Positions 1 to 64,000 of a stretch of DNA of 64,000 bases are shown here, in pieces. The position numbers and the translations under genes are program-made. The stretch lies in the NCBI GenBank assembly GCA_012862575.1, contig BLSF01000019.1, positions 124,001-188,000 of the forward strand, in the 5' to 3' direction. The first letter of the stretch is position 1; each line of letters begins with the position of its first letter. This DNA is from Parietichytrium sp. I65-24A (lineage: Eukaryota > Sar > Bigyra > Thraustochytrida > Thraustochytriidae). The notes below the pieces were generated by a model. The model ran no database searches. It was not told the DNA's origin and saw only the letters and a program-made list of their open reading frames with translations.

Positions 1-167
1 AATAGGTGATAGCCAATGCCACTTCGGCCACTGGCATATTGACTGGCACAGCATTCACTCGAGAGAGTACAAGTGACGAATGCATGTGTGAGAGAAGAGC
101 GGGAAAGGAGCCCGCATCTTGAAGAGCTGAAGGGCAATGCCCAAACGAGACACAACGTGCTTGCGAA

Positions 168-1046
168 ATGAGGCTCGCCTGCAAGATAGTGGTGGCTGGC
201 GCCATGGCCCAGGGAGTCGCGGCGCTCCAGGGCCGCGCGTTTAGTTACTACGATGACAGCGCGTGTACAAGACTAAGTGCCTCCCACGTGGCGTTCGACA
301 GCTTGTACGATGTGTGCGTGCCCGCGTCGTCAGCCTCCTCAGCGTATAAATCATCGGCCCAAACTGTTCTGGATGGATCTGTGCGCGGAACGCTGACCTA
401 TGAGGACAGCGAATGCAAGACCCCGCTTCAAACGAAAGACGGTTTATCTTTGAGAACAGCATCAATTAAAAGCAGTTGCGAGGCCGTTGCTGGTGGCAAT
501 GCTGGGTTTAAAGAAGCGGTCAAGGATGTCGACCTCGCAAAGTCTGTTGTCATACGATATGTCGAGCTCTTGAACTCGACGCAGACTGCCAACACATGGT
601 GTTCCGAATCGTACAGCGGCGGAGACGCACTCCTTGGCAGCACGTACTTTAGCGGCGCAATTTTTGTTGGGCTTGGGTGCCAAAGGTTTGATTACATCAA
701 CACCTTCTATCTAAACGTAAGAGAAGACGGCACCTTCTCGGTTCACAACGCGACAGATAATACCTGCAACGGAACTCCTCTTGACACAACCTGTCTCGAC
801 TTTGGCACTGAGGCAGTGCATGTGATGAAAACATCGGGTCTTGATCTCAAGTTCTCAAGTGTAGACATCAAGTCCTACTTTGAAGAAAGTGAAGGTCTTG
901 GTGGCGGTGTGATTGCTGGGATCGTGATTGGATGCGTCCTTGGGGTCGGTATACTCGTACTCATGATTTTTAAGGCGTCCAGGTCCAGCAGAGGCGAGAA
1001 CCAGGTTGAGATCGTTTCTGGAAATAAAGTCCAGTCTAGCGTCTAG
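168..1046 (+). CDS. secreted-type single-pass membrane protein, unknown function
   Basis: A 292-residue protein I do not recognise. Residues 1-20 look like a signal peptide (basic start, then an Ala/Val-rich core ending near ALQG). The ectodomain has about eleven scattered Cys, suggesting disulfides. A glycine-rich hydrophobic span at about residues 244-268 (GGGVIAGIVIGCVLGVGILV) is a good transmembrane helix, followed by a 24-residue Ser/Lys-rich tail, so type I topology is likely. The ATG at 168 is the first in the frame and comes just before the signal peptide. No Asp-boxes or known catalytic motifs were seen. It belongs with the other small type I surface proteins in this window (near 24.0 and 40.2 kb) by architecture, not by sequence. 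Confidence 0.7.
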   Translation: MRLACKIVVAGAMAQGVAALQGRAFSYYDDSACTRLSASHVAFDSLYDVCVPASSASSAYKSSAQTVLDGSVRGTLTYEDSECKTPLQTKDGLSLRTASIKSSCEAVAGGNAGFKEAVKDVDLAKSVVIRYVELLNSTQTANTWCSESYSGGDALLGSTYFSGAIFVGLGCQRFDYINTFYLNVREDGTFSVHNATDNTCNGTPLDTTCLDFGTEAVHVMKTSGLDLKFSSVDIKSYFEESEGLGGGVIAGIVIGCVLGVGILVLMIFKASRSSRGENQVEIVSGNKVQSSV

Positions 1047-1654
1047 TTTGGGTGGCCATCGCGTGCTCCGATACCGCACCATCCTCTTGTCCCTTTCTCC
1101 ACCTCAAGCCAAGTTAGGCTTCGACAAAACGTGTTTGATCAACAGTTTAAACAGGATAAAGAAAAACAGTTTACGTCTCAACTGTTCCTTTGAATTCTCG
1201 AAACGTCAAAGAAACCTCCAAGACCTGCATCTGGCATTCCTGTCCCAAGACTGTTTTTCGATGTGCCACTCACTTCCTTGCCAGTCACTTGGCCAGGCGG
1301 GTTCCAGCTCACTGCGAGCGCCGGGTTCCACATACACCCAAACTATGGAGGAACCGGGCGAGCAGCTCTTTGTTCTAGAATGAGATCCGTTCGGGAGGAC
1401 AACAGGCTAGCATAATGGCTATTAGACGGGTAACAACAAGCGCAACGACGGCAACGATCGCAAATGCGTTTTCTCTCTTGCAACTTATTTACATGTTAGT
1501 TAGTGCTCAAAGTAGCTGAGCTCATTTTGCGAGGACCTTTCGGCGGGAGGAGGAAAGAGGAAAGAGGAAAGAGAACGGTACGCGGAGAGAGTGCGCGGAC
1601 TGACTGTGGCAGAGAGTGGTGAGTGGTGCGGTGGTGGTGCGGAGATAGAGACAG
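1047..1654. other. intergenic, no gene seen
   Basis: About 600 bases between a membrane-protein gene and the docking-complex gene. It has purine-rich stretches (GGAAAGA units near 1551-1572) just before the next ATG. Short open frames here lack a signal peptide, domains or recognisable homology. Confidence 0.5.
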
Positions 1655-3295
1655 ATGGCGAAAATAGAGAAAAGGTCGTCGGCGGCGATCGAAAACGCGC
1701 AAGCGGATAGCGCCAAGCATCAAGATGCGATCGATCAGCTGGCGAGAGACAACCAAAAGCTCATGCAGGAGCTGGCGTTGGAGTCCAAGCAGGAGAGCAT
1801 GGTGAACAAGAGCTCTGCCACTGCGGAGATCAAGCGGCTGCAGGATCAGGGAGATGCGTACACGAGAAAAATTGAGCTGGAGAGAAGAAGGATCACGGAG
1901 CTGGAGAAGCAAATCGAGATGGTGCAGAGCAAGGTCGCAGCGCAGCGGAAGAAGATGGGCGGTGTGAACGTTTCAAAACAAAACAACCAAATTTTGGCCA
2001 AGCAAATCAGAGTCATGGAGAACAGGCTCGAAAAGTCTATTGTGCGCTACAATGAGATTCTTGGAAAGAACAAGCTCATCAAGGACAAAATTGATGATCT
2101 AAGAAAGGAGCGCCAGATATTTGACGGAATTTACAAGAAGCTTGAAAAGGAAATGCAGAGCGAGAAAAAAGAGATGAGCAAATTGGTAGACGAATGCAAC
2201 GAAGCTTATCGCGACCGCGACGAGGCGAAGGCGGAGATCGCCCGATTGAAAAAGCAAGCAGAAGAGGAGCAACAAGAGTTTCAGCGGGAGTGGAAACGCC
2301 TCGGAGAGCTTATTGAAAAAGACAAAAAAGGAAAAGATGGTGGCGCCACGGGAGAAGGCAAACAGCCCAAGATTGGAGAGCTCTCCGCGGAGGAAGAATC
2401 CATGCTCAAGCAGAAAATCGTCAAAGGGAACTGGAACCTTGGCCGCGAGAAAATACAAGTGCAGCTCTCTCACGAAAAAGCTCAAAACTATGAAGAAATG
2501 TTTGCCAGGATTCAGGAGGAGACTGGGGTCACAGATATTGACGAGCTTGTGCAGCGCTTTGTAGATGCAGAAGATAAGAACTTTTCGCTTTTCAGCCACA
2601 TTAATGAGCTCAACTCCGAAATTGAAGTGCTTGAGCAACAGGTCGTAGTAGTGGAAGGAGAAATCGAAAAGTATCGCGGCCAGGGCGTAAAGTCAGAGAA
2701 TCAAAGGAAGCGTATTCTGTACGAGCTTGAGCAGCGCTTGGAGCACACCGTCGAGCGCGCCGACCAGTACGAGCAAAAGTACGTCAACTCGCAAAAGATC
2801 CTAACACAGCTAAAGACGGGCATTCAAATGATGTTTGACAAGCTTGGAGGAGACGCCAACGAGCCTGCCATCAAAGAGATTCTCGGAGACGAAGGGGTGA
2901 ACGAAAGCAACATTATGCAATACCTCGGAGTCATCGAGCAACGCGCAAACGAAATCCTTCAAGCGTTTTCCGTTTCCAATGGTGGAAACCTTGATGCGCT
3001 ACAGACTATTCTCAATGGCGCAGACTCCCCGCAGGCAACTGCTTTGAAAGGAGGAAAGCCGGACGTGCCGACGCTCGGGAGCCCGGAAGCAACATCACCC
3101 GCGTCACCTAAAGCGAGCGGCGGTATGCAGTACCCTAATATCAACGACATCGAAAAACAAGAGCATCTCAACAACGAAATATTTGAGGACATTTCCGAGC
3201 GCCCTCTCACGATGCAGGAGTTGCAGAGCAATATGGCCAAACAGCTTCAAGACGTCCAGACAATTAAACAAAGCATCACGGAGGAGGAAGCCTAA
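1655..3295 (+). CDS. outer dynein arm docking complex coiled-coil protein (ODA1/DC2, CCDC63/CCDC114 family)
   Basis: A 546-residue protein, almost entirely heptad-rich coiled coil. The segment at about residues 135-170 (NKLIKDKIDDLRKERQIFDG, then IYKKLEKEM) is the hallmark stretch of the DC2/CCDC63/CCDC114 family, which anchors outer dynein arms to axonemal doublet microtubules. Length matches Chlamydomonas DC2 and the animal proteins. The C-terminal 90 residues are less ordered and Pro/Ser-rich (SPEATSPASP). The ATG at 1655 is first in frame and directly starts the coiled coil. Its presence implies a cell with motile flagella, which fits zoospore-forming protists. No intron is needed. Confidence is high for the family and moderate for strict orthology to DC2 over sister paralogues. 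Confidence 0.85.
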   Translation: MAKIEKRSSAAIENAQADSAKHQDAIDQLARDNQKLMQELALESKQESMVNKSSATAEIKRLQDQGDAYTRKIELERRRITELEKQIEMVQSKVAAQRKKMGGVNVSKQNNQILAKQIRVMENRLEKSIVRYNEILGKNKLIKDKIDDLRKERQIFDGIYKKLEKEMQSEKKEMSKLVDECNEAYRDRDEAKAEIARLKKQAEEEQQEFQREWKRLGELIEKDKKGKDGGATGEGKQPKIGELSAEEESMLKQKIVKGNWNLGREKIQVQLSHEKAQNYEEMFARIQEETGVTDIDELVQRFVDAEDKNFSLFSHINELNSEIEVLEQQVVVVEGEIEKYRGQGVKSENQRKRILYELEQRLEHTVERADQYEQKYVNSQKILTQLKTGIQMMFDKLGGDANEPAIKEILGDEGVNESNIMQYLGVIEQRANEILQAFSVSNGGNLDALQTILNGADSPQATALKGGKPDVPTLGSPEATSPASPKASGGMQYPNINDIEKQEHLNNEIFEDISERPLTMQELQSNMAKQLQDVQTIKQSITEEEA

Positions 3296-3555
3296 ATTTT
3301 CTGGCAAAACTTCATTGACTCTTCATTCTGCTTTAGTGTTTTTGTATTGCTCGTTCACGTCACGAAACGAAAGAATCACATTTTCATCCTTCGTCAAATT
3401 TTCTTCACAGAATCAAAACGGAAGAATAATATGCGCTTGATATTTAAGAATACACACTAAAATTGCACTCGACGCTTTCATAATCCAAACCTTGAATTGC
3501 CACAAAAGACACAATCAAAACCATTTCTTGCCACCCCGCGTTCCCGCATCAGCTC

Positions 3556-5253
3556 TCACCCGTAGTACGGGTCGTTGTGATATTCGCGCAACAGGTCAAG
3601 AAACAACCAGTCATAACCCCGGATAAGATGATCGCTGATCATAGTGCGTGTCACGTCGATCTCATCGAAGAAGTCACAAGGCACATAGCAGCAACTTACG
3701 CCGGCCCCGTCACGGTACAGGTGCAAGCACTCGCCAGGAGGGAATAGAACGGGCTTGACTCGATCAGACGTCTTCTCTTTAACAAAAGGAGCAAGGACCT
3801 TTTCCAGGTTATCCTTAAGAAGCTTCTCTGCTCGTTCAAACTCCTCATCTCTGATTGAGATTGGTGACACTCGACGAAGCTCAACCATAGCGTCGTGTAC
3901 GTCTCGCATGGCACGGTCCGTGAAATTGAACTCGAGGACATCAAGGGTCAAATTTGCTAGAGTTGCAGCGCTACTTCTAGGAATGACATCAGCATCTGCG
4001 ATCACTGTGGTGACGAAGTCTTTGCATTCCTCGGACAAGTCTTTAGACAAAATAGCAGGGCATCCAAATCCAACCACCTGAACATTTTTGTAGCCCAGCT
4101 TTTGCAACTCCACGCCGCAAATTGTGGCAACACCTGCACCAAGTGAGTGACCCACAATTTCAACGTTCACATCTTTGCCAGTCGCTTTCTTCACATTCTC
4201 CAAAAGTTCCGAGTGCAACTCGGCCAACCACTGCCCCGACTCCACCATTCCTCCATGAGCCATTCCATCGCCATAGTCTACAGCTTCCAAGAGAGCATCG
4301 GTGAGCACATCACCGATTGTACTTGTTCCGCGGATTGCAATGAGAACAGTGACCGGGTCGGATCTCTTTGTGCCCTTTTTCACAGAGACATAGTGCGCAG
4401 GTTTTCCAGGAAATGAATTCAACGAACAATGCAACAATTCCCATGAATTTCCATGCCTGGACTCCTTCAAGAGTGACTTAACCTCCTCCGCGCTTGTCAA
4501 GTAAGAGAGGTCGGCCAGGTACAGGGCGTCGTGGAGTTCCTCGATTTCCTCGGGAACCACTCCACTCATAAATCGATGCTTTCTTCGTTTCCAGCTAGGA
4601 GTTTTCACTTCATCCTCCTTTTCAATGTAATAGTAGATTCCCGTCGGGTTGAAGTTTTTGACGTCGAGGTGCCCAAAGTTTTTCTCCAAAATGCCTTGGA
4701 TCTTGAGGCTGTAGTCTTGGAAAAGTTTCAGTACGTCCAAGTAACTCTGGTTGCCTTGAAAGTGCCCGGCGTTGGACGCCTCGCGAGCCTTTGTCAGCAA
4801 AGACTCAAGATCTTCCTCCGAACCGTCTTTTCCGCCAAGAACTCCGCGAATTTGATTCGCAAAGTCCGCAAACCCTGCGACCGTCTCAATTTGGTTGAGA
4901 ACCTCATCACTTTTGCTTGTCAACGTATTCTTGAGCTTGGAGAACATATCCGTTTCTTGTCGCAACTTCTCCGCCTCCTGTTTCCTTGCCCTTGACTGGA
5001 TTACCTTGTTCTTGAATGAGTTGGACTCGTTCTTGTCTGACGAAGAAAAGATTGCATCGTTCAAGAATTTGGCACTCTTCTTCAGGTCACCAAAAATATC
5101 CTCCACGCTAAACTCGCTATTCTCGCTGTCCTTGCCATCTGTACGAGAGCTGAATCCTGCCGTCCCGCCCGCGCCAGCAAGAGCTGCGCCCAGTCTCCAG
5201 CTCACTGCTCCCTTCGCAGACTTTGCGCCAACGCCCGCAACTCTGCTCCACAT
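3556..5253 (-). CDS. class 3 (diacylglycerol-lipase-like) lipase with presequence-like N-terminus
   Basis: A 565-residue alpha/beta hydrolase of the lipase class 3 family, which hydrolyses acylglycerols or phospholipids. The nucleophile elbow GHSLGAG lies near residue 368, the acid is probably the Asp of DADVIPRSS (about 419), and the His is in PPGECLHLYRDG (about 511). The arrangement resembles sn1-diacylglycerol lipases, but no four-helix membrane anchor is present. The N-terminus (MWSRVAGVGAKSAKGAVSWR) is basic and Ala/Gly-rich without acids, resembling a mitochondrial presequence. The frame is open upstream to 5382 but begins there with GTG and runs through CCACTCT repeats, so I start at the ATG at 5253. 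The region of about residues 60-150 is charged and partly helical. Substrate is unknown. Confidence 0.82.
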   Translation of the reverse strand: MWSRVAGVGAKSAKGAVSWRLGAALAGAGGTAGFSSRTDGKDSENSEFSVEDIFGDLKKSAKFLNDAIFSSSDKNESNSFKNKVIQSRARKQEAEKLRQETDMFSKLKNTLTSKSDEVLNQIETVAGFADFANQIRGVLGGKDGSEEDLESLLTKAREASNAGHFQGNQSYLDVLKLFQDYSLKIQGILEKNFGHLDVKNFNPTGIYYYIEKEDEVKTPSWKRRKHRFMSGVVPEEIEELHDALYLADLSYLTSAEEVKSLLKESRHGNSWELLHCSLNSFPGKPAHYVSVKKGTKRSDPVTVLIAIRGTSTIGDVLTDALLEAVDYGDGMAHGGMVESGQWLAELHSELLENVKKATGKDVNVEIVGHSLGAGVATICGVELQKLGYKNVQVVGFGCPAILSKDLSEECKDFVTTVIADADVIPRSSAATLANLTLDVLEFNFTDRAMRDVHDAMVELRRVSPISIRDEEFERAEKLLKDNLEKVLAPFVKEKTSDRVKPVLFPPGECLHLYRDGAGVSCCYVPCDFFDEIDVTRTMISDHLIRGYDWLFLDLLREYHNDPYYG

Positions 5254-5347
5254 TTTTGCAAAGATATCTCCGCGCTCTGCGGCAAAGTGCTCAACGATGA
5301 CAGGGATCGAAACGGCACACGGACCTCTCCTTCCTTTCTCGCGACCA

Positions 5348-5375
5348 CCACTCTCCACTCTCCACTCTCCACTCT
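5348..5375. repeat. CCACTCT x4 tandem repeat in the lipase leader
   Basis: Four perfect 7-bp units end about 95 bases upstream of the lipase ATG (minus strand). They lie in the probable 5' leader and account for the extension of the open frame upstream of the real start. Confidence 0.85.
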
Positions 5376-5820
5376 CGCGCACTGAACTTACGGAACGACG
5401 ATCGGGGCGAGGGGACAGAGCGACTCTAACCTTTCCCTTCTCCGAGACACTCAGAGTCTCCTGCTCTACGAGCGACTAGCTCGTTGAGGTGATAGTTCGT
5501 GCTATCCAAGCCTGGAGTTCAGGAGAGCCCGGCACTTTGGAATGTGCCGGCTCGTACTTGAGGGGGTAAACTACTGAAATTGAACTAACTTGAAGTTGAC
5601 TCGGAACTCACAGTCGTACCGGTTAGTCCTTCATGTTGATTCGCAACTAAGTTGCACTTGAATAGGCTGTCTGCTCCTGGTTGGTGCGCACCCAAATGAT
5701 GCCGAAGAGACACGAATCACATGTTTATTGTTCAATCAATGTGAAAAAATAGAAAATGTCTTTTTTAACATAACACTGTAAGGACAAACAAAGGAGCTTG
5801 GATTGAAACCGCTCGACAGA
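5376..5820. other. intergenic between two minus-strand genes, no gene seen
   Basis: Promoter side of the lipase gene and 3' side of the PHD-finger gene. It contains several ACTTGAA-like short words (5580-5665) and a TACCGGTT site near 5617, close to the TACCGGTA palindrome found elsewhere in the window. No coding signal was seen. Confidence 0.45.
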
Positions 5821-7443
5821 TTACATGCCACCGTACGAGAGGGTGCCTCTGCCTTCCCAGGCATTCACGTCCTCGTAGGGATCATCCTCCTCGTACCGAT
5901 TGTGGCCGGCCCACGGCTGGCTTGTGTTCCCGCTCTGCCGTTTCTTCGCGCTAGCTTGGATCTTGGCCTGCATCTTCCGCTTTCGCGATGTGTTGCCTTC
6001 ACTGTCTAGGACGGCGAAGGTCTTGGCGCGGGGTGTCCTTGGCACAGGTATTCCCATTGTTTGCAGCATTCGTGCTCCTCGACTTCGAAGTTGCGGCTCC
6101 CGTCTGGCACCTGTTATAGATTTTAAACCGGGAAGTGTGCCGAAAGCAACCTTGGCTTTCTTGGCACTGTCAGACGGACACTGGATCTCGCAAGATGCAG
6201 CCTTCTTTGGGAAAACAGGGGATGCGGCGCTATATGGAGTGCGCTTCGAAGGCTTGCACCATGGCCGCCAATATAAAGCATCGGAGTTCTCTCCCCATCC
6301 GTTGGAAAGAAAGTCGTCCTCTTCTTCGTCTTCAGAGTTGAAGCATCCAGGAAATGGATTACGAGTGTATCCATCGCTTACCGAATTGCAGTGACAGTGA
6401 CAGAAGTCGGAGAGCGGCGCCATTGTACGCGATCTTAACATTGCAGAAGCTATAGAGAAGAGACCGGATCCCTTCAACTCGTCTTCTGAATCTTCTGAAT
6501 CGTCGCCCTTATACACATCCAGAGGAATGTAAGATAGTTCTGGCGCATTTTCATATGATTGAGGTCGGCGCGCCTTCTCGTACGCAGATTTCGCTTTCGA
6601 CACATTTGATTTTGGTGTGCAAGATTTTAACTGCAGAACGTTTTTAGCAACATCCGGGGCCTTCAGAGCTGGTGCAGCCTCACGTTTGGGATCGAGATAT
6701 AGCGGCGGCGATATCGTAGGTGCTAACAGAGCACGCATTGTTCTAAAGCGTTGTTTCCCCAAAGATTGGCACTCTTCACATGTCCGAACATATGGCTCGC
6801 GAGGGATCTCATCCGAGCATATTGCATGCACAGCGCGCTTACACTCGGGGCATTTCAGCAGGGGGCTGCTGCTTTTTGTCTTACACATAAAGCACTCGTT
6901 CGGGTTCGCTAAATTGTGATCCGGCGATAATCCGGGAGGTGCCTGCTTGGTGGCGTTTGGCGGGGTCAAAGTCCTTCCCGCATGAGGAGGCGGACTTTCT
7001 TTCCCAGGTTGATGAAAGGACTTTGTTGCACAATTTGCTTGCTCAGTACGTTTGGGTGGAGAGCCTTTGTTATCGCTAGACTCTCTCTGTCTTTGCTCAA
7101 GAAGACGCGACGCTGGCTGAAAGTCTGGTTTCTGCAGCTGATTAAAAGGTGCTTTTTCTTCTTCTTGCTCGTGCTTGACGGATATACTTGGCATTGGCGG
7201 CGGTCTAAACGTCATCAATCTCGCACTCCGAACTGCTTCCTTCTCACTTTGACTTGTTGTTCCCGAGGCAACTCTCGCCCCCGCAAGCTCCATGGGTTCT
7301 TTGTTCTCGATTTTTAGCGTTTTCGGTGCAACGCGGACGGGCTCACGGATCATTTCTGTCCTCTGTCTCACAGCTGGTCGCGAGTATGAGCACTCAGTTT
7401 CCACATCATCGTCCGAATCCACCAGATCCACCACCTCCACCAT
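5821..7443 (-). CDS. PHD-finger nuclear protein with SUMO-interaction-like motif
   Basis: A 540-residue, mostly disordered, basic and Pro/Ser-rich protein. At about residues 184-225 it has one C4HC3 PHD-type zinc finger (CFMC...CPEC...HAIC...CEEC), a fold that usually reads histone H3 tails. The N-terminus carries VEVVDLVDSDDD, a textbook SUMO-interacting motif followed by acidic residues, and two psi-K-x-E sumoylation consensus sites (LKIE at 43-46, VKHE at 89-92). The C-terminal third has KRK and KKR nuclear-localisation-like clusters. There is no catalytic domain. It starts at an ATG (7441-7443) and stops with TAA at 5821. Transcribed divergently from NF-YB. A chromatin-associated SUMO-linked adaptor is an inference. 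Confidence 0.7.
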   Translation of the reverse strand: MVEVVDLVDSDDDVETECSYSRPAVRQRTEMIREPVRVAPKTLKIENKEPMELAGARVASGTTSQSEKEAVRSARLMTFRPPPMPSISVKHEQEEEKAPFNQLQKPDFQPASRLLEQRQRESSDNKGSPPKRTEQANCATKSFHQPGKESPPPHAGRTLTPPNATKQAPPGLSPDHNLANPNECFMCKTKSSSPLLKCPECKRAVHAICSDEIPREPYVRTCEECQSLGKQRFRTMRALLAPTISPPLYLDPKREAAPALKAPDVAKNVLQLKSCTPKSNVSKAKSAYEKARRPQSYENAPELSYIPLDVYKGDDSEDSEDELKGSGLFSIASAMLRSRTMAPLSDFCHCHCNSVSDGYTRNPFPGCFNSEDEEEDDFLSNGWGENSDALYWRPWCKPSKRTPYSAASPVFPKKAASCEIQCPSDSAKKAKVAFGTLPGLKSITGARREPQLRSRGARMLQTMGIPVPRTPRAKTFAVLDSEGNTSRKRKMQAKIQASAKKRQSGNTSQPWAGHNRYEEDDPYEDVNAWEGRGTLSYGGM

Positions 7444-8005
7444 TTCCGTCGCGAAATTTGAATAGCAAAGTAAGAACAGGACGGTTCAAGCCCACTTTCC
7501 CGCAAAGAGGAAAACAAAGTCGGGCGAGGGATGCGGATGTACTCTTTGTCACTCGCAAAACAGAATCAAAGCAACCAAAGTTGGGAGTGAGTTAGTGAGT
7601 TGCCCTCAAACAAAAGCCTTTCTTTCTCTTTTCGAAAACTACTACTGTTACCTCTATGACCTTCCTATCATGATATTTGGAAAGGGGAAAAAACCGCTTA
7701 TAGTTTCCACTAACCCTGTGGATATCCCCCTGAAGGGTTCCGCAACGCCTGGATATTCTATAATATATAATTATCCAATTACGATACGAAACGTATCGGA
7801 ATGGTTGGCGTGCGCAGTTGGACACGGGACACGGGACACGCGAGGACTGGGACGCGAAACCGTCAAGAGTAGAAAGAAGGGGCTCGTCGAACGCCGAGTA
7901 GAGCCAGCAAGCGATCGAAAGAGCCGGCGCGGAAAGTGTGCGCGGTATCGCAGGTGTGTTTGTTTTGGTGTTTGGCGAGTGAGGAGTGCGGGAGAAGAAA
8001 GCAAA
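7444..8005. other. divergent promoter region between PHD-finger gene and NF-YB
   Basis: About 560 bases separate the two divergent ATGs. It includes an AT-rich TATAATATATAATTATCC stretch near 7757-7775 and a direct repeat GGACACGGGACACGGGACACG near 7821-7840. No independent gene was seen. Confidence 0.5.
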
Positions 8006-8507
8006 ATGGACGAGGTGAGAGAGCAGGACAGGTACCTGCCTGTGGCCAACATCAACAGGATCATGAAGCGGTCGCTGCCGCCGAATGCGAAGATTGCAAA
8101 GGACGCAAAGGAGACTGTACAGGAGTGTGTTTCGGAGTTTATTTCCTTCATCACGTGAGTTGAGTGGCGAGTTGAGAGGAGAAGAAAGAATGAATGAATG
8201 AAAGAAAGAGCCAGGCATGCGTTTTGTGTGCGAATTTGCTAGCTGTGTTGTACGAGGATCTGACAAATGGGGGTTGACTGGCTGCTGCAGTTCGGAGGCG
8301 TCTGATAAGGTGCTTACGGAGAAGAGGAAAACCATTACCGGAGACGATGTTTTGTGGGCAATGAGCACTCTTGGGTTCGACAAATATGTCGAGCCGCTCA
8401 AAATTTACCTCACAAGGTACCGCGAGAGTGTGAAGGGGGACAAGAACGAAAAAGGCATGGAGGGCACTGGTGCGTTTGCGTCTTCGTCTTCGGCTGGAAT
8501 GCCTTAA
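8006..8507 (+). CDS. NFYB: NF-YB / HAP3 CCAAT-binding factor subunit (two exons)
   Basis: A histone-fold protein that dimerises with NF-YC and, with NF-YA, binds CCAAT promoters. Exon 1 is 8006-8154 and exon 2 is 8291-8507. The 136-bp intron starts GTGAGT and ends CTGCAG; splicing joins ...SEFISFIT to [19 protein letters not shown] exactly as in the family core, in phase 2. The product is 121 residues. The family signature [10 protein letters not shown] opens the conserved block, followed by [17 protein letters not shown] and the C-terminal [18 protein letters not shown]. It is short, with only a Ser/Gly tail after the fold. The frame is open upstream to 7595, but that stretch has no family similarity and is not counted. 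The intron position is strongly supported by protein conservation. Confidence 0.95.
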
Positions 8508-8980
8508 ACTTGTGTGTGTACGTACGTAAGCGGCGGCGTCATCGTTGCTTTCTTGTAGTTAAAACTCATCCTGTCTCCGGACATGACGACTGAAACCGCC
8601 AAGCCCCTATCCACTCTTCTTATAAATAGAAATTCTTGACTGGAACCGTTTCGTTTGTGTCCGCTTCTTGCATCTGGATGTAGCTTTCCTATGCTTGACT
8701 CATTTATTGAGAGAAACCCAGCCTCAATTCCCAGAAGCGTCTGGGATACAAATGCCATCGCGAATAGCAAGAAGTCATCCGTAACATAGTTGCCCGGCCC
8801 AATTTTTCTCTTTCACTGTCAGTCAAGCACAATATAAATTTTTCCCTGTTTTTTTAAAAGTTTTTAAGTTAATAAAAAAAAAACTGTAAAAGAAAAAATC
8901 TATGCCCGAAGCTTCCCCTAGTGGTAGACATCGTCAGAGCTTTCAAAGGTCCATTCGCCGGCAAGCGTACTTTTGCGAAT
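8508..8980. other. convergent 3' intergenic region
   Basis: Lies between the 3' ends of NF-YB (plus) and SET1 (minus). It is A/T-rich at 8826-8900, with AATAAAAAAA at 8871, which could serve polyadenylation of the plus-strand gene. Nothing coding was seen. Confidence 0.45.
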
Positions 8981-11131
8981 CTAGTTCATGAATCGCCTGC
9001 AATTCGCAGCACCACAGTAGCATGGAATTTTCTCTGCCGGATTGGTCTCTTTCGGAAATTTGTAGTCGTACGATAGCTCCTCCCCGGAGCTTATCGGGCG
9101 CTTTGAGTAAATGACGATCTTTTTGGTTCCCTGGTGCGAAATAATATTAGTAAAGCAGTTTGGGTCACAGCTGTGGTTAATAAAGCGGGCAAGGGAGCCC
9201 TTCTTTGTTGCATCGCAAACGGTCTCATCGTCGATGCGAAACATATAATCGGGGATACCTTGAGATTCGTACATTTTCTCGCGCATATCTGAAACCGCAG
9301 GCCGAATGAGCTCCCCTTTGTACTCTATAACAAAGTCATTTGCCGCCAGAGGCTCTTCCGCAAATACCCCCCAGGCGTGAATAGCGGACTTTCCGAACCG
9401 AAGTCGTTTCTCTCGGGTCAAAGTGAGTTGCTTTGTCCCCGTTTCGTAAGCCTCAGCTACGTCACGCAGGTGCCTTCTTTGAGCAAAGGCTACGCCGCCG
9501 GCATCGGTACCCTTGGGCCGGTTCGAGCTAGCCGTCTGACCTTTTGAGCGCGAGCGCTTTCGGCCGCTTATAGCCTTCCGCTTGCCAATATCTGCGTATA
9601 TCTGAGTAGTGGAAGCAAGTTCGCTGCGAGCTTTTGAGCTCAATTGCGTCCATCCAATAGAGTCGCAATCAACGCGAGCTAGTCCGCCGCCGCTTTCGCG
9701 AATATCTTGTTCCGTGCGAGGCCTGATTCGCGCACAAGTCAGCCCGGGAGCGCCCTTGCTTCCAGGCCACTTGCGGATGTGCCGTGTCCCGTCTGGCGAA
9801 ATGCAATTCGGCTCGCCGTCCTGGGGCGCTGTAGGATTGTTTTGGACACGCGCGCCTGCCGAGAACTCCGCCTGGGTATGTTCGGAGCGAACACCCATGT
9901 GCCCGCCCCGCGGACTGTAGATGGCCACCCGACCATCCGGTCTATGCAGATACCACGGCTTGACAAGATTCGAGCCCAACTCCATGTCTTGTTCGGCAAT
10001 GGAACGAAAGTAAGACTCCATCGAGCCTTCCATCTTCGACGTGGATGGTGCGACAGCGCTAGGATCGTTTGGTCGGCAGTGTCTTTCCAGAAGCAGGTGC
10101 ATCGTCCCACTTCCACAGGTCATTTCGCCTTCCGCGCCGCCTAACAGAGCGGTGCGCAGCTTTTTCTCGTCATCAGTTTCCATGTCATCGTCAAGGAGTC
10201 CCATCTCGTCATGCTCATCTTCCTCGTCTGCAATCGCGCTAAGTTCCATGCTGACAACGGCGTCTTTAGAGCTTCCGCAGAGATGGCGGAGATGGGAAAG
10301 CGAGTACATCCATTCGCCAAAATTCTCGTCATGGATGCCTTCGGAACGCCAAAAAGTCCACCGGTGTGAGTCGCGAAGCAAGGCCGCTGCTGACCCCTGC
10401 TCAGGGGCTTCGTACGATTTGCTCTTCGACACCGCTTTTACAGCTTTCTCAGCGACACAGAAAGCACAAATCGAGTTCTCTGACGTTTCAGGCTCGCCCT
10501 GCTTGCAGCAGTCGTGGTGGAACGTTCTCGAGCACCTCGGACATTTCACGTAAACTTCTCCAGCGTACGACGCACTATTCTCCGCCACTAGGGGCTTGCG
10601 GCAGATGCAAGTCAGGTCTTGTGCCTTTCCCAGCCTTGCACAGACGCCTTTAGCCTCGCAGCTGCGTAGATCCAGCCAGATAGCCCAGTTCAAGGTCCTG
10701 GTGATCTCATCGTCAGCATCCTCCGCTTCGCCGACGCGATGCGTCCGAGCTACCGATACGGTAGCCTGTCTCATGCACTTGCACCGCCCAAACCACAGCG
10801 CCCGGGCCCATGGGAAGCAGACCACGCCTTGATCCAGAGTCTCGCACGGCGCAACCAGAACAAATCTCCTTTCCAACCCGCGCTGCCTCTTCTTCTCCTC
10901 TTCCGCCCGCTGGTCCACCAGCTCCTCCGGTTCCTGCTTTTTCAATCCTTCCGCCGGCGCAAAGAGACCTCCTCGTACGCACCTTCCGTACGCCACGTCC
11001 AGCAGAACAAAGTGGCGCCCCGTACTGGGCCGATAAGCCTCCACTGTACCCCGCAGCCATTGCGTCCTGGCCAGCCCGCCCGCTTGCCGCCGCACCACGC
11101 GCACTTTCACGCGCTCCCCGACCGCGTCCAT
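8981..11131 (-). CDS. SET1/COMPASS-type histone H3K4 methyltransferase (Tudor-like, PHD, N-SET, SET, post-SET)
   Basis: A 716-residue protein. The last 145 residues form a SET1-family SET domain: an N-SET/entry block (KRLRFGKSAIHAWGVFA), the SAM-site motif RFINHSCDPNC, the catalytic-region Tyr of ELSYDYKFP, and the post-SET zinc ligands CYCGAANCRRFMN ending exactly at the C-terminus, as in Set1/MLL enzymes. Near residues 175-225 is a PHD-like finger (CICRKPL...CPRC...HHDC...CAFC). Near residues 1-65 is a small-barrel, Tudor/agenet-like segment (WLRGTVEAYRPSTGRHFVLL). No RRM was seen. The open frame extends to 11209 only via GTG through a CA-rich repeat, so the ATG at 11131 is chosen. Role: trimethylation of H3K4 at active promoters, by family knowledge. 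Confidence 0.88.
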   Translation of the reverse strand: MDAVGERVKVRVVRRQAGGLARTQWLRGTVEAYRPSTGRHFVLLDVAYGRCVRGGLFAPAEGLKKQEPEELVDQRAEEEKKRQRGLERRFVLVAPCETLDQGVVCFPWARALWFGRCKCMRQATVSVARTHRVGEAEDADDEITRTLNWAIWLDLRSCEAKGVCARLGKAQDLTCICRKPLVAENSASYAGEVYVKCPRCSRTFHHDCCKQGEPETSENSICAFCVAEKAVKAVSKSKSYEAPEQGSAAALLRDSHRWTFWRSEGIHDENFGEWMYSLSHLRHLCGSSKDAVVSMELSAIADEEDEHDEMGLLDDDMETDDEKKLRTALLGGAEGEMTCGSGTMHLLLERHCRPNDPSAVAPSTSKMEGSMESYFRSIAEQDMELGSNLVKPWYLHRPDGRVAIYSPRGGHMGVRSEHTQAEFSAGARVQNNPTAPQDGEPNCISPDGTRHIRKWPGSKGAPGLTCARIRPRTEQDIRESGGGLARVDCDSIGWTQLSSKARSELASTTQIYADIGKRKAISGRKRSRSKGQTASSNRPKGTDAGGVAFAQRRHLRDVAEAYETGTKQLTLTREKRLRFGKSAIHAWGVFAEEPLAANDFVIEYKGELIRPAVSDMREKMYESQGIPDYMFRIDDETVCDATKKGSLARFINHSCDPNCFTNIISHQGTKKIVIYSKRPISSGEELSYDYKFPKETNPAEKIPCYCGAANCRRFMN

Positions 11132-11135
11132 CAGC

Positions 11136-11205
11136 GCACAAAACACACGCACGCACTCCACACAAACGCACTCCACACACACGCACACCACACACACGGC
11201 GCGTC
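11136..11205. repeat. CA-rich simple repeat upstream of SET1
   Basis: Imperfect CACACG/CACTCCACACAAACG units directly upstream of the SET1 ATG. They translate as a Cys/Val run in the upstream-extended frame, which is not protein-like. Confidence 0.8.
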
Positions 11206-11635
11206 GCACAAGGGCCCGCGAGCCTTCCAGCTTATCGCTCCGGCCCCTTTCAAGCTAGTCCTCTCTGTTCGCTCTGCTTGCTCTCCATATATCTCTCGCG
11301 CGCGTCCTCTCCCGAGGACTCTTCGAGGCGCTGTGAGTTGTCGGACAAGTCAGAGAGTGCGCTGCGGCAACTGCAATTGGGTTGCGTAGGGGTTTTACAG
11401 TCGAAACAGTAGGAATGAGTGGGGAAAAAATGTGCAAGACGGAAGGGGGACCGGACCGTGGGAAGAGATGGGATGGGATGGTGCGGATGGGATGGAGGCC
11501 GCGATGGACGGGGGTGAGAGAAGAAGAAAAGAGTGTGTTGTGGAGAGGGGTTTGAACAAGTGGTTGCATATCTACGAGGAACGCCTCGGCGGTGGGGGCG
11601 GCCAGGGCGTGATAGGGGTGTTGGAATCTAAGGGT
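11206..11635. other. intergenic between SET1 and HMG-CoA reductase, no gene seen
   Basis: Promoter side of SET1 and 3' side of the reductase gene (both minus strand). It has GGGATGGGATGG-type purine repeats at about 11467-11500. Overlapping short open frames on both strands look like by-products of G-rich composition. Confidence 0.4.
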
Positions 11636-13282
11636 CTAAGGAATTGGCAGCATTGGATGCTCGAATTCGCCGTCGTCTTGCTTTTGCGCGAGCGTAACAG
11701 ACTTGGCAGGCACATGCCTAACCACCGGCCGCGCGAAAGGCCGGCGAGGACGAACCGGGTACGCCGCGAATCGACGGCCACCTCCGATGAGATCGTGATC
11801 GTGGGAGGTGCGCTGCTTCTTCAATCCAGGCTGAACCTGGCTTTGCTCCAGCTTCTTGTTGGCAGGGGCAGCTCTCGAGGGAGCCTTGCGATTCAACTTC
11901 ATGTGAGCAGAAATGAGATGGTTCGATGCGAGTGCCGCATTTAGAGATATTTCACCGGCAAGGACGGTAGAGGCCGCAATGATTGCAAGTTGGGCTGCAT
12001 TCTTGCCTGGGTCCACTTTGTTGGCCCCCGCCACCCCAAGCATCTCCAAGCAAGCCCTCTGCGTCGACAGGGTCGTGCCTCCTCCAACCGTCCCCACCTC
12101 CAGAGATGGCATGGTCGCGCTGACCCTCAAGTTATCCCCATCGGCTTCCATCATCATGAGGCAATTCGAGGATTCCACATTTTGTGCCGGGTCTTGGCCA
12201 TTCGCCAAAAAGAATGCAGTCACCAGGTTCGACGCGTGCGCATTATTCCCACCAATGGAACCCGCCAGAGCCGACCCGACCAAGTTTTTGGCAATGTTGA
12301 GCTGGACCAAATCTTTGACTGTTGTCTTTAAAACGTTCTCAACCACGGCCTTAGTCAAGGTCACTTCGGCGACCACAGATTTGCCACGCCCTTGGGTCCA
12401 GTTAATAGCGCTAGGTTTCTTGTCCGTGCACATGTTACTCGAAAGAGAGATGAGAGACATGTTCGGGAAGCGGTTCAACAAATGTTCCATGACCCTGTTC
12501 ACGCCTTTGCCGACCATATTCATACCCATGGCATCTCCGGTCTCCGCCTTGAAGCGCAAATAAACGTAGCGACCTGCCATCGTTGCCTTGACGGATTTGA
12601 GCTGCCCAAAGTTTGTCGTCTCCTGGAATTTCTCCGTCATCAAAGGGAATTGCTCCGGGCTCTCAATCCATTCTTTGAAAGCGGCAGCTTCGGAGACGGA
12701 CGGCAAGCTAACGACAGGAGAACGGGTCATTCCGTTCTCTGTCACGGCGCAAGTGACCCCTCCAGACTCGCGAATCGCGCGCGCACCACGATTAGTAGAA
12801 GCGAGCAAAGCGCCTTCTGTGGTGGCAAGTGGAACCATGTACTCCGACCCATTCACCAAAAGCGGGCCGACAACTCCCACTGGGAGAGGCACAAAACCAA
12901 TGACATTTTCGCAATTTGTACCGTGCACTTCATCATAAAACCCTGCCACATCAAAATCGCCTTGGCAGGCCGGAACTTTGTACAGCGCTTCCGCCGTTCG
13001 GGCATCCGCTTTCGCCATCTCGTGGGCCACGATATTCCGACGCACCTGCACGGCCGCGTAATTATCGCCCAGCACCTTCTCCAGCTGGTGGTGAGCCGTT
13101 CCTTCTGGCACCACAATCTCCTCCAGCGCCCCGGCGCCGTGCTCTTCCTCAAACTGCTGTTGCACCACCGCCGACTCGAACGGGAAGCTCGAGCCCAGCG
13201 CCCTTCTTCCACTCTGCCCGCCTTGCGCCCTCAAGGCGACTCCCAGCCTTCGCGCGCCAGAGCGCAGACCCAACATGCTCAT
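11636..13282 (-). CDS. HMGR: HMG-CoA reductase, class I, soluble, presequence-like N-terminus
   Basis: A 548-residue protein. It is the NADPH-dependent reductase making mevalonate, the committed step of sterol and isoprenoid synthesis. All class I landmarks are present: ENVIGFVPLPVGVVGP (catalytic Glu, about 127), GDAMGMNM (nucleotide loop), DKKPSAINW (Lys, about 288), GQDPAQNVESS (Asp, about 362), GTVGGGTTL and the C-terminal SAHM (His, about 458). There is no N-terminal multi-helix membrane or sterol-sensing domain. Instead residues 1-33 (MSMLGLRSGARRLGVALRAQ...) are Arg/Ala/Gly-rich with no acids, like a mitochondrial presequence. The kinase-target Ser just after the catalytic His in animal and plant enzymes (NRS) is NRK here. 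About 82 basic residues extend past the usual end. The frame upstream to 13309 begins at GTG; a second ATG lies at 13276. Confidence 0.93.
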   Translation of the reverse strand: MSMLGLRSGARRLGVALRAQGGQSGRRALGSSFPFESAVVQQQFEEEHGAGALEEIVVPEGTAHHQLEKVLGDNYAAVQVRRNIVAHEMAKADARTAEALYKVPACQGDFDVAGFYDEVHGTNCENVIGFVPLPVGVVGPLLVNGSEYMVPLATTEGALLASTNRGARAIRESGGVTCAVTENGMTRSPVVSLPSVSEAAAFKEWIESPEQFPLMTEKFQETTNFGQLKSVKATMAGRYVYLRFKAETGDAMGMNMVGKGVNRVMEHLLNRFPNMSLISLSSNMCTDKKPSAINWTQGRGKSVVAEVTLTKAVVENVLKTTVKDLVQLNIAKNLVGSALAGSIGGNNAHASNLVTAFFLANGQDPAQNVESSNCLMMMEADGDNLRVSATMPSLEVGTVGGGTTLSTQRACLEMLGVAGANKVDPGKNAAQLAIIAASTVLAGEISLNAALASNHLISAHMKLNRKAPSRAAPANKKLEQSQVQPGLKKQRTSHDHDLIGGGRRFAAYPVRPRRPFARPVVRHVPAKSVTLAQKQDDGEFEHPMLPIP

Positions 13283-13765
13283 CCTCCCTTTTTGGCTCCT
13301 ACCTTTCACGCGCCTGTTAAACTCGCGATGCCTCCTACAAAGTTGGCTTTCTCATCCGCAGACCAACGATCCTCTGGGGCTCTGAGACTCTGGGACTCTG
13401 GGACTCTGAGACTATGGCTCTGCGTTTGCGTTTGTTTCGTGTTATTGACGATTCGCCAAGCGTGGAAGGGAAAGCGCTCCGGATGCCTTCAGTATGTCAC
13501 GGCAGCGGAACGTGCGAGGGACTCTCTCGTACGTATATGAGTACCATGGTACGCGAGGATGGAGGAGGCCCTGAGGTTGCAGTTTAAGCTGGGAAGAAGC
13601 GTAGTGAACTTCCACTGCCTCGATGAAATCATGACGGACGTGCTTACAACGGACTGTTAGCTTACAGGTGTTTTGATGGTTAACGTAGATGGAGATCTAC
13701 GATTGTTATGTTCATTCTTCACTGATGTGATTGATTGATTGAAAGTTACAAGGGAAGGTAGGGAG
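13283..13765. other. HMG-CoA reductase upstream region with tandem repeat
   Basis: Upstream of HMGR and downstream of the P450 gene. GACTCTGG/GACTCTGA units lie at about 13376-13412. The palindrome GTACCATGGTAC (13541-13552) is listed separately. No gene was seen. Confidence 0.5.
13541..13552. promoter_or_regulatory. 12-bp perfect palindrome GTACCATGGTAC
   Basis: A perfect 12-bp palindrome about 260 bases upstream of the HMGR ATG. It is flanked by CTCGTAC and GTACGCGAG, so imperfect symmetry extends further. Related GTAC palindromes occur upstream of other genes here. A regulatory role is inference. Confidence 0.35.
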
Positions 13766-15271
13766 TCATTTTCGGGGCCGGAAAATGAGCGAGTCCATGT
13801 CGCGGAGCGTGATGCCAATGCCGGTAACCCTTTTGCATGGGTTCGTTCCAGGAAGAACTCGATAACGCTGCAGGACGAACGCAGTGATCGTGGCCAGATT
13901 AGCCATGGCAATGTGCCTGCCGGGGCACTGCCGCGCACCAAAGCCGAATGGGAGATAGCTGATTTTTGAAGGAGTGAAATTCTCCCATCGTTCTGGCTTG
14001 AATTGGTCCAGATCATCCGCTCCATTCCAAAGCTCAGGAGTCCGGCATAGGCTGTGATCATCTACGGATATTGTGGTTCCCTTTTTCACGAGCTTGCCCT
14101 GGATCTCAACATCCTCCTTGCAAGAGCGAGAGATGACTGGCGCAATGCCAGACAACCTTTGCAGCTCCTTCAGCGTAGACATGAGATATGGTTTTTCCAC
14201 CAGTGCGTCCAGCGTGATGGTGGACAAATCGACTTGACCAATTTCCTCGTAGATTTTTTCTTGGACTTCTGGGGCCCTTGAAAGGTGCTCCATGAGCAGA
14301 CCTGTGGTGCTCGCAGTCGTGTCAAATGCGCCAAACTTGATCGTCAAAATGTTTTCCACAAGCTCGTCTTCGGACAAACTGTACTTTGTATCACCAAGAG
14401 ACGCGATGATGAGCGCGTCCAACAAGTTGGAAGAAGACTTGTCTAATTGACCTTCGCTCTGGAGTTCCAACACCCGAGCCCTGTGCTCGTCCACGAAAGG
14501 TTTGACCTGCTCCCGCAGTGATCTAAGGTGACGCTGAACATTTAGGTTGTGAGGAGTTGGAAGTTTCCAAAGCAACGGGATCGGTAGGTCGAATCGTCGC
14601 GCAATCTCCTTGCTCAGGGTAAGCAGAGACTCCATTAAGCTCTTGTTTTCCCCTAGAACCATTTTGAAGTCCACGCCATAAGCTGTCTTATGGAACGAAT
14701 CAAACATAATTTTTTGAAAAAACGGGATCACAGCTACCTCCTTGTCTGCGGAAGGATCCCAGTCCTGAACGCTAAGCTTGCAAGTCTCGAACGCTATTTG
14801 CGGAAGCGTGCTCTGGTCCATGCGATTGATTGCCTGCTGAATAACCATGCGGATGCGCTTCCATTGAGCACCCTCGACAACGATTACTGAAGTAGGGAAT
14901 AAGCTCCCGAACACAGCCCGAAAGACGTCACCATTTGTAAAAGAAGAGCTCTTGCTACTGAACACCTCACGGATCACTTTCGTGTCTTTGGTTATGAGGT
15001 TTTGCCTGCCCACAAAGCTAACGAGCACCGAATCTGACCCGGTTTCCGCGTACCAGGCAGTCTTCTTTTCTAGAATTGCAAAGAGAGGCTCTTTCCCAGT
15101 AGACTTCAGATCCGACATATGCCCCAGAAAGGTCGCGCTCAGGTCTTTTGACTGTACCTTCGGTGACGGAAACTCTTCGAGCTTGTGCTCCGCAGCAGCT
15201 ACCGTGCTCTTCCGTCGGCCTGCGGAAGCCGCCGCTGCTCGACTCGCCCGTGCAGCACGTCGCATCATCAT
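13766..15271 (-). CDS. cytochrome P450 with presequence-like N-terminus
   Basis: A 501-residue heme monooxygenase. The heme-binding loop is FGFGARQCPG (axial Cys) near residue 462. The K-helix ExxR is in LKELQRL, the PERF-type motif is FKPERW, and the I-helix oxygen-activation motif is GAFDTTAS. The usual hydrophobic ER anchor is absent. The protein begins with three Met and an Arg/Ala/Ser-rich stretch (MMMRRAARASRAAAASAGRR) resembling a mitochondrial targeting presequence, as in animal mitochondrial P450s. The stop follows soon after the L-helix, so length is normal. Substrate cannot be assigned; sterol, fatty-acid or carotenoid hydroxylation are all possible. It lies next to HMGR on the same strand, 483 bases away, which is suggestive but not proof of a shared pathway. 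Confidence 0.9.
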   Translation of the reverse strand: MMMRRAARASRAAAASAGRRKSTVAAAEHKLEEFPSPKVQSKDLSATFLGHMSDLKSTGKEPLFAILEKKTAWYAETGSDSVLVSFVGRQNLITKDTKVIREVFSSKSSSFTNGDVFRAVFGSLFPTSVIVVEGAQWKRIRMVIQQAINRMDQSTLPQIAFETCKLSVQDWDPSADKEVAVIPFFQKIMFDSFHKTAYGVDFKMVLGENKSLMESLLTLSKEIARRFDLPIPLLWKLPTPHNLNVQRHLRSLREQVKPFVDEHRARVLELQSEGQLDKSSSNLLDALIIASLGDTKYSLSEDELVENILTIKFGAFDTTASTTGLLMEHLSRAPEVQEKIYEEIGQVDLSTITLDALVEKPYLMSTLKELQRLSGIAPVISRSCKEDVEIQGKLVKKGTTISVDDHSLCRTPELWNGADDLDQFKPERWENFTPSKISYLPFGFGARQCPGRHIAMANLATITAFVLQRYRVLPGTNPCKRVTGIGITLRDMDSLIFRPRK

Positions 15272-15831
15272 CTCTTCCCGTCTTCTCTTTATTCTGGCAG
15301 CTGCGGACTGGACAATTCTTCAACACCCCACCTTCCGATAGGGTTTGTTTACGCTGCACTTCGTGGCTTCTTGTTCCTTCAACAGCACTCGATCTCACGA
15401 AACCCAAGTGAGATGAAAGATGCCATTGACGCTATCGCGCACTGTTTGCCGTGATCTCGAGGAAAGAACATAACGAGCAGACCATTGTTCTCTACCTCGC
15501 ACATGTACGCTGTGGTGGACCATCTGCCACCGTCCTCGCACAATCGCGCCTTCGAAATTCAGGTTCTGCGGTCCAAGCTTTCACACCGATGACACCGATG
15601 ACACAGCGTTGATACAGCTGACCCCTGCCTCCGCATTTTCACGCTGTTGACGTGCGAGTCTCAGGGTCTCTGAGTCTGAACTCGAATGTCCAACGTTTTG
15701 TAAGAAGATACTGTTCCCACTCATTCCCACTCCATAGCTAGGCTAGCTCTCTAGAGTGGAGTACCTCCACGCGATCCTCCACGGACAGCAAACTTCCACA
15801 ACCACTGAAGATGTGTTATTCAATGTAAGCT

Positions 15832-15839
15832 TACCGGTA
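15832..15839. promoter_or_regulatory. TACCGGTA palindrome
   Basis: One of several exact copies of this 8-bp palindrome in the window, all in non-coding DNA. This one lies between the divergent P450 and SLC38-type genes, about 560 and 620 bases from their ATGs. Confidence 0.35.
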
Positions 15840-16251
15840 AATGAGGTAAATGTGAAGTGGATAGAAGATTTGGAAGATGAGAAGATGGGATTAGATGACT
15901 ACTGAGTTGAATAATCGTGCCAGTATCAGCGCAGCCCCTACTTGTACAGCAAGCGCGAAGAGAGTGAAGGAGAGATAGGTTATTAAAGTTTTCAGTCTGT
16001 CTTCCTCTCTCCCTCTCCATTCTCTCTATCCCACTCTCGCACCACTCGCACATCGGGAACCTCCGGAGCGCTGTCCGCAGCCGTCATACATTGAGATCCG
16101 AGGTCTGAGGTGTCTGAGGTTTCTGGTTTGTTTGCGTAGTGACATTGAGCTCTGTTGAGTGGTTTGGCCGTGAAACTGAGGACTGCGAGCTTTGTGAGGG
16201 TTGCGAGGACTGCGAGGACGGACCTTGAGACCGGGACGGACTCTGGGACAG

Positions 16252-16262
16252 GTACTGAGTAC
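16252..16262. promoter_or_regulatory. GTACTGAGTAC palindrome upstream of transporter
   Basis: An 11-bp near-palindrome (GTACT-G-AGTAC) about 200 bases upstream of the amino-acid transporter ATG. The identical word occurs at 62856-62866 upstream of the FAM21-like gene. Confidence 0.35.
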
Positions 16263-16458
16263 TCTGTCTACCGCCGGTTACTGTTCAAAGCCAAGGAGAC
16301 TCGGAGGTGGGAAACACTGCGCACTCAGAAGAGCGCGTTTTGGTTTTGCTGTCTTTAGACGCAGGAGGGGCTGACGGACGTCGGCAGTGCGTCCTGGGCG
16401 ATAATCAGGTGGACAGCGAGAAGTGAAAGGGAGAGGAGATCGAGGGGGAAAGGAAGTC

Positions 16459-18030
16459 ATGGCGACGCGGCTGCAGCGCTCAGGGTCGCAGGACTATGCG
16501 GCGAGAGGGCAAGATGAGGCAGAGGACGACCTGAGTAGGGGCGCAGAGCGAGGGTCCGATCTGCGAACCCCCTTGATTAGCGGCGAGAGCGATGATGACG
16601 ACGACAACTGGGACCCAGAAGGGGACGGGCGAACGCCGATGACCCCATTTACGAGGTCTCCGGTCATGTTCTTTCGGGAAAGATTCCAGGCCGGGTCGAT
16701 CAAAGGTTCGGTGTTCACTTTGGTGGTGGCCATCGTGGGCGCGGGGACTTTGTCGGTTCCATATGCAATAGAACGCAGTGGTCTGGTGCTCGGAACTCTG
16801 CTTTTCCTTGGAGGAGCATTTATGGCCTTTTTTTCCTTGCAACTGCTTGTTATCTCTTCAGAGCTCACTGGAAACAAGTCTTATCCAGGGATCGCCCGCC
16901 AGCTTTACGGCAAATGGGCCTACAGGCTGGCCCAGGGCAGCTTGCTCTTGAATCTCTATGGAACCAGTATCTCCTACATCGTAGCAAGTGGAACGATGAT
17001 CGCCAAGGTTTTGCAAACTATCAGTGGCCATGACACTGGCGAGAAGGTGCCATACCTTCTGAGCGGCCAGTTCATAATGGTTCTTTCAACCTGCATCGTT
17101 GTCATACCACTGTGTCTACTTCGAACGATGGGAGCATTGCGCTACAGTAGCTTGATTGGGGTTGCCTGCAGTGTTTACCTGTCACTTGTTGTGGTCATCA
17201 AGTACTTTTCCTTCTGCTCCAATGAAGACTTCGTGCAAATTACCTTACCGACCGGGGACATTGACTCTGAGCAAGTCCAATGCTTTTGGGAGCCTGCGAA
17301 CGCAAACCAAACAAAGATTGATCTTGCAGAGTTTGCGCCAGACAGAATGTTTTCTGCCGTCCCGATTGTCGTATACGCGTACACTTGTCACCCGAATGTT
17401 CTACCCATATTCATGGAACTACAGCGACCGACTAGGAGGCGCATGTACAAAGTCGTTGGCCGTGCCATTGGCCTTTCGTTCATCCTGTATACGTTGCTGG
17501 GCGTGTTTGGCTACCTGACATTCAAGACGCAATTGGCCTTTTCGAATGGGAACTTCCTCAACAATGACTATCACCACGATTCCGCAACCTTACTTGGCGC
17601 CATAGGTATGAGCTTCAGCGTGATCTTAGCAATTCCGCTGTTTGTAAACGCGTTTAGGGCCAACATATATCGCATCTGCGCTGGAGAACGAGCAAACTCG
17701 AAGGATGCACCTCTTTTGGCTCATGTTGTCATGAGCGTCGGAATGGTTGGACTTGCTTTGCTGCCGGCCATCTTGATTAAGGACATCTCCAGAGTGTTTC
17801 AGGTGTTGGGCTCAACGACAAACCCAGTTATTTGTTTCGTGCTTCCGTCCATGTTCATCGTAAGGGCTGCTCCACAGGGAATGTACCGTACAGAGAAAGT
17901 ACTGTCCATCGTCATCGCCGTCGCGATATCAATCATCAGTCTCATATCTCTTTACAACAACATACAATCTTGGGGCACACAATCCACTCAAGAAATCGAT
18001 TCAACGCTGCTTCTCTGGGGTAGTTGGTAA
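16459..18030 (+). CDS. AAAP-family amino-acid transporter (SLC38/SLC32/AVT-like)
   Basis: A 523-residue multi-pass membrane protein. An acidic cytosolic N-terminus (GESDDDDDNWDPEGDG) leads into the first helix with the family signature SVFTLVVAIVGAGTLSVPYA, the unwound substrate and sodium site of SLC38-type carriers. I count about eleven hydrophobic spans, ending near residue 505 (VLSIVIAVAISIISLISLY). TM8-like NALLGVFGYLTF-type sequence (YTLLGVFGYLTFKTQ) is also typical. It probably moves neutral amino acids across the plasma membrane or a vacuole-like membrane. The frame runs upstream to a GTG at 16423, but the ATG at 16459 is preferred. A poly(A)-type signal AATAAA occurs at 18276. The specific substrate cannot be read from the sequence. 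Confidence 0.9.
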   Translation: MATRLQRSGSQDYAARGQDEAEDDLSRGAERGSDLRTPLISGESDDDDDNWDPEGDGRTPMTPFTRSPVMFFRERFQAGSIKGSVFTLVVAIVGAGTLSVPYAIERSGLVLGTLLFLGGAFMAFFSLQLLVISSELTGNKSYPGIARQLYGKWAYRLAQGSLLLNLYGTSISYIVASGTMIAKVLQTISGHDTGEKVPYLLSGQFIMVLSTCIVVIPLCLLRTMGALRYSSLIGVACSVYLSLVVVIKYFSFCSNEDFVQITLPTGDIDSEQVQCFWEPANANQTKIDLAEFAPDRMFSAVPIVVYAYTCHPNVLPIFMELQRPTRRRMYKVVGRAIGLSFILYTLLGVFGYLTFKTQLAFSNGNFLNNDYHHDSATLLGAIGMSFSVILAIPLFVNAFRANIYRICAGERANSKDAPLLAHVVMSVGMVGLALLPAILIKDISRVFQVLGSTTNPVICFVLPSMFIVRAAPQGMYRTEKVLSIVIAVAISIISLISLYNNIQSWGTQSTQEIDSTLLLWGSW

Positions 18031-18275
18031 CATCGGATCACGATGAATGCGCATTGTGTTACACAGGCACATTGGTCCTGACAAGGCATGGAGTAGAATG
18101 AAATTGTTGCAACTAAGAAGAGTTAAATTTCACAATCCTGTCCTTCCTATCGTTGGAAAAACCGTACACTTCCTCGCTACCGACTTGTCCGATTCCCTTG
18201 TTCGGCATTTCTTCTTTCTTCTTCTGGTTTTCTTTCCCTCTCTGCTTCTCACTGTTGATTCTCATCAATCAAGAA

Positions 18276-18281
18276 AATAAA
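18276..18281 (+). terminator. AATAAA poly(A)-type signal
   Basis: Canonical hexamer 246 bases after the amino-acid transporter stop, in a pyrimidine-rich 3' region. Function is inferred from position only. Confidence 0.35.
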
Positions 18282-18386
18282 ACTGACATGTCACATATTC
18301 GTTCTTTCACTTAAGAGCCACTACTAAATTGTTTGACAGCCTCTTAGTGCGCTCCCTCAAATTGGGTCTTGATCCTTTCTTGACCC

Positions 18387-18394
18387 TACCGGTA
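18387..18394. promoter_or_regulatory. TACCGGTA palindrome
   Basis: Exact copy of the recurring non-coding palindrome, in the interval between the amino-acid and ammonium transporter genes. Confidence 0.3.
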
Positions 18395-18439
18395 CTTACA
18401 CCAAGATTAAAATTCCGATTGCCGAATAGATCCGTTTAG

Positions 18440-18538
18440 GTTTGGCACAACTTGAACTTGAATTTGTAGAACTCGGACTTGAATTCACCTTCTCGTTGAG
18501 CTTGTATTCGAACTTGAACGAGTGACATTGTGCCAAAC
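18440..18538. repeat. inverted repeat with 11-bp perfect ends
   Basis: GTTTGGCACAA at 18440-18450 and its exact complement TTGTGCCAAAC at 18528-18538 flank 77 bases rich in GAACTTGAA words, which are themselves partly self-complementary. It could be a small stem-loop or the trace of a tiny inverted-repeat element. There is no clear target-site duplication. Confidence 0.5.
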
Positions 18539-19176
18539 TACTGTCAGTACAGTTCAAAGCGGAAACCAATGCCAGTGCGGCGCGGCAAAGTAGGAGTACT
18601 CGCCGACTGTTCAAGCCATCGGATCTCGACACAATGCTCCGCTTCGCGCTGTCGCGGAGTGCTCGTACCATTGCGACATGGGTTAAGAGAAAATCGGCTC
18701 TAGTGATCTGAAGATCGGCAAAAGAGCCGTCTGAGATGGGAGTAGCATTTATGAAGAGAAGCGCTTCAAATCACCGCCAAAGGTGTACCTCGAGTTAAAA
18801 CACGTGATGGGGTTCCTCCAAAGTGAGCTATCCGCGGCAAAAGCTATCGCGCCTAGTGTAAGGGCTATCGGAAAAGGCTGGTTGGCTAGGAAAAGTTCAG
18901 GCATGAAGGCAGGCGGAACAAGCGGGAGGCATTTTTCCAAACACGTTTCCTTCCCCTCCTCCCACTTCCTCGAAGAAGGAGCTTTTATAGCAACGCGTTT
19001 GACGCCAGCGGTAAGAGCAACCATTCAACCCTCTCGCAATAGATTCACGAGAAAAGACTACGGCGCTTGCCTAAGCAATTCTTGGTTTCGAGTGACATGA
19101 TACACGATCAAGTCTCGCGACACACTAGATCCAAAACAAGGGGTGTGCTCCCAAAGCTGTGAATCTGGGAGGCAAG

Positions 19177-20919
19177 ATGAGCGACAACGCGACTAGCACC
19201 GAAAGCACAACCTTGCGCGACCCTGGAGACACAGCATGGCTTCTGTCGTCCGCCATCCTCGTGCTCACAATGCAAGGCGGGTTTGCGCTGCTGGAAAGTG
19301 GCTCGGTCCGGGTGAACAATAGCGTCAACATCCTTGTGAAGAACATTTACGACTTTTGTCTGGGCACGGTTGGGTATTGGATGTTCGGGTGGGGACTTGC
19401 ATACGGAGATAGCTTTCACGGGTTTCTCGGGGCGTCGCAGTTCTTCCCGGACAAAGGGCTAGACTATGCCATGTTTTCCTTCCAACTCTCCTTTGCGGCA
19501 ACAGCCTCAACGATAGATTCTGGGGCATGCGCAGAGCGAATGAAACTTCTTGTGTACTTTGCTCTTTCTTTCATGACCTCCACCTTTTCGTATCCCGTGG
19601 CAACTCACTGGGTGTGGCACTCGGATGGATTTCTCTACAAACTCGGATTCATCGATCTTGCTGGAGTGAGTGTCGTGCATGTGCTCGGAGGAAGCTCAGC
19701 TCTAGTGTGCGCTCTGATGCTGGGTCCTCGCATCGGTGTGTTGAAACAGGATGTCCCGGAAACCCTGAAATGCGTTGAGGAACAGCTCCATCTTTCGCAT
19801 GCTGTGTTTCAAGGCGATGCTGTACATGTGCTTTTTGGCTCTCTCTTGCTGCTATTTGGATGGGTCGGATTTAATTCGGGTTCATCACTAGCAATGTCCA
19901 ACGGAAGCGATGAGGTAGCTAGCCATGCTGCGTTCATCACCATTCTCGGCGGCGCTTTTGGTTCTACAGCGGGAAGTATTTTGGGGGCATGTTTGACACC
20001 CAAATTCCATTTAGTCCCTGGAGACATTGCGACGTCACTTCTTTCCGGTCTGGTTGGGGTGACTGGAGGGGCGCATGTTTTTACAGCGACGGGCGCAATT
20101 TTTGCTGCATCGCTCTCATCCCTTGCAGCCGTTGCCTTCTCACGCCTTGAGGTCAAGTTGAACATTGACGACCCTGTAGGGGTTCTTCCTGTGCACCTCG
20201 TCGCGGCAATGGTTGGTACCCTCGCGGTCGGTTTGTTCTCAACAGATACTGGCTACACCGGAATGGGAGAATTTCCAGAGGAAAGCTTCGGATTGTTCTA
20301 TGGTGGCGGTATGCGTCTGTTCGGCGTTCAGCTTTTGGGTTGCGTCGTAATCTTTATCTGGTCCGGCACACTTACGTTTGCATTTCTTGCGTTTGTGGAG
20401 TATGGCCTCAGAATTCCAATACGTGTCGACCCAATCCACGAGATGGTTGGTAACGATGTCATGGAGCATGGTGTAGATATTTTCAAGCGGCTCAAGTATA
20501 CCCATGTAATGCAAAACATGATGGCGCAACTAAATCCTCACCGTGCAACGCATTTTACCGAACACGCTGTCTCTGAAGCCTCATCGCATTTGAGCAGGGA
20601 GAAGAGTATGAGCAAAATTCTTCCCCATGAGCGTGATGACGCATTCACTGCGCGCTCGAATAGCGAGAAAGGGAAACGGAAGAGCCGTTTGAGCAAGACA
20701 ACTCTAAACTCGCAGAGCCACTCCGTGCTTCAGTTGGCAGGCGGAAACAATTACGAGGCTCTCTCCTTCGTTTCTGCAAATCTCTCGGAGGCGAGCAACA
20801 AGATTATTCCAGCGATGAGTCATACTTCTATACCATCTTCCGCTTTCGAAGCAGTGTCCATTCCTGAGGCGTCTGATGAGGCCCCAATTCCTCGAGTGCC
20901 AAGCATGCGCTTCAAGTAA
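19177..20919 (+). CDS. AMT: ammonium transporter (AMT1/MEP family)
   Basis: A 580-residue channel-like carrier for ammonium uptake at the plasma membrane. AMT landmarks appear in order: WLLSSAILVLTMQGGFALLE in the first helix, ALFLESG-type SGSVRVNNSVNIL, the first pore His in ATHWVWHSDGF, the family core DLAGVSVVHVLGG and GPRIG, FGWVGFNSGSS, and the second pore His in LPVHLVAAMVGTLAVG. The regulatory C-terminal motif EYGLRIPIRVDPIHEMVGND is present (trans-activation by the neighbouring subunit in AMT trimers), followed by a long Ser/Lys-rich cytosolic tail of about 145 residues that could be phosphorylated. The upstream frame to 19159 begins with GTG; the ATG at 19177 is preferred. Confidence 0.94.
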   Translation: MSDNATSTESTTLRDPGDTAWLLSSAILVLTMQGGFALLESGSVRVNNSVNILVKNIYDFCLGTVGYWMFGWGLAYGDSFHGFLGASQFFPDKGLDYAMFSFQLSFAATASTIDSGACAERMKLLVYFALSFMTSTFSYPVATHWVWHSDGFLYKLGFIDLAGVSVVHVLGGSSALVCALMLGPRIGVLKQDVPETLKCVEEQLHLSHAVFQGDAVHVLFGSLLLLFGWVGFNSGSSLAMSNGSDEVASHAAFITILGGAFGSTAGSILGACLTPKFHLVPGDIATSLLSGLVGVTGGAHVFTATGAIFAASLSSLAAVAFSRLEVKLNIDDPVGVLPVHLVAAMVGTLAVGLFSTDTGYTGMGEFPEESFGLFYGGGMRLFGVQLLGCVVIFIWSGTLTFAFLAFVEYGLRIPIRVDPIHEMVGNDVMEHGVDIFKRLKYTHVMQNMMAQLNPHRATHFTEHAVSEASSHLSREKSMSKILPHERDDAFTARSNSEKGKRKSRLSKTTLNSQSHSVLQLAGGNNYEALSFVSANLSEASNKIIPAMSHTSIPSSAFEAVSIPEASDEAPIPRVPSMRFK

Positions 20920-21633
20920 TTCAACTTGAATTAGCTGAACAAGCTACTATTTACCTTTGCTTTTCCCGGCCAAATAGCACGGCCTGAACTAACTGTAAAA
21001 TAACATTTTTAATTACAAGCTTTCTCTCTTTCTCCCTTGCCACTCTCCGCAGTTCATCCCTCCTTGCGCGCCGGGATCTTGCAGGCTGGAACCCAGAGTC
21101 CGACGTGTCCGACGTGTCCGACGACCAGAGCGTGGGTTCGCCAAGTAAAAACTCCATAGTCCACAGCAACTCGTTCACGCTCGGCCGCGACTGTTGCACC
21201 AACGCATTCCCGCCCTGCTCGAAGGCGGTCTTCTCTCTCTTTTCCTTCGAATCGCGCTCCCCGGCCTTCGTCGTCTCGCTATGTCTCGCAGACCCTCGCC
21301 AGTTCCAGTTCCAGTTCCAAGTTGATTGAGAGTCTGTCAGAGAGTCCAGACTAGACTAACTATCCCCGCGCTACTGTCGCCTACCTACAAGAGAGCGCAG
21401 TGTCAGCAGTGTCAGCAGTGTCAGCAGCGGAGCTCAGCTCTCGTCAAACGAAACGAGGCGAAGGCGAAGGTGGTAGCTGGGCGCAGCACGGCGCGCAAAA
21501 CATCGTCTGCGCTAGTGTTTATACGGCGCGTTGTCTCTGTTGTCTCTGTCCGCGTGTTTTTCTCCTTTTGTTTACCAACCACGGGGCGAACTGGGTTAGA
21601 CGGGCTGGGCTCGGCAGGTCGGCATAGGTAGAC
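20920..21633. other. intergenic upstream of EAF6, with a doubtful minus-strand frame
   Basis: A minus-strand frame with charged, protein-like composition (20951 to about 21350, including LVQAVLFGREKQR at its end) has no ATG near its 5' end, reads through a TTCCAG repeat and matches nothing I know. It may be the last exon of an unseen gene or chance. A 9-bp CAGTGTCAG x3 repeat lies at 21398-21424. Confidence 0.35.
21398..21424. repeat. CAGTGTCAG x3 tandem repeat
   Basis: Three perfect 9-bp units about 210 bases upstream of the EAF6 ATG, another short tandem repeat in a gene-leader position. Confidence 0.8.
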
Positions 21634-22145
21634 ATGGAGGGTATTAAAAAGCGGAAACAGATGGTGGAAGAGGCGTTGGACGCTGTGCAGACGCAGTTGC
21701 TAGCGCTTGAGAGCAAGTACGTGCACGGCAGGTTTGGAAGGCGGATAGCAACACTTGGAGGCTGTGTCGTCACGCTGGAGTAGAAGTTTTGAAAGGTGTG
21801 GTGGGATTGTTGGCTAACGCTTGAGTGATTTTGCCTCGTGTTTTGCGCTTGTCCAGGTACCTCGACGAAACCGGACCATTCGGCAACATCGTTCGCGGCT
21901 GGGAAGGGTATGTGGACAGCAAACCAAGGTCGTCAAACAATAACAAGAAAGATAAAAAAACGAGGTCTGGGGAGAGGATATTTTCAATGTCATCTACAAC
22001 TGCTGTAATACCGAGCGAAGACGCGAGCAAAGACATCACCAGCGCAAGCCCCTCCTTTAAACGGTCAAAGACATCGCAATCGAACGACAAGAAAAAGAAG
22101 AAGCGGAAGAGGAAGGACCAGGAGGACTCTGACTATGGCCTGTGA
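21634..22145 (+). CDS. EAF6: EAF6/MEAF6 subunit of NuA4/MYST histone acetyltransferase complexes (two exons)
   Basis: A small chromatin-complex subunit. Exon 1 (21634-21731) encodes an N-terminal coiled coil (MEGIKKRKQMVEEALDAVQT...). Exon 2 (21857-22145) continues with YLDETGPFGNIVRGWEGYVD, matching the family block YLEDT..GNIIRGWDGYL, then a segment like RLFSxSS (RIFSMSSTT) and a Lys-rich tail. The preferred 125-bp intron begins GTTTGG and ends GTCCAG (phase 2, 128-residue product) and restores the family spacing Y-x4-YL. An alternative donor at 21717 (GTACGT) is a better splice consensus and gives a product five residues shorter. Role: bridging MYST acetyltransferase modules, by family knowledge. 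Its stop is 45 bases from the convergent coiled-coil gene. Confidence 0.85.
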
Positions 22146-22190
22146 ACGAGCAGGCCAGGCCCGTCTCTGCTTTGCACGCTCGCTGCACTT

Positions 22191-22937
22191 TCAGTGTTTC
22201 TCCAAGTCGCTATATCGTAGCTGGCTCTGTGCGCGCAGCTCTTGGACATCTGCTGACACACTGGTTGCTGTCTCTTGCATGGTTTCACGAACTCGGTTCA
22301 ACTGGATTTGTAGCGTTGTTATTGTCCGGTTTACAATCTCCAGGTCGGAGAGTCTGTCTTGGCTAACCTGCTTGATATCCGCGCGCGTCGCCACCAGACC
22401 TTTGTCCAGCGAATCGCAGCGCATTTCAAACGAGGATAACTTTAACTGCCAAGTGCGCCGCAGCGTTTCAGACTCCTCCGATATCTGAACGCAGCGCATG
22501 TTGTGTTCATCTCTTAAATGATTAAAATCATCCTTTGTGGAGCTCAAGTCGCGTTGCAACTGTTGCAGCCATTGCGCAGTACTCTTTTGCGAAGCCTTTA
22601 TGAGTTCGTTTTCCCTGGACCAATCGAGACCGAATCTTGATTTGCTAATAATCTCTAAATCAGTCCGCAGCTGCTTCACCTCTTGCCCTTGAAGTAGCAA
22701 CATCTTCTCTAGCTTGGAGTATCTCTGCTCGCTTTCCTCTTTCGCAGCGTCAATTTCATCTACAACAACATCGGAAAGAGTTGTAAATGCGCTTCGTAGT
22801 GCCTTTACCTGCCTTTGCAGGTGTTCAAGTGTCACCTGTGTTTGCTTCTCCAAAACCTCCTGCCCTTTTGACTCCCGCTGAAGCTCGCGCACCGCATGTT
22901 TCAGTTTGTTCAGCTCTACGTTTCCCTTGACGCTCAT
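22191..22937 (-). CDS. coiled-coil protein, unknown function
   Basis: A 248-residue protein, nearly all predicted coiled coil (regular Leu/Ile heptads with charged positions, e.g. KALRSAFTTLSDVVVDEIDA and ITTLQIQLNRVRETMQETA). There is no signal peptide, membrane span or zinc motif. The ATG at 22935-22937 opens the frame and the N-terminus MSVKGNVELNKLKHAVRELQ immediately enters the coil. The regular Trp-containing middle (ENELIKASQKSTAQWLQQLQ) is distinctive, but I cannot place the family. Flagellar or centrosomal proteins with this character are common in zoospore-forming protists, so an axonemal role is possible but unproven. Tail-to-tail with EAF6. Confidence 0.7.
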   Translation of the reverse strand: MSVKGNVELNKLKHAVRELQRESKGQEVLEKQTQVTLEHLQRQVKALRSAFTTLSDVVVDEIDAAKEESEQRYSKLEKMLLLQGQEVKQLRTDLEIISKSRFGLDWSRENELIKASQKSTAQWLQQLQRDLSSTKDDFNHLRDEHNMRCVQISEESETLRRTWQLKLSSFEMRCDSLDKGLVATRADIKQVSQDRLSDLEIVNRTITTLQIQLNRVRETMQETATSVSADVQELRAQSQLRYSDLEKH

Positions 22938-23594
22938 CGCCGCTTCGTCGCTCTAGGTGGACGCGCTGCCTTGGGCTCCCGCGCACATATTCTCTTTCAG
23001 CTTGTTCCATCGCCCCGCTCATTCCAAACAACTCGCTAATCATTGCCTTATTGCAATGGCGTTAACTGTAACGACTTGTGAATAAAAATAGTTCGATGAA
23101 ACTGGAAGCAACTGGAAATGGAAATGGAGCTGCGCAGGGCGAAAAGTGGACAGTAAGCGTGCAAAGACAGCGGGTGAGTCAAAAGAATTTTGATGACGGA
23201 TGAGTTTCTTCAATTTTAAGAATACGGCATGCAGCAACCTTGGCGAACGTTGGCCTAGCAGTGTTTACAAATTTTGAACTTAACCAGAGTCAAGCAGTGA
23301 AAGAAGACATTTGCAGCCAAGCGGATCGTCGTCTCCCATCAGCGCTTTCAAGTGCAAAAATTGTTCCCTACAGAGAACGCGAACTAGGTGGGTGAGAAAA
23401 AAAAACAGGTATTTTGTGCAACTAAAGTAATATGTCAATGGTGGTGTGCCTGTACGAATGGCCGAGGCGGATTTGAAAGCTCAGCGAGAAGCGCAGCAAG
23501 ATGCCCCAAAACAAGCGGCAGAACTTGTCTTTGCGTCTTGGCTGCACAAATCGTTCCAGGACGAGAAGGTCCTTCTACTCGGCGAGAGGCGAAT
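22938..23594. other. intergenic, no gene seen
   Basis: Between two minus-strand genes. AT-richer than the flanks, with no recognisable coding frame, repeat or RNA gene. Confidence 0.4.
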
Positions 23595-24077
23595 TTAATG
23601 ACCAACAGCTAGCTCATCATGTTTCTGGCGGCGGCTCTTGAGAAAGAAGACGCCACCCGCCAAAGCGACCGCCCCGGCAGTACCAGCCACGATGTATTTT
23701 CCCATGTTTCCCTCGGTATTGACGGTCTCGGTTTCTGTCTCACTTCCTTCAGATGCACCAGTTTCACTATCGGCTTCACCTTCACCTTCAGTGTCCTCCT
23801 CTCCAGCAGCAGTCGGCGACTCGGTTGTCTCACCTTCTCCATCTTCTTCACCGTCACGAGAAGTTGCGGTTGGAGCCGATGTAACCACAGTCGCTGTCGT
23901 TGGAGCTGCAGTTGCAGTCAAGGGAGTTGGAGAAGGGGTTGGCTTGGTGTCATCATCGTCGTCCTTGTCTCTTGCCAGTTCTCTGTGCGTCCTCGCAGAG
24001 AACAGGTTTCGCGAAGACGCCTCTGCGAATGCGCAGAGCAAGCACGCTACGACCGCAAGAACCCAGAATCCTTTCAT
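23595..24077 (-). CDS. small Thr/Glu-rich type I surface protein
   Basis: A 160-residue protein. The N-terminus MKGFWVLAVVACLLCAFAEA is a clear signal peptide. The ectodomain is low-complexity: a DKDDDDDTKP acidic patch, a Pro/Thr/Ala stretch (PTPSPTPLTATAAPTTAT) likely to be O-glycosylated, then Glu/Gly/Thr-rich repeats. A transmembrane helix (YIVAGTAGAVALAGGVFFL) is followed by a short SRRQKHDELAVGH tail. I do not recognise a family. The frame upstream to 24167 begins with GTG and lacks a signal peptide; the ATG at 24077 is therefore chosen. It resembles a mucin-like stalk or cell-wall/scale-anchoring protein. Confidence 0.7.
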   Translation of the reverse strand: MKGFWVLAVVACLLCAFAEASSRNLFSARTHRELARDKDDDDDTKPTPSPTPLTATAAPTTATVVTSAPTATSRDGEEDGEGETTESPTAAGEEDTEGEGEADSETGASEGSETETETVNTEGNMGKYIVAGTAGAVALAGGVFFLKSRRQKHDELAVGH

Positions 24078-26698
24078 GTTGCAAGCGAGAACCAAGTTAT
24101 CCGGATGGGGCCAATCTAACAGTGAGTGTGCAGTTGGAGGTTTGCTTCGCCTGGCATGCCCAAACACCTCCGATGCGCTGTTTGGAATCTTTTGCTCTCA
24201 CAAATGGCCCAACCACGGGAGAAATAGGCCTCGTCGTAGGCCCTGAATCGACAAACGTGGCTCGCGCTCAGTTTACGGCCAATAATGTGTAATCGATGAC
24301 AAGAGCTACAACAGCGGCACACCTTCCTGAGAACCCAGGTCTCATTAGCCTGCCACGCGTCGATTACGCTACGCGCACTACGCGCCGATCAAGTGAGTTT
24401 CCTCCATCAACTTAGGAGCCAGATTTTTCTTCAGACATGTCTTACCACCTTCCCAACTCGGGAGCCAACGAGTCTGGCCACTTGTACACGCAATGCCGCT
24501 ATCATATACCCATCAGTCACTTGGCAAAGTAACACTCATCGACCGCAGCGTTTGCTGTGGGCATACGCCAGACATTTCGAAGATCGCTTTCACCTGGGAA
24601 GGGCAAGGGCTAAGGTAATGAATACAAGGCTCAAAACTCGATACCCCCCGGAGACTTGGATGAGGGTCCAGCGAGTGCACGAACTCACATGGAATCACTT
24701 CAAAGGTGTAATTACCGCATGACAACCGAAAGACGGGCGAGTTTCTTTTCGCGACGAGTGCCTTTGCACTCAATCAATTAACAGTAAAAACATGACCAGA
24801 AAGCAACGATACTGTAGATTGTTGGAAGTAATCACTCAAGTCCAGGGACAAGCACACTCCTGAATGTGTTTGGTGGCTCATGGGCAGACATAAGTTAACG
24901 GCCCAATACCAGCCCCTTCCACTCTCTGCTGCGATATAGGTTTCATCATAACCCTCTCCAGTTCTCCAGTACCCGGCGCATAGAACACTCTTCCAAAAGC
25001 AACTTTGGGCGCGTGTTCTCGGGCGATGATGCTCTTCTAACGTCTGCGTGTTTGCGTCCCGAAATGCGAATGCCGAGAGACAGGAAACGAAGTTTCCGCC
25101 ACGAGCCCAATCCATGCACTCGGCAAATTTGCCTCTTACGCCTCCTGCCACCATTTACCATAGAAGCGTGCACATCTCCCGTTGTGCGTAGGGGAGCGTA
25201 GTGAAGCGTGGGGGGGATTTGGGAAATTGTGTGAAGTGGACTGCAACTCCGGGGTATAAATCAGTATTGGAGCCTACCGTTGCACCCCTGGTTTTCAAGC
25301 GTTGGAACGCGAATGAGAGAGAGAGGGAGGGAGGGAGGGAGAGACACCTCCGAAGCGGTAGGATTTGCTCGCTCAGCTGAGCAGCTCCGAAGCTTTCGGC
25401 GGCAAGTAACTTCGACTTTACTGAGAATTGAAAAGTCAAAAGTCCTCTGTAAGGCCAGAAAGTCCGACAATCTTGTTCACTGACAGTCGAACGGGTGAAG
25501 GATGGGATGACTTGAAACGAGCATAAGTTGTAAATGACAAGCTTGGTGCACACGAACACATGGGGTCATGCTCAAAGAAGAATCTGCAGGGGTTGGAGGA
25601 CTCGAAGAATTCGAAGGCTGATAAACTGTTCCAAATTTACAGACTGTGTTGGCGTGGGGCGTCATAAGCACAGAGTGAATTGACGTGTGAAGCGAATCGC
25701 TAAACGTGGTAGTTTGGATGTGTTTGGAGAGTCTCGCTGCCCGAGTGTCAGGATTTTATAATTTCTCCGCCGTTTGCAAGTGCTCAGTGGTATGACTTTG
25801 GTATGCTCTTGGTACGGAATCCAATCCGCGATGCTGGGTGGATGATGATGGGTCAAGTCTGATTGCCATCACGCTCGACGATAGGGACAAAACCTCTGTA
25901 ATAACTTTCAAAATCCGCCCCAAGCCCCACATTCCCTCTCTCTCTCAATCAGAAGATGGTTTGTCGAGTGGCTCTCCTAAATCTCCCTGTGATGAGTCGC
26001 AGCTCGCAGATTGGCGGACCCGACGACCCGACTCTCGTTTGTAAATCACTGCAATGCGAAATACTTAGAAAGTGAGCTTCTCGTTACAAATTCCTACAGC
26101 TACGGGTAGTGCACACGCACGGATATATGGCACACGCTTTATGTTCTAGTACTGTGCAGTAGGGATATATGTGCACTGAACTCACAGAAAACACAGAATG
26201 TAGTATACGGCCCACGGCCAAAAAGAAAAGTGGAAAGTGATGAGTGAAGGAAAGCCTCGGAAGCGATGGGGTGCCCATCTATCACATGGCTTGCGCTCCT
26301 GCAGTTTCTTGTTCGCGTTTAAGTAGTGCCTCGGAAAGAAAACCCCGCTGACTGGGTGGGATATATGAATTGCCTCTAGTCCGGATCCGAGTTTCGTCCC
26401 CAGTCGGTGTGAATTGTTCATCATATTTTGTCGGAGACGACAAGCCAGGAAAACGCCACTCTTAGGAGACAGGTTTACCTTTCCGAGGTCCTTTGGAATC
26501 CCCCGACTCATCCTTACCCTCGCACAAACTGCGCTGAGTGCTGATCACGCGACTGTTGAAAAGCCTAAACGCTGTGCAAAACCAGACCTCCCGATCTGGC
26601 CCTCCCAAGTTACAACAGTGTTGGAATCACCGTGTGCGATCCGATCTCGAGAACAGTCACTCATCGTTGACGATTTCGGGATCATCAAATTTGCCAAG
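24078..26698. other. 2.6 kb without a convincing gene
   Basis: Between the small surface protein and the Na+/H+ antiporter. On the minus strand, 24513-25154 is one frame broken by a single stop; the upper part has an ATG at 25154 and encodes 126 residues with no recognisable domain. A GA-rich tract (GAGAGAGAGGGAGGGAGGGAG region) lies at about 25314-25345. AT-rich, low-coding character dominates 25400-26400. I call no gene here. Confidence 0.45.
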
Positions 26699-29600
26699 AT
26701 GGCTGAAAACGAGACTTCGCTGGGGCTGGAGGAGTGCACGGAGGTGAGCGCAGCAGAAGAAGATGTCACAGGCATTGGTGCGTTCATCGTGGTCTCGCTC
26801 ATCATTGGAGTGTTTCTCGAGATTGTGAAGCGAAAGCTCCCATGGCTGGCTCTGCCGTTTACTCTTTTGGTCTTTCTTGCAGGGGTGCTGCTCGAGGTGG
26901 TGCACGAGAATGTTCACCTGGGCTTCGTGTCCGACTCGATCGAGAACTGGAAGGAGCTGGAACCAGAAACACTTTTGTTTTTGTTCCTTCCTCCACTCTT
27001 GTTCACAAGTGCGTTCACTGTGGAGTACCATATCTTCAGAAAGCTCATGGGCCAGGCGGTTCTTCTGGCAACCGCTGGTGTCGTCATTTCTGCGCTTTTG
27101 CTTGCTCTTGTCGCGATCGGAATATTCGGCTACGGATGGGGCTTCGAGGAAGGCATGTTGTTCGTAAGTTCACAGTGTGCTTGTTGTTGGCGAGATTGGC
27201 GAAAGAGGCCGAGCTGACTTGCTTAACCGAATTTGTTGTAGGGTGCAATGTTTGGCGCAACCGACCCTGTGGCCGTCGTAGCGCTCCTGCACGAGCTTGG
27301 TGCACCAGAGACACTCAGCGTGATGATTGAGGGCGAGTCACTCCTCAACGACGGTGTCGGATTTGTGCTGTTCTTGGTGTTCTTCGAACAGCTCTCTGGT
27401 CGTGCAGATTATGGTTTTGGCGACATCATCGTGAAAGTTTTGGTCGCTTCCTTTGGAGGTATTTTTGTTGGCTGTGGCATCGGTTATTTGGGCCTCCTCA
27501 CCCTTCAACAAGTGTGGGGTGACACCATCCTTTCCTTCGTTATCACTACCATCATGGTGTATGGCGTTTTCTTCGTGAGCGAGGCATTCCACGTTTCCGG
27601 AGTAGTTGGAGTTGTCTTTCTCGGAATTTTTGTGGCCGCCTACAGCGACGGGTACATCAAAGCTGAGGTGCTGGACGACCTGAAGAACTTTTGGAAAAAG
27701 ATTGAGTTTGTCGCGAACACTCTCGTCTTTTCCTTTTCAGGGGTCATCGTGGCCGGAATCCTGCTTTCTTCAGACACAACCTACCAGGCTACTGGCCGTG
27801 ATGTTCTCAATCTGGCAATCCTCTTCGTGCTCATCAACTTGATTCGCGGGGTTGCGGTTGCAGTGCTCTACATTCCGCTCAAAAATATGGGTTATGGAAT
27901 TGACATGAAACAGGCTGTGCTCGTGAGCTATGCGGGAATGCGCGGAGTTGTTGGCCTGATTGCCGCGCTCGTCATTGTCAAGGATTGCAGTTGCGCAGCC
28001 AACCAGATCCCCACCGAGGAAGCGCCTTGTGTCACGTACGCCACACAGAGCAGGATGATGTTCCACATGGCTGGCACAGTATTCTGGACCCTTGCCATTA
28101 ACGGGACAACCACAAAGTACCTCGTCAACTACTTTGAGCTTAACAAAGATGGTGCAGCCTCTCGATCCTTTTTTGACAAGGCGACCGTCAAGCTTCACGA
28201 GCACATGAACTACACCATCGAGTCTTTGAAACGACACCCTCACTACAAGGAAGCAGACTGGGACGAGGTCTGGAAACACATGCCGATCCTCAGCCACAGC
28301 GTTTTTCAGGCACGCAAACAGCTCGGCGTGGAGAATGCTCGATCCTCTGTGGTCATTTTAGGCGATATCGAGAAACTTGCCAAAGAGAGGTATGCCGGGC
28401 TCGGTAAGTCGAACGGCAAAGTTCTTGGGCTCACTGGAGTGGACCCGGAGGCTGGAATCGTGACCCCTCAGGAGCAACTTTCGGAGGCGCGCATTCGTTT
28501 TCTCGAACTGATTAAGGCATCGTACAGAAAGCAGTACCAGGAAGGCGCCAACAAGTCATGGCCGGAACTGCAGGTGCTCATCGAAGCTGCCATGCGTTGC
28601 CAGGACAAGCCCGAACAGCCAATAAGGGAGTGGCAAGACAGTGTGGAAAAGTATCTCGGACGCTTTAATCTTTGCACAGCAGTCTCAACTTGCGACTTCC
28701 AAAAGCGCTCGCCAACTGATGGCTATGCAAAAGCTTATGAGATGGCGACCACGTTTCTGAGAAGCCACAAGACTGTGATCCCGAAATTCAGGGAACTGTG
28801 CGAGGAATCTGATGCACGGGTGATGCAGACCGTTCTGGACGAGAACAAAGAGATGTTGGCGCTCGCTGAAGCGTTCACTAAGAGAATTGAGACAGAGTAT
28901 CCTGAAGTGGTTGCTCAAGTGTAAGTTTTTTCTACGTTTTCTGTATGTGTTTGTAACCTTTTTCGAGATGAGTGGAATCTAACGGCGGGAAAACGCCTCG
29001 TGTGTTCAGGAAAACTGATGTGGCCATTCAGAGGCTTTTGAACGAAATGTCAGCATTCTCCGACCAAATGCTCGAGCATGCGCTGATCGGGGAGAAGGAT
29101 CACCACACTATCGAGCATGCACTAGAGGAGAGCTGGCATCATATGAAGCACCGGAAGAAGGGTCACGGCGGCCGGATCCAACAGATGATGAACAGAGGGC
29201 AATCCATGCAGGTTCCGCCGCGCAATCGCCAACCAAACTGGAGGGACTACCCAATCTTTTCGGACGTGGACAGCGCTACTCTTCAAGTGATCGAATCCAA
29301 CGTGCAAACAGTGAAGATTACCAGGGGCAATGTGCTGGTCCAGTCTGGATCCGAAATCCGCAACATCATAATCGTCTCTAGAGGAACCGTCAATTTGCTC
29401 TCCTCCAGCGGCCGCGTTCGTACGCAAAAGTCCGTCGGTGACGCCATCGGAACCCTGGGCTACACTTGCGGAATGCCCCAGCCATTCACTGTTGCTGCTG
29501 CAACCGATGTTGAGGCCTTTGCCATTCCCGTCTCTGCGCTGTACAACTTGATGCAGCGCAGCCCAGTCTTCTTTGCCAACGTCTATCGCGACGCAGGCCT

Positions 29601-30084
29601 ACTCATACTGGAAGGGCAGTTCCCACAACTCAAAAACCCATCCTTTGATCTCCTCAAGAACCTGCTACCAAACATCCGTATCGTGTGCTCGGGATCACGA
29701 CCAGGAACCGACCGCAGCTTCCGCGCCCCGCTCGTTGTGCGCGAGAACGAACCCTTCGATCTGCATGGCGGCCTCGTCATTTGCTTTCAGGGATCCCTCA
29801 CTGAAACCGGCAGGTCTTCGCGGCTCAAGCTTCACAAAGTGCATCGATCCACTGGGCCAATGGCCTTTGCCCCTAGCACCATTGCAATGTTTGTCACCGC
29901 GCAAGCAGCTTCTATGCTTGACCAGGCATCCGCTGGCGGGTTTCGCAGAAGCGGAGGATCATCTGACTCAGACACTGTGGGATACAACCCACTCGGGAGC
30001 GTGGCACGCGAAAGCCTAGTCTTCGGCATGACGATGGGGCGTGCTAATAAAAACCGATTCCTTGCCAGCACGAGGTACCGATAG
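26699..30084 (+). CDS. SOS1-type Na+/H+ antiporter with C-terminal cNMP-binding-like domain (three exons)
   Basis: Exons 26699-27163, 27242-28920 and 29010-30084 give 1,072 residues. Intron 1 (78 bp, GTAAGT...GTAG, phase 0) and intron 2 (89 bp, GTAAGT...TTCAG, phase 2) rejoin the conserved frame. The N-terminal part is a CPA1 exchanger: FLPPLLFTSAF, then GAMFGATDPVAVVALLHELG and IEGESLLNDGVGFVLFLV, containing the DP and ND ion-site motifs, over about 12 helices. A cytosolic linker of about 300 residues follows, then a cyclic-nucleotide-binding fold (about residues 795-905). This order matches plant SOS1, which exports sodium at the plasma membrane. No voltage-sensor block was seen, which argues against the sperm NHE type. 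The phosphate cassette lacks the usual Glu and Arg (GTLGYTCGMPQPFTV), so cAMP binding is doubtful. Exon 3 has no ATG of its own, supporting the joined gene. Confidence 0.88.
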
Positions 30085-31465
30085 TCTCTGTACAATACAG
30101 TTTTAAAAAGCCGAATTTTTCTTGTCGCGTGGACTTTTTGAACTTGATGCCAATCTTTTTTCAACTTTTTGAGGCATTAGTACCAGCCACGTCTCTTCGT
30201 CGCTTTGTATTGACAATTTTGAAAAACTTACGCGTCTGTTCATTTTCATTTGCCCGCACCAACAAAGTTTCCGCAGCGTCGCGCGCAAGAGACCGATGGA
30301 TGGATCGGTGGCTTGACTCTTCGAGCCAAGAACGGATCTTTGGGCTCCTTGCGCAGGAATTGATCCGTTCAATATGTTCGCAGCTGATCCTGAGCTGAGC
30401 CTGCCTGAGACTCCGAGAGTGACAATGAATTGGCGCTGATCTATCCATCGTTCGTCAGGGCATGGCTCTCTCTTTCCGAGCGTCGGAGACACCTTGTCGT
30501 GCGCAACACGTTCACCGACAACATTCAATGAACATGAAACCGACAGATGACAGCTCCTTTTCTTTTGATCGATTATTCATCATTTCTCGGAAGGGGTTCC
30601 TCTTTTATTTCCATTTAAGAGAAAGCAGAGCGTCGGTGCGCGCCGGAATTTCAGAATTCAAATTTCAAATCTTTAATTTTCTCCTATAAGAAAAATGAAA
30701 CCAATCAACCAATTCATGAGCAGTTCAACGACATTATTTATTCAACGGCATTCTCAATTTTACCTTTCTCACAGTCTGTTTCACTCACACAACTCACACC
30801 TCGGACTCTACGAATGTGATAACCCCTCTTACATCACCGCGGAGCCCTACAAATCCCACGTGTCTAGCCGCCAGTGGCCCTGTCTAGCGTATACTTGACA
30901 CTGCATAATCAGTTGTGTATGACCAAGTGGTAGAGGCGGGTAGTAGGGGCTATGGCTGGGAGGGAAGGGAAGGGAACAGAGAGAGAAGAGTGAGCGATGT
31001 GTGCATAGAAAGAAACATTGGAAAAGGGAAGTGAAAGCAGAGAGGGGGAAGGGACAGAAGCAAATAATAATTCAAATGCAAATCAATTGAATTACTTTTG
31101 ACTAAACTCCCAAACAAAATTCTAATTCAAAATCATTAGTTCTCTGTCAAAATCCTTCCAAGACTTCCTTTCTCCTCAACGAAACAATCGCGCCTTCAAA
31201 TTGCTCTCGCAGCGGTAAAGGCCTCTACGCTAAAAGGTAGCACCAGGCGTGCTCCGTGTAAGCGAGAGAGAGACCTGATAGACCTGATAGAGAGAGAGAG
31301 AGAGAAGGACAGGCACCAGTGGCACCAGAACAACAATAACAACGACAACCGAAAGCGCGAGAGCGTGCAGTCGGTAAACGCACGAGTCGGAGGAACGTCT
31401 CGCGAGGCGTAGAGAAAGAGTGTGGTGTCCGCTGGGTGGTGGGCTAGCGCGAGGAGGCGGGAGAG
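30085..31465. other. intergenic, 3' of antiporter and upstream of SSNA1
   Basis: AT-richer DNA. An inverted match is visible near 30296-30340 (GGATGGATCGG ... CGAGCCAAGAACGGATC). Purine-rich runs (GGGAAGGGAAGGGAAC) lie at 30961-30977. No coding or RNA gene was seen. Confidence 0.4.
31261..31308. repeat. GA-rich simple repeat with ACCTGATAG x2 in the SSNA1 leader
   Basis: GAGAGAGA tracts flank two copies of GACCTGATAG, about 160 bases upstream of the SSNA1 ATG. Confidence 0.8.
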
Positions 31466-31801
31466 ATGGCGCAGCAAGGAGCGTCGCTGCAGAATTACAA
31501 CAATGAGCTGGTAAAGTGCATTGAGGACCTGCGCGAGAAGCGCGAGGAGGTGAACAGGCAGATTCTCAAGGATGAGGAGGAGAAGGCCAAGATTCAGAAA
31601 GACTTGAGCGTGCTCACAGACAGGCTGGCCAAGGTGAACGAGTCGTTGGCGAAGCGCTCTTCCGCCCTGAAGGAGTACGACAAAACCATCCGTGAGACCG
31701 AGTCGGCGTACATGAAGATTCTCGAGTCTTCGCAGACTTTGCTTCATGTGCTCAAGAGGGAGTCGGTCAACCTGGGCAAGAAGAAGCAGAGCTCCACATA
31801 A
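31466..31801 (+). CDS. SSNA1: SSNA1/NA14/DIP13 microtubule-associated coiled coil
   Basis: A 111-residue protein strikingly close to animal SSNA1 and algal DIP13. The N-terminus [20 protein letters not shown] and the later stretch [21 protein letters not shown] are near-identical to the family. It is one parallel coiled coil that self-assembles into fibrils, induces microtubule branching and sits at centrioles, basal bodies and sites of damaged lattice. Full length, single exon, ATG directly at the conserved start. The tail after VLKRE is short and basic/Ser-rich (GKKKQSST). Together with the docking-complex protein at 1.7 kb this supports a flagellated life stage. Confidence 0.95.
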
Positions 31802-32126
31802 TAGCCAAGCAAAACCAAAAAAAAGCAAAAAACTGGAGCTCGGCTGCTCGTCTCGCGCTGTACTGACGGGCGAAGTGACCTTGTGCAGGTGTATTTTTCT
31901 CTTTCTCTCCCTTCATTGCTGTTCGTTCTCCCTTGATTGACTAGAACCTTAACTATTTTCTTTTTTCTCTCTTTCCTTTTTTAACAGCTAAAGAATAATA
32001 AAGGATGATTTAGAGCATCTTGGAAATGCGCGAAGAGGCTGAGGATATATACTTTTTGCAAAAGCTTTCAGTGTGACCGAGCGAGGCGCGACACGATGAA
32101 AAAAATTACAAAAAGGCAACAGCTGT
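31802..32126. other. convergent 3' intergenic region
   Basis: Between SSNA1 (plus) and the metallophosphoesterase (minus). Pyrimidine-rich (TTTCTTTTTTCTCTCTTTCC at 31957-31976), with one AATAAA. No gene was seen. Confidence 0.45.
31997..32002 (+). terminator. AATAAA poly(A)-type signal
   Basis: Hexamer about 195 bases after the SSNA1 stop, following a T/C-rich tract. Assigned by position and sequence only. Confidence 0.35.
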
Positions 32127-34124
32127 CTACAATTTGTAATCCAATGAGTCCTCCTGAACAGTTTGCCGTGGAGGAGCATAGCCCATAAATCGAATGACCC
32201 AACCAAAGTTAATAAGAAGAATCCAGATGCATGGAGAAACGGCCACGTCCACGGGGCTGAAAAACACCAATGCAAGACAAGTTGGGAACGCTATCAAAGC
32301 GAAGAGATGATAATACTGCAGAAAGCCGAGCCAGAGAGCATTTCGAAAATCCTCGTCCACAACGACAGGCGCGAAAGTATTTCTGAGCAACCTCCTCCCC
32401 TCAAAAGGCTCCGACAAAACCACTGCGAGGCCTCCATAAACACGCGAGGCAAACACATTCAAGAATAACAGAAATGGCAGTAAAACCAAGCACTGGAGCA
32501 GCATGGCAAAGAGACTCGCTTGAACATCGTATGCGAATCCTTGACCCACAACCATCACTCCAAAGGGGAACACAAGACAAAAAGGTCCGGGCATGGACAC
32601 GAAGAAGCCTGCGGCAAATGGCCCGGCTGAAAGGAACACATAGGTGACCACCAAATAAACGGAAAACGCAATGCTCGATTTGGTCACAGGATCGCCTTCA
32701 CTGCGAAACAAGCCAGAGAGCAAGGTGTAGCGGTTGGCCAGCAATATCGCAAAATTCGCAACAGTAAATCCAGTCAAGAGAGTGCGAATGACAATTGTGG
32801 TATCTTGCCCAGCTTCTTCAATTCTGACACGGTTCACGGCCAGCGAGCCGGTGCTCCCGTCCAGGGAGAACTCCTGTGTCAGAGCGGTACTTTGCTGTTT
32901 CGAGTCAGAGATGACCACATTAATTTTGTGGAGACCAGTGGCAAATTCCTCGCTCGGATCCCATTTTAGCACATAGAGATTGTCCCCAACAAAAGCAGCT
33001 TCGCCGGCCTGATCATGTGACTCGTTGTCATCGAAATATACTTTGACGCTAGTAATCGTGGCACCGACCTCTGCGAACGCGAGAATTCGAACATGAGAGC
33101 TTTTTCCTGCATGCTCCGGTTCGTAAGGGCTGAGATACTTTGCGTCTTTCGGATTTGTGATTACACCAATTGGGAAGGCATCCTCCAGATATGCGTCCGT
33201 GAACGACATCACACCGTGGTCAAACGCGATAACCCTGAAACCTTGACTGTATTTTAGGTCATCAACCTCTAGCTCAACTAGGTTCCCGGTTCGCATCTTC
33301 ATGTCACCAGAGTGAATGTGACCGCAAAGGTAGTACGCGGCTTGGTCATGGAGCGCACCAAGGCCACCAAGGAGCTGGGATTCGGGGTGGTGGCCAACTA
33401 GGATCGGCATCGTGACGGACTCAGAATTTGAATTGAATCGACCGAGCGCAGCTTCTTCAGTGTCTGCGCTAACATACCCAAAGAAGTTGAAAGGTTTGAC
33501 GATCCCAGGCCCAATTGCCCCATCTATCGCGACGAAACGAACCGTTGAGTTGCCCACAGCAGAGTCAAACGACCATGATCTTCTATCTGCCCATTCGTTG
33601 TTTGTGAACGATGAGACACCAAAGGTCTCATAGAGATTGGTGGACACGTCCTCAATGATGCCAGACCCATAAGCATCGTGATTGCCGCGAATGTCGTACC
33701 AAAAAGCTTCGCTCCTGTTTAGAAAACCTGCCGAGCTAAGAATGTTTCGATAGGTCTCCCAGTCGGCCAACTGCTGCGCCCCACCGACGGCTTCGGCGTT
33801 TCCATACCCGTCAGTTAGATCGCCGGTGGCAATCACGTGTTTTGGATTAACCGCAGGCACGATACGATCAACAAAGTCTCTCAGATGAGCTTCGTACTCG
33901 GGGTGGAATCGGCTAACGTGGATGTCTGACACGTGCAGGATAACCATCAGCTCATCCGCAGAGTCGCCAGGCACAGCGCCTTTGTACTTGTTCAGGCTTT
34001 CATCCGAGCGGACCTGCACCCCGACATTGTTTCCGAAAGCCACGGCCACTCTGACGGGAACGTATATTGCAAGCACACCCACCAACACCAAGGGCACCAA
34101 ACACCATATTCTGCACAACTTCAT
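32127..34124 (-). CDS. TMEM62-like membrane metallophosphoesterase
   Basis: A 665-residue protein. Residues 8-30 form a signal anchor. The calcineurin-like metallophosphoesterase domain follows, with all five metal-ligand motifs: VSDIHVSRFH (Asp67, His69), ATGDLTDG, RGNHDAYG, VGHHPES and CGHIHSGD. An Ig-like beta region follows (about 330-430). The C-terminal third has about five or six hydrophobic helices, including FGVMVVGQGFAYDVQASLFA and FALIAFPTCLALVFF. This domain order is that of animal TMEM62 and plant homologues, whose substrate is unknown. The ATG at 34124 is first in frame and opens the anchor. Single exon. The catalytic face should be lumenal or extracellular. Confidence 0.85.
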   Translation of the reverse strand: MKLCRIWCLVPLVLVGVLAIYVPVRVAVAFGNNVGVQVRSDESLNKYKGAVPGDSADELMVILHVSDIHVSRFHPEYEAHLRDFVDRIVPAVNPKHVIATGDLTDGYGNAEAVGGAQQLADWETYRNILSSAGFLNRSEAFWYDIRGNHDAYGSGIIEDVSTNLYETFGVSSFTNNEWADRRSWSFDSAVGNSTVRFVAIDGAIGPGIVKPFNFFGYVSADTEEAALGRFNSNSESVTMPILVGHHPESQLLGGLGALHDQAAYYLCGHIHSGDMKMRTGNLVELEVDDLKYSQGFRVIAFDHGVMSFTDAYLEDAFPIGVITNPKDAKYLSPYEPEHAGKSSHVRILAFAEVGATITSVKVYFDDNESHDQAGEAAFVGDNLYVLKWDPSEEFATGLHKINVVISDSKQQSTALTQEFSLDGSTGSLAVNRVRIEEAGQDTTIVIRTLLTGFTVANFAILLANRYTLLSGLFRSEGDPVTKSSIAFSVYLVVTYVFLSAGPFAAGFFVSMPGPFCLVFPFGVMVVGQGFAYDVQASLFAMLLQCLVLLPFLLFLNVFASRVYGGLAVVLSEPFEGRRLLRNTFAPVVVDEDFRNALWLGFLQYYHLFALIAFPTCLALVFFSPVDVAVSPCIWILLINFGWVIRFMGYAPPRQTVQEDSLDYKL

Positions 34125-34402
34125 CTTGCCCTGGGGCCTTGGCTCAGACGCGCCTACGCCTGCGCCTGCCTGCTTTCCGAATCAGGCGCTACTTTGGTTT
34201 CCCGAGATGGGACCTGTTGCACGACTGAGCGCAAATGTAGCCGCGTCTCATTATTTCTCATGACATGTTTTGCATGTGTGCCTTTCACAATGGTATCAAC
34301 GTGACAACAAGTTCGGCTAACCCCCGTACGTACAGTCGCTAGCAGGCGAGAGGGGTGATGGCGAGAAGGTACGTTTGAAGAGCGACTTGGGTTACCTGAG
34401 CC

Positions 34403-34437
34403 TACCGGTACCGGTACGGCGTACTGACAGTGAGTAC
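34403..34437. promoter_or_regulatory. palindrome cluster: two overlapping TACCGGTA plus GTACTGACAGTGAGTAC
   Basis: TACCGGTA occurs at 34403-34410 and again, overlapping, at 34409-34416. It is followed by GTACTGACAGTGAGTAC at 34421-34437, which matches 55752-55768 at 16 of 17 positions. About 280 bases upstream of the metallophosphoesterase ATG. Confidence 0.45.
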
Positions 34438-35253
34438 TGAGTGCTGGTGCTCCTGTGCCCCCCTCCTCCCTACTCAAGCGCACGCGGCTAGACTAGCCAG
34501 CCCCTTCTTCTCCAAGCATGGGCATCCATCCTTTGCACATCTTTGCACAAACAATGCCAAGCGGGCCGTAAGACCGCTTCGTCCTGTGGTCGAGCGCCTT
34601 GGAGGATGCGCTTGTCGCGAGATTGCGCGTCGCCTTTCGTTTGCGCCCATGATCGTGCGTAGGGACTCGAGTGAGTCGCAAGTGTTGTAGCGTTCAAATT
34701 TGTTCTTCTCGGTCATGGTAGGTCATGGAGTCACAGTCAAAACCAAACCAATGTCTTGATTTGATCGAGACAGTGATGAATCAATCAATCTTGGTTTACT
34801 GTTTACAAAGTTCACAACTTGCAAGCTCACAACTTGCTCTTCAAAGTATGGTTCATTAGGTTAATTAGAGTATTATGATAAGAGGAGTCTTCTGTGTAAT
34901 AACCTATCAATATCCCGGTAGTAGATAGCTACAAGCTAAAGCGATATGCATTGCATGTAGCACCTAACTACAGCCGTGCGTAAGGAGCAGCACCTTGATC
35001 GCGATCGTTCACGAAGGACCCTCCGGAACGCATTGCGTTGGCGAGCGCTCTGCTATGCTCTCCCATGCTCTGCTAACCTCTGCTAGTCGTGCTAGCGGGA
35101 AACCTTCAGAAACTCGCGTGAGGAATGTGAGGAATGTGAGGAAAGTGAGTGCGAGGCGGGAGCAACGAGTGGCAGAGCAAAGCGCTGCGAACTCTTTTAA
35201 CGCTTTTAACGCTTTTCACGCTTAGTCCGCGGCGTGGAGCCTCGCGATTTTCA

Positions 35254-35293
35254 AGACATCGAGAGACATCGAGAGACATCGAGAGACATTGAC
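35254..35293. repeat. AGACATCGAG x4 tandem repeat in the NMD3 leader
   Basis: Three perfect and one imperfect 10-bp units end 66 bases before the NMD3 ATG. The frame is open through them but starts at GTG. Confidence 0.85.
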
Positions 35294-35359
35294 GGCCGAA
35301 AGAGCGAGAGAAGGGAGAAGGGCCGCTGGAAGAGCGAGCAAGGTATTAGATTGAGCGAG

Positions 35360-37051
35360 ATGGAGACCATGGGAACGGCGCCGATGGTGGTGTGCTGCAT
35401 GTGCGGAGTGAGCATGCAGCCGAATGGGGTGAACACTTGCGCGCAGTGTCTGCAGACGGAACACGATGTGACGACCGAGTTCTCGAGGGACGCGATTCTG
35501 CTAAAGTGCAAAGGGTGCGGGAGGTACCAGAACAGCGTGCAAAAGTGGGTTTGCTGCGACAATGAGTCCAAGGAGCTGCTGGCTCTGTGCCTGAAGAAGG
35601 TGAAGGGCCTTCAAAAGGTGAGCTTGGTGGACGCCAGCTTTTTGTGGACCGAAGAGCACTCGAAGCGGATCAAGGTCAAAGTGACTGTGCAGAAGGAGGT
35701 TGCGAAAGGCGTTGTTCTTGAGCAGTCCTGCACCGTGAATTTTACAGTTCAAAACAAGATGTGTGAGGATTGCCATCTGGCCGAGGCAAACATCGGCTGG
35801 AATGCGATTGTTCAGGTGCGTCAAAAGGTAGACCATAAGAGAACCTTTTTGTACTTGGAGCAGCTCATCCTCAAGCACCACGAGGACACCCGTACACTTA
35901 AGGTGGACCCTTCTCCGCAAGGAGTCGATTTTTACTTTGCAGCCAGGAACGATGCTGCTCGATTCATTGACTTTTTAGAAACCGTGATCCCTATCCGCTA
36001 CAAGACCAGTCAAAAGATCATTTCCAAGGACACAAAGAGCAACGTAGATGTGTATCACTTCACGTATATGGTTGAGATTGTTCCTGTATGCAAGGACGAT
36101 GTAGTCTGTCTTCCATTGTCGACGGCGCGCAAGCTCGGCAACATTTCTCAGATTGCAATTTGCTCCATCGTCACAAATGTTCTCAGATTCCTCGATCCAG
36201 TTACTTGCCAGGTTGCTGACATGAGCGAAGAGAGGTTTTGGCAAACCCCTTTCCGACCGCTGATGAGTTCAAGACGCCTCATTAGGTTCGTCGTTCTCGA
36301 TGTAGAGATTCAGAAAGACGCAAATCTCCGTGCTCAGCGCGACAGAAGGCAGCACTTAGAAAGCATTGCTGCAGACGAAGATGAGGAACCCCTCAGCAAT
36401 CCGAAGAAGAGAAGGCGAAAGCAGACGCGGAACACGAACACCGTCCTCACTGCCAGCGGAATGAATATCAGCCCTAACCACGCCCTTGCGCTGGTGGAGG
36501 TTGCACGCGAATCTGACCTCGGATCGAACGACAAACGATTCTCCGTTTACACCCATCTTGGTTTCGTCTTGAAACCTGGCGATGAGGTCCTCGGTTATGA
36601 CATGTCGACTTTGAACATGAACGACGAGGAAGCTGAGCGCGTAGAGCGCAAAGCTCAAATTCCAGAAGTCATCCTCATCCGCAAACATTACCCAAAGCGT
36701 GTCAAGGCAAACAAGAGAAACTGGAAACTCAAATCCATGGTCACTTCCGGAAATGGAGAGGCCGGATACGGAATGGGCAAAGGTAATAGCGATAACATGG
36801 ATCGGGACCGTGAACTGTTTTATAGAGATCTTGAGGAGGACGAAGAAATGCGAAGCAGGATTAATCTTTACAAGTCCGAGCGACAGACTGACAAAAAAGA
36901 TAAATCCATGGATGACGACGATGCTGATCAGGACAACGACGGCGACGACGACATGGATGATGATGGTGCGCCACGCATCCCAGTTGAGAGCCTTCTAGAT
37001 GATTTGGCCATTGGAGACGACCATGACGATGATGAGGACTCCAATATCTGA
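35360..37051 (+). CDS. NMD3: NMD3, 60S ribosome export adaptor
   Basis: A 563-residue protein that loads onto nascent 60S subunits and recruits CRM1 for nuclear export. The N-terminus carries the family zinc-binding Cys pairs: CCMCG, CAQC, CKGCGRYQ and a later CEDC. The block ESKELLALCLKKVKGL is almost identical to the family. The C-terminus has basic residues (NPKKRRRKQTR, nuclear-localisation-like), then a long acidic run (DDDDADQDNDGDDD) and a Leu-rich export-signal-like end (VESLLDDLAIG). The open frame extends to 35234 through GTG and a tandem repeat; the ATG at 35360 is chosen. Single exon. Convergent with SmF, 223 bases away. Confidence 0.95.
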   Translation: METMGTAPMVVCCMCGVSMQPNGVNTCAQCLQTEHDVTTEFSRDAILLKCKGCGRYQNSVQKWVCCDNESKELLALCLKKVKGLQKVSLVDASFLWTEEHSKRIKVKVTVQKEVAKGVVLEQSCTVNFTVQNKMCEDCHLAEANIGWNAIVQVRQKVDHKRTFLYLEQLILKHHEDTRTLKVDPSPQGVDFYFAARNDAARFIDFLETVIPIRYKTSQKIISKDTKSNVDVYHFTYMVEIVPVCKDDVVCLPLSTARKLGNISQIAICSIVTNVLRFLDPVTCQVADMSEERFWQTPFRPLMSSRRLIRFVVLDVEIQKDANLRAQRDRRQHLESIAADEDEEPLSNPKKRRRKQTRNTNTVLTASGMNISPNHALALVEVARESDLGSNDKRFSVYTHLGFVLKPGDEVLGYDMSTLNMNDEEAERVERKAQIPEVILIRKHYPKRVKANKRNWKLKSMVTSGNGEAGYGMGKGNSDNMDRDRELFYRDLEEDEEMRSRINLYKSERQTDKKDKSMDDDDADQDNDGDDDMDDDGAPRIPVESLLDDLAIGDDHDDDEDSNI

Positions 37052-37274
37052 ACGCAGTAGCAAGAGATAACACGAAAATTCGATGTCGTTTTTGTTTTTA
37101 GTGAGGGTTCTGTCCGATATAATATGCCTACCTACACACAGATGCAACCACGCCTGCCCGCTTGCTCATTTTTGGGGGAGGCTCTTCAACTCCCTCAGTC
37201 GAATAGTCAGAATTCCACACGCCAAAGAAACTAGTTCAGAGATTACAGGCGAGTAAATGTAAGCGCCCCTCCAG

Positions 37275-37737
37275 CTATTCCTGCTTGACCGCTGGCGCCG
37301 CATTGTCGCTTTGCGCTTCCTCCTCTACTCCCCGAATGTACAGAACGTTATTGCATCGGATCAACACCTCTCCCAAAGTGCCTTGAAACGCGCCTTTTAC
37401 AAATTCCTCCGTCCCAGCGAGCTGCAAATTCATGTACGAATCTGTCGACACCAGATACCCTTTATACTCCTGGCCCCACTTCAGCCTCACCACCACTTTC
37501 TTGCCTGTCAAATCCGCCAGAAACGGCTTTGGGTTTACTATGGACGCCGCCTGAGCGAACCCAAGCACAAGTCAAACAAACACCAAGTCAGAAAGACAAA
37601 CCACCACCACAAATCAAACCACACGGTCGGTCACTCCTCGCGGTTACCGGGCCTCCCTTCCCAAAGTACATATACGCATATAACCGCAACGATTGCCAAG
37701 CCATCGACGGCGCAAACCGACTGTTCAAACTCACCAT
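37275..37737 (-). CDS. SNRPF: SmF spliceosomal core protein; first exon codes only the start Met
   Basis: A subunit of the heptameric Sm ring on U1, U2, U4 and U5 snRNAs. Exon 2 (37275-37550) encodes [20 protein letters not shown], then [20 protein letters not shown] (Sm1) and [16 protein letters not shown] (Sm2), nearly identical to human SmF. The open frame begins upstream only at a GTG and contains a CTCAG acceptor at the point where similarity starts. The nearest suitable start is an ATG at 37735-37737 followed at once by GTGAGT. Splicing this 184-bp intron gives [11 protein letters not shown], a 92-residue protein of family length. The exon 1 assignment is therefore inferred from splice signals, while the body is certain. 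Confidence 0.9.
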
Positions 37738-39893
37738 TTCTCTGTGACTGCTGCGACTCTGCTCCTGCTCCACTCGCAGGCGACCCTCCCGCAGCGCGCG
37801 ACACCCTCCATAGCCATTACTTTGGGCGGCTACGAGTGGGTGGGCTATAGTTTCTGTAGCTTCTCATTGTATGAAGATTGTAGAGGGAACAGAGAGAACA
37901 CCCACGAACTTTCGGGTCCAAGCATAAAAGAGAGATACCTTTCGTATCAGCCTTTGTATCCGCATATCTCCTTGTAAACAGAGTTCCGAATAACTAATCC
38001 AATTTGGCAAGATCCGTGTCAGTCGCAACTTGAGCTTGAACGACAACAAATGCGGACCTCAAAGCAGGAGTTCCCAAGTACACACTCAGTCGCGACCAAA
38101 GGATCGCAAGGTCGAGATACTTGTCTGATCGATATGGCGGCTTTACTGACTTTCTGGATTCTGAATCTGTAAAACTAACAAGGCCGAGGACAAGCAAAGT
38201 TGGTGCAATCCCCCGATCTACGGAGGCAGGAAACGGTCGTATTCAGGAAAGCAGGCGGGTGATTTGCTGCACGGGGAATTTGTCTCATAGCTCGTGGTTG
38301 CGTCAGGTTTTTTTCAAAACGTAACTTGAACCGGCAATGGAAATCGTTGTGCTGATTCGCGGAGGCATAAAAGACTGTGTCAGGGTCTCCTGGAGGACCG
38401 CTTCTCACAAGGCTAGCTGCTGGTGCCGCGCTCAACAGATCGCGTAGAATGTGATGGCCCATAGCTAGCAGAGGGAGTATGCATGCGCGACCAAACAACT
38501 TCACTCGAACGAAAAACAAGTTTAGCACTGGCAGTCTCCTAAAACAAGTTGAATTGCGGTTGTAGCAAGACCAAACTTTGAAGAGCAAGATCACATCCAA
38601 GAGTTCAATCAAACGGGACCAGATATCGTTCGACTCTCGGCCCGATCCTGTGCAATCAATGGTCACACTCCCCGCCATTCAACCCGTACAGACTAATTCT
38701 ATTATGTCTAATCCTAGTAACTTTTGCTGGCCGTGAACGCCACGCCACGTTCATTGAATGTATGGAGAAGGAAATAGGTTTCTTCTTCAAGAACGGAAAA
38801 AGGAACTTGCGAATCAACGGAAAAATATGCATATCATGTAAGTTAAATGTATCGTTGGGGATCGTTGGACTTCAAAAAGGTGTTGGATTGAGTCGGACTC
38901 ACTGCGAGAAACCAATGTTCACAAAAGATGTTTTGCAAATTTTCGCCACCCACAACACCACCACTACCAATGACTAACTACTGTCATAGTCCTCACTAGT
39001 CAGCCTAGTCGCTGCTCTAGAGGTCTTATGTTGCATCAATGCGAGCACAAAACCTGTGAAGGCTTACTGTACACCTACCCTTGTCCCTATTAGAGTCCTC
39101 CACTGATTCGCTACCGCCTGAGGCTCTTAGCGTTTCCAGTGGCCGACTTCCAGTACTTTCCCAACCCTCCCGGCCCAAAACCTCCTTAGCCTCTCTCTAG
39201 CCTACCACTAGTCAGGTGTACAAGGTGAGGAATACCTCACGCTCCTCCTAACCTTCAATTAGCCCATTCTTTACCACCTACTATAAGCCTCTCTATGCCA
39301 TGAAGTAGTTCGTTTTGTCACACACCTTGTGAGAAAGCTAGGCTCTCCTGTAACGTTGGCTGTAGGAACAGTATGTATATGGAAGGAAGGTGATAACTTG
39401 AAATGAGTGCCAAAAGCCAGCTGTTGAATTTGATGAATGCTGATTTCTGATGACGCTGATGAACGCAAGAAGTTTGTTCGAACATTTTCAATTGAGAAAT
39501 TTCCCTTCAACTCAACAAACTCATCATCGGCTTTTGAGGTTAATTAACTGTTCTATAAAGCAGAAGTGAAAGCACGCAAAACATCGATCAACAACTCCAT
39601 CGACGATCATCTTGCTCTCTAGATCTCTCAAGCCCAGAAGCGTCTAGTGGTTTCTTCACCGCATGGGACTCGCAGTGCGCGGCGCAGTGGACTGTGACGT
39701 CCTCAGTCAATGAACAACCGTCGACCATCGACCATCGACTGGTTTATACTTGTTGCCTTGGGGAGCAAACGTTTTGGAGACCTCAAGTCACGCGAGAAGT
39801 GTCAACGCGATTGAGAGTTTGTGCGCGAGGACTTGGGCTGGAGTGGTCCAAGAGCCGCTGAACGAGAGACGAGAGAGAGTGAGGGAGCGCAGG
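37738..39893. other. 2.1 kb without a convincing gene
   Basis: Upstream of SmF (minus) and of a surface-protein gene (plus). A minus-strand ATG frame at 38175-38678 (167 codons) has no recognisable domain and poor start context. From 38980 to 39300 the DNA is rich in CTAG and CCTC words with no coding signal. A repeat of CGACCATCGA units lies at 39721-39740. Confidence 0.4.
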
Positions 39894-40667
39894 ATGGTCA
39901 AGGGGCTCAGACTGAGCTGCGCGTGGGCCGCCGCAGCAATGTGCTGCTTGGCCACGCTTGGTAGGGCCGCGGACACAGCGGATTGCACGGTGTTTGAGCT
40001 GGAGTCGACCTGCGAAGGGGCGTACGGATGCTATTGGGCCACTTGGGGCGAGGGGCTCTCAGCAAGGTGCCTGCATAGGCCTACAAAGGACAGCGACTGC
40101 GAATGCACGCTGGACGAGTGCGGCGGGGAGTACTCCACGTCGTGGGTCGGACCCTCCGGATGTGAGCCTGTTCGCTTCTGTCAGTATCACCTCTCCAAGT
40201 GCAGAGTCCAGTTAGATCTATCTTCAGATAGCTCGTGCTTGGAAGATGGAGACCAGACTGGCTCGTGCGCTCCGAGCGAGTACTGCGAGCCTGTCCCCAA
40301 CCCACCGTCGATTCCCCTTTTCTTTGACTCGCACTGCGTTAGGAAAGCTGGAATTACCTTGTACCCAACCTCGGCTCCTGTGCCCCCCTCTGTCGGCAAC
40401 ACGAAACAGCCCACTTCTGCGCCGACTGCGAGCCAGGCCCAAGACGAGGAGGACGGTTTCAGTGTGCTGGACTACCGTCCGGTGTTGATCGGGTGTGGGG
40501 TGGCTATCCTTCTGTCGGTAGTTGGATGCATGGTAGTTTACAAATTCGTCTTGAAGAAGCGTGACGATGCAATCATCGAGCGCGCTCTTCGCAACCGCGA
40601 GAGTAGAATTGCGGAACTAAGAGCCAAGTCCACCAAACAAGATGACGAAGAGATGCCTGACTTCTAA
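39894..40667 (+). CDS. Cys-rich type I surface protein, unknown
   Basis: A 257-residue protein. A signal peptide (MVKGLRLSCAWAAAAMCCLA, cleavage probably near GRAAD) leads into an ectodomain with about 16 Cys in short spacings (CECTLDECGG, GSCAPSEYCEP), like small disulfide-knotted modules. A Pro/Thr/Ser stalk (YPTSAPVPPSVGNTKQPTSA) precedes one transmembrane helix (VLIGCGVAILLSVVGCMVVY) and a charged tail of about 40 residues (KKRDDAIIERALRNRESRIA...). The frame upstream to 39750 begins at TTG and lacks a signal peptide; the ATG at 39894 fits. No family was recognised. The APTxxPT-like stalk is shared with the two Asp-box proteins. Confidence 0.72.
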   Translation: MVKGLRLSCAWAAAAMCCLATLGRAADTADCTVFELESTCEGAYGCYWATWGEGLSARCLHRPTKDSDCECTLDECGGEYSTSWVGPSGCEPVRFCQYHLSKCRVQLDLSSDSSCLEDGDQTGSCAPSEYCEPVPNPPSIPLFFDSHCVRKAGITLYPTSAPVPPSVGNTKQPTSAPTASQAQDEEDGFSVLDYRPVLIGCGVAILLSVVGCMVVYKFVLKKRDDAIIERALRNRESRIAELRAKSTKQDDEEMPDF

Positions 40668-40727
40668 ATGTATGGAGCATTTGCATCGCTGAGCCACGCC
40701 GGAGCGGAGGCTTTCCTTCACCAGAAT

Positions 40728-42849
40728 TTATCTGCACTTGACCTTCGCTAAACTTATATCTCCTATCCACGCGTCAAAGTTGCTCGCTGCCATGACGTCT
40801 CGACGTGGAGATACAACCCTAGGAATGCTCCACACGAACCGATCCCCAGGGGGAGGGCAGAAGAACTCCAAATTGGAAGCCACTTGGATTCGCAGCGCAT
40901 TCTTCTCGCCCACAACTCTTCCGGTGGAGTTTAGAGGTACGCTTGTGAGCGTCTGTAATTTCGTAGCTCGGCCGCTTGTCGGCGAGCTGCTCGATATGTC
41001 TTTTTTAACCACGCCGTAAACAATCTTGTCACCAAAAAGCCACACTATGCAGGTCTTCTTTTTGATGTAAAGGACCCCAAAACGGATAAGGGTCTCCTTG
41101 ACTGGAACGTCCAACTCCACAGCAAGATGAAGCCCGAGGGCCAGAACTCGGCAATCCGCCCAGTGATGAACAAACGACTCCGAAACTGAGCTCACCCCGA
41201 TCGCACATTCGCCTTTCTCCTCTTCGCCCGAGGCGGCTTCGCTCGAAAGATCACCTTGAATCCCTAAAAGCCACAAAAAGCTTGTGTACTGGTCGAGGCG
41301 GTCTAATGGGAGGCGCAGCAACTCGACAATATCGAGATTGTCGAATCGGAGTTGCTTACAAACTTTGATGAGCTGTTGTGTTTGTGAAGAGCTTATGCCT
41401 TTCGGTTTCGGGACGAGTGTGTTTACGGCAAGGCCAGCGGCTCGCAAAAACGGCGGCCACATTGCCTCCACCAGAGCCTCTGTCTCTACCGCGAGGCCTA
41501 CGTCCTGACACACCGCATGTGTCAAAGCTTTCAAGGTTCGGAATGATCCAATGCAAGCAAGTGCATATCCTCGAACCATCCGAGTAAGCGATGCGATCCA
41601 GGACAACACCTCTATGTACCGCTCTGACCGAAAAGACGAGATCTGTTCTTGTTCAAGTTCTCTGAGCAAGTCGCAAAAGTGTCTGCTCAAGCGGCTCATT
41701 TGACATATTGTCAGGCAAAGTACCACGAATCCGCTGTGCCTGAGCAGGTGCTGCACCTTGAACAGATCTTTGCCTTTCAACTTGGCCGCCCAAGCCACGG
41801 CGGTATTGTGAGAAGATCGCACTCCATCCGCTCCATTACTGCTTTGCGCTCGCTGGAGCGTGCGAGTTGAGGTCGACGAAGATTCCCAAAGCAGCCCGGG
41901 CCTCTGTGACTTGGAGGCTGTACTCGAAACCGAAGAGGTAGAAGAGCTTGGCAGTAGCTCGAAAGATGCATACGCTGATTCGTCTTGAAAGACCCCGACT
42001 GCCTCGTCTGCCACATGGCCACGAAGGGAACTCAAACGGTTATCGTCGTACAGAACACTGAGGAGTGGAACGGCAAACTCTGATTCTAAAAATGCGAGTC
42101 GGGCGAAATAGTTTGTCTCTGTGGACGAAAGTTCTGCCACGCTTTCCGGCGTGTGCAAGCTATTGAGCGGTGATGGAGGGGCATCCTCCGTGCGCTTCTC
42201 GCTCTGACAAGGAATGAGGGCGTCAAACACTGGACAGAGAGAGCTCAGCTTGCCACCCGCCACAGCGGAGTTCATCCGTTCTGCCACGGACTGCACGTTT
42301 TGAAGAACTTGACCGAGCAACGCCACCTGTACCGGATCATCACCGGCTTGCTCTCTTTCCTCGATCATTTGTGTTAGCATGAGCTCATAACGTGGAACGC
42401 GTTGTATAGGCATGATGAGGAACGCGCTCAAGGATGACGGAAGCAGGACCTTGGGTGCCTGCCCATCGGTGCCTCCTGGGGCGTACACACCGAGTTTCCC
42501 AACTCGTATCAAATCCAGCGCCGGCTCGCCAGCCAGAGCCTTGCGCTCTGAGTCCATGAGCGCTCTCCAGATCCCGCCAAACTCGGAATCTTGCATCAGC
42601 TCGTCGATGGTACTTTTCGCGTGAGAGTACGCCGCCGCGTACTGCTCGTACAGGAACAACATCTGTGCCATCCTAACCAGCGCCCTGACCTCCGCCTGCC
42701 GCGCCTCCTGCTTTCCCGCGCGGGCTGCCCTTTCAAGACTACCCGAAAAGGCCTCGCTCGCAACTGCTATCTGCTCCATCACCGCTCTAACGCCCCACAG
42801 CTCCGGGTCTCCGGTCAGCCTCCGCCGCCGCTTCCTCCGCAGCCCTGAG

Positions 42850-42886
<37 letters not shown>

Positions 42887-43220
42887 CCAGCTGCTGCTCT
42901 TGCGTGTGGGCGTGGGCAAGAGCGTCGGTCGCGTGCCTGTCCACTTGTGAGAAGCCTTCCAGGGGTGCCCAGCCGCTCCATATACACTGCTCGGCCGCAA
43001 GAAGCAACGCAGCGACATGGCGTATCGAGCCTCGCTTTCCGCGAGCTCCCGCCCCGCCATCGCTCCTTCGCCCGCGGACCAATTCCCGTTGTGGACCTGT
43101 CTCCAACTTTGGCCAAGGCTTCGTTTCTAATAGTGTACTTCGGCGCTTCCGTGCCAGGAGCCATAACGTGGCGAAACTAAACACTTTGAGCTCCAAAGAG
43201 TAAGCTTGTCTGCGTAGCAT
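40728..43220 (-). CDS. RhoGEF with two DH-like domains, PH domain and polyQ tract
   Basis: An 830-residue predicted Rho-family GTPase activator. A polyglutamine tract of 11 codons (42852-42884) lies near residue 115. A first DH-like region ends in the diagnostic helix FLIMPIQRVPRYELMLTQMI (about 265). A second begins with the DH opening signature AELSSTETNYFARLAFLE (about 362) and reaches its own conserved helix, LRLPLDRLDQYTSFLWLL (about 635). A PH-like domain follows (LIRFGVLYIKKKTCIVWLFG to the Trp near 818). DH domains catalyse GDP release from Rho/Rac/Cdc42; the PH domain binds membranes. The first DH is the better match; the second is divergent. The first 100 residues are poorly conserved, and internal Met codons could be the true start. 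Confidence 0.72.
42852..42884 (-). repeat. CAG x11 microsatellite coding polyGln
   Basis: Eleven perfect CAG codons on the minus strand (CTG on the plus strand) inside the RhoGEF frame. Confidence 0.95.
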
Positions 43221-43405
43221 ATCGCTGTTAGGCTCCGGGAGGTTAGATTGAGATGGCCAAGTGCGCGGATTTGGAGGTGCTCTGTTGGTGCAGATTGTTG
43301 GCGGTACTCGGTAGAATGTTTCAAGAGATGTTTGATTGTATTTTTAAGGGTCAGGCTTGCGAAGGTGTGTTTTTTTGGGTCGCACAATTGGCTGGGGTGA
43401 GGCGG

Positions 43406-44824
43406 TCAGAGAACGTCTACTGAGGAGGAAGATGTGGCGCGACGGAAGAGCCGGCGCCCCAATTCCACAGCCTTGTCCCTGGAGTCCGCGCCATTCGGAC
43501 CGTCGGTGGAAGACGGGTATGTTGCGAGACGGACACTCTGCACACGATTGGCCATTCGCAATGACGGATTCTCTTGAAAGACCGAGTTGGCCTCGTAAGC
43601 ATAGGGAGCAGCTGGGGCAGGTGCTGGCTCGGCTGCAATATTCATAGAGGACAATTGGGACGACAGCGAATCTGTGCCAGAATGTTTCGCGTAGATTGGT
43701 CTTGCGCTCGCTGCCTCGGGGGATTTCATCGAGAACTTCAACTTGGCCATCATACTATTACTTGATCCGCTGCCTCCCTTAGGGGCTTGAATGTCGTCGG
43801 GAGCAGCGTTTGTGTTCATCCCAGACAAGGCGGTACCCGACGTATTTTTTGCGCCCTGAGAAGATGTTGTCGACTTGCCAGAGCCATCCTTCTTCCGAAA
43901 CCAGCGGTGCACTTTGAGTGCATTCTTAAGAACATCCCTCTTCCGCAAGTGATGCGAGTGCGAGCCAGGTGTTTCAGCTCCGTCGTGGGCCTGATGTAAT
44001 GCGTCATACTGACGCAACGCCTGGATGGCCTCGTCCAGAGACTCTGACACCGCAGTGGTGTACCCCCATATTCTATGACCAAAGGAAATCAAAAGCTCCA
44101 GGCGAGTCTTTGGTACCAAGCCGCCATCGATCTCAGCTTTTCTGCGCGCATCGTTCAAAGACTTAATTGTGCTGTGCTCACTCATGAACTCGACTGGGTC
44201 CCGCGATCCGCAAATAGAGGGGAGGAAAGGAACGTAAAGATCGTAGCTGCTCATTTGGAATACTGGAGAACGAGACACCGAGCAGAGCAGAGAAAGAATC
44301 TGCGCAGTGAGCACGATAAGCGTGGCTAATGTTTCGTCTTTGCATTTGGAGTGGAAAGACACAATCACATGAATAATATCTTGGGCCAAGAATGCACCCA
44401 CCTCCGAGCGATGCTTGTCATCCTCAGCAGCGGACAAGTCAAACGCCGCCAGATCTTCAGTGCAAAACTTGAACGGCAAAATGGGCCTGCACAGATTCCT
44501 GAGATGCTGCTTGAGCAAGCTGGCCACTGCATTCGCGCACTCTGCCAGCCCCTTCCTCCCCTTTTGCTCGGACACAAACTCCTTCACTCGCTCATACGCC
44601 TCCGCGTCGCTCCCTCCCTCGGCGAGCGCCAGTCTCAGCGCCTCCGTCGTCGACTCCGCCGGCGGCACTCTGAACAGCCCTGCCTGGTGCTCCTCTCGCT
44701 CCTGCGTCACGAACCCGCCCAGCCACCGCACGCAAGCGCCCATCTCGCGCAGTCGCTCCTCCTCTCCGTCCAGCGTACCACGCTGCCCGCCCGCTGCGGC
44801 CGCCATCGCCTTCGCCATCGCCAT
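43406..44824 (-). CDS. RhoGAP-domain protein
   Basis: A 472-residue protein. The N-terminal half matches a RhoGAP fold: the arginine-finger segment EEHQAGLFRVPPAESTTEAL (Arg52), a following helix ending LALAEGGSD, and the conserved NAVASLLKQHLRNL...PILPF block. It would stimulate GTP hydrolysis by Rho-family GTPases. The later NLAxxFGP block is degenerate (LSLLCSVSRSP), so activity is probable but not certain. The C-terminal half is Ser/Ala-rich and disordered, with many possible phosphosites. The ATG at 44824 is first in frame, in a MAMAKAMAAAAGG start. It is 185 bases upstream of a RhoGEF on the same strand, making an opposing GEF/GAP pair. Confidence 0.75.
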   Translation of the reverse strand: MAMAKAMAAAAGGQRGTLDGEEERLREMGACVRWLGGFVTQEREEHQAGLFRVPPAESTTEALRLALAEGGSDAEAYERVKEFVSEQKGRKGLAECANAVASLLKQHLRNLCRPILPFKFCTEDLAAFDLSAAEDDKHRSEVGAFLAQDIIHVIVSFHSKCKDETLATLIVLTAQILSLLCSVSRSPVFQMSSYDLYVPFLPSICGSRDPVEFMSEHSTIKSLNDARRKAEIDGGLVPKTRLELLISFGHRIWGYTTAVSESLDEAIQALRQYDALHQAHDGAETPGSHSHHLRKRDVLKNALKVHRWFRKKDGSGKSTTSSQGAKNTSGTALSGMNTNAAPDDIQAPKGGSGSSNSMMAKLKFSMKSPEAASARPIYAKHSGTDSLSSQLSSMNIAAEPAPAPAAPYAYEANSVFQENPSLRMANRVQSVRLATYPSSTDGPNGADSRDKAVELGRRLFRRATSSSSVDVL

Positions 44825-45541
44825 ACCGCCCTGCCTCCCTTGCCTCCCTTGCTGCCCTTGCTGCCCTTGCCTCGCCGACGCTTCCTATGCCGCGTATGTC
44901 ACGTATGTTGCGTATGTCGCGTATGCCACTCCTAACCGCTGAGCATAGAGGAGTCAATGTGGGTCTGCGGAGTCTGCGGGACAATCCGTTCAGCTGAGTA
45001 GCTGAACCTTCTTTTATGCCTTTGTAAGCCTTGGTGATACTCCATGGACAGCTGTGATAGTAGCAGAGTGAGGTGTGGATTGAGTATTAGATACTACCGC
45101 TCAAAGATGCGTGGAATCATTGTATGATCAATGATTTTCACATCGCCAGCGGATGCCAGGGGGCGTCTTGGCGATGGAGCGATGGAGAAAAAACTCGTAG
45201 CTCCTGGACGTCAAGGCGCTCATCGAGATATTGTGAAGCTAGGTGGGAAGCCTCATGGATGATGGCAGATGGCATCGCGGCCTGCGACACTGTCAGCTGT
45301 GGAGTGGCGAGACTTCGGACTTACAAATAGGTGAGGAATTGCTTGTCCGAGGTGCAAAAAAGACGAACGAACAATTCCTGGAGAGTTGCATGTGATTGTT
45401 GCTCAATTGCTGGCCGACATGGGACAACCTTCGGAGTGAAAATGCGCTCACTTAATGTTTGAAAGCCAAATGTTCCGAAAACAGCATAAAATAGTTAACA
45501 GTCAAGTTTTGTTTTAAAGAGAATACACAAAGGACATAAGT
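44825..45541. other. upstream region of RhoGAP with short repeats
   Basis: CTTGCCTCC/CTTGCTGCC units (44834-44870) and GCGTATGT units (44890-44925) lie just before the RhoGAP ATG. The rest is the 3' flank of an Asp-box protein gene. No gene was seen. Confidence 0.5.
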
Positions 45542-47554
45542 TCAAACGTCGAGGCCGGCGGAGCGTGAAGAGGTTTCGCTCACGGGGCGCGTGACAAATC
45601 CAGTGGCTGCTGCACGGGTTAGGAGGAAAAGCGGGCTGCGGGATACATCAGAATTCACAGAGTCTGTGTATCTTGAGTCAGGCGCTGATGTTTGCATTAT
45701 AGGGCGGTGCGCTGGGGGTGCCCCCACATGAGATCCAAATTGGGACCCACCGATCGAACCGAAAGAGTCGGAGCTCAAAACTGTGAGGTCGTCCTCGGTA
45801 TCGTTGCCTCGATGCCGAAACGAGAACACTGCTGCCATTGTTGCCAGCAAAATACCGCCCACGACACTTCCTGCAATTATTGGAGCGAGGCTCCCATTGC
45901 TGGCATTATCCTCTGAGCTCTGTGTCGGAGAATCTGATTCGCTGGTGAGACGACTCGTTGCGCTGGTGGTTGGGCTACGGGTGCTTGTAATGCTGGTTGG
46001 GGTGCTGGTTGGGGCGATCGTGCTGCCATCTGTCGACGATATTGTCGGCGCGGGCGACTCCCCGCCATCGCCATCGCCATCGCCATCGCCACCACCACCA
46101 CTTGATGAAGTTGGCGAAGATGTAAAAGGAGCACCGGTCGGCAATGGAGTGGGGGCATTTGACGGTTGTTTTGTCGGTTTAATCGAAGGCGCAAACGTCG
46201 GTGCACTTGAAGGGAAAAGCGATTGCATGTCAAAGGTCGAAGACACGACGGCCCATTTGCCATTACTTGTTGCAGAATCAAAGTAGGTCCCGGAAAATGT
46301 ATTCACGCATCCCATAGAGGCCACACAGCTAAGAGACTGCTCATAGAACGATCGGCCTGATCTTGTGGAAATGTCGCTGAACCTTGCCACAGAAGACCAT
46401 GTGGCGCCCCGGTCCATGGTGTACGTGTACGCTGGGCTATTGTCTGAGCTGCTGTAAACCTCCCAGGTGATCACGCAAGAATTCGCATCAAAGCACATTG
46501 CCGACGGAGCATACGCGCCTCCGCTGCTTGGATTGTGCAGTACTTGTAATTGACTCCAAGTTGCGCCTCCGTCGGTGGACATAGAGTACTCCACCCACCA
46601 ATACACGTAGTTGTTGCTGCTCGAAGATTTATAACTTGCATCAGCGGCCATAATACAAGTGTCGGATTTGTCAAAGCAAGAGATCACAGGGTCGTACTCC
46701 TGAAGCTCTTGGCTAGATGAGTAGGCATTGTCCATTTTGGTCGACATCTCAACCTGGTTGAGCGCTGTCCAAGTGGCGCCTTGATCGACAGACCGACTTA
46801 CGTATATCCCGCCAAATTTAGACCAATTATTCGAAGATATGTATTCCCAGCCAGACAGGGTCACCATGCATAGCGACCCGTCACTGTGGCAGTACAAAGT
46901 AGGTGCGTAAACCGCATATTCCGTGGCGGATGCAATCACTGTGTGAGCATTGGTGATGTAGTCAACCCCTCCATCGGTTGAGCGCATCAAGTAGCAGACC
47001 TCCGTACTGCTTGAGCGACCCGTCAAGAGGCACGTAAAAGTGCTTTTTGGAGAAGAGGTCGAGAATGAGTCGGTTGCAAAACATTTTATGTCCACATCAT
47101 AGAAAAACTCGGTGTTTACGCTTGGAAGTGTGAGAGCAACGCTGGTCTCCCACGTTTGCCCTCCATCGAATGATCTGGACGAGTACGTTCCTTTGCTGTC
47201 CTTGTCCTCTACCCACGCAGCAACGCAAATTTTGTGCCCTGACTTCTCAAAGCAGGATATTCTTGGCTGGATGTACCTCTTGCCGTAATCCGAAACAAGT
47301 TGCGAATACGTCCAGGTGGTGCCAAAATCTGTCGAGTACCCTGTCCGGATTCCGCTTTTCTGTTGCCACTCGCCCGAGGTGTAAACAAAAGCACTTGTGC
47401 ACGTCAAGTCGCTGAAGCAATGCGTGTGCGATGCCCATGAGTGCTCCGAAGAGCTTTCCGAGACAATCGAGACGCCCGTGAAAGCTTGGACTCGAGCGAT
47501 GCTTGAGATTGCGAGCAGCACGCAAATCCGGAAGGTTGCCCATGTCGAGGCCAT
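45542..47554 (-). CDS. Asp-box (BNR) propeller, type I membrane protein A
   Basis: A 670-residue protein with a signal peptide (MASTWATFRICVLLAISSIA). The ectodomain (about 25-420) alternates seven short Cys-x(5-10)-Cys units (HCFSDLTC, ISCFEKSGHKIC, LYCHSDGSLC, ISCFDKSDTC, MCFDANSC, LSCVASMGC and one longer) with six Asp-boxes (STDFGTTW, SFDGGQTW, STDGGVDY, SVDQGATW, STDGGATW, MDRGATW). This is a sialidase-like beta-propeller. The FRIP motif and Arg triad of true sialidases are not visible, so binding or adhesion is likelier than catalysis. A PTxxPT stalk, a Gly-Asp run coded by CGCCAT repeats, one transmembrane helix (APIIAGSVVGGILLATMAAV) and a Ser-rich cytosolic tail follow. The GTG-started extension to 47584 was dropped. 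Confidence 0.8.
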   Translation of the reverse strand: MASTWATFRICVLLAISSIARVQAFTGVSIVSESSSEHSWASHTHCFSDLTCTSAFVYTSGEWQQKSGIRTGYSTDFGTTWTYSQLVSDYGKRYIQPRISCFEKSGHKICVAAWVEDKDSKGTYSSRSFDGGQTWETSVALTLPSVNTEFFYDVDIKCFATDSFSTSSPKSTFTCLLTGRSSSTEVCYLMRSTDGGVDYITNAHTVIASATEYAVYAPTLYCHSDGSLCMVTLSGWEYISSNNWSKFGGIYVSRSVDQGATWTALNQVEMSTKMDNAYSSSQELQEYDPVISCFDKSDTCIMAADASYKSSSSNNYVYWWVEYSMSTDGGATWSQLQVLHNPSSGGAYAPSAMCFDANSCVITWEVYSSSDNSPAYTYTMDRGATWSSVARFSDISTRSGRSFYEQSLSCVASMGCVNTFSGTYFDSATSNGKWAVVSSTFDMQSLFPSSAPTFAPSIKPTKQPSNAPTPLPTGAPFTSSPTSSSGGGGDGDGDGDGGESPAPTISSTDGSTIAPTSTPTSITSTRSPTTSATSRLTSESDSPTQSSEDNASNGSLAPIIAGSVVGGILLATMAAVFSFRHRGNDTEDDLTVLSSDSFGSIGGSQFGSHVGAPPAHRPIMQTSAPDSRYTDSVNSDVSRSPLFLLTRAAATGFVTRPVSETSSRSAGLDV
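46063..46100. repeat. CGCCAT repeat coding Gly-Asp
   Basis: Five to six hexanucleotide units inside the stalk of Asp-box protein A; on the minus strand they encode a GDGDGDGDGG run. Confidence 0.85.
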
Positions 47555-50500
47555 GTTGACAAACACCGCACAGCCGTCGCCCACTGGGTGGGCTTCCGAG
47601 GCAACGAAGAGGGTCTATCAGCTCTGACTCTCCCCAGGCCAGCCGCAAATCCTTGTTGATCGTCCCTCCGTACCCGCGACAACCACAATCGGGATTCCCT
47701 GCTGCTTTGTGTGGTTGGTTGAAGAGCTTCGGTCGGACGATCCTGCAATAGGCACTTCATTCAGTAATAAAACTCCTTCGCACACTTGCGCTTCTTGCCT
47801 TCCCAGCCCATCAAGTGATCTATTCTTCGCATGACCAAGGAGGGAGCAGTCCCTGCCACCTTTCCTTCCTTATTTCCCTCGTTGAAAAGATCGCGGGTAT
47901 AGGATGTCCTATGGAGCATCACTCGACGCTTGCCAATGCTTGCCACCATCTCGCCATGTTCGCAGATCTACGTTTCGATTACTGGTACATACTGGTACTA
48001 AGAGCAAACTCAAGGGTCCGAAACTCATTGCGGAGTGGTCCTACTAAAAGCATTGGTACACATGTAAGACTCGTTGGAAAATGTGCGAGGGATTTTGGAA
48101 GATTTGGAACTATTGCCTGTGGCCGGCTCGATGGCTGGCAAGTGGCTAGCACTCCACAAGGTATTCGGCCACGTGGGGAGTAGGTGGGCTTTCGAACTTC
48201 CATAATTTCACTTGGCAACCACATGATATGGCCGCACATCTCTCGCTGGTGGGCGGAGCAAGGTTACTCTCACCCCTGATGAGAGGCTTCATTGCCAGAC
48301 TTGCATAATAGTCCAATCCTCAGCTCTTATGGACTGTGGCATCGCCACTGGGCTAGCTAGCTATAGCCTCTTAAGATAGTAGTCGATACCTTAGTAGTAG
48401 TGGTGGACCATTCGGTGTTATCCAGCCGAAGATGGTACGAAGTGAGTGTGCATCGTCATGATTGACTATTGAGACTAGCCAAAATGTGTCTCCAAGATGC
48501 ATTTAACCTGTTTGACCTTCGCCTTTCGCCTAAGGGATCAGCACATCTGAGCAAACAAAGGGACCGTAGATCCGTTCTCTATAGATTAATTTTTAAGCAA
48601 ATTTTCAAGGCAAACAAGGGCTTACTCATGATACACTTCAATGTACATTTGTGATGTGCACGAAAACATATGAAGCGGAAACTTACCAAACGCCTGTACA
48701 TGCCTGTGCCACGCTCACCGCTGTGAACGACACCTGCCATGGTGGGTTGGTGGGGTGCGAACACAGCAACGCGCTCGCCGAACTTGCAGAGAATGAATGA
48801 ATAGATGAATGGATCTCTGTTGGAGTTCAACAACACTGCTGGAACTATACGAGTACCTTGTTGTTCGTTGTATGGCAGAGATGGTCGGCCATGACGGTCT
48901 CCAACTGCTGACAGTGAACGCCGCTTACTGTTCACAATCGATTCCAAGTAAAATGTCTGTTCGCTTGCGTAATTCTCGCCTCTCTCTCCGAGGTGATCAA
49001 ACTGACTGGGCTCGGCACTGCGGACATGCTAATTTGACATAAGGATGCATGGTTGCCATGGCAGAAAAACGAGGTGATTTTGGTAGCAGGTGCACAGTTC
49101 TCATTCAATTTTTGTTTCCAACTCTGCTTACTCTGCTTGGCGTTTTTTAATCAATCACAGGCTGGTGTATTGTGGTGCTACTGGAACGCAAAAATCTGTA
49201 CACTATGATAACACTATTTCTATTACTCACTACCGCTTGCCACGAGCTCTCGTTGAATGTTCGAAGTGGGAAAAAATGGGAGCGTGGCAACTTTCCGTCC
49301 ATTCACCTCTAGGGGATAAGCTAATAACGTTATACTGGTGATGCGGCGAGAGTGTGCACTTTTGTTAGTGTCAGTTTCAATTTGTAGTTTTGCTGTTCCT
49401 ACTGCAGTAGACAACTAGATCCGACTTGACGAGGAAGGAAAGGAGAAGCTTTCGCGAGAAAATATATGAAATTTGCCGGTATGCTTAAGCGAGACTCGGA
49501 GTGGCAGCCATGCACAGCAGGATGTGGCGTCGAAGGGAATAGCTGGGCAGTACTTGTGCTACCCGGGTGTCAGTGATCGCAAGAGGATCATGATGTCAGA
49601 CATCAGCGCAAGACTAGTCTCCGTACTGAGCGGGGCACGCGGTCAAATCACGCTGCAATCTTGGAATCTGACCATTCCACTATGGCAGAGGTTACCGCTG
49701 CGATATGCTGTGATCTCAAATGATCTCAACAAGAAAGCAAGTTGTGCTCGCTCGGAGGGAGGAGAGGAAAGGAAAGGAGGAAAGGAGAAAAGCGGGCATT
49801 CTCGACAAGTCTACAGTGAAAATGTTGCTGCTCTTCCAAAAAGACTCCGACCGACGAGGCTGAGTTGAGATTGCTCTCGAGAAACGGTACACTGTATTGA
49901 TGCGTATTGATGCCATGTGCTGTGGCTGTGAGAACAAAGGTTGCACAACACTCGAGATTGCAATTTCGATGTTTACTTGCTAGCAGCTTGCCACGATGTC
50001 GTGGAAGGCTGGTCCAATTCTCGCCGATGGCGCGATACATCGATCGATGGAGCGTTGGCACAGAGAAGGGAAGATCTCGTCATTGACTCTGGCCTATCTT
50101 GGCCGACCACGTGGAGACCACGTCCGAACTCGCGACTTTCGTGGCGTTGCAGTTCACTTGCAAGCAACAGAGCGTAGCTGAGCGTTGGATGCATCAGGAT
50201 CCATACAAAGTCTTAACCTCAAAACGCACAGACATGAATACTCCTTCTCTGTTCTTCAATTTGTCTGGGTAAAAACGAGTCTGAGCGAGAATAGAGTTGG
50301 AGTGGTTCAGTCAAGGTGGCACAGCAGGCACAACAGACATTTCCAAGCTTCTTTGTCATGGCAGTCAACTTTCCCCGCACTCCTCACATGCCAGCATATT
50401 GCACAAAACCGATGCGAGATGTCCCACTTCAGGCATCCCACCAGGGACATCGTGGCGCGCTGCTCCTTGCTAGGATTTTCGCTTCTGCTGCACTACACGG

Positions 50501-52237
50501 TTCTCGCTGTTCTCGGCCGGGAAACACTTCCAAGGTCCCTGTACGTTGGCGATCTTATTAGTTAATCACCGCGATTCAAGCGATTAGAACAGTGAATTCT
50601 GCATTTCTGAATTTTGAAGTCTGAGTATTCTCATCGTTCCACGGCCCTCACCGTGCAGTGCTCGCAGTCGAATAGAGGTGAGTCAAATTACCTTCCATCA
50701 AGCAAAAACGTGGCACACCTCAGCCTATTTACAAGTGTGCTCCGTGGTGTGCCATGGTGTTGTGGCTCGTGGCGCACTCGTGGCAACGGTGTTAGGAAGG
50801 AAACTCGACCTTGTGATTGGTATTTGTATCAAGCAAGCTCATAACTTAATTGGAATTGGGGGGAACACATGGGCGAGCCAATTTGTCCTAGCGAAGTGGA
50901 GCTAATCCCGAAAATATAACTCATCCTCCCGGCACTTTCACCCCCCACCGCGGACGCAACGTCTGCAGAATCTCACATGCCATCGATTGACCGTCAACAC
51001 TTGTCAGCCCTTCGGCTTCCACGTCTATGCGAGGATCGCAAGGATTCAACCGACCAGGCAAACTTGTATTCTAGCTGTGAAAAACTGTTTAAAAGTAACC
51101 AAATTTTCTTGGCAAGGGAGTTACATCATGCAGCTCATTGATGTTGAACACCCACCCCACTCGCACTATCGCAGTATCGCAGTATCGCACTATCGCACTT
51201 CTCCATTCTGCATCTGCCCGTAGTCGCTTCCTTACTCAAGTTCATTTGCCATTGATTGGTGCCGTCCAACTCGCTCAAGACCTCATTTCCCAATTTATCA
51301 TCCCTTCCTTCCAATGCATCCACTACTACTCCACTTACAGGATCCTACAGGGCACGCCCCGCCCCTTCCTCCTCCTCCCCTGCAAGCCCCTCCCCCCACT
51401 CATCCCACTCATCCCGTCCGCCCCTATTGCTCCCTTTAGGTTCGTCCGTAGAAGGCAGTTGGCGCTCGGTTGGGTGCGTTCATTGTTTGGAGTGGAAACC
51501 TAGCGGAGACATAGTGGAAACATGTGGAAACTTTGGAAGGCGACTTGGATTTGGGCTAGCCGTTGGCTAAGAGGTGGGCTATGATAGGCGGCGGTGCTCG
51601 AGCATTAGTATACGGATGACTATCCACACAGAGGAAAGAGTATGATTGACAGTGAAATGAGTGAAAATTTGGAAAGAGAGAAGGAAAGAGAGGAGAATGA
51701 GAAGGGTGCGCGATTACGCCATTACGCAACTACGCGATTAAGCGATTTTTAAGCGATTGAGCGAAAGCAAGAGAGAGCAAGAGAGAGAGGAGGGAGAGAG
51801 GTGATCTTTGTGACTGTCTGGCTGGAACGAAACCGAAGAGTGAGTGTGGGTGTGGATGTGGATGTGGGTGTCTTCATTGATCTTCATTGCCTCGTAGTAC
51901 AAGTTGGCCGTGGTGAGAGGGGCAACAAGTGAGGAGACAGCAGAGTTTGGGACTGGGTGCGCAATACAGCAGGGAAAGGGACCGAAGCAACAAACAGCAC
52001 CCAGCGCGGTGTGCATACGTCAGTCAGATCTCACAGTGAAGAAGCTGTCCAGTGACGCTCGGCCAGAAGGATAAGCGGCTCAGTGTACTTACTGCACGTG
52101 GTGCGACTTGAGAAGTCCAGTCACCCTTCGGTGCCTAAGAAACAAAGAGTGTGAAGGAAGGCACCACAGGTGTGGATGTCTCGTGCGTCCAAGTCTGAAG
52201 GAGAAGTGCGATTGTGAACCGCCATAGGAGCGGAACA
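47555..52237. other. 4.7 kb gene-free interval between head-to-head paralogues
   Basis: No convincing gene, RNA gene or transposon was seen on either strand. Open frames of up to about 130 codons begin at non-ATG codons and lack domains. Local repeats: ACTGGTACAT (47981-47998), a YTATCGCA/GTATCGCA run (51172-51200), ATTACGC/CTACGCGATTAAGCG units (51711-51760), GA-rich tracts (51668-51800) and GTGTGGATGTGGATGTGGGTG (51845-51870). It could hold long promoters or regulatory RNA. Confidence 0.45.
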
Positions 52238-54073
52238 ATGCGCCTGTGTGCCCTCGGGGCCGCCGTTGTCGCGTGGGCCTGGTCGGCACGGTGCGCAGCA
52301 GGGTTTGCAGGCTCGAGACAGTTTCAAGATGCCAACGGCAATCTAGTGACGGAGGAGATGGAGGAAGTGGCTCTGCAATGCTTCGCCAACCGGGAGTGCG
52401 TGATGGCGTTGGAGGCTACTAGCTCGAAAAATATCGGCGTGGCTAGATCCACAAACCTTACTTGGACCTGGGATCCCTTGCAGACAGTCAGCGAAGATGG
52501 AAAGAACCCAAAACTTTCGTGCGCCGCCGGTAGCGCTGCATCCTTGTGCGTGGTAGCATGGAACAACAAAAATGACGACAGTGCATTCGCTTCGAGGTCC
52601 GTTGATGGTGGGATAACATGGTCCACTCCAACAGCACTGCCGATCGATTCAGCCACGCTAGGAAAGATATATGCCGTGGATGTCCAGTGCTATTACCCCC
52701 GGGAACAGAGCGATATGGATCCCGATAGCGCCATCTGCGTCGCAATTGCAGAGGTGAGCCCGGCAGACAACGTGCGGAACATTCTGAGCTTAGTGTCTTC
52801 AAATGGCGGGCAATCCTTTCGGTTGAACGCCGAACCCATCGCCGGCGTTGCAAACAATATTTACCCTGAATACCCACGGTTGCACTGCACCCCGTGGGGG
52901 GATTTGTGTCTCGCCACCTTCACAGTGAGGGACATCGAGAACGGCTCGCTGAACGGGCCGATGGAGGTGGCATGGGTCAACTCCATAGACGACGGCCTAA
53001 CCTATTCAGAAGTTGACAGGCTGGGCCGGTCTGCGAAACATCTCGCAATAACAGCCACCGCAAATTTAAGATCTTCGCATCCGGCTCTGTCATGTACCCC
53101 TGATGGTGTGAACTGCGTGATCATTGCGGAGTCGTATACTCGCGCGGATGGGACCGACTCGAACCGCTGGATTGAAATTGCAGTGTCTAACGACGGTTCC
53201 AAGACCTGGACCAGCATGCAGGAGCTTTATCTCCCTGCAAATGACGGCTTCACCGCAGATGAAGGCGCTGTGACGTGCTTTGGGCAACGTACTTGCATTG
53301 CTGTTTGGGAGCGCGACCTGTCGACTGACAAAGCACCCATGTACTCGATGTCCACTGACGGAGGGGCAAATTGGACAGTCCCAGCCGCGTTCACCGACCA
53401 CAACGGATTGGAGTCTGACGATGTGGACCTTTCGTGTGTAACCGGCATTGGCTGTGTGTCGGGCTGGGAAGGGTGGCAGGATTCTACTCCACTTATATTC
53501 TTTAGCTTCTTCCAGATAACTCTGTCGCCAACCGTGGCCCCAACGCTAGGCCCGTCAATTGCCCCTACGGCATCGACGACAGAAGATCTTGGCGGCAGCG
53601 CGCCTACAGCTTCTTCCTCCTCCGATTCAAGTATCAGCTTTGGACCAATTTTGATTGCCGCGGGTGGCAGTCTCGTTGCCTTTGTGATCCTCGTCATCAT
53701 CAGGGTAACCCTGAAGAGACTGCAAGAGCCTCCACACGGTAACATTCGGGAAGATGAGTGGGCAATGGACGCCAAGTCTGTGGTCACTGACTGGTCTGGA
53801 ACTGATGACTCCTTGTTTTCCACATCCAACTCCTCAGGCACATCTAACACATCCGGACCAAGTCCTGTGGCCCTTGGGAATACACCTGCCCCAACTGGTG
53901 GTATTCACAAAAAGCTTGGCCGCAACAAGAACAAACGATCGACTCTTTACAATGTGCCTCTTCCTTCGCAGTCTAGGTCTTCGCGATTTTCGAGCATCAT
54001 TTTCATGTTTGTCCCCGCAAGATTCTCGAAGCAGCCCCAATCTGGTCAATTCGGCGGAATCCCAGAAGTCTAA
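52238..54073 (+). CDS. Asp-box (BNR) propeller, type I membrane protein B
   Basis: A 611-residue paralogue of the protein at 45542-47554, in the opposite orientation. A signal peptide (MRLCALGAAVVAWAWSARCA) precedes the same alternating design: seven Cys pairs (LQCFANREC, LSCAAGSAASLC, LHCTPWGDLC, LSCTPDGVNC, VTCFGQRTC, LSCVTGIGC and one longer) between Asp-boxes (SVDGGITW, SSNGGQSF, SIDDGLTY, SNDGSKTW, STDGGANW, with a degenerate first one). An APT-type stalk (TVAPTLGPSIAPTAS), one transmembrane helix (FGPILIAAGGSLVAFVILVI) and a cytosolic tail of about 120 residues rich in Ser and basic residues follow. No sialidase catalytic set was seen. The frame upstream to 52214 begins with GTG, so the ATG at 52238 is used. 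The stop codon lies in a hairpin stem. Confidence 0.8.
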   Translation: MRLCALGAAVVAWAWSARCAAGFAGSRQFQDANGNLVTEEMEEVALQCFANRECVMALEATSSKNIGVARSTNLTWTWDPLQTVSEDGKNPKLSCAAGSAASLCVVAWNNKNDDSAFASRSVDGGITWSTPTALPIDSATLGKIYAVDVQCYYPREQSDMDPDSAICVAIAEVSPADNVRNILSLVSSNGGQSFRLNAEPIAGVANNIYPEYPRLHCTPWGDLCLATFTVRDIENGSLNGPMEVAWVNSIDDGLTYSEVDRLGRSAKHLAITATANLRSSHPALSCTPDGVNCVIIAESYTRADGTDSNRWIEIAVSNDGSKTWTSMQELYLPANDGFTADEGAVTCFGQRTCIAVWERDLSTDKAPMYSMSTDGGANWTVPAAFTDHNGLESDDVDLSCVTGIGCVSGWEGWQDSTPLIFFSFFQITLSPTVAPTLGPSIAPTASTTEDLGGSAPTASSSSDSSISFGPILIAAGGSLVAFVILVIIRVTLKRLQEPPHGNIREDEWAMDAKSVVTDWSGTDDSLFSTSNSSGTSNTSGPSPVALGNTPAPTGGIHKKLGRNKNKRSTLYNVPLPSQSRSSRFSSIIFMFVPARFSKQPQSGQFGGIPEV

Positions 54074-54091
54074 CGATCGTTGAATCGTTAG
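54070..54091 (+). terminator. stop-codon hairpin
   Basis: CTAACGAT (54070-54077), loop CGTTGA, then ATCGTTAG (54084-54091): a perfect 8-bp stem whose 5' arm contains the TAA stop of Asp-box protein B. The poly(A)-type signal follows 15 bases later. Confidence 0.5.
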
Positions 54092-54105
54092 GTTTTGCCA
54101 TGTTT

Positions 54106-54111
54106 AATAAA
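54106..54111 (+). terminator. AATAAA poly(A)-type signal
   Basis: Hexamer 33 bases after the stop of Asp-box protein B, implying a very short 3' leader if used. Confidence 0.45.
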
Positions 54112-54218
54112 TGTACTCTTATGAATTATGATAGCTATAGAGCATTTCCCCTGCTTCCGCTGTGTTTTTGAGTGTTCGAGCGCTTGCAATAGGCTGCCTG
54201 CTTTCATGCAATCAAGAG

Positions 54219-55592
54219 TCAAGTACTGGCGTCCTTGGTCTTCCGCCTTCTTGCTCGACTTAAACTCTCCGGCTCACCTTCTTTCGCTGGATCAAGCTGT
54301 GCAACGGGCCTTGCACGCTTGCCTCTCTTCTTTGGCTGCTCAGCTTGCATTGACAATCCTGTTGAGACCTCCTCTTCCGGCTTGTCGGCAGTAACAGTGT
54401 TTGCCACGCTCTCTTGCTCAGCGGCCTTTGCCTCCCTCATCTCGATCGCCTTTTTCACGGGAGCATAGGACCTCCGATGTACAGGGCATGGCCCGTGGAG
54501 CGCGAGAAGAGCACGGTGCTCTGGGCTGGGGTACCCTTTGTGCTTTGCAAAATTGTACAGTGGGTATTGTTCATGTATCTCGGCCATTCTACGATCTCGA
54601 AACACTTTTGCAAGAATAGAAGCACAGGCAATAGCGTAGATTGAAGCATCCCCCTTGATGACTGCATCAGCCTTTTCTTTATCAAATCCTTTGGGAAGAT
54701 GCGGGCCATCTACCAATATGTATTCCGGAGCGGCTTTTAACTGGTTTACCGCCCGCTCCATGCCAAGCAAACTAGCTTGCAAGATATTGACAGAATCAAT
54801 TTCCTCGTGGCTCACCTCACAAATTGCAAAATCAACCTCTGGGTGCGAAGTGATCTCTAGGTAAAGACGCTCCCTGCTCGCTTCGTTGACCTGCTTGCTA
54901 TCATTCACGCCTTCGAACCGAACGTGCGGAGGCACGATGCAGGCAGCAGCCACGACTGGCCCCGCCAACCTGTATAATAAGCATCCGTCAGGATAAACCA
55001 CTCAAGCAAGCGACAATAACCTCTATTTCCCAATCCATGCACCTCCAACTTACGGCCCTCTTCCGGCTTCATCTGCCCCAGCTATTGTGTTGATACCAAG
55101 CTCGCTCCTCAACTTTGCCTCCCAGTCCACCCCGGCTGGGACGACTATAGCTTTCTTTTTTGGTTCCTTTTTCTCCTTTGGCTTCCTCTTCGCTTTGCCG
55201 GCCACAATCTTTGCCTCGCCAGCTCCTATCTCATTTCCGGCATTCTCCCCGACAGCGCCCTTCTTCGGCTTTTGGGCGCTCTTCTTCTTCGAACCCTTCT
55301 TCACCGCTGCTCCTTCACTTTGCTCGCTCAGCAAGTCACCATCCTGAACAATGTCCTTCTCCGCGCCCAACTTTCGCTTCGCCTGCCTTTTCTTCGTTGA
55401 CTTGATGGCGACCGAAGCGCTTTCGCCAAGATGATCAGTTCCAACGCTGGCTTTGCCCGCCTCTTTGCTGCTTGCGGAACCTTTTTCGGCCATCCCTGAA
55501 TAGTGCCCAACTACGGTATCAGAGGCCCCAGTTGGGATGCGCAGCCGCGGGGACCTGCGAAGGTCATGCGCTGCTGAAGTGCGCAGAGCCAT
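54219..55592 (-). CDS. rnhB: bacterial-type RNase HII with basic extensions (two exons)
   Basis: Exon 1 is 55054-55592 and exon 2 is 54219-54969. The 84-bp intron (GTAAGT...ATACAG, phase 2) rejoins GADEAGRGP with LAGPVVAAA. The 429-residue product removes ribonucleotides from DNA:RNA hybrids. The acidic site is complete: DEAGRG (Asp, Glu), ILVDGPHLP (Asp) and KGDASIYAI (Asp). Motifs such as NDSKQVNEASRERLYLEI and the C-terminal HKGYPSPEH...HGPCPVHRRSYAPVK are bacterial RNase HII style, not eukaryotic RNASEH2A (which has GRGPVLGPMVY). A Lys/Ala-rich N-terminal extension of about 165 residues and a basic tail of about 70 residues flank the domain, suggesting nucleic-acid binding or nuclear targeting. 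Confidence 0.9.
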
Positions 55593-55751
55593 TCGCAGAG
55601 ATGCAAGAGGATTTGATTGGTTATTAAGCGCGACTCTTCTTTCCTGTGTCTCTCCCGAACAATCGAAGGATCCTCGGTGCGACTACAGCTCCACCTATAT
55701 AGTACCTTTATGTGTACGTGTACGTAAGTTTACGCGTATGTGTATGTGTAC

Positions 55752-55768
55752 GTACTGACAGCGAGTAC
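55752..55768. promoter_or_regulatory. GTACTGACAGCGAGTAC element
   Basis: A 17-bp partly palindromic word (GTACT/AGTAC-type arms) 160 bases upstream of the RNase HII ATG. It differs at one base from 34421-34437. Confidence 0.4.
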
Positions 55769-56252
55769 ACGTGTGGGGGGGAAAAATTGTGTCACTGACT
55801 GTGAACAAAAATACTATTGTAGCTGGTAATATACATACATTTTTGAAATGTCTAGCATGAATGGTAAGAGTGGGAGTCTTGAAAACTCTTGAGTCTTGGG
55901 TGAGACACTATTGACCGGTAACGGTCAAATGAAGCCTTGAAGCCTTGAACAACTTTTGAACACACAGAGTCATCGGTCGATGAGCTATGATGAGATGCAA
56001 AGTACGCAAGGAAGAGAGAGCCCCAACACCCAAGACTCAGAAGAAAGGCAAAAAGGAAAAAAGGAAAAAAGGAACGAAGGAAGGCAGGCAGACAGACCTG
56101 CTTGAATTGATACCACTTTCTTTCTCTCTGCGTTTCAACTCCCGGAGATTCAGAGCGTGGTCACCGCTCTGAGGTTAATGGTGAGAAGAACTGACGGTCA
56201 AACAAACCCACAGGGCTTACCTGGTTCTCAGCAGTGGGGATGCTGTGCATAG

Positions 56253-56260
56253 TACCGGTA
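56253..56260. promoter_or_regulatory. TACCGGTA palindrome upstream of channel gene
   Basis: Exact copy of the recurring palindrome, 163 bases upstream of the channel ATG. Confidence 0.4.
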
Positions 56261-56358
56261 CGGACTGCGTGCGTACTATATGTAGTCCAAGACATTATTG
56301 ATAAGAGAGGACGTTACGGGGGCAAAAGCGGTCGGTCGGAGCGAAGGAGGTGAGGAGC

Positions 56359-56378
56359 CTTGCTTGCTTGCTTGCTTG
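56359..56378. repeat. CTTG x5 tandem repeat
   Basis: Five perfect tetranucleotide units ending 44 bases before the channel ATG; the frame reads through them but begins at TTG. Confidence 0.9.
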
Positions 56379-56422
56379 CGCAGAGAGGAAAGCCAGCTGC
56401 AGCGGACGCTGCCAGTTGGGAA

Positions 56423-59400
56423 ATGTCGGACGGTCATACGCCGCGGAAGAAGCGCCAGACAGTGCGGGCGCTGCTGGTCATCGATGTGCAAAATGACTTC
56501 ATCGACGGAAGCTTGGCGGTGCCGGACGCCAAAGCGATTATCCCGGTAATTAACAAGCTTCGAGGAAAGGCGTTCGACTTTGTGTACATGTGCCTGGACT
56601 GGCATCCTTGCAACCACTGCTCCTTTCGCACCAACAACCCGGGGTCTAATCTTTTCCAGGTCCTCCACCTGCCTTCCACCGGAGATGCGCAGATTATGTG
56701 GCCGGATCACTGCGTTCAAGGCACGCGTGGTGCGGAGATCCACGAAGACCTTGTTACTGAGCCTTCGGATATATTCACCTTTGCCGGATGCAACCCACAG
56801 CGAGACAGTTATTCGGTGTTTAAAGACAATGGAAGCGCAGTGCTCACGGACATGCGCGACTTGCTGGAAGAAAACAACGTCACAGAGATTTACGCTGTTG
56901 GCCTTGCTACAGATTATTGCGTGCAGTACACTGTGTTGGACGCCAAGGTATTGATGCAGAATGTTGATGTGTTCTTTGTGCAGGATGGTTGCAAAGGCAT
57001 TCAGGAGACGCTGGTGTCGAGCGCGATGAAGAAATTTGAGTTCGAAAAAATACACGTGATATCGTCTGACGGCCCAGAGATTGGCACACTTGATGATCGC
57101 AAGTTAAACTTAACAGGCACGCTGCAACTAACTAAACGCGCAGTTGGCTGGGCAGACCTTCGCATCCAGGAGATTGACGAACTCTACGAGTATATTCTTT
57201 ACGACGGAACCTCAAACGTACACGAAGACCTCAACCGCTGTGTTCAGATGGGATATATTAATCAACTGTGTTCGTGGAGCTGCAAGAACGCTCTTCACGC
57301 ATGCTGTGAAACCGGCAATGTTGAACTATTGCAGTACTTGATCAGCATAACAGAGGAGAGACAGTTGCTGGACTTTGGTGCGCGGACTAAGAAAGATGAG
57401 AATGCATTGATATTGGCAGTAACATGCAAGAAAAAGCATGTTAGGCTCACGTTGGTACAGCTGCTATTGACCCATGCGTCGGACTCGCAGCAGAGAGAGC
57501 TATTGTACGGCCAAACTGCACAACAAAAGCTCAACGCGCTCATGCTGGCCTGCAGGAATGGAGACTGCGAGGTGGTAGAGAGAATCCTCTCATACAACTG
57601 CTCCATGTATCATTTGCAAATAACCTCTACCTTTGGAAAGACTGCCATCATGTTTGCGTGCATGACGGATACTCAACAACACGCTGCTGTGATAGAAGTC
57701 ATTTTGCGCTCACAGGGAACCATAGAGGATCGGATCGGGCTTCTCTCCCAAAGTGACTTCGAAGCGTGGACCAGTTTGCACTTTGCTGCAAAGTCTGGCT
57801 GCTTCGCCGGCGTGGACTGGAGCCGTTGTTTAGATGGCTATGAGAATGTAGCACTTCTCCCCGTCAATGCCGTGACAAATTCAGGAATCACATTTTTGCA
57901 CTTGGCAGCTTTCAACGGAAAGTCGGAAGTCATTCGAGCAGTTTTGGAGAGTCATCAGCCGAGCAAAAGAAGAAAAAACCTGCTCAGTGCAATTTTGAAG
58001 AAAGGACTGCGGCATAAAATAAAGGTAAACGTTCCCGTGAAGACAACGAGGGACACCGAGCTTGATCTGGCTCTTCAGCGGAGGCACTTGGAATGTGCAA
58101 GGTTATTGTTGCGCCTGGGAAGCCATGCGAGCACATCATCAGCCCCTGAGCTGCATGAGCTGTTGCACAGATTGGTTTTGATGGGCGATGTCGAGGCTTG
58201 CGAAAGCATTCTCAATTACGCCGATGAGAACAGAATTACCGTGGACGACACCCTAGTGGAGCTGACACAAAGAATGGAGCATCCAGAGACTTGTACATTT
58301 TCGTTTGCGGGATACAACAACACGATCACGCAATTTATCTATAAGTGCACATTCTGCGGACAGCACGTATGCCTCGTCTGTAAGGATCGATGCCACGGAG
58401 CGCAATCCTGTCGAAAAGATCAGATCGCCCTCGATAGAGAGCATAACCCAAATGCAGGCTGGGTGGCCAAAGGAACGGTGAACACTCACTGCGAGTGTAA
58501 TCGAGAGCGCTGTTGTGCAACGGCGGCAACGGACGTTCGTGAACTTGAGGGTTACCGCTACTTGCCAAACCCGATTGCCTCAGCATCTATAAACCTATCC
58601 TCAAAGTTGAGTCAGTTATCCAAGCGGATTGCAAGAAACATGCACAACGTTTGGGCAAGGAGCAAAATAGAGAATGGGTGGTGTTTCGGACGCAACAAGG
58701 ACGACGAGCAAAAGTTTCACCCTCATCTCCTCCCATTCAGTTCTCTTTCCTACGAAGGAACCAAGTATAATATGGACATGGCCATGGAAACCGTAAAAGT
58801 GATTGTGGCGCTTGGCTACGATCTAGTTCGCAGAGATGACTCGGATAAGCTCTCCGCCATAACGGAAAGTTCTTCGCAGTACGATACCGAAGAGAAGGGT
58901 GCGGAGAAAAAGACAAAGCTAAATTTGCTGGTCAGCAGCGTGAACGATATTGTCCAGATGAGCAAGGAAGGGGGAGCGCGGAAGTTGCTTTCCCCAAAGG
59001 CTGGGAATGGTGGTGTTGGTGGCGGGTTTAGCTTGGACTCGAAACCTCACCGTCGGTTGGCCCCTCTCTACCAAGGCGAAGAAGGGCGAACTGTCAAAGA
59101 TGTGGATTTGGCGTGGAATGCGGACCTTCCCGAGTGCAAAATCATTGATACGAGCACCGTGCGCATCCCTGAAAATCTAAAATTTTTGGTAGAGACACTC
59201 GCCTCCAACAGTCACGAAGTTTGGGCCAGTGAGAAACTCCGGCAGGGATATCGCTTTGCACCAGCGAGGAATATTAAGCCGGGCTTACTTCTCAACTCCT
59301 CGTTGGTTCCATACGAATTTCTCACCAAGCAGGAAAAATTGTATTTAAAAGAGGGCATCGAGGAGACCCTCAAAGTGATCCTAAGCTTTGGATGGGCCAT

Positions 59401-62400
59401 CAATTCCACGGACGCTACAGACAGAGCTTTACTCGGCCAAGCCGAGCCAGGATCTGGAGGCGGAAGTCAAGTTGGATCTTCCATGTCAGGTCCGCAAAGG
59501 AAGCATTCCGTTGACAAGCAGACGAAGCAGGGTCTGGCGTTTAAGCAACTGAAATATATTCGTCGGAAACTCTTCGACCAGTACCTTTTCGCGGCGGTGA
59601 GAAGAGGGCAGATAAACTCCGTCAATATTCTCCTCTCCAAGCGAGCAAGCATGTACGCCGGAGCAAATTTGAACGCCGTTGACGAGTACGGGCACACTCC
59701 GCTGTACATTGCCATTAAGCGAGGGCATGTCGAAACGGCCAAGCGACTCCTCCAGCTCGGAGCAAACGTCGAAATTAGAGACATCAATGGCCTGACGCCG
59801 CTCGCCCTGTGCTCGTATCTGGGAAATCTCAAGCTATGCCAGGAGTTGGTGCAGAGCTCTGCGCGAATTCTTGTCGTCGACAATATGGGGTTCACGCCGC
59901 TGCATCTTGCAGCGTACGAAGGCCACTTCAAGGTGTGCCAGTATTTGACTGAAAGGCTGCAACAAGAGAACCAGGCAAATGAGATCGTAGACCTCAACTC
60001 CAATATTCGAAACTTGCTTGCGCGGGACGCGTGGATGGGTTCAGACGAATCAAAGGCAAGGGGCAGAGCGGCGAAATTGAGGTCTAAATCCGTGGCCGTG
60101 GAACAGGCTAGGAGCGTCTCCATGTTTGCGACGATGATCAAAGCATCCATGAACCGAAAGACGCTCAGCAAAATTAATCCTCTGGACATTGGCGCGATTC
60201 CTTTGGAGCAAAATATCTTGTCCACCCCTCGCACACCGCGCGTATCCCAAGAAGTAAGCGACATACTTTCCACCCCGCGCGGCAGCTTGAATAGCGAATC
60301 TGGCGGCCATCGAGACGCTCAAATGGAGTCTTTGGCGGAGCTCAAGCTTGGAGATTTCTCGCCACTTTCGTTAGCGATCCGGTCCAACAATATTGACGTT
60401 GTTGAACTGCTTATTAAATTAGGAGGTAATCCCATGCAAGCCGACGGCAACAAAGATCGAGGAAGCATGTTCAGCCCATATGTTCGAGCATTGTTTCGTC
60501 ACATTGAGATGACAGAACAAGTGGAATTCTTCAAGGACCAAATCAGCCGACGAGTGATGATGGATTTGGAAGCCTCTGGAACCAAAGAGCAAACGAAAAT
60601 TGGCCTCTTGTTTGACAAAAGTAACCGGAAAGGTCGCGGAGGAAACCATTCCACCGACGAAGGCCTCGCGGAGGGGGATACTAATCGCCAGTATAGCAAC
60701 AACGCGAATTCAAGGCACAACTCCACGAGAGGAATGAATCAGGCGCTCGCACCATTCGGAAAGCGTCTGCAAATGATTCGCAAAGCAGATAGTCGTCTTA
60801 CCAACTTTTTTGGCTTCAACATCAAACAGGAGGAGAAGCAGTACCACGTAAGCAAGTCAACGCGCGAGTTGGATGAGCTTCTGGAGAAGGCACAGGAGGG
60901 GCGTCTGCACGCAGCGCGGATGGTGGAGGTCTTGAATCAGAGCAGCAAAGTTAGTGCATGGCGCAAGAAATGCGCGATCAAAATGTTTGTTAGAGAAACA
61001 TTCAACTTGTTGATGATGATTCTCCTGTTTGCCCTCGTCATCCAGCTCGCTCCTGACTATGACTTTGCGGCGGAGAATAATTGGGGCAACGAGTTGAGCG
61101 AATATTTTGAATCGCGACTCTCGGATGTGGACTCCCCAGCCGAATTTATTGATTGGATCGAAAATGATGTCTTGGCCACCTCTGTCCAATCGAGATACAA
61201 CCAAACAGCGTTGCTGCACTACAATGTCTTTTTTGGCAAGGTTTTGTTCGAGTCGTACATCCTGGACGACACCATCTCTGACTTTGAGGCCGCCTTAACG
61301 TACAGCTCGTCGTTGAGCGACTACGTAAGCCACAAGTGCGTCGAGCTGGACCAGCTGGCGGATATACAAGAAAAAATCGGGAACGTGTCATCCGATGGAA
61401 CGGTCAGGGAGCTGTCAGTGGATTTCAACATGTTCAATCCATACAGCAATGTGTTTGGCGCCGTTCAAGTGACGTTCTCGGCTTCCTACTCGGGGCGCAC
61501 GAGCATGGCGGTGGAGGTACTGCCTTTCCGGCTTCGATACAAGCGATTTCCGCCTTCGCGGCCTTTCCAGGTGGTCTTAGGGGTCATGGTGATTACGTTT
61601 TCTTTCTCCAAGGTGAAGGGGCTATTTTCCCACCGCCAGCGCAAGCGCAGCAAGCCAGAAGAGTGGATCACTGCCTTTTTGTTGCTTGGCATCTTGGTGT
61701 ACGATATTTATTTGTACGAGGTGATTCGTGTGATTCCAGAGGATCCGTTGTCGGCCACTGGTGCAGACTTTTCTTATTCGGCGTGCGACAGCAGCGTTCA
61801 CCTGGAGGACGTGTATCGGCTTTTGGAGATAGAACGGAGATGCTTTGCGGTGTTTTTCTTTCTTTCGGTGATCCCTTTGCTGAACGCAGCGCGTACTATA
61901 CCAAGCATTGGCCCGGTTGTCGTCGCGCTGTTGAACACGATGACGCACTCAGCGGTGCTCATTTACTTGATGGTGGTTGCAGTTTCGTGCTTTCTCATGA
62001 CGCTTACGTTTCACGTCGGGTTTGGCAGCGCTGGGGCAGGTTTGAGCACGTTTAGCGCCACGTTCGAGACACTGTTCCTTTCGCCTTTTCTGGACTCATG
62101 GGACGACATACAGGCCACGGAAACAACTGGAACGCTGGGGATGATCTTGGCGCTCTTTTACATTCTCTTTGGCACCATCACTCTCAACCTGCTCATTGCG
62201 ATCGTGACGGACGTATATCCCAGTTGTCGCTCCGCCAGCGACCGTCTGTGGGAGGAGATCATCACGCAAGGTATCGAAGAAAGCCTGAAAGATCTTGTGC
62301 ACGGCAATTATACCAAGAAGAACGCCCTGCATATAGACTTTTGGAACGAGGAGATGCTGCTCTCCGGCAAAGACGGCGTCAAGCACTGGCGCAAGGAGCC

Positions 62401-62518
62401 AGAGCGCAAGACTTCCGAGGTCGCGGACCTCAGGTCCCAGATCGCCTACCTCACCAAGCTCGTCGAGTCCCTCGTCGCCGACCGCGACCAGCCCCCATCC
62501 TGCGACAAGCAGAACTAA
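56423..62518 (+). CDS. polycystin/TRP-like channel with N-terminal nicotinamidase-like domain, ankyrin, UBR-like finger and RyR repeats
   Basis: One uninterrupted frame of 2,031 residues. Residues 15-215 match nicotinamidase: LLVIDVQNDF (Asp21), DWHPCNHCSF (Asp59, His61), WPDHCVQGTRGAE (His96) and GLATDYCVQYTVLDA (Cys166). The catalytic Lys position before GCNPQRDSYS is Ala121, so it is probably not an active enzyme. Ankyrin-like repeats follow (about 288-602), then a UBR-box-like zinc finger (about 624-691, CTFC...CLVCKDRCHG). Two RyR repeats (about 726-803, with NMHNVWARSKIENGWCFG; and about 914-992, with SNSHEVWASEKLRQGY) precede a second ankyrin set (about 1050-1340). From about 1524 there is a channel: S1, a 170-residue extracellular loop, then S2-S6 ending TITLNLLIAIVTDVY, as in polycystins/TRPML. 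A short C-terminal coiled coil ends the protein. Ligand gating is inference. Confidence 0.85.
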   Translation: MSDGHTPRKKRQTVRALLVIDVQNDFIDGSLAVPDAKAIIPVINKLRGKAFDFVYMCLDWHPCNHCSFRTNNPGSNLFQVLHLPSTGDAQIMWPDHCVQGTRGAEIHEDLVTEPSDIFTFAGCNPQRDSYSVFKDNGSAVLTDMRDLLEENNVTEIYAVGLATDYCVQYTVLDAKVLMQNVDVFFVQDGCKGIQETLVSSAMKKFEFEKIHVISSDGPEIGTLDDRKLNLTGTLQLTKRAVGWADLRIQEIDELYEYILYDGTSNVHEDLNRCVQMGYINQLCSWSCKNALHACCETGNVELLQYLISITEERQLLDFGARTKKDENALILAVTCKKKHVRLTLVQLLLTHASDSQQRELLYGQTAQQKLNALMLACRNGDCEVVERILSYNCSMYHLQITSTFGKTAIMFACMTDTQQHAAVIEVILRSQGTIEDRIGLLSQSDFEAWTSLHFAAKSGCFAGVDWSRCLDGYENVALLPVNAVTNSGITFLHLAAFNGKSEVIRAVLESHQPSKRRKNLLSAILKKGLRHKIKVNVPVKTTRDTELDLALQRRHLECARLLLRLGSHASTSSAPELHELLHRLVLMGDVEACESILNYADENRITVDDTLVELTQRMEHPETCTFSFAGYNNTITQFIYKCTFCGQHVCLVCKDRCHGAQSCRKDQIALDREHNPNAGWVAKGTVNTHCECNRERCCATAATDVRELEGYRYLPNPIASASINLSSKLSQLSKRIARNMHNVWARSKIENGWCFGRNKDDEQKFHPHLLPFSSLSYEGTKYNMDMAMETVKVIVALGYDLVRRDDSDKLSAITESSSQYDTEEKGAEKKTKLNLLVSSVNDIVQMSKEGGARKLLSPKAGNGGVGGGFSLDSKPHRRLAPLYQGEEGRTVKDVDLAWNADLPECKIIDTSTVRIPENLKFLVETLASNSHEVWASEKLRQGYRFAPARNIKPGLLLNSSLVPYEFLTKQEKLYLKEGIEETLKVILSFGWAINSTDATDRALLGQAEPGSGGGSQVGSSMSGPQRKHSVDKQTKQGLAFKQLKYIRRKLFDQYLFAAVRRGQINSVNILLSKRASMYAGANLNAVDEYGHTPLYIAIKRGHVETAKRLLQLGANVEIRDINGLTPLALCSYLGNLKLCQELVQSSARILVVDNMGFTPLHLAAYEGHFKVCQYLTERLQQENQANEIVDLNSNIRNLLARDAWMGSDESKARGRAAKLRSKSVAVEQARSVSMFATMIKASMNRKTLSKINPLDIGAIPLEQNILSTPRTPRVSQEVSDILSTPRGSLNSESGGHRDAQMESLAELKLGDFSPLSLAIRSNNIDVVELLIKLGGNPMQADGNKDRGSMFSPYVRALFRHIEMTEQVEFFKDQISRRVMMDLEASGTKEQTKIGLLFDKSNRKGRGGNHSTDEGLAEGDTNRQYSNNANSRHNSTRGMNQALAPFGKRLQMIRKADSRLTNFFGFNIKQEEKQYHVSKSTRELDELLEKAQEGRLHAARMVEVLNQSSKVSAWRKKCAIKMFVRETFNLLMMILLFALVIQLAPDYDFAAENNWGNELSEYFESRLSDVDSPAEFIDWIENDVLATSVQSRYNQTALLHYNVFFGKVLFESYILDDTISDFEAALTYSSSLSDYVSHKCVELDQLADIQEKIGNVSSDGTVRELSVDFNMFNPYSNVFGAVQVTFSASYSGRTSMAVEVLPFRLRYKRFPPSRPFQVVLGVMVITFSFSKVKGLFSHRQRKRSKPEEWITAFLLLGILVYDIYLYEVIRVIPEDPLSATGADFSYSACDSSVHLEDVYRLLEIERRCFAVFFFLSVIPLLNAARTIPSIGPVVVALLNTMTHSAVLIYLMVVAVSCFLMTLTFHVGFGSAGAGLSTFSATFETLFLSPFLDSWDDIQATETTGTLGMILALFYILFGTITLNLLIAIVTDVYPSCRSASDRLWEEIITQGIEESLKDLVHGNYTKKNALHIDFWNEEMLLSGKDGVKHWRKEPERKTSEVADLRSQIAYLTKLVESLVADRDQPPSCDKQN

Positions 62519-62570
62519 CTGTAAATGAAATGCACCCACCCCCGCGCGGCGCCGGCTCTTGCTCCAATCC

Positions 62571-62602
62571 GGAGAGAGAAAGAGAGAGAGAGAGAGAGAG
62601 AC
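62571..62602. repeat. GA microsatellite
   Basis: About 16 GA units with one AA interruption, just after the channel stop. Confidence 0.9.
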
Positions 62603-62855
62603 AACTAATAAACCAACAGTAACCTACCCTGCCCGTCCTTTTCAACCTCTCCTCCAACTGCAAGCAAGCCTTGCCCTTGTTCCCAACGCTGTGCGTTCCC
62701 GCACCAGCGCCTAGCTGCTCTTAGTCTGCCCTCCTGCCCCGCCGCGTACGTGCCCGCGTACCCAGTACCTATTACCTAGTACCTAGTACCTCCCCACCAA
62801 CTTGAACATACTTGACTGTGAGTTGAACATACTTGGACACTGTTTGAGCAGGTAG

Positions 62856-62871
62856 GTACTGAGTACCGGTA
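62856..62871. promoter_or_regulatory. GTACTGAGTAC overlapping TACCGGTA
   Basis: GTACTGAGTAC (62856-62866) overlaps TACCGGTA (62864-62871), which runs into ACGTACGTAC. The cluster ends 75 bases before the FAM21-like ATG, joining both recurring palindromes in one site. Confidence 0.45.
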
Positions 62872-62946
62872 CGTACGTACAAGTCCTCGAGTACCCTAGC
62901 GTCCTCAGCGTATGCGCAGGTGTCCTCGCAGGGCGCTGTTCCAAGC

Positions 62947-63297
62947 ATGAGCGACGGCACTCTGTCCCTGCGGCGCGCGGTGCTGCACGACCCCGTCGAC
63001 CGGGGAGTTTCGGGCGCGGACACTCGCGTACGCTGGTCGGCGGGCGCGGACACAGCGCTGCGCGAGGCGGTGGAGCAGCTGTGCTCGCGCGTGGACCAGC
63101 GGCAGCAGCGTGTGGCCGGCAAGCTGGCGCAGCTGGCGGCGGGAGCTGGCGCTTGCCGCGCGAGGGCCAGGTGCGCCGCGGCGGGGCTGCGCGCGCTGGC
63201 AGAGACGCACTTTATAGAGTTCAGGGTGTATGACGACGATGGGGACGCGCAAGTCGATCCTGGAGACCAGCGCAAGGGCCAGCAACAGCAGCAGCAA

Positions 63298-63329
<32 letters not shown>

Positions 63330-64000
63330 GCAGCAAGAGCTGCCGGAGAGCATGAACGCCGTGGAGAGGAGGGCGAGGACGCTGCGATGGGCGCTAGCGA
63401 ATGTCGCACTGGCGGACGGGGTATCGGCGTCGCCAGAGATACAAGAGGTGCGAGAGCCACAAGGCGTTGGAGAGCAGCCTGAGCAGCAGGGGAGTCCGGA
63501 GCGGCTTGCAATGCTGTCGCCGAATGAGACGCAAAAGTCGCAAGGTGATGATGCTGGAGCGTCAGATAAGAGTGATGCTGGGGAGTCAGCTGATTGTGGG
63601 GGGCAAACAGGGTTTTCAGCCGCACTGGCTGCAGTGCTGGCCACGAGAGTTGCCGCAGCGGAGAACGATGCTGTAATGGTTGAAGATCTCTCTGGCATGA
63701 AGGAGAAGAACCTCGTGAAAGGCTTGATCACGTCGAACGAAATGGCGCAGGACGATGGAGAAGGCGCTAGGAGCTCGTTGCCTTCCGAGTTGGTCGAGAA
63801 GTCTCCGCTTGTGGAAGACCGCGCTCAAGCGGGCGACATGGCGGCAGACGAGGGTCAAGTAGCCAGTAGCGACCAGGGGTTTAGAGAGAGCTTGGCAGCG
63901 TCAGTCGCTCGGCGCGGACCTCCCTTGCTCCCGAGACCTGCTCAGAAGCTTCCCAAGGGCAACGAGGAGCAATCTTGTGAAACTTTGCCGAATCATATGC
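62947..64000 (+). CDS. FAM21/WASHC2-like WASH-complex subunit, 5' part (runs off window)
   Basis: The frame from the ATG at 62947 is open to the end of the window, giving 351 residues of an incomplete protein. The first 100 residues match the FAM21 head: a Trp-Ser opening (RWSAGADTALREAVEQL), a helical bundle of the same length, and the signature ALAETHFIEFRVYDDD, close to animal SNTQFIENRVYDEE. In the family this head assembles with WASH, strumpellin, SWIP and CCDC53, while the long acidic tail binds retromer and capping protein. After the head comes a 19-residue polyGln run (63280-63336), then an acidic Ser-rich disordered region as expected of the tail. Longer-looking frames on the opposite strand are antisense to this Gln/Ala-rich coding. 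Confidence 0.75.
63280..63336 (+). repeat. CAG/CAA x19 coding polyGln
   Basis: Nineteen Gln codons, mainly CAG with four CAA interruptions, at the junction of the FAM21-like head and its disordered tail. Confidence 0.95.

What the first reader, a model, noticed from the sequence alone, without database searches (positions are those of the whole stretch)
56423..62518. Nicotinamidase-like domain fused to an ankyrin/RyR/polycystin-type channel
Seen: one 2,031-codon frame without stops carries, in order, a nicotinamidase-like fold, ankyrin repeats, a UBR-box-like zinc finger, two RyR repeats, more ankyrin repeats and a TRP/polycystin-like pore unit. Known: TRPM2 has an enzyme-derived NUDT9-H domain that senses ADP-ribose. 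Inference: this is an independently built channel coupled to NAD/nicotinamide metabolism. I know of no described channel with this arrangement.
Basis: partly seen in the sequence, partly recalled or inferred. Interest (0 to 1): 0.96.

Follow-up and report, generated by a model that had tools for sequence, protein, structure and literature searches.

The report
Channel fused to lysine-less nicotinamidase
A single gene from an unnamed eukaryote appears to encode an ion channel whose front end is a vitamin-B3-processing enzyme that has lost one key catalytic residue, which suggests that a retired enzyme may serve as the channel's sensor.

Summary
One frame (56423-62518, +, 2,031 aa) encodes, in order, a nicotinamidase domain, ankyrin repeats, a Cys/His-rich segment, two RyR domains, ankyrin repeats and an Ion_trans pore. 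Codon usage favours this frame in 41 of 41 blocks. The UBR box is not supported and the polycystin label is weak.

New here: the catalytic lysine, present in 79 of 79 alignable genome relatives, is alanine (A121); the other 24 of 25 invariant columns are kept, among them the catalytic Asp and Cys. AlphaFold predicts an intact nicotinamidase fold (pLDDT 92.1). RyR repeat 1 keeps the His, Trp and His that contact ADP-ribose in a phage RyR-domain enzyme.

Best reading: a cation channel whose nicotinamidase domain is a retired enzyme that senses nicotinamide or nicotinate; the principle resembles human TRPM2, built from other parts. Bolder reading: it senses both products of NAD breakdown. No orthologue or transcript could be examined. 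Ligand binding, loss of turnover and ion conduction are all inferred.

The parts
56423..62518 (+). single open reading frame, 2,031 aa plus stop
   Evidence: frame preferred by codon usage in 41 of 41 blocks
56468..57043 (+). nicotinamidase (isochorismatase-fold) domain, residues 16-207
   Evidence: PF00857 E 7e-19; PDB 2wt9 E 1.1e-43; NCBIfam nicotinamidase 158.9 bits, under its cut-off of 174; AlphaFold pLDDT 92.1; Foldseek best 2wta, E 1.5e-23
56783..56785 (+). codon GCC, Ala121, at the position of the catalytic lysine
   Evidence: Lys in 79 of 79 alignable genome relatives and in the 8 plasmid or phage relatives that I chose to align; codon
57275..58222 (+). first ankyrin-repeat block, about residues 285-600
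   Evidence: Ank_2 E 5e-12 and 2.1e-11 on two fragments; only sub-cut-off matches in the last fragment
58286..58516 (+). Cys/His-rich segment, about residues 622-698, possibly zinc-binding; family not identified
   Evidence: 10 Cys and 4 His in residues 629-712; zf-UBR not listed; only PDB match E 0.073
58559..58825 (+). RyR domain 1, residues 713-801; H741, W744, H766, N783
   Evidence: PF02026; best single stretch against RyR2 56.6 bits; pocket mapping
59150..59404 (+). RyR domain 2, residues 910-994; H931 and W934
   Evidence: PF02026 E 1.7e-18
59573..59977 (+). second ankyrin-repeat block, about residues 1051-1185
   Evidence: Ank E 1.7e-24
60998..62233 (+). channel unit, residues 1526-1937: six transmembrane segments assigned by hand from hydropathy peaks, with pore helix and S6
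   Evidence: Ion_trans 33.7 bits, cut-off 25; hydropathy scan
61055..61570 (+). 172-residue S1-S2 loop, tentatively a polycystin-type domain
   Evidence: length; Polycystin_dom E 0.0094 on the fragment, below cut-off; no PDB match at E up to 10

Best explanation
The gene encodes a cation channel gated or modulated by a nicotinamide-type metabolite. The N-terminal nicotinamidase domain is a retired enzyme: it keeps the fold, the metal-site residues and the catalytic Asp and Cys, but the catalytic lysine is alanine, so it should bind nicotinamide or nicotinate with little turnover. Binding is passed through the ankyrin and RyR parts to the pore. Shown by computation: domain order, predicted intact fold, absence of the lysine. 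Inferred: reduced turnover, ligand binding, coupling and conduction.
For: 25 columns are invariant in 79 relatives; the window keeps 24 and lacks only the lysine. The same Lys-to-Ala change in Oceanobacillus nicotinamidase left 1.45% specific activity (PMC3581539 passages). In a computed model of pneumococcal nicotinamidase the zinc holds nicotinamide by its ring nitrogen and the lysine stabilises the cysteine thiolate (PMC6271260 passages). Nicotinamide opens worm and fly TRPV channels (PMC5064019 passages). Human TRPM2 NUDT9H lost its activity and binds ADP-ribose (PMC5671594 abstract). Predicted fold intact. Continuous coding frame.
Against: In a leave-one-out control 9 of 79 relatives also lack one column that is invariant in the rest, so losing one column is not rare in itself. 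The OiNIC K104A mutant was insoluble, and its authors put the low activity down to probable poor refolding. The lysine also contacts a metal-site Asp in the computed model, so binding could suffer. Arg127 and Lys134 lie near Ala121 in sequence; whether either can replace the lysine was not examined. Only one sequence: conservation of A121 is unknown. The pore could not be modelled (pLDDT 38.9).
Confidence: 0.5

Rival explanations
1. Active chanzyme: the domain still hydrolyses nicotinamide, with another residue doing the lysine's work, and clears or makes the ligand next to a pore gated elsewhere, as the sea-anemone TRPM2 domain degrades ADP-ribose.
For: Asp21, Cys166 and the metal-site residues are kept. 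Anemone NUDT9H keeps its activity while the channel is gated at another site (PMC5671594 abstract). K104A kept 1.45% activity. Arg127 and Lys134 are near in sequence.
Against: The lysine is present in 79 of 79 alignable genome relatives and in two viral-contig relatives.
Confidence: 0.15
2. Structural relic: the domain binds no small ligand and only helps assembly or partner binding; gating comes from the RyR domains, the ankyrins or the membrane.
For: Enzyme-derived domains can become scaffolds (general knowledge); nothing here shows binding.
Against: 24 of 25 invariant columns are kept, among them the metal-site and catalytic Asp and Cys positions, more than a pure scaffold should need.
Confidence: 0.2
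3. Two genes or two mRNAs: a nicotinamidase gene lies in frame with a separate channel gene, or splicing removes the N-terminal part.
For: No transcript data; no genome is held. Two of six linker blocks score no better than the best intergenic frame.
Against: No stop in 2,031 codons; this frame is the best of three in 6 of 6 linker blocks; a lone nicotinamidase would be expected to keep its lysine.
Confidence: 0.07
4. A PKDRR-like channel (polycystin pore plus RyR domains) with an N-terminal fusion of no regulatory meaning.
For: PKDRR channels join such pores with two RyR domains in oomycetes, some have extra domains (PMC7399828), and one in Albugo has unnamed N- and C-terminal domains found in no other member (PMC4820453 passages).
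Against: RyR domains precede the pore here and follow it in PKDRR. Conservation with loss of one catalytic residue looks selected.
Confidence: 0.08

Closest known systems
TRPM2 (human and sea-anemone forms; TRPM2 chanzyme in the PDB)
   Same: Channel fused to a domain derived from an enzyme of NAD-product metabolism; in human TRPM2 that domain lost catalysis and binds the ligand (abstract).
   Different: There a NUDT9-type domain in the C-terminus; here a nicotinamidase at the N-terminus with ankyrin and RyR domains. The pore match to the chanzyme is not significant (E 0.56).
PKDRR channels of oomycetes
   Same: A polycystin-type pore with two RyR domains in one protein.
   Different: RyR domains follow the pore there and precede it here. 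The words nicotinamid and isochorismatase do not occur in the main text of PMC7399828; its supplements were not searched. The polycystin label for this pore is unproven.
Nicotinamidases (Acinetobacter, Drosophila, yeast and others)
   Same: Fold, metal-site residues, catalytic Asp and Cys; 34-43% identity to 8 plasmid or phage relatives and 35-42% to 79 genome relatives.
   Different: Catalytic Lys is Ala; fused to a channel.
Worm OSM-9/OCR-4 and fly Nan-Iav TRPV channels
   Same: Nicotinamide-gated channels; in the worm a nicotinamidase sets the agonist level.
   Different: The nicotinamidase is a separate protein there.
RyR R12 domain and phage RyDEP
   Same: RyR domain; His, Trp and His of the ADP-ribose pocket kept in repeat 1.
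   Different: Asn783 aligns with RyDEP's catalytic Asp117, although an Asp lies two residues further on.

Membership tests
nicotinamidase (active enzyme) | isochorismatase fold with nicotinamidase-type sequence | tested here: met
   but NCBIfam nicotinamidase at 158.9 bits is under its cut-off of 174
nicotinamidase (active enzyme) | catalytic triad Asp, Lys, Cys | tested here: not met
   D21 and C166 present, A121 in place of Lys
nicotinamidase (active enzyme) | metal-binding residues | tested here: met
   D59, H61, H65, H96 invariant with the 79 relatives; that these are the metal ligands is recalled
nicotinamidase (active enzyme) | hydrolysis of nicotinamide | not testable with these tools
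   needs an assay
RyR-domain family PF02026 | score above the Pfam cut-off | tested here: met
   two stretches, 155.6 bits on the whole protein; 67.1 bits for the second alone; cut-off 27.4
RyDEP-type RyR glycosidase | catalytic His and Asp | tested here: inconclusive
   H741 kept; the Asp117 column of a 5-sequence alignment holds N783 in repeat 1 and Leu in repeat 2, but an Asp (785) lies two residues after N783
Ion_trans cation-channel superfamily | Ion_trans domain and six transmembrane segments | tested here: met
   PF00520 33.7 bits on the fragment and 27.3 on the whole protein, cut-off 25; segments assigned by hand from hydropathy
polycystin (TRPP) | polycystin domain in the S1-S2 loop | tested here: inconclusive
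   172-residue loop; Polycystin_dom below cut-off; no PDB match
PKDRR | two RyR domains C-terminal of the pore | tested here: not met
   RyR domains at residues 713-994, pore from 1526; PKDRR order from PMC4820453 passages
UBR-box protein | zf-UBR domain | tested here: not met
   not listed at E up to 10; HMMER's filters drop most matches above about 0.1

The most novel reading that the evidence does not exclude
A single-molecule detector of NAD breakdown. Cleavage of NAD yields nicotinamide and (cyclic) ADP-ribose; the lysine-less nicotinamidase domain binds the first, the RyR pocket binds the second, and together they gate a cation channel.
Probability: 0.2. Interest if true: 0.95.

Novelty: new variant of a known kind. 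Interest (0 to 1): 0.82.

Why it matters
Nicotinamide opens TRPV channels of worm and fly, and in the worm a separate nicotinamidase sets its level (PMC5064019 passages). The fly nicotinamidase has been proposed as the target of a metabolite of the insecticide flonicamid, which the paper I saw disputes (PMC11766345 passages). A protein that fuses a nicotinamidase to a channel, with the key lysine gone, would suggest that nicotinamide sensing by channels is wider than animals, and would add another case beside TRPM2 of an NAD-pathway enzyme turned into a channel part. It also places RyR domains, which in phages bind or cleave cyclic ADP-ribose signals (PMC13232231), next to a candidate nicotinamide site, so the question of whether RyR-type domains in channels sense NAD products becomes directly testable.

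Tried and rejected
Relatives of the whole protein, the pore and RyR repeat 1 were sought in viral contigs with single-sequence queries, and none was found. The nicotinamidase part gave three stretches: L092 and L093 both have the lysine; L093 ends at a stop after the domain, the ends of the L092 gene were not examined, and the partial match in L094 was not read. I found no tool here that searches eukaryotic genomes, so orthologues, taxonomy and conservation of A121 were not tested.

AlphaFold of the pore from a single sequence was unusable (pLDDT 38.9). phmmer of the pore against the PDB gave only non-significant matches (NavAb, E 0.061 and 0.046; TRPM2 chanzyme, 0.56). The UBR box was rejected. 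Membership in PKDRR was rejected on domain order. I first read the RyR domains as binding without cleavage; on checking this is left open, because the preprint says that all four ligand residues are conserved in animal R12 domains, while my reading of the RyR2 repeat-1 alignment puts Asn in the Asp column, so my column may be off by two.

I saw only the listed rows: 20 of 430, 5 of 5, 20 of 46, 12 of 2,109, 15 of 80, 15 of 58, 12 of 226, 12 of 17, 2 of 2 and 2 of 2. The two papers holding nicotinamidase, ion channel and ankyrin together mention nicotinamidase once each, in a reference and as a property of niacin. The library holds only open-licence papers, so absence there is weak evidence. 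What I saw of papers: PMC7399828, parts 1 and 2 of 7 plus passages; PMC13232231, parts 1 to 3 of 6 plus passages; PMC5064019, PMC3581539, PMC6271260, PMC11766345, PMC4820453, PMC10397291 and PMC8416642, passages; PMC5671594, abstract and outline. Other papers: listings only.
Full report
The frame. The window carries one open frame on the + strand from 56354 to 62518, with its first ATG at 56423 and 2,031 codons before the stop. A codon model built from 11 other ORFs of the window (6,586 codons) scores this frame above the other two in 41 of 41 consecutive blocks of 50 codons, the last of which runs past the stop, and in 6 of 6 overlapping blocks of 30 codons between residues 190 and 319, where the nicotinamidase part joins the ankyrin part. 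The absolute scores are less clear: four intergenic stretches of 150 bases, overlapping in pairs, reach at most 0.06 in their best frame, and 4 of the 41 blocks and 2 of the 6 linker blocks score no higher than that. Two genes or a hidden intron are unlikely, but only a transcript can exclude them.

The domains. Pfam places an isochorismatase-fold domain at 16-207, ankyrin repeats, two RyR domains and an ion-transport domain at 1804-1937, each above its curated cut-off. Fragment scans give a first ankyrin block at about 285-600, weak at its end, RyR 2 at 910-994, and a strong second ankyrin block from about 1051. The N-terminal domain resembles nicotinamidases above other isochorismatase-fold enzymes: the best solved relatives are nicotinamidases (2wt9, E 1.1e-43; 9u8m, 1.3e-29), described as those of Acinetobacter and Drosophila, and the only strong NCBIfam match of the domain is nicotinamidase, at 158.9 bits against a cut-off of 174. 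From hydropathy peaks I assign six transmembrane segments by hand, with a 172-residue loop between the first and the second. The polycystin label is possible but unproven (15.9 bits against 23.6; no PDB match for that region). The UBR box is not supported; the segment is rich in Cys and His and may bind zinc.

The missing lysine. Nicotinamidases use an Asp, a Lys and a Cys (PMC3581539; PMC6271260; passages). The window has Asp21 and Cys166, but Ala121, codon GCC, at the lysine position; lysine codons (AAA, AAG) are at least two base changes away. The lysine is present in 8 of 8 plasmid and phage relatives that I chose to align out of 169 and 12 matching records, two of which (L005, L007) are nearly identical. 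The two patterns used to fetch them do not include the lysine. Two further viral-contig relatives also have it. Among the 79, 25 columns are fully invariant; the window keeps 24 and lacks only the lysine. In a leave-one-out control 70 of 79 relatives lose none of the columns invariant in the rest and 9 lose one, so losing one column is not rare in itself; what is notable is that the lost one is catalytic. The window also departs from the 90% consensus at eight other positions. Arg127 and Lys134 lie near Ala121 in sequence, and I did not examine whether either could take the lysine's place. AlphaFold with the 80-sequence alignment gives a confident model (pLDDT 92.1) whose closest solved folds are nicotinamidases; no coordinates were returned, so the active-site geometry was not measured.

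What this means. The same change in the Oceanobacillus enzyme, K104A, left 1.45% of the specific activity, although that mutant was insoluble and its authors thought poor refolding the probable cause. Computation on the pneumococcal enzyme assigns the lysine to stabilising the cysteine thiolate, while the substrate's ring nitrogen sits on the zinc. Binding with little turnover is therefore the likeliest outcome in my view, but the lysine also touches a metal-site Asp in that model, and binding could be weakened.

The RyR domains. A 2026 preprint reports that a phage RyR-domain protein, RyDEP, cleaves 2'- and 3'-cyclic ADP-ribose, contacts the ligand through H75, W78, H100 and D117, and that of eight tested relatives six bind these signals and none cleaves them; [quoted passage not shown] I fetched that gene (L089) and confirmed the numbering. 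Repeat 1 of the window keeps the His, Trp and second His (H741, W744, H766). In a five-sequence alignment the Asp117 column holds Asn783, and RyR2 repeat 1 reads Asn at the same place; but the preprint's statement that the Asp is conserved in animals, and an Asp at 785 in the window, mean that my column may be off by two. Repeat 2 keeps H931 and W934 and has Asn and Leu at the other two columns. A nucleotide pocket in repeat 1 is plausible; whether it could cleave is open.

Mechanism. The best-supported model is a channel whose N-terminal retired nicotinamidase senses nicotinamide or nicotinate. Precedents are TRPM2, where the human NUDT9H domain lost its activity and binds ADP-ribose while the anemone one stays active and removes agonist (PMC5671594 abstract), and the nicotinamide-gated TRPV channels of worm and fly, with half-activation at 63 uM in the worm channel (PMC5064019 passages). 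A bolder model is that nicotinamide and ADP-ribose, the two products of NAD cleavage, are read together. Active chanzyme, structural relic, two-gene and chance-fusion readings remain as rivals.

Comparison with what is known. The nearest described family by parts is PKDRR of oomycetes, but its RyR domains follow the pore (PMC4820453 passages), whereas here they precede it. One PKDRR protein, from Albugo, has further N- and C-terminal domains that the passages I saw do not name. Among the rows listed by the ten literature searches I saw no title or abstract start that describes a nicotinamidase fused to a channel; the listings were capped and the library is limited to open-licence papers.

Limits. 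No eukaryotic genomes could be searched, no genome is held for the window, and the viral-contig scans found no relative of the channel. Conservation of A121, the taxon, transcription, ligand binding and ion conduction are all untested. The pore model failed.

Noticed in passing
window 27242-30081: A sodium/hydrogen exchanger ORF is followed on the same strand by a cyclic-nucleotide-binding ORF; possibly one exchanger gene split by an intron.
   Followed up: no
window 1649-3292: ODAD1 central coiled-coil match (E 2.4e-67), an outer-dynein-arm docking protein by recall, which would suggest an organism with flagella at some stage.
   Followed up: no
window 45545-47614 and 52199-54070: Two ORFs with BNR-repeat matches, the second below the Pfam cut-off.
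   Followed up: no
L092 88-660: A viral-collection contig encodes a nicotinamidase 46% identical to the window's domain in its best segment, equal to the best genome relatives by the same measure (46%), with the catalytic lysine kept.
   Followed up: partly
L089 7664-8080: The phage RyDEP gene lies between genes annotated as a phosphoribosyl pyrophosphate transferase and a nicotinate ribosyltransferase, so an RyR domain meets pyridine-nucleotide enzymes in a phage operon too.
   Followed up: partly
window 62863-63999: ORF with a long glutamine run just downstream of the channel gene, open at the window end.
   Followed up: no
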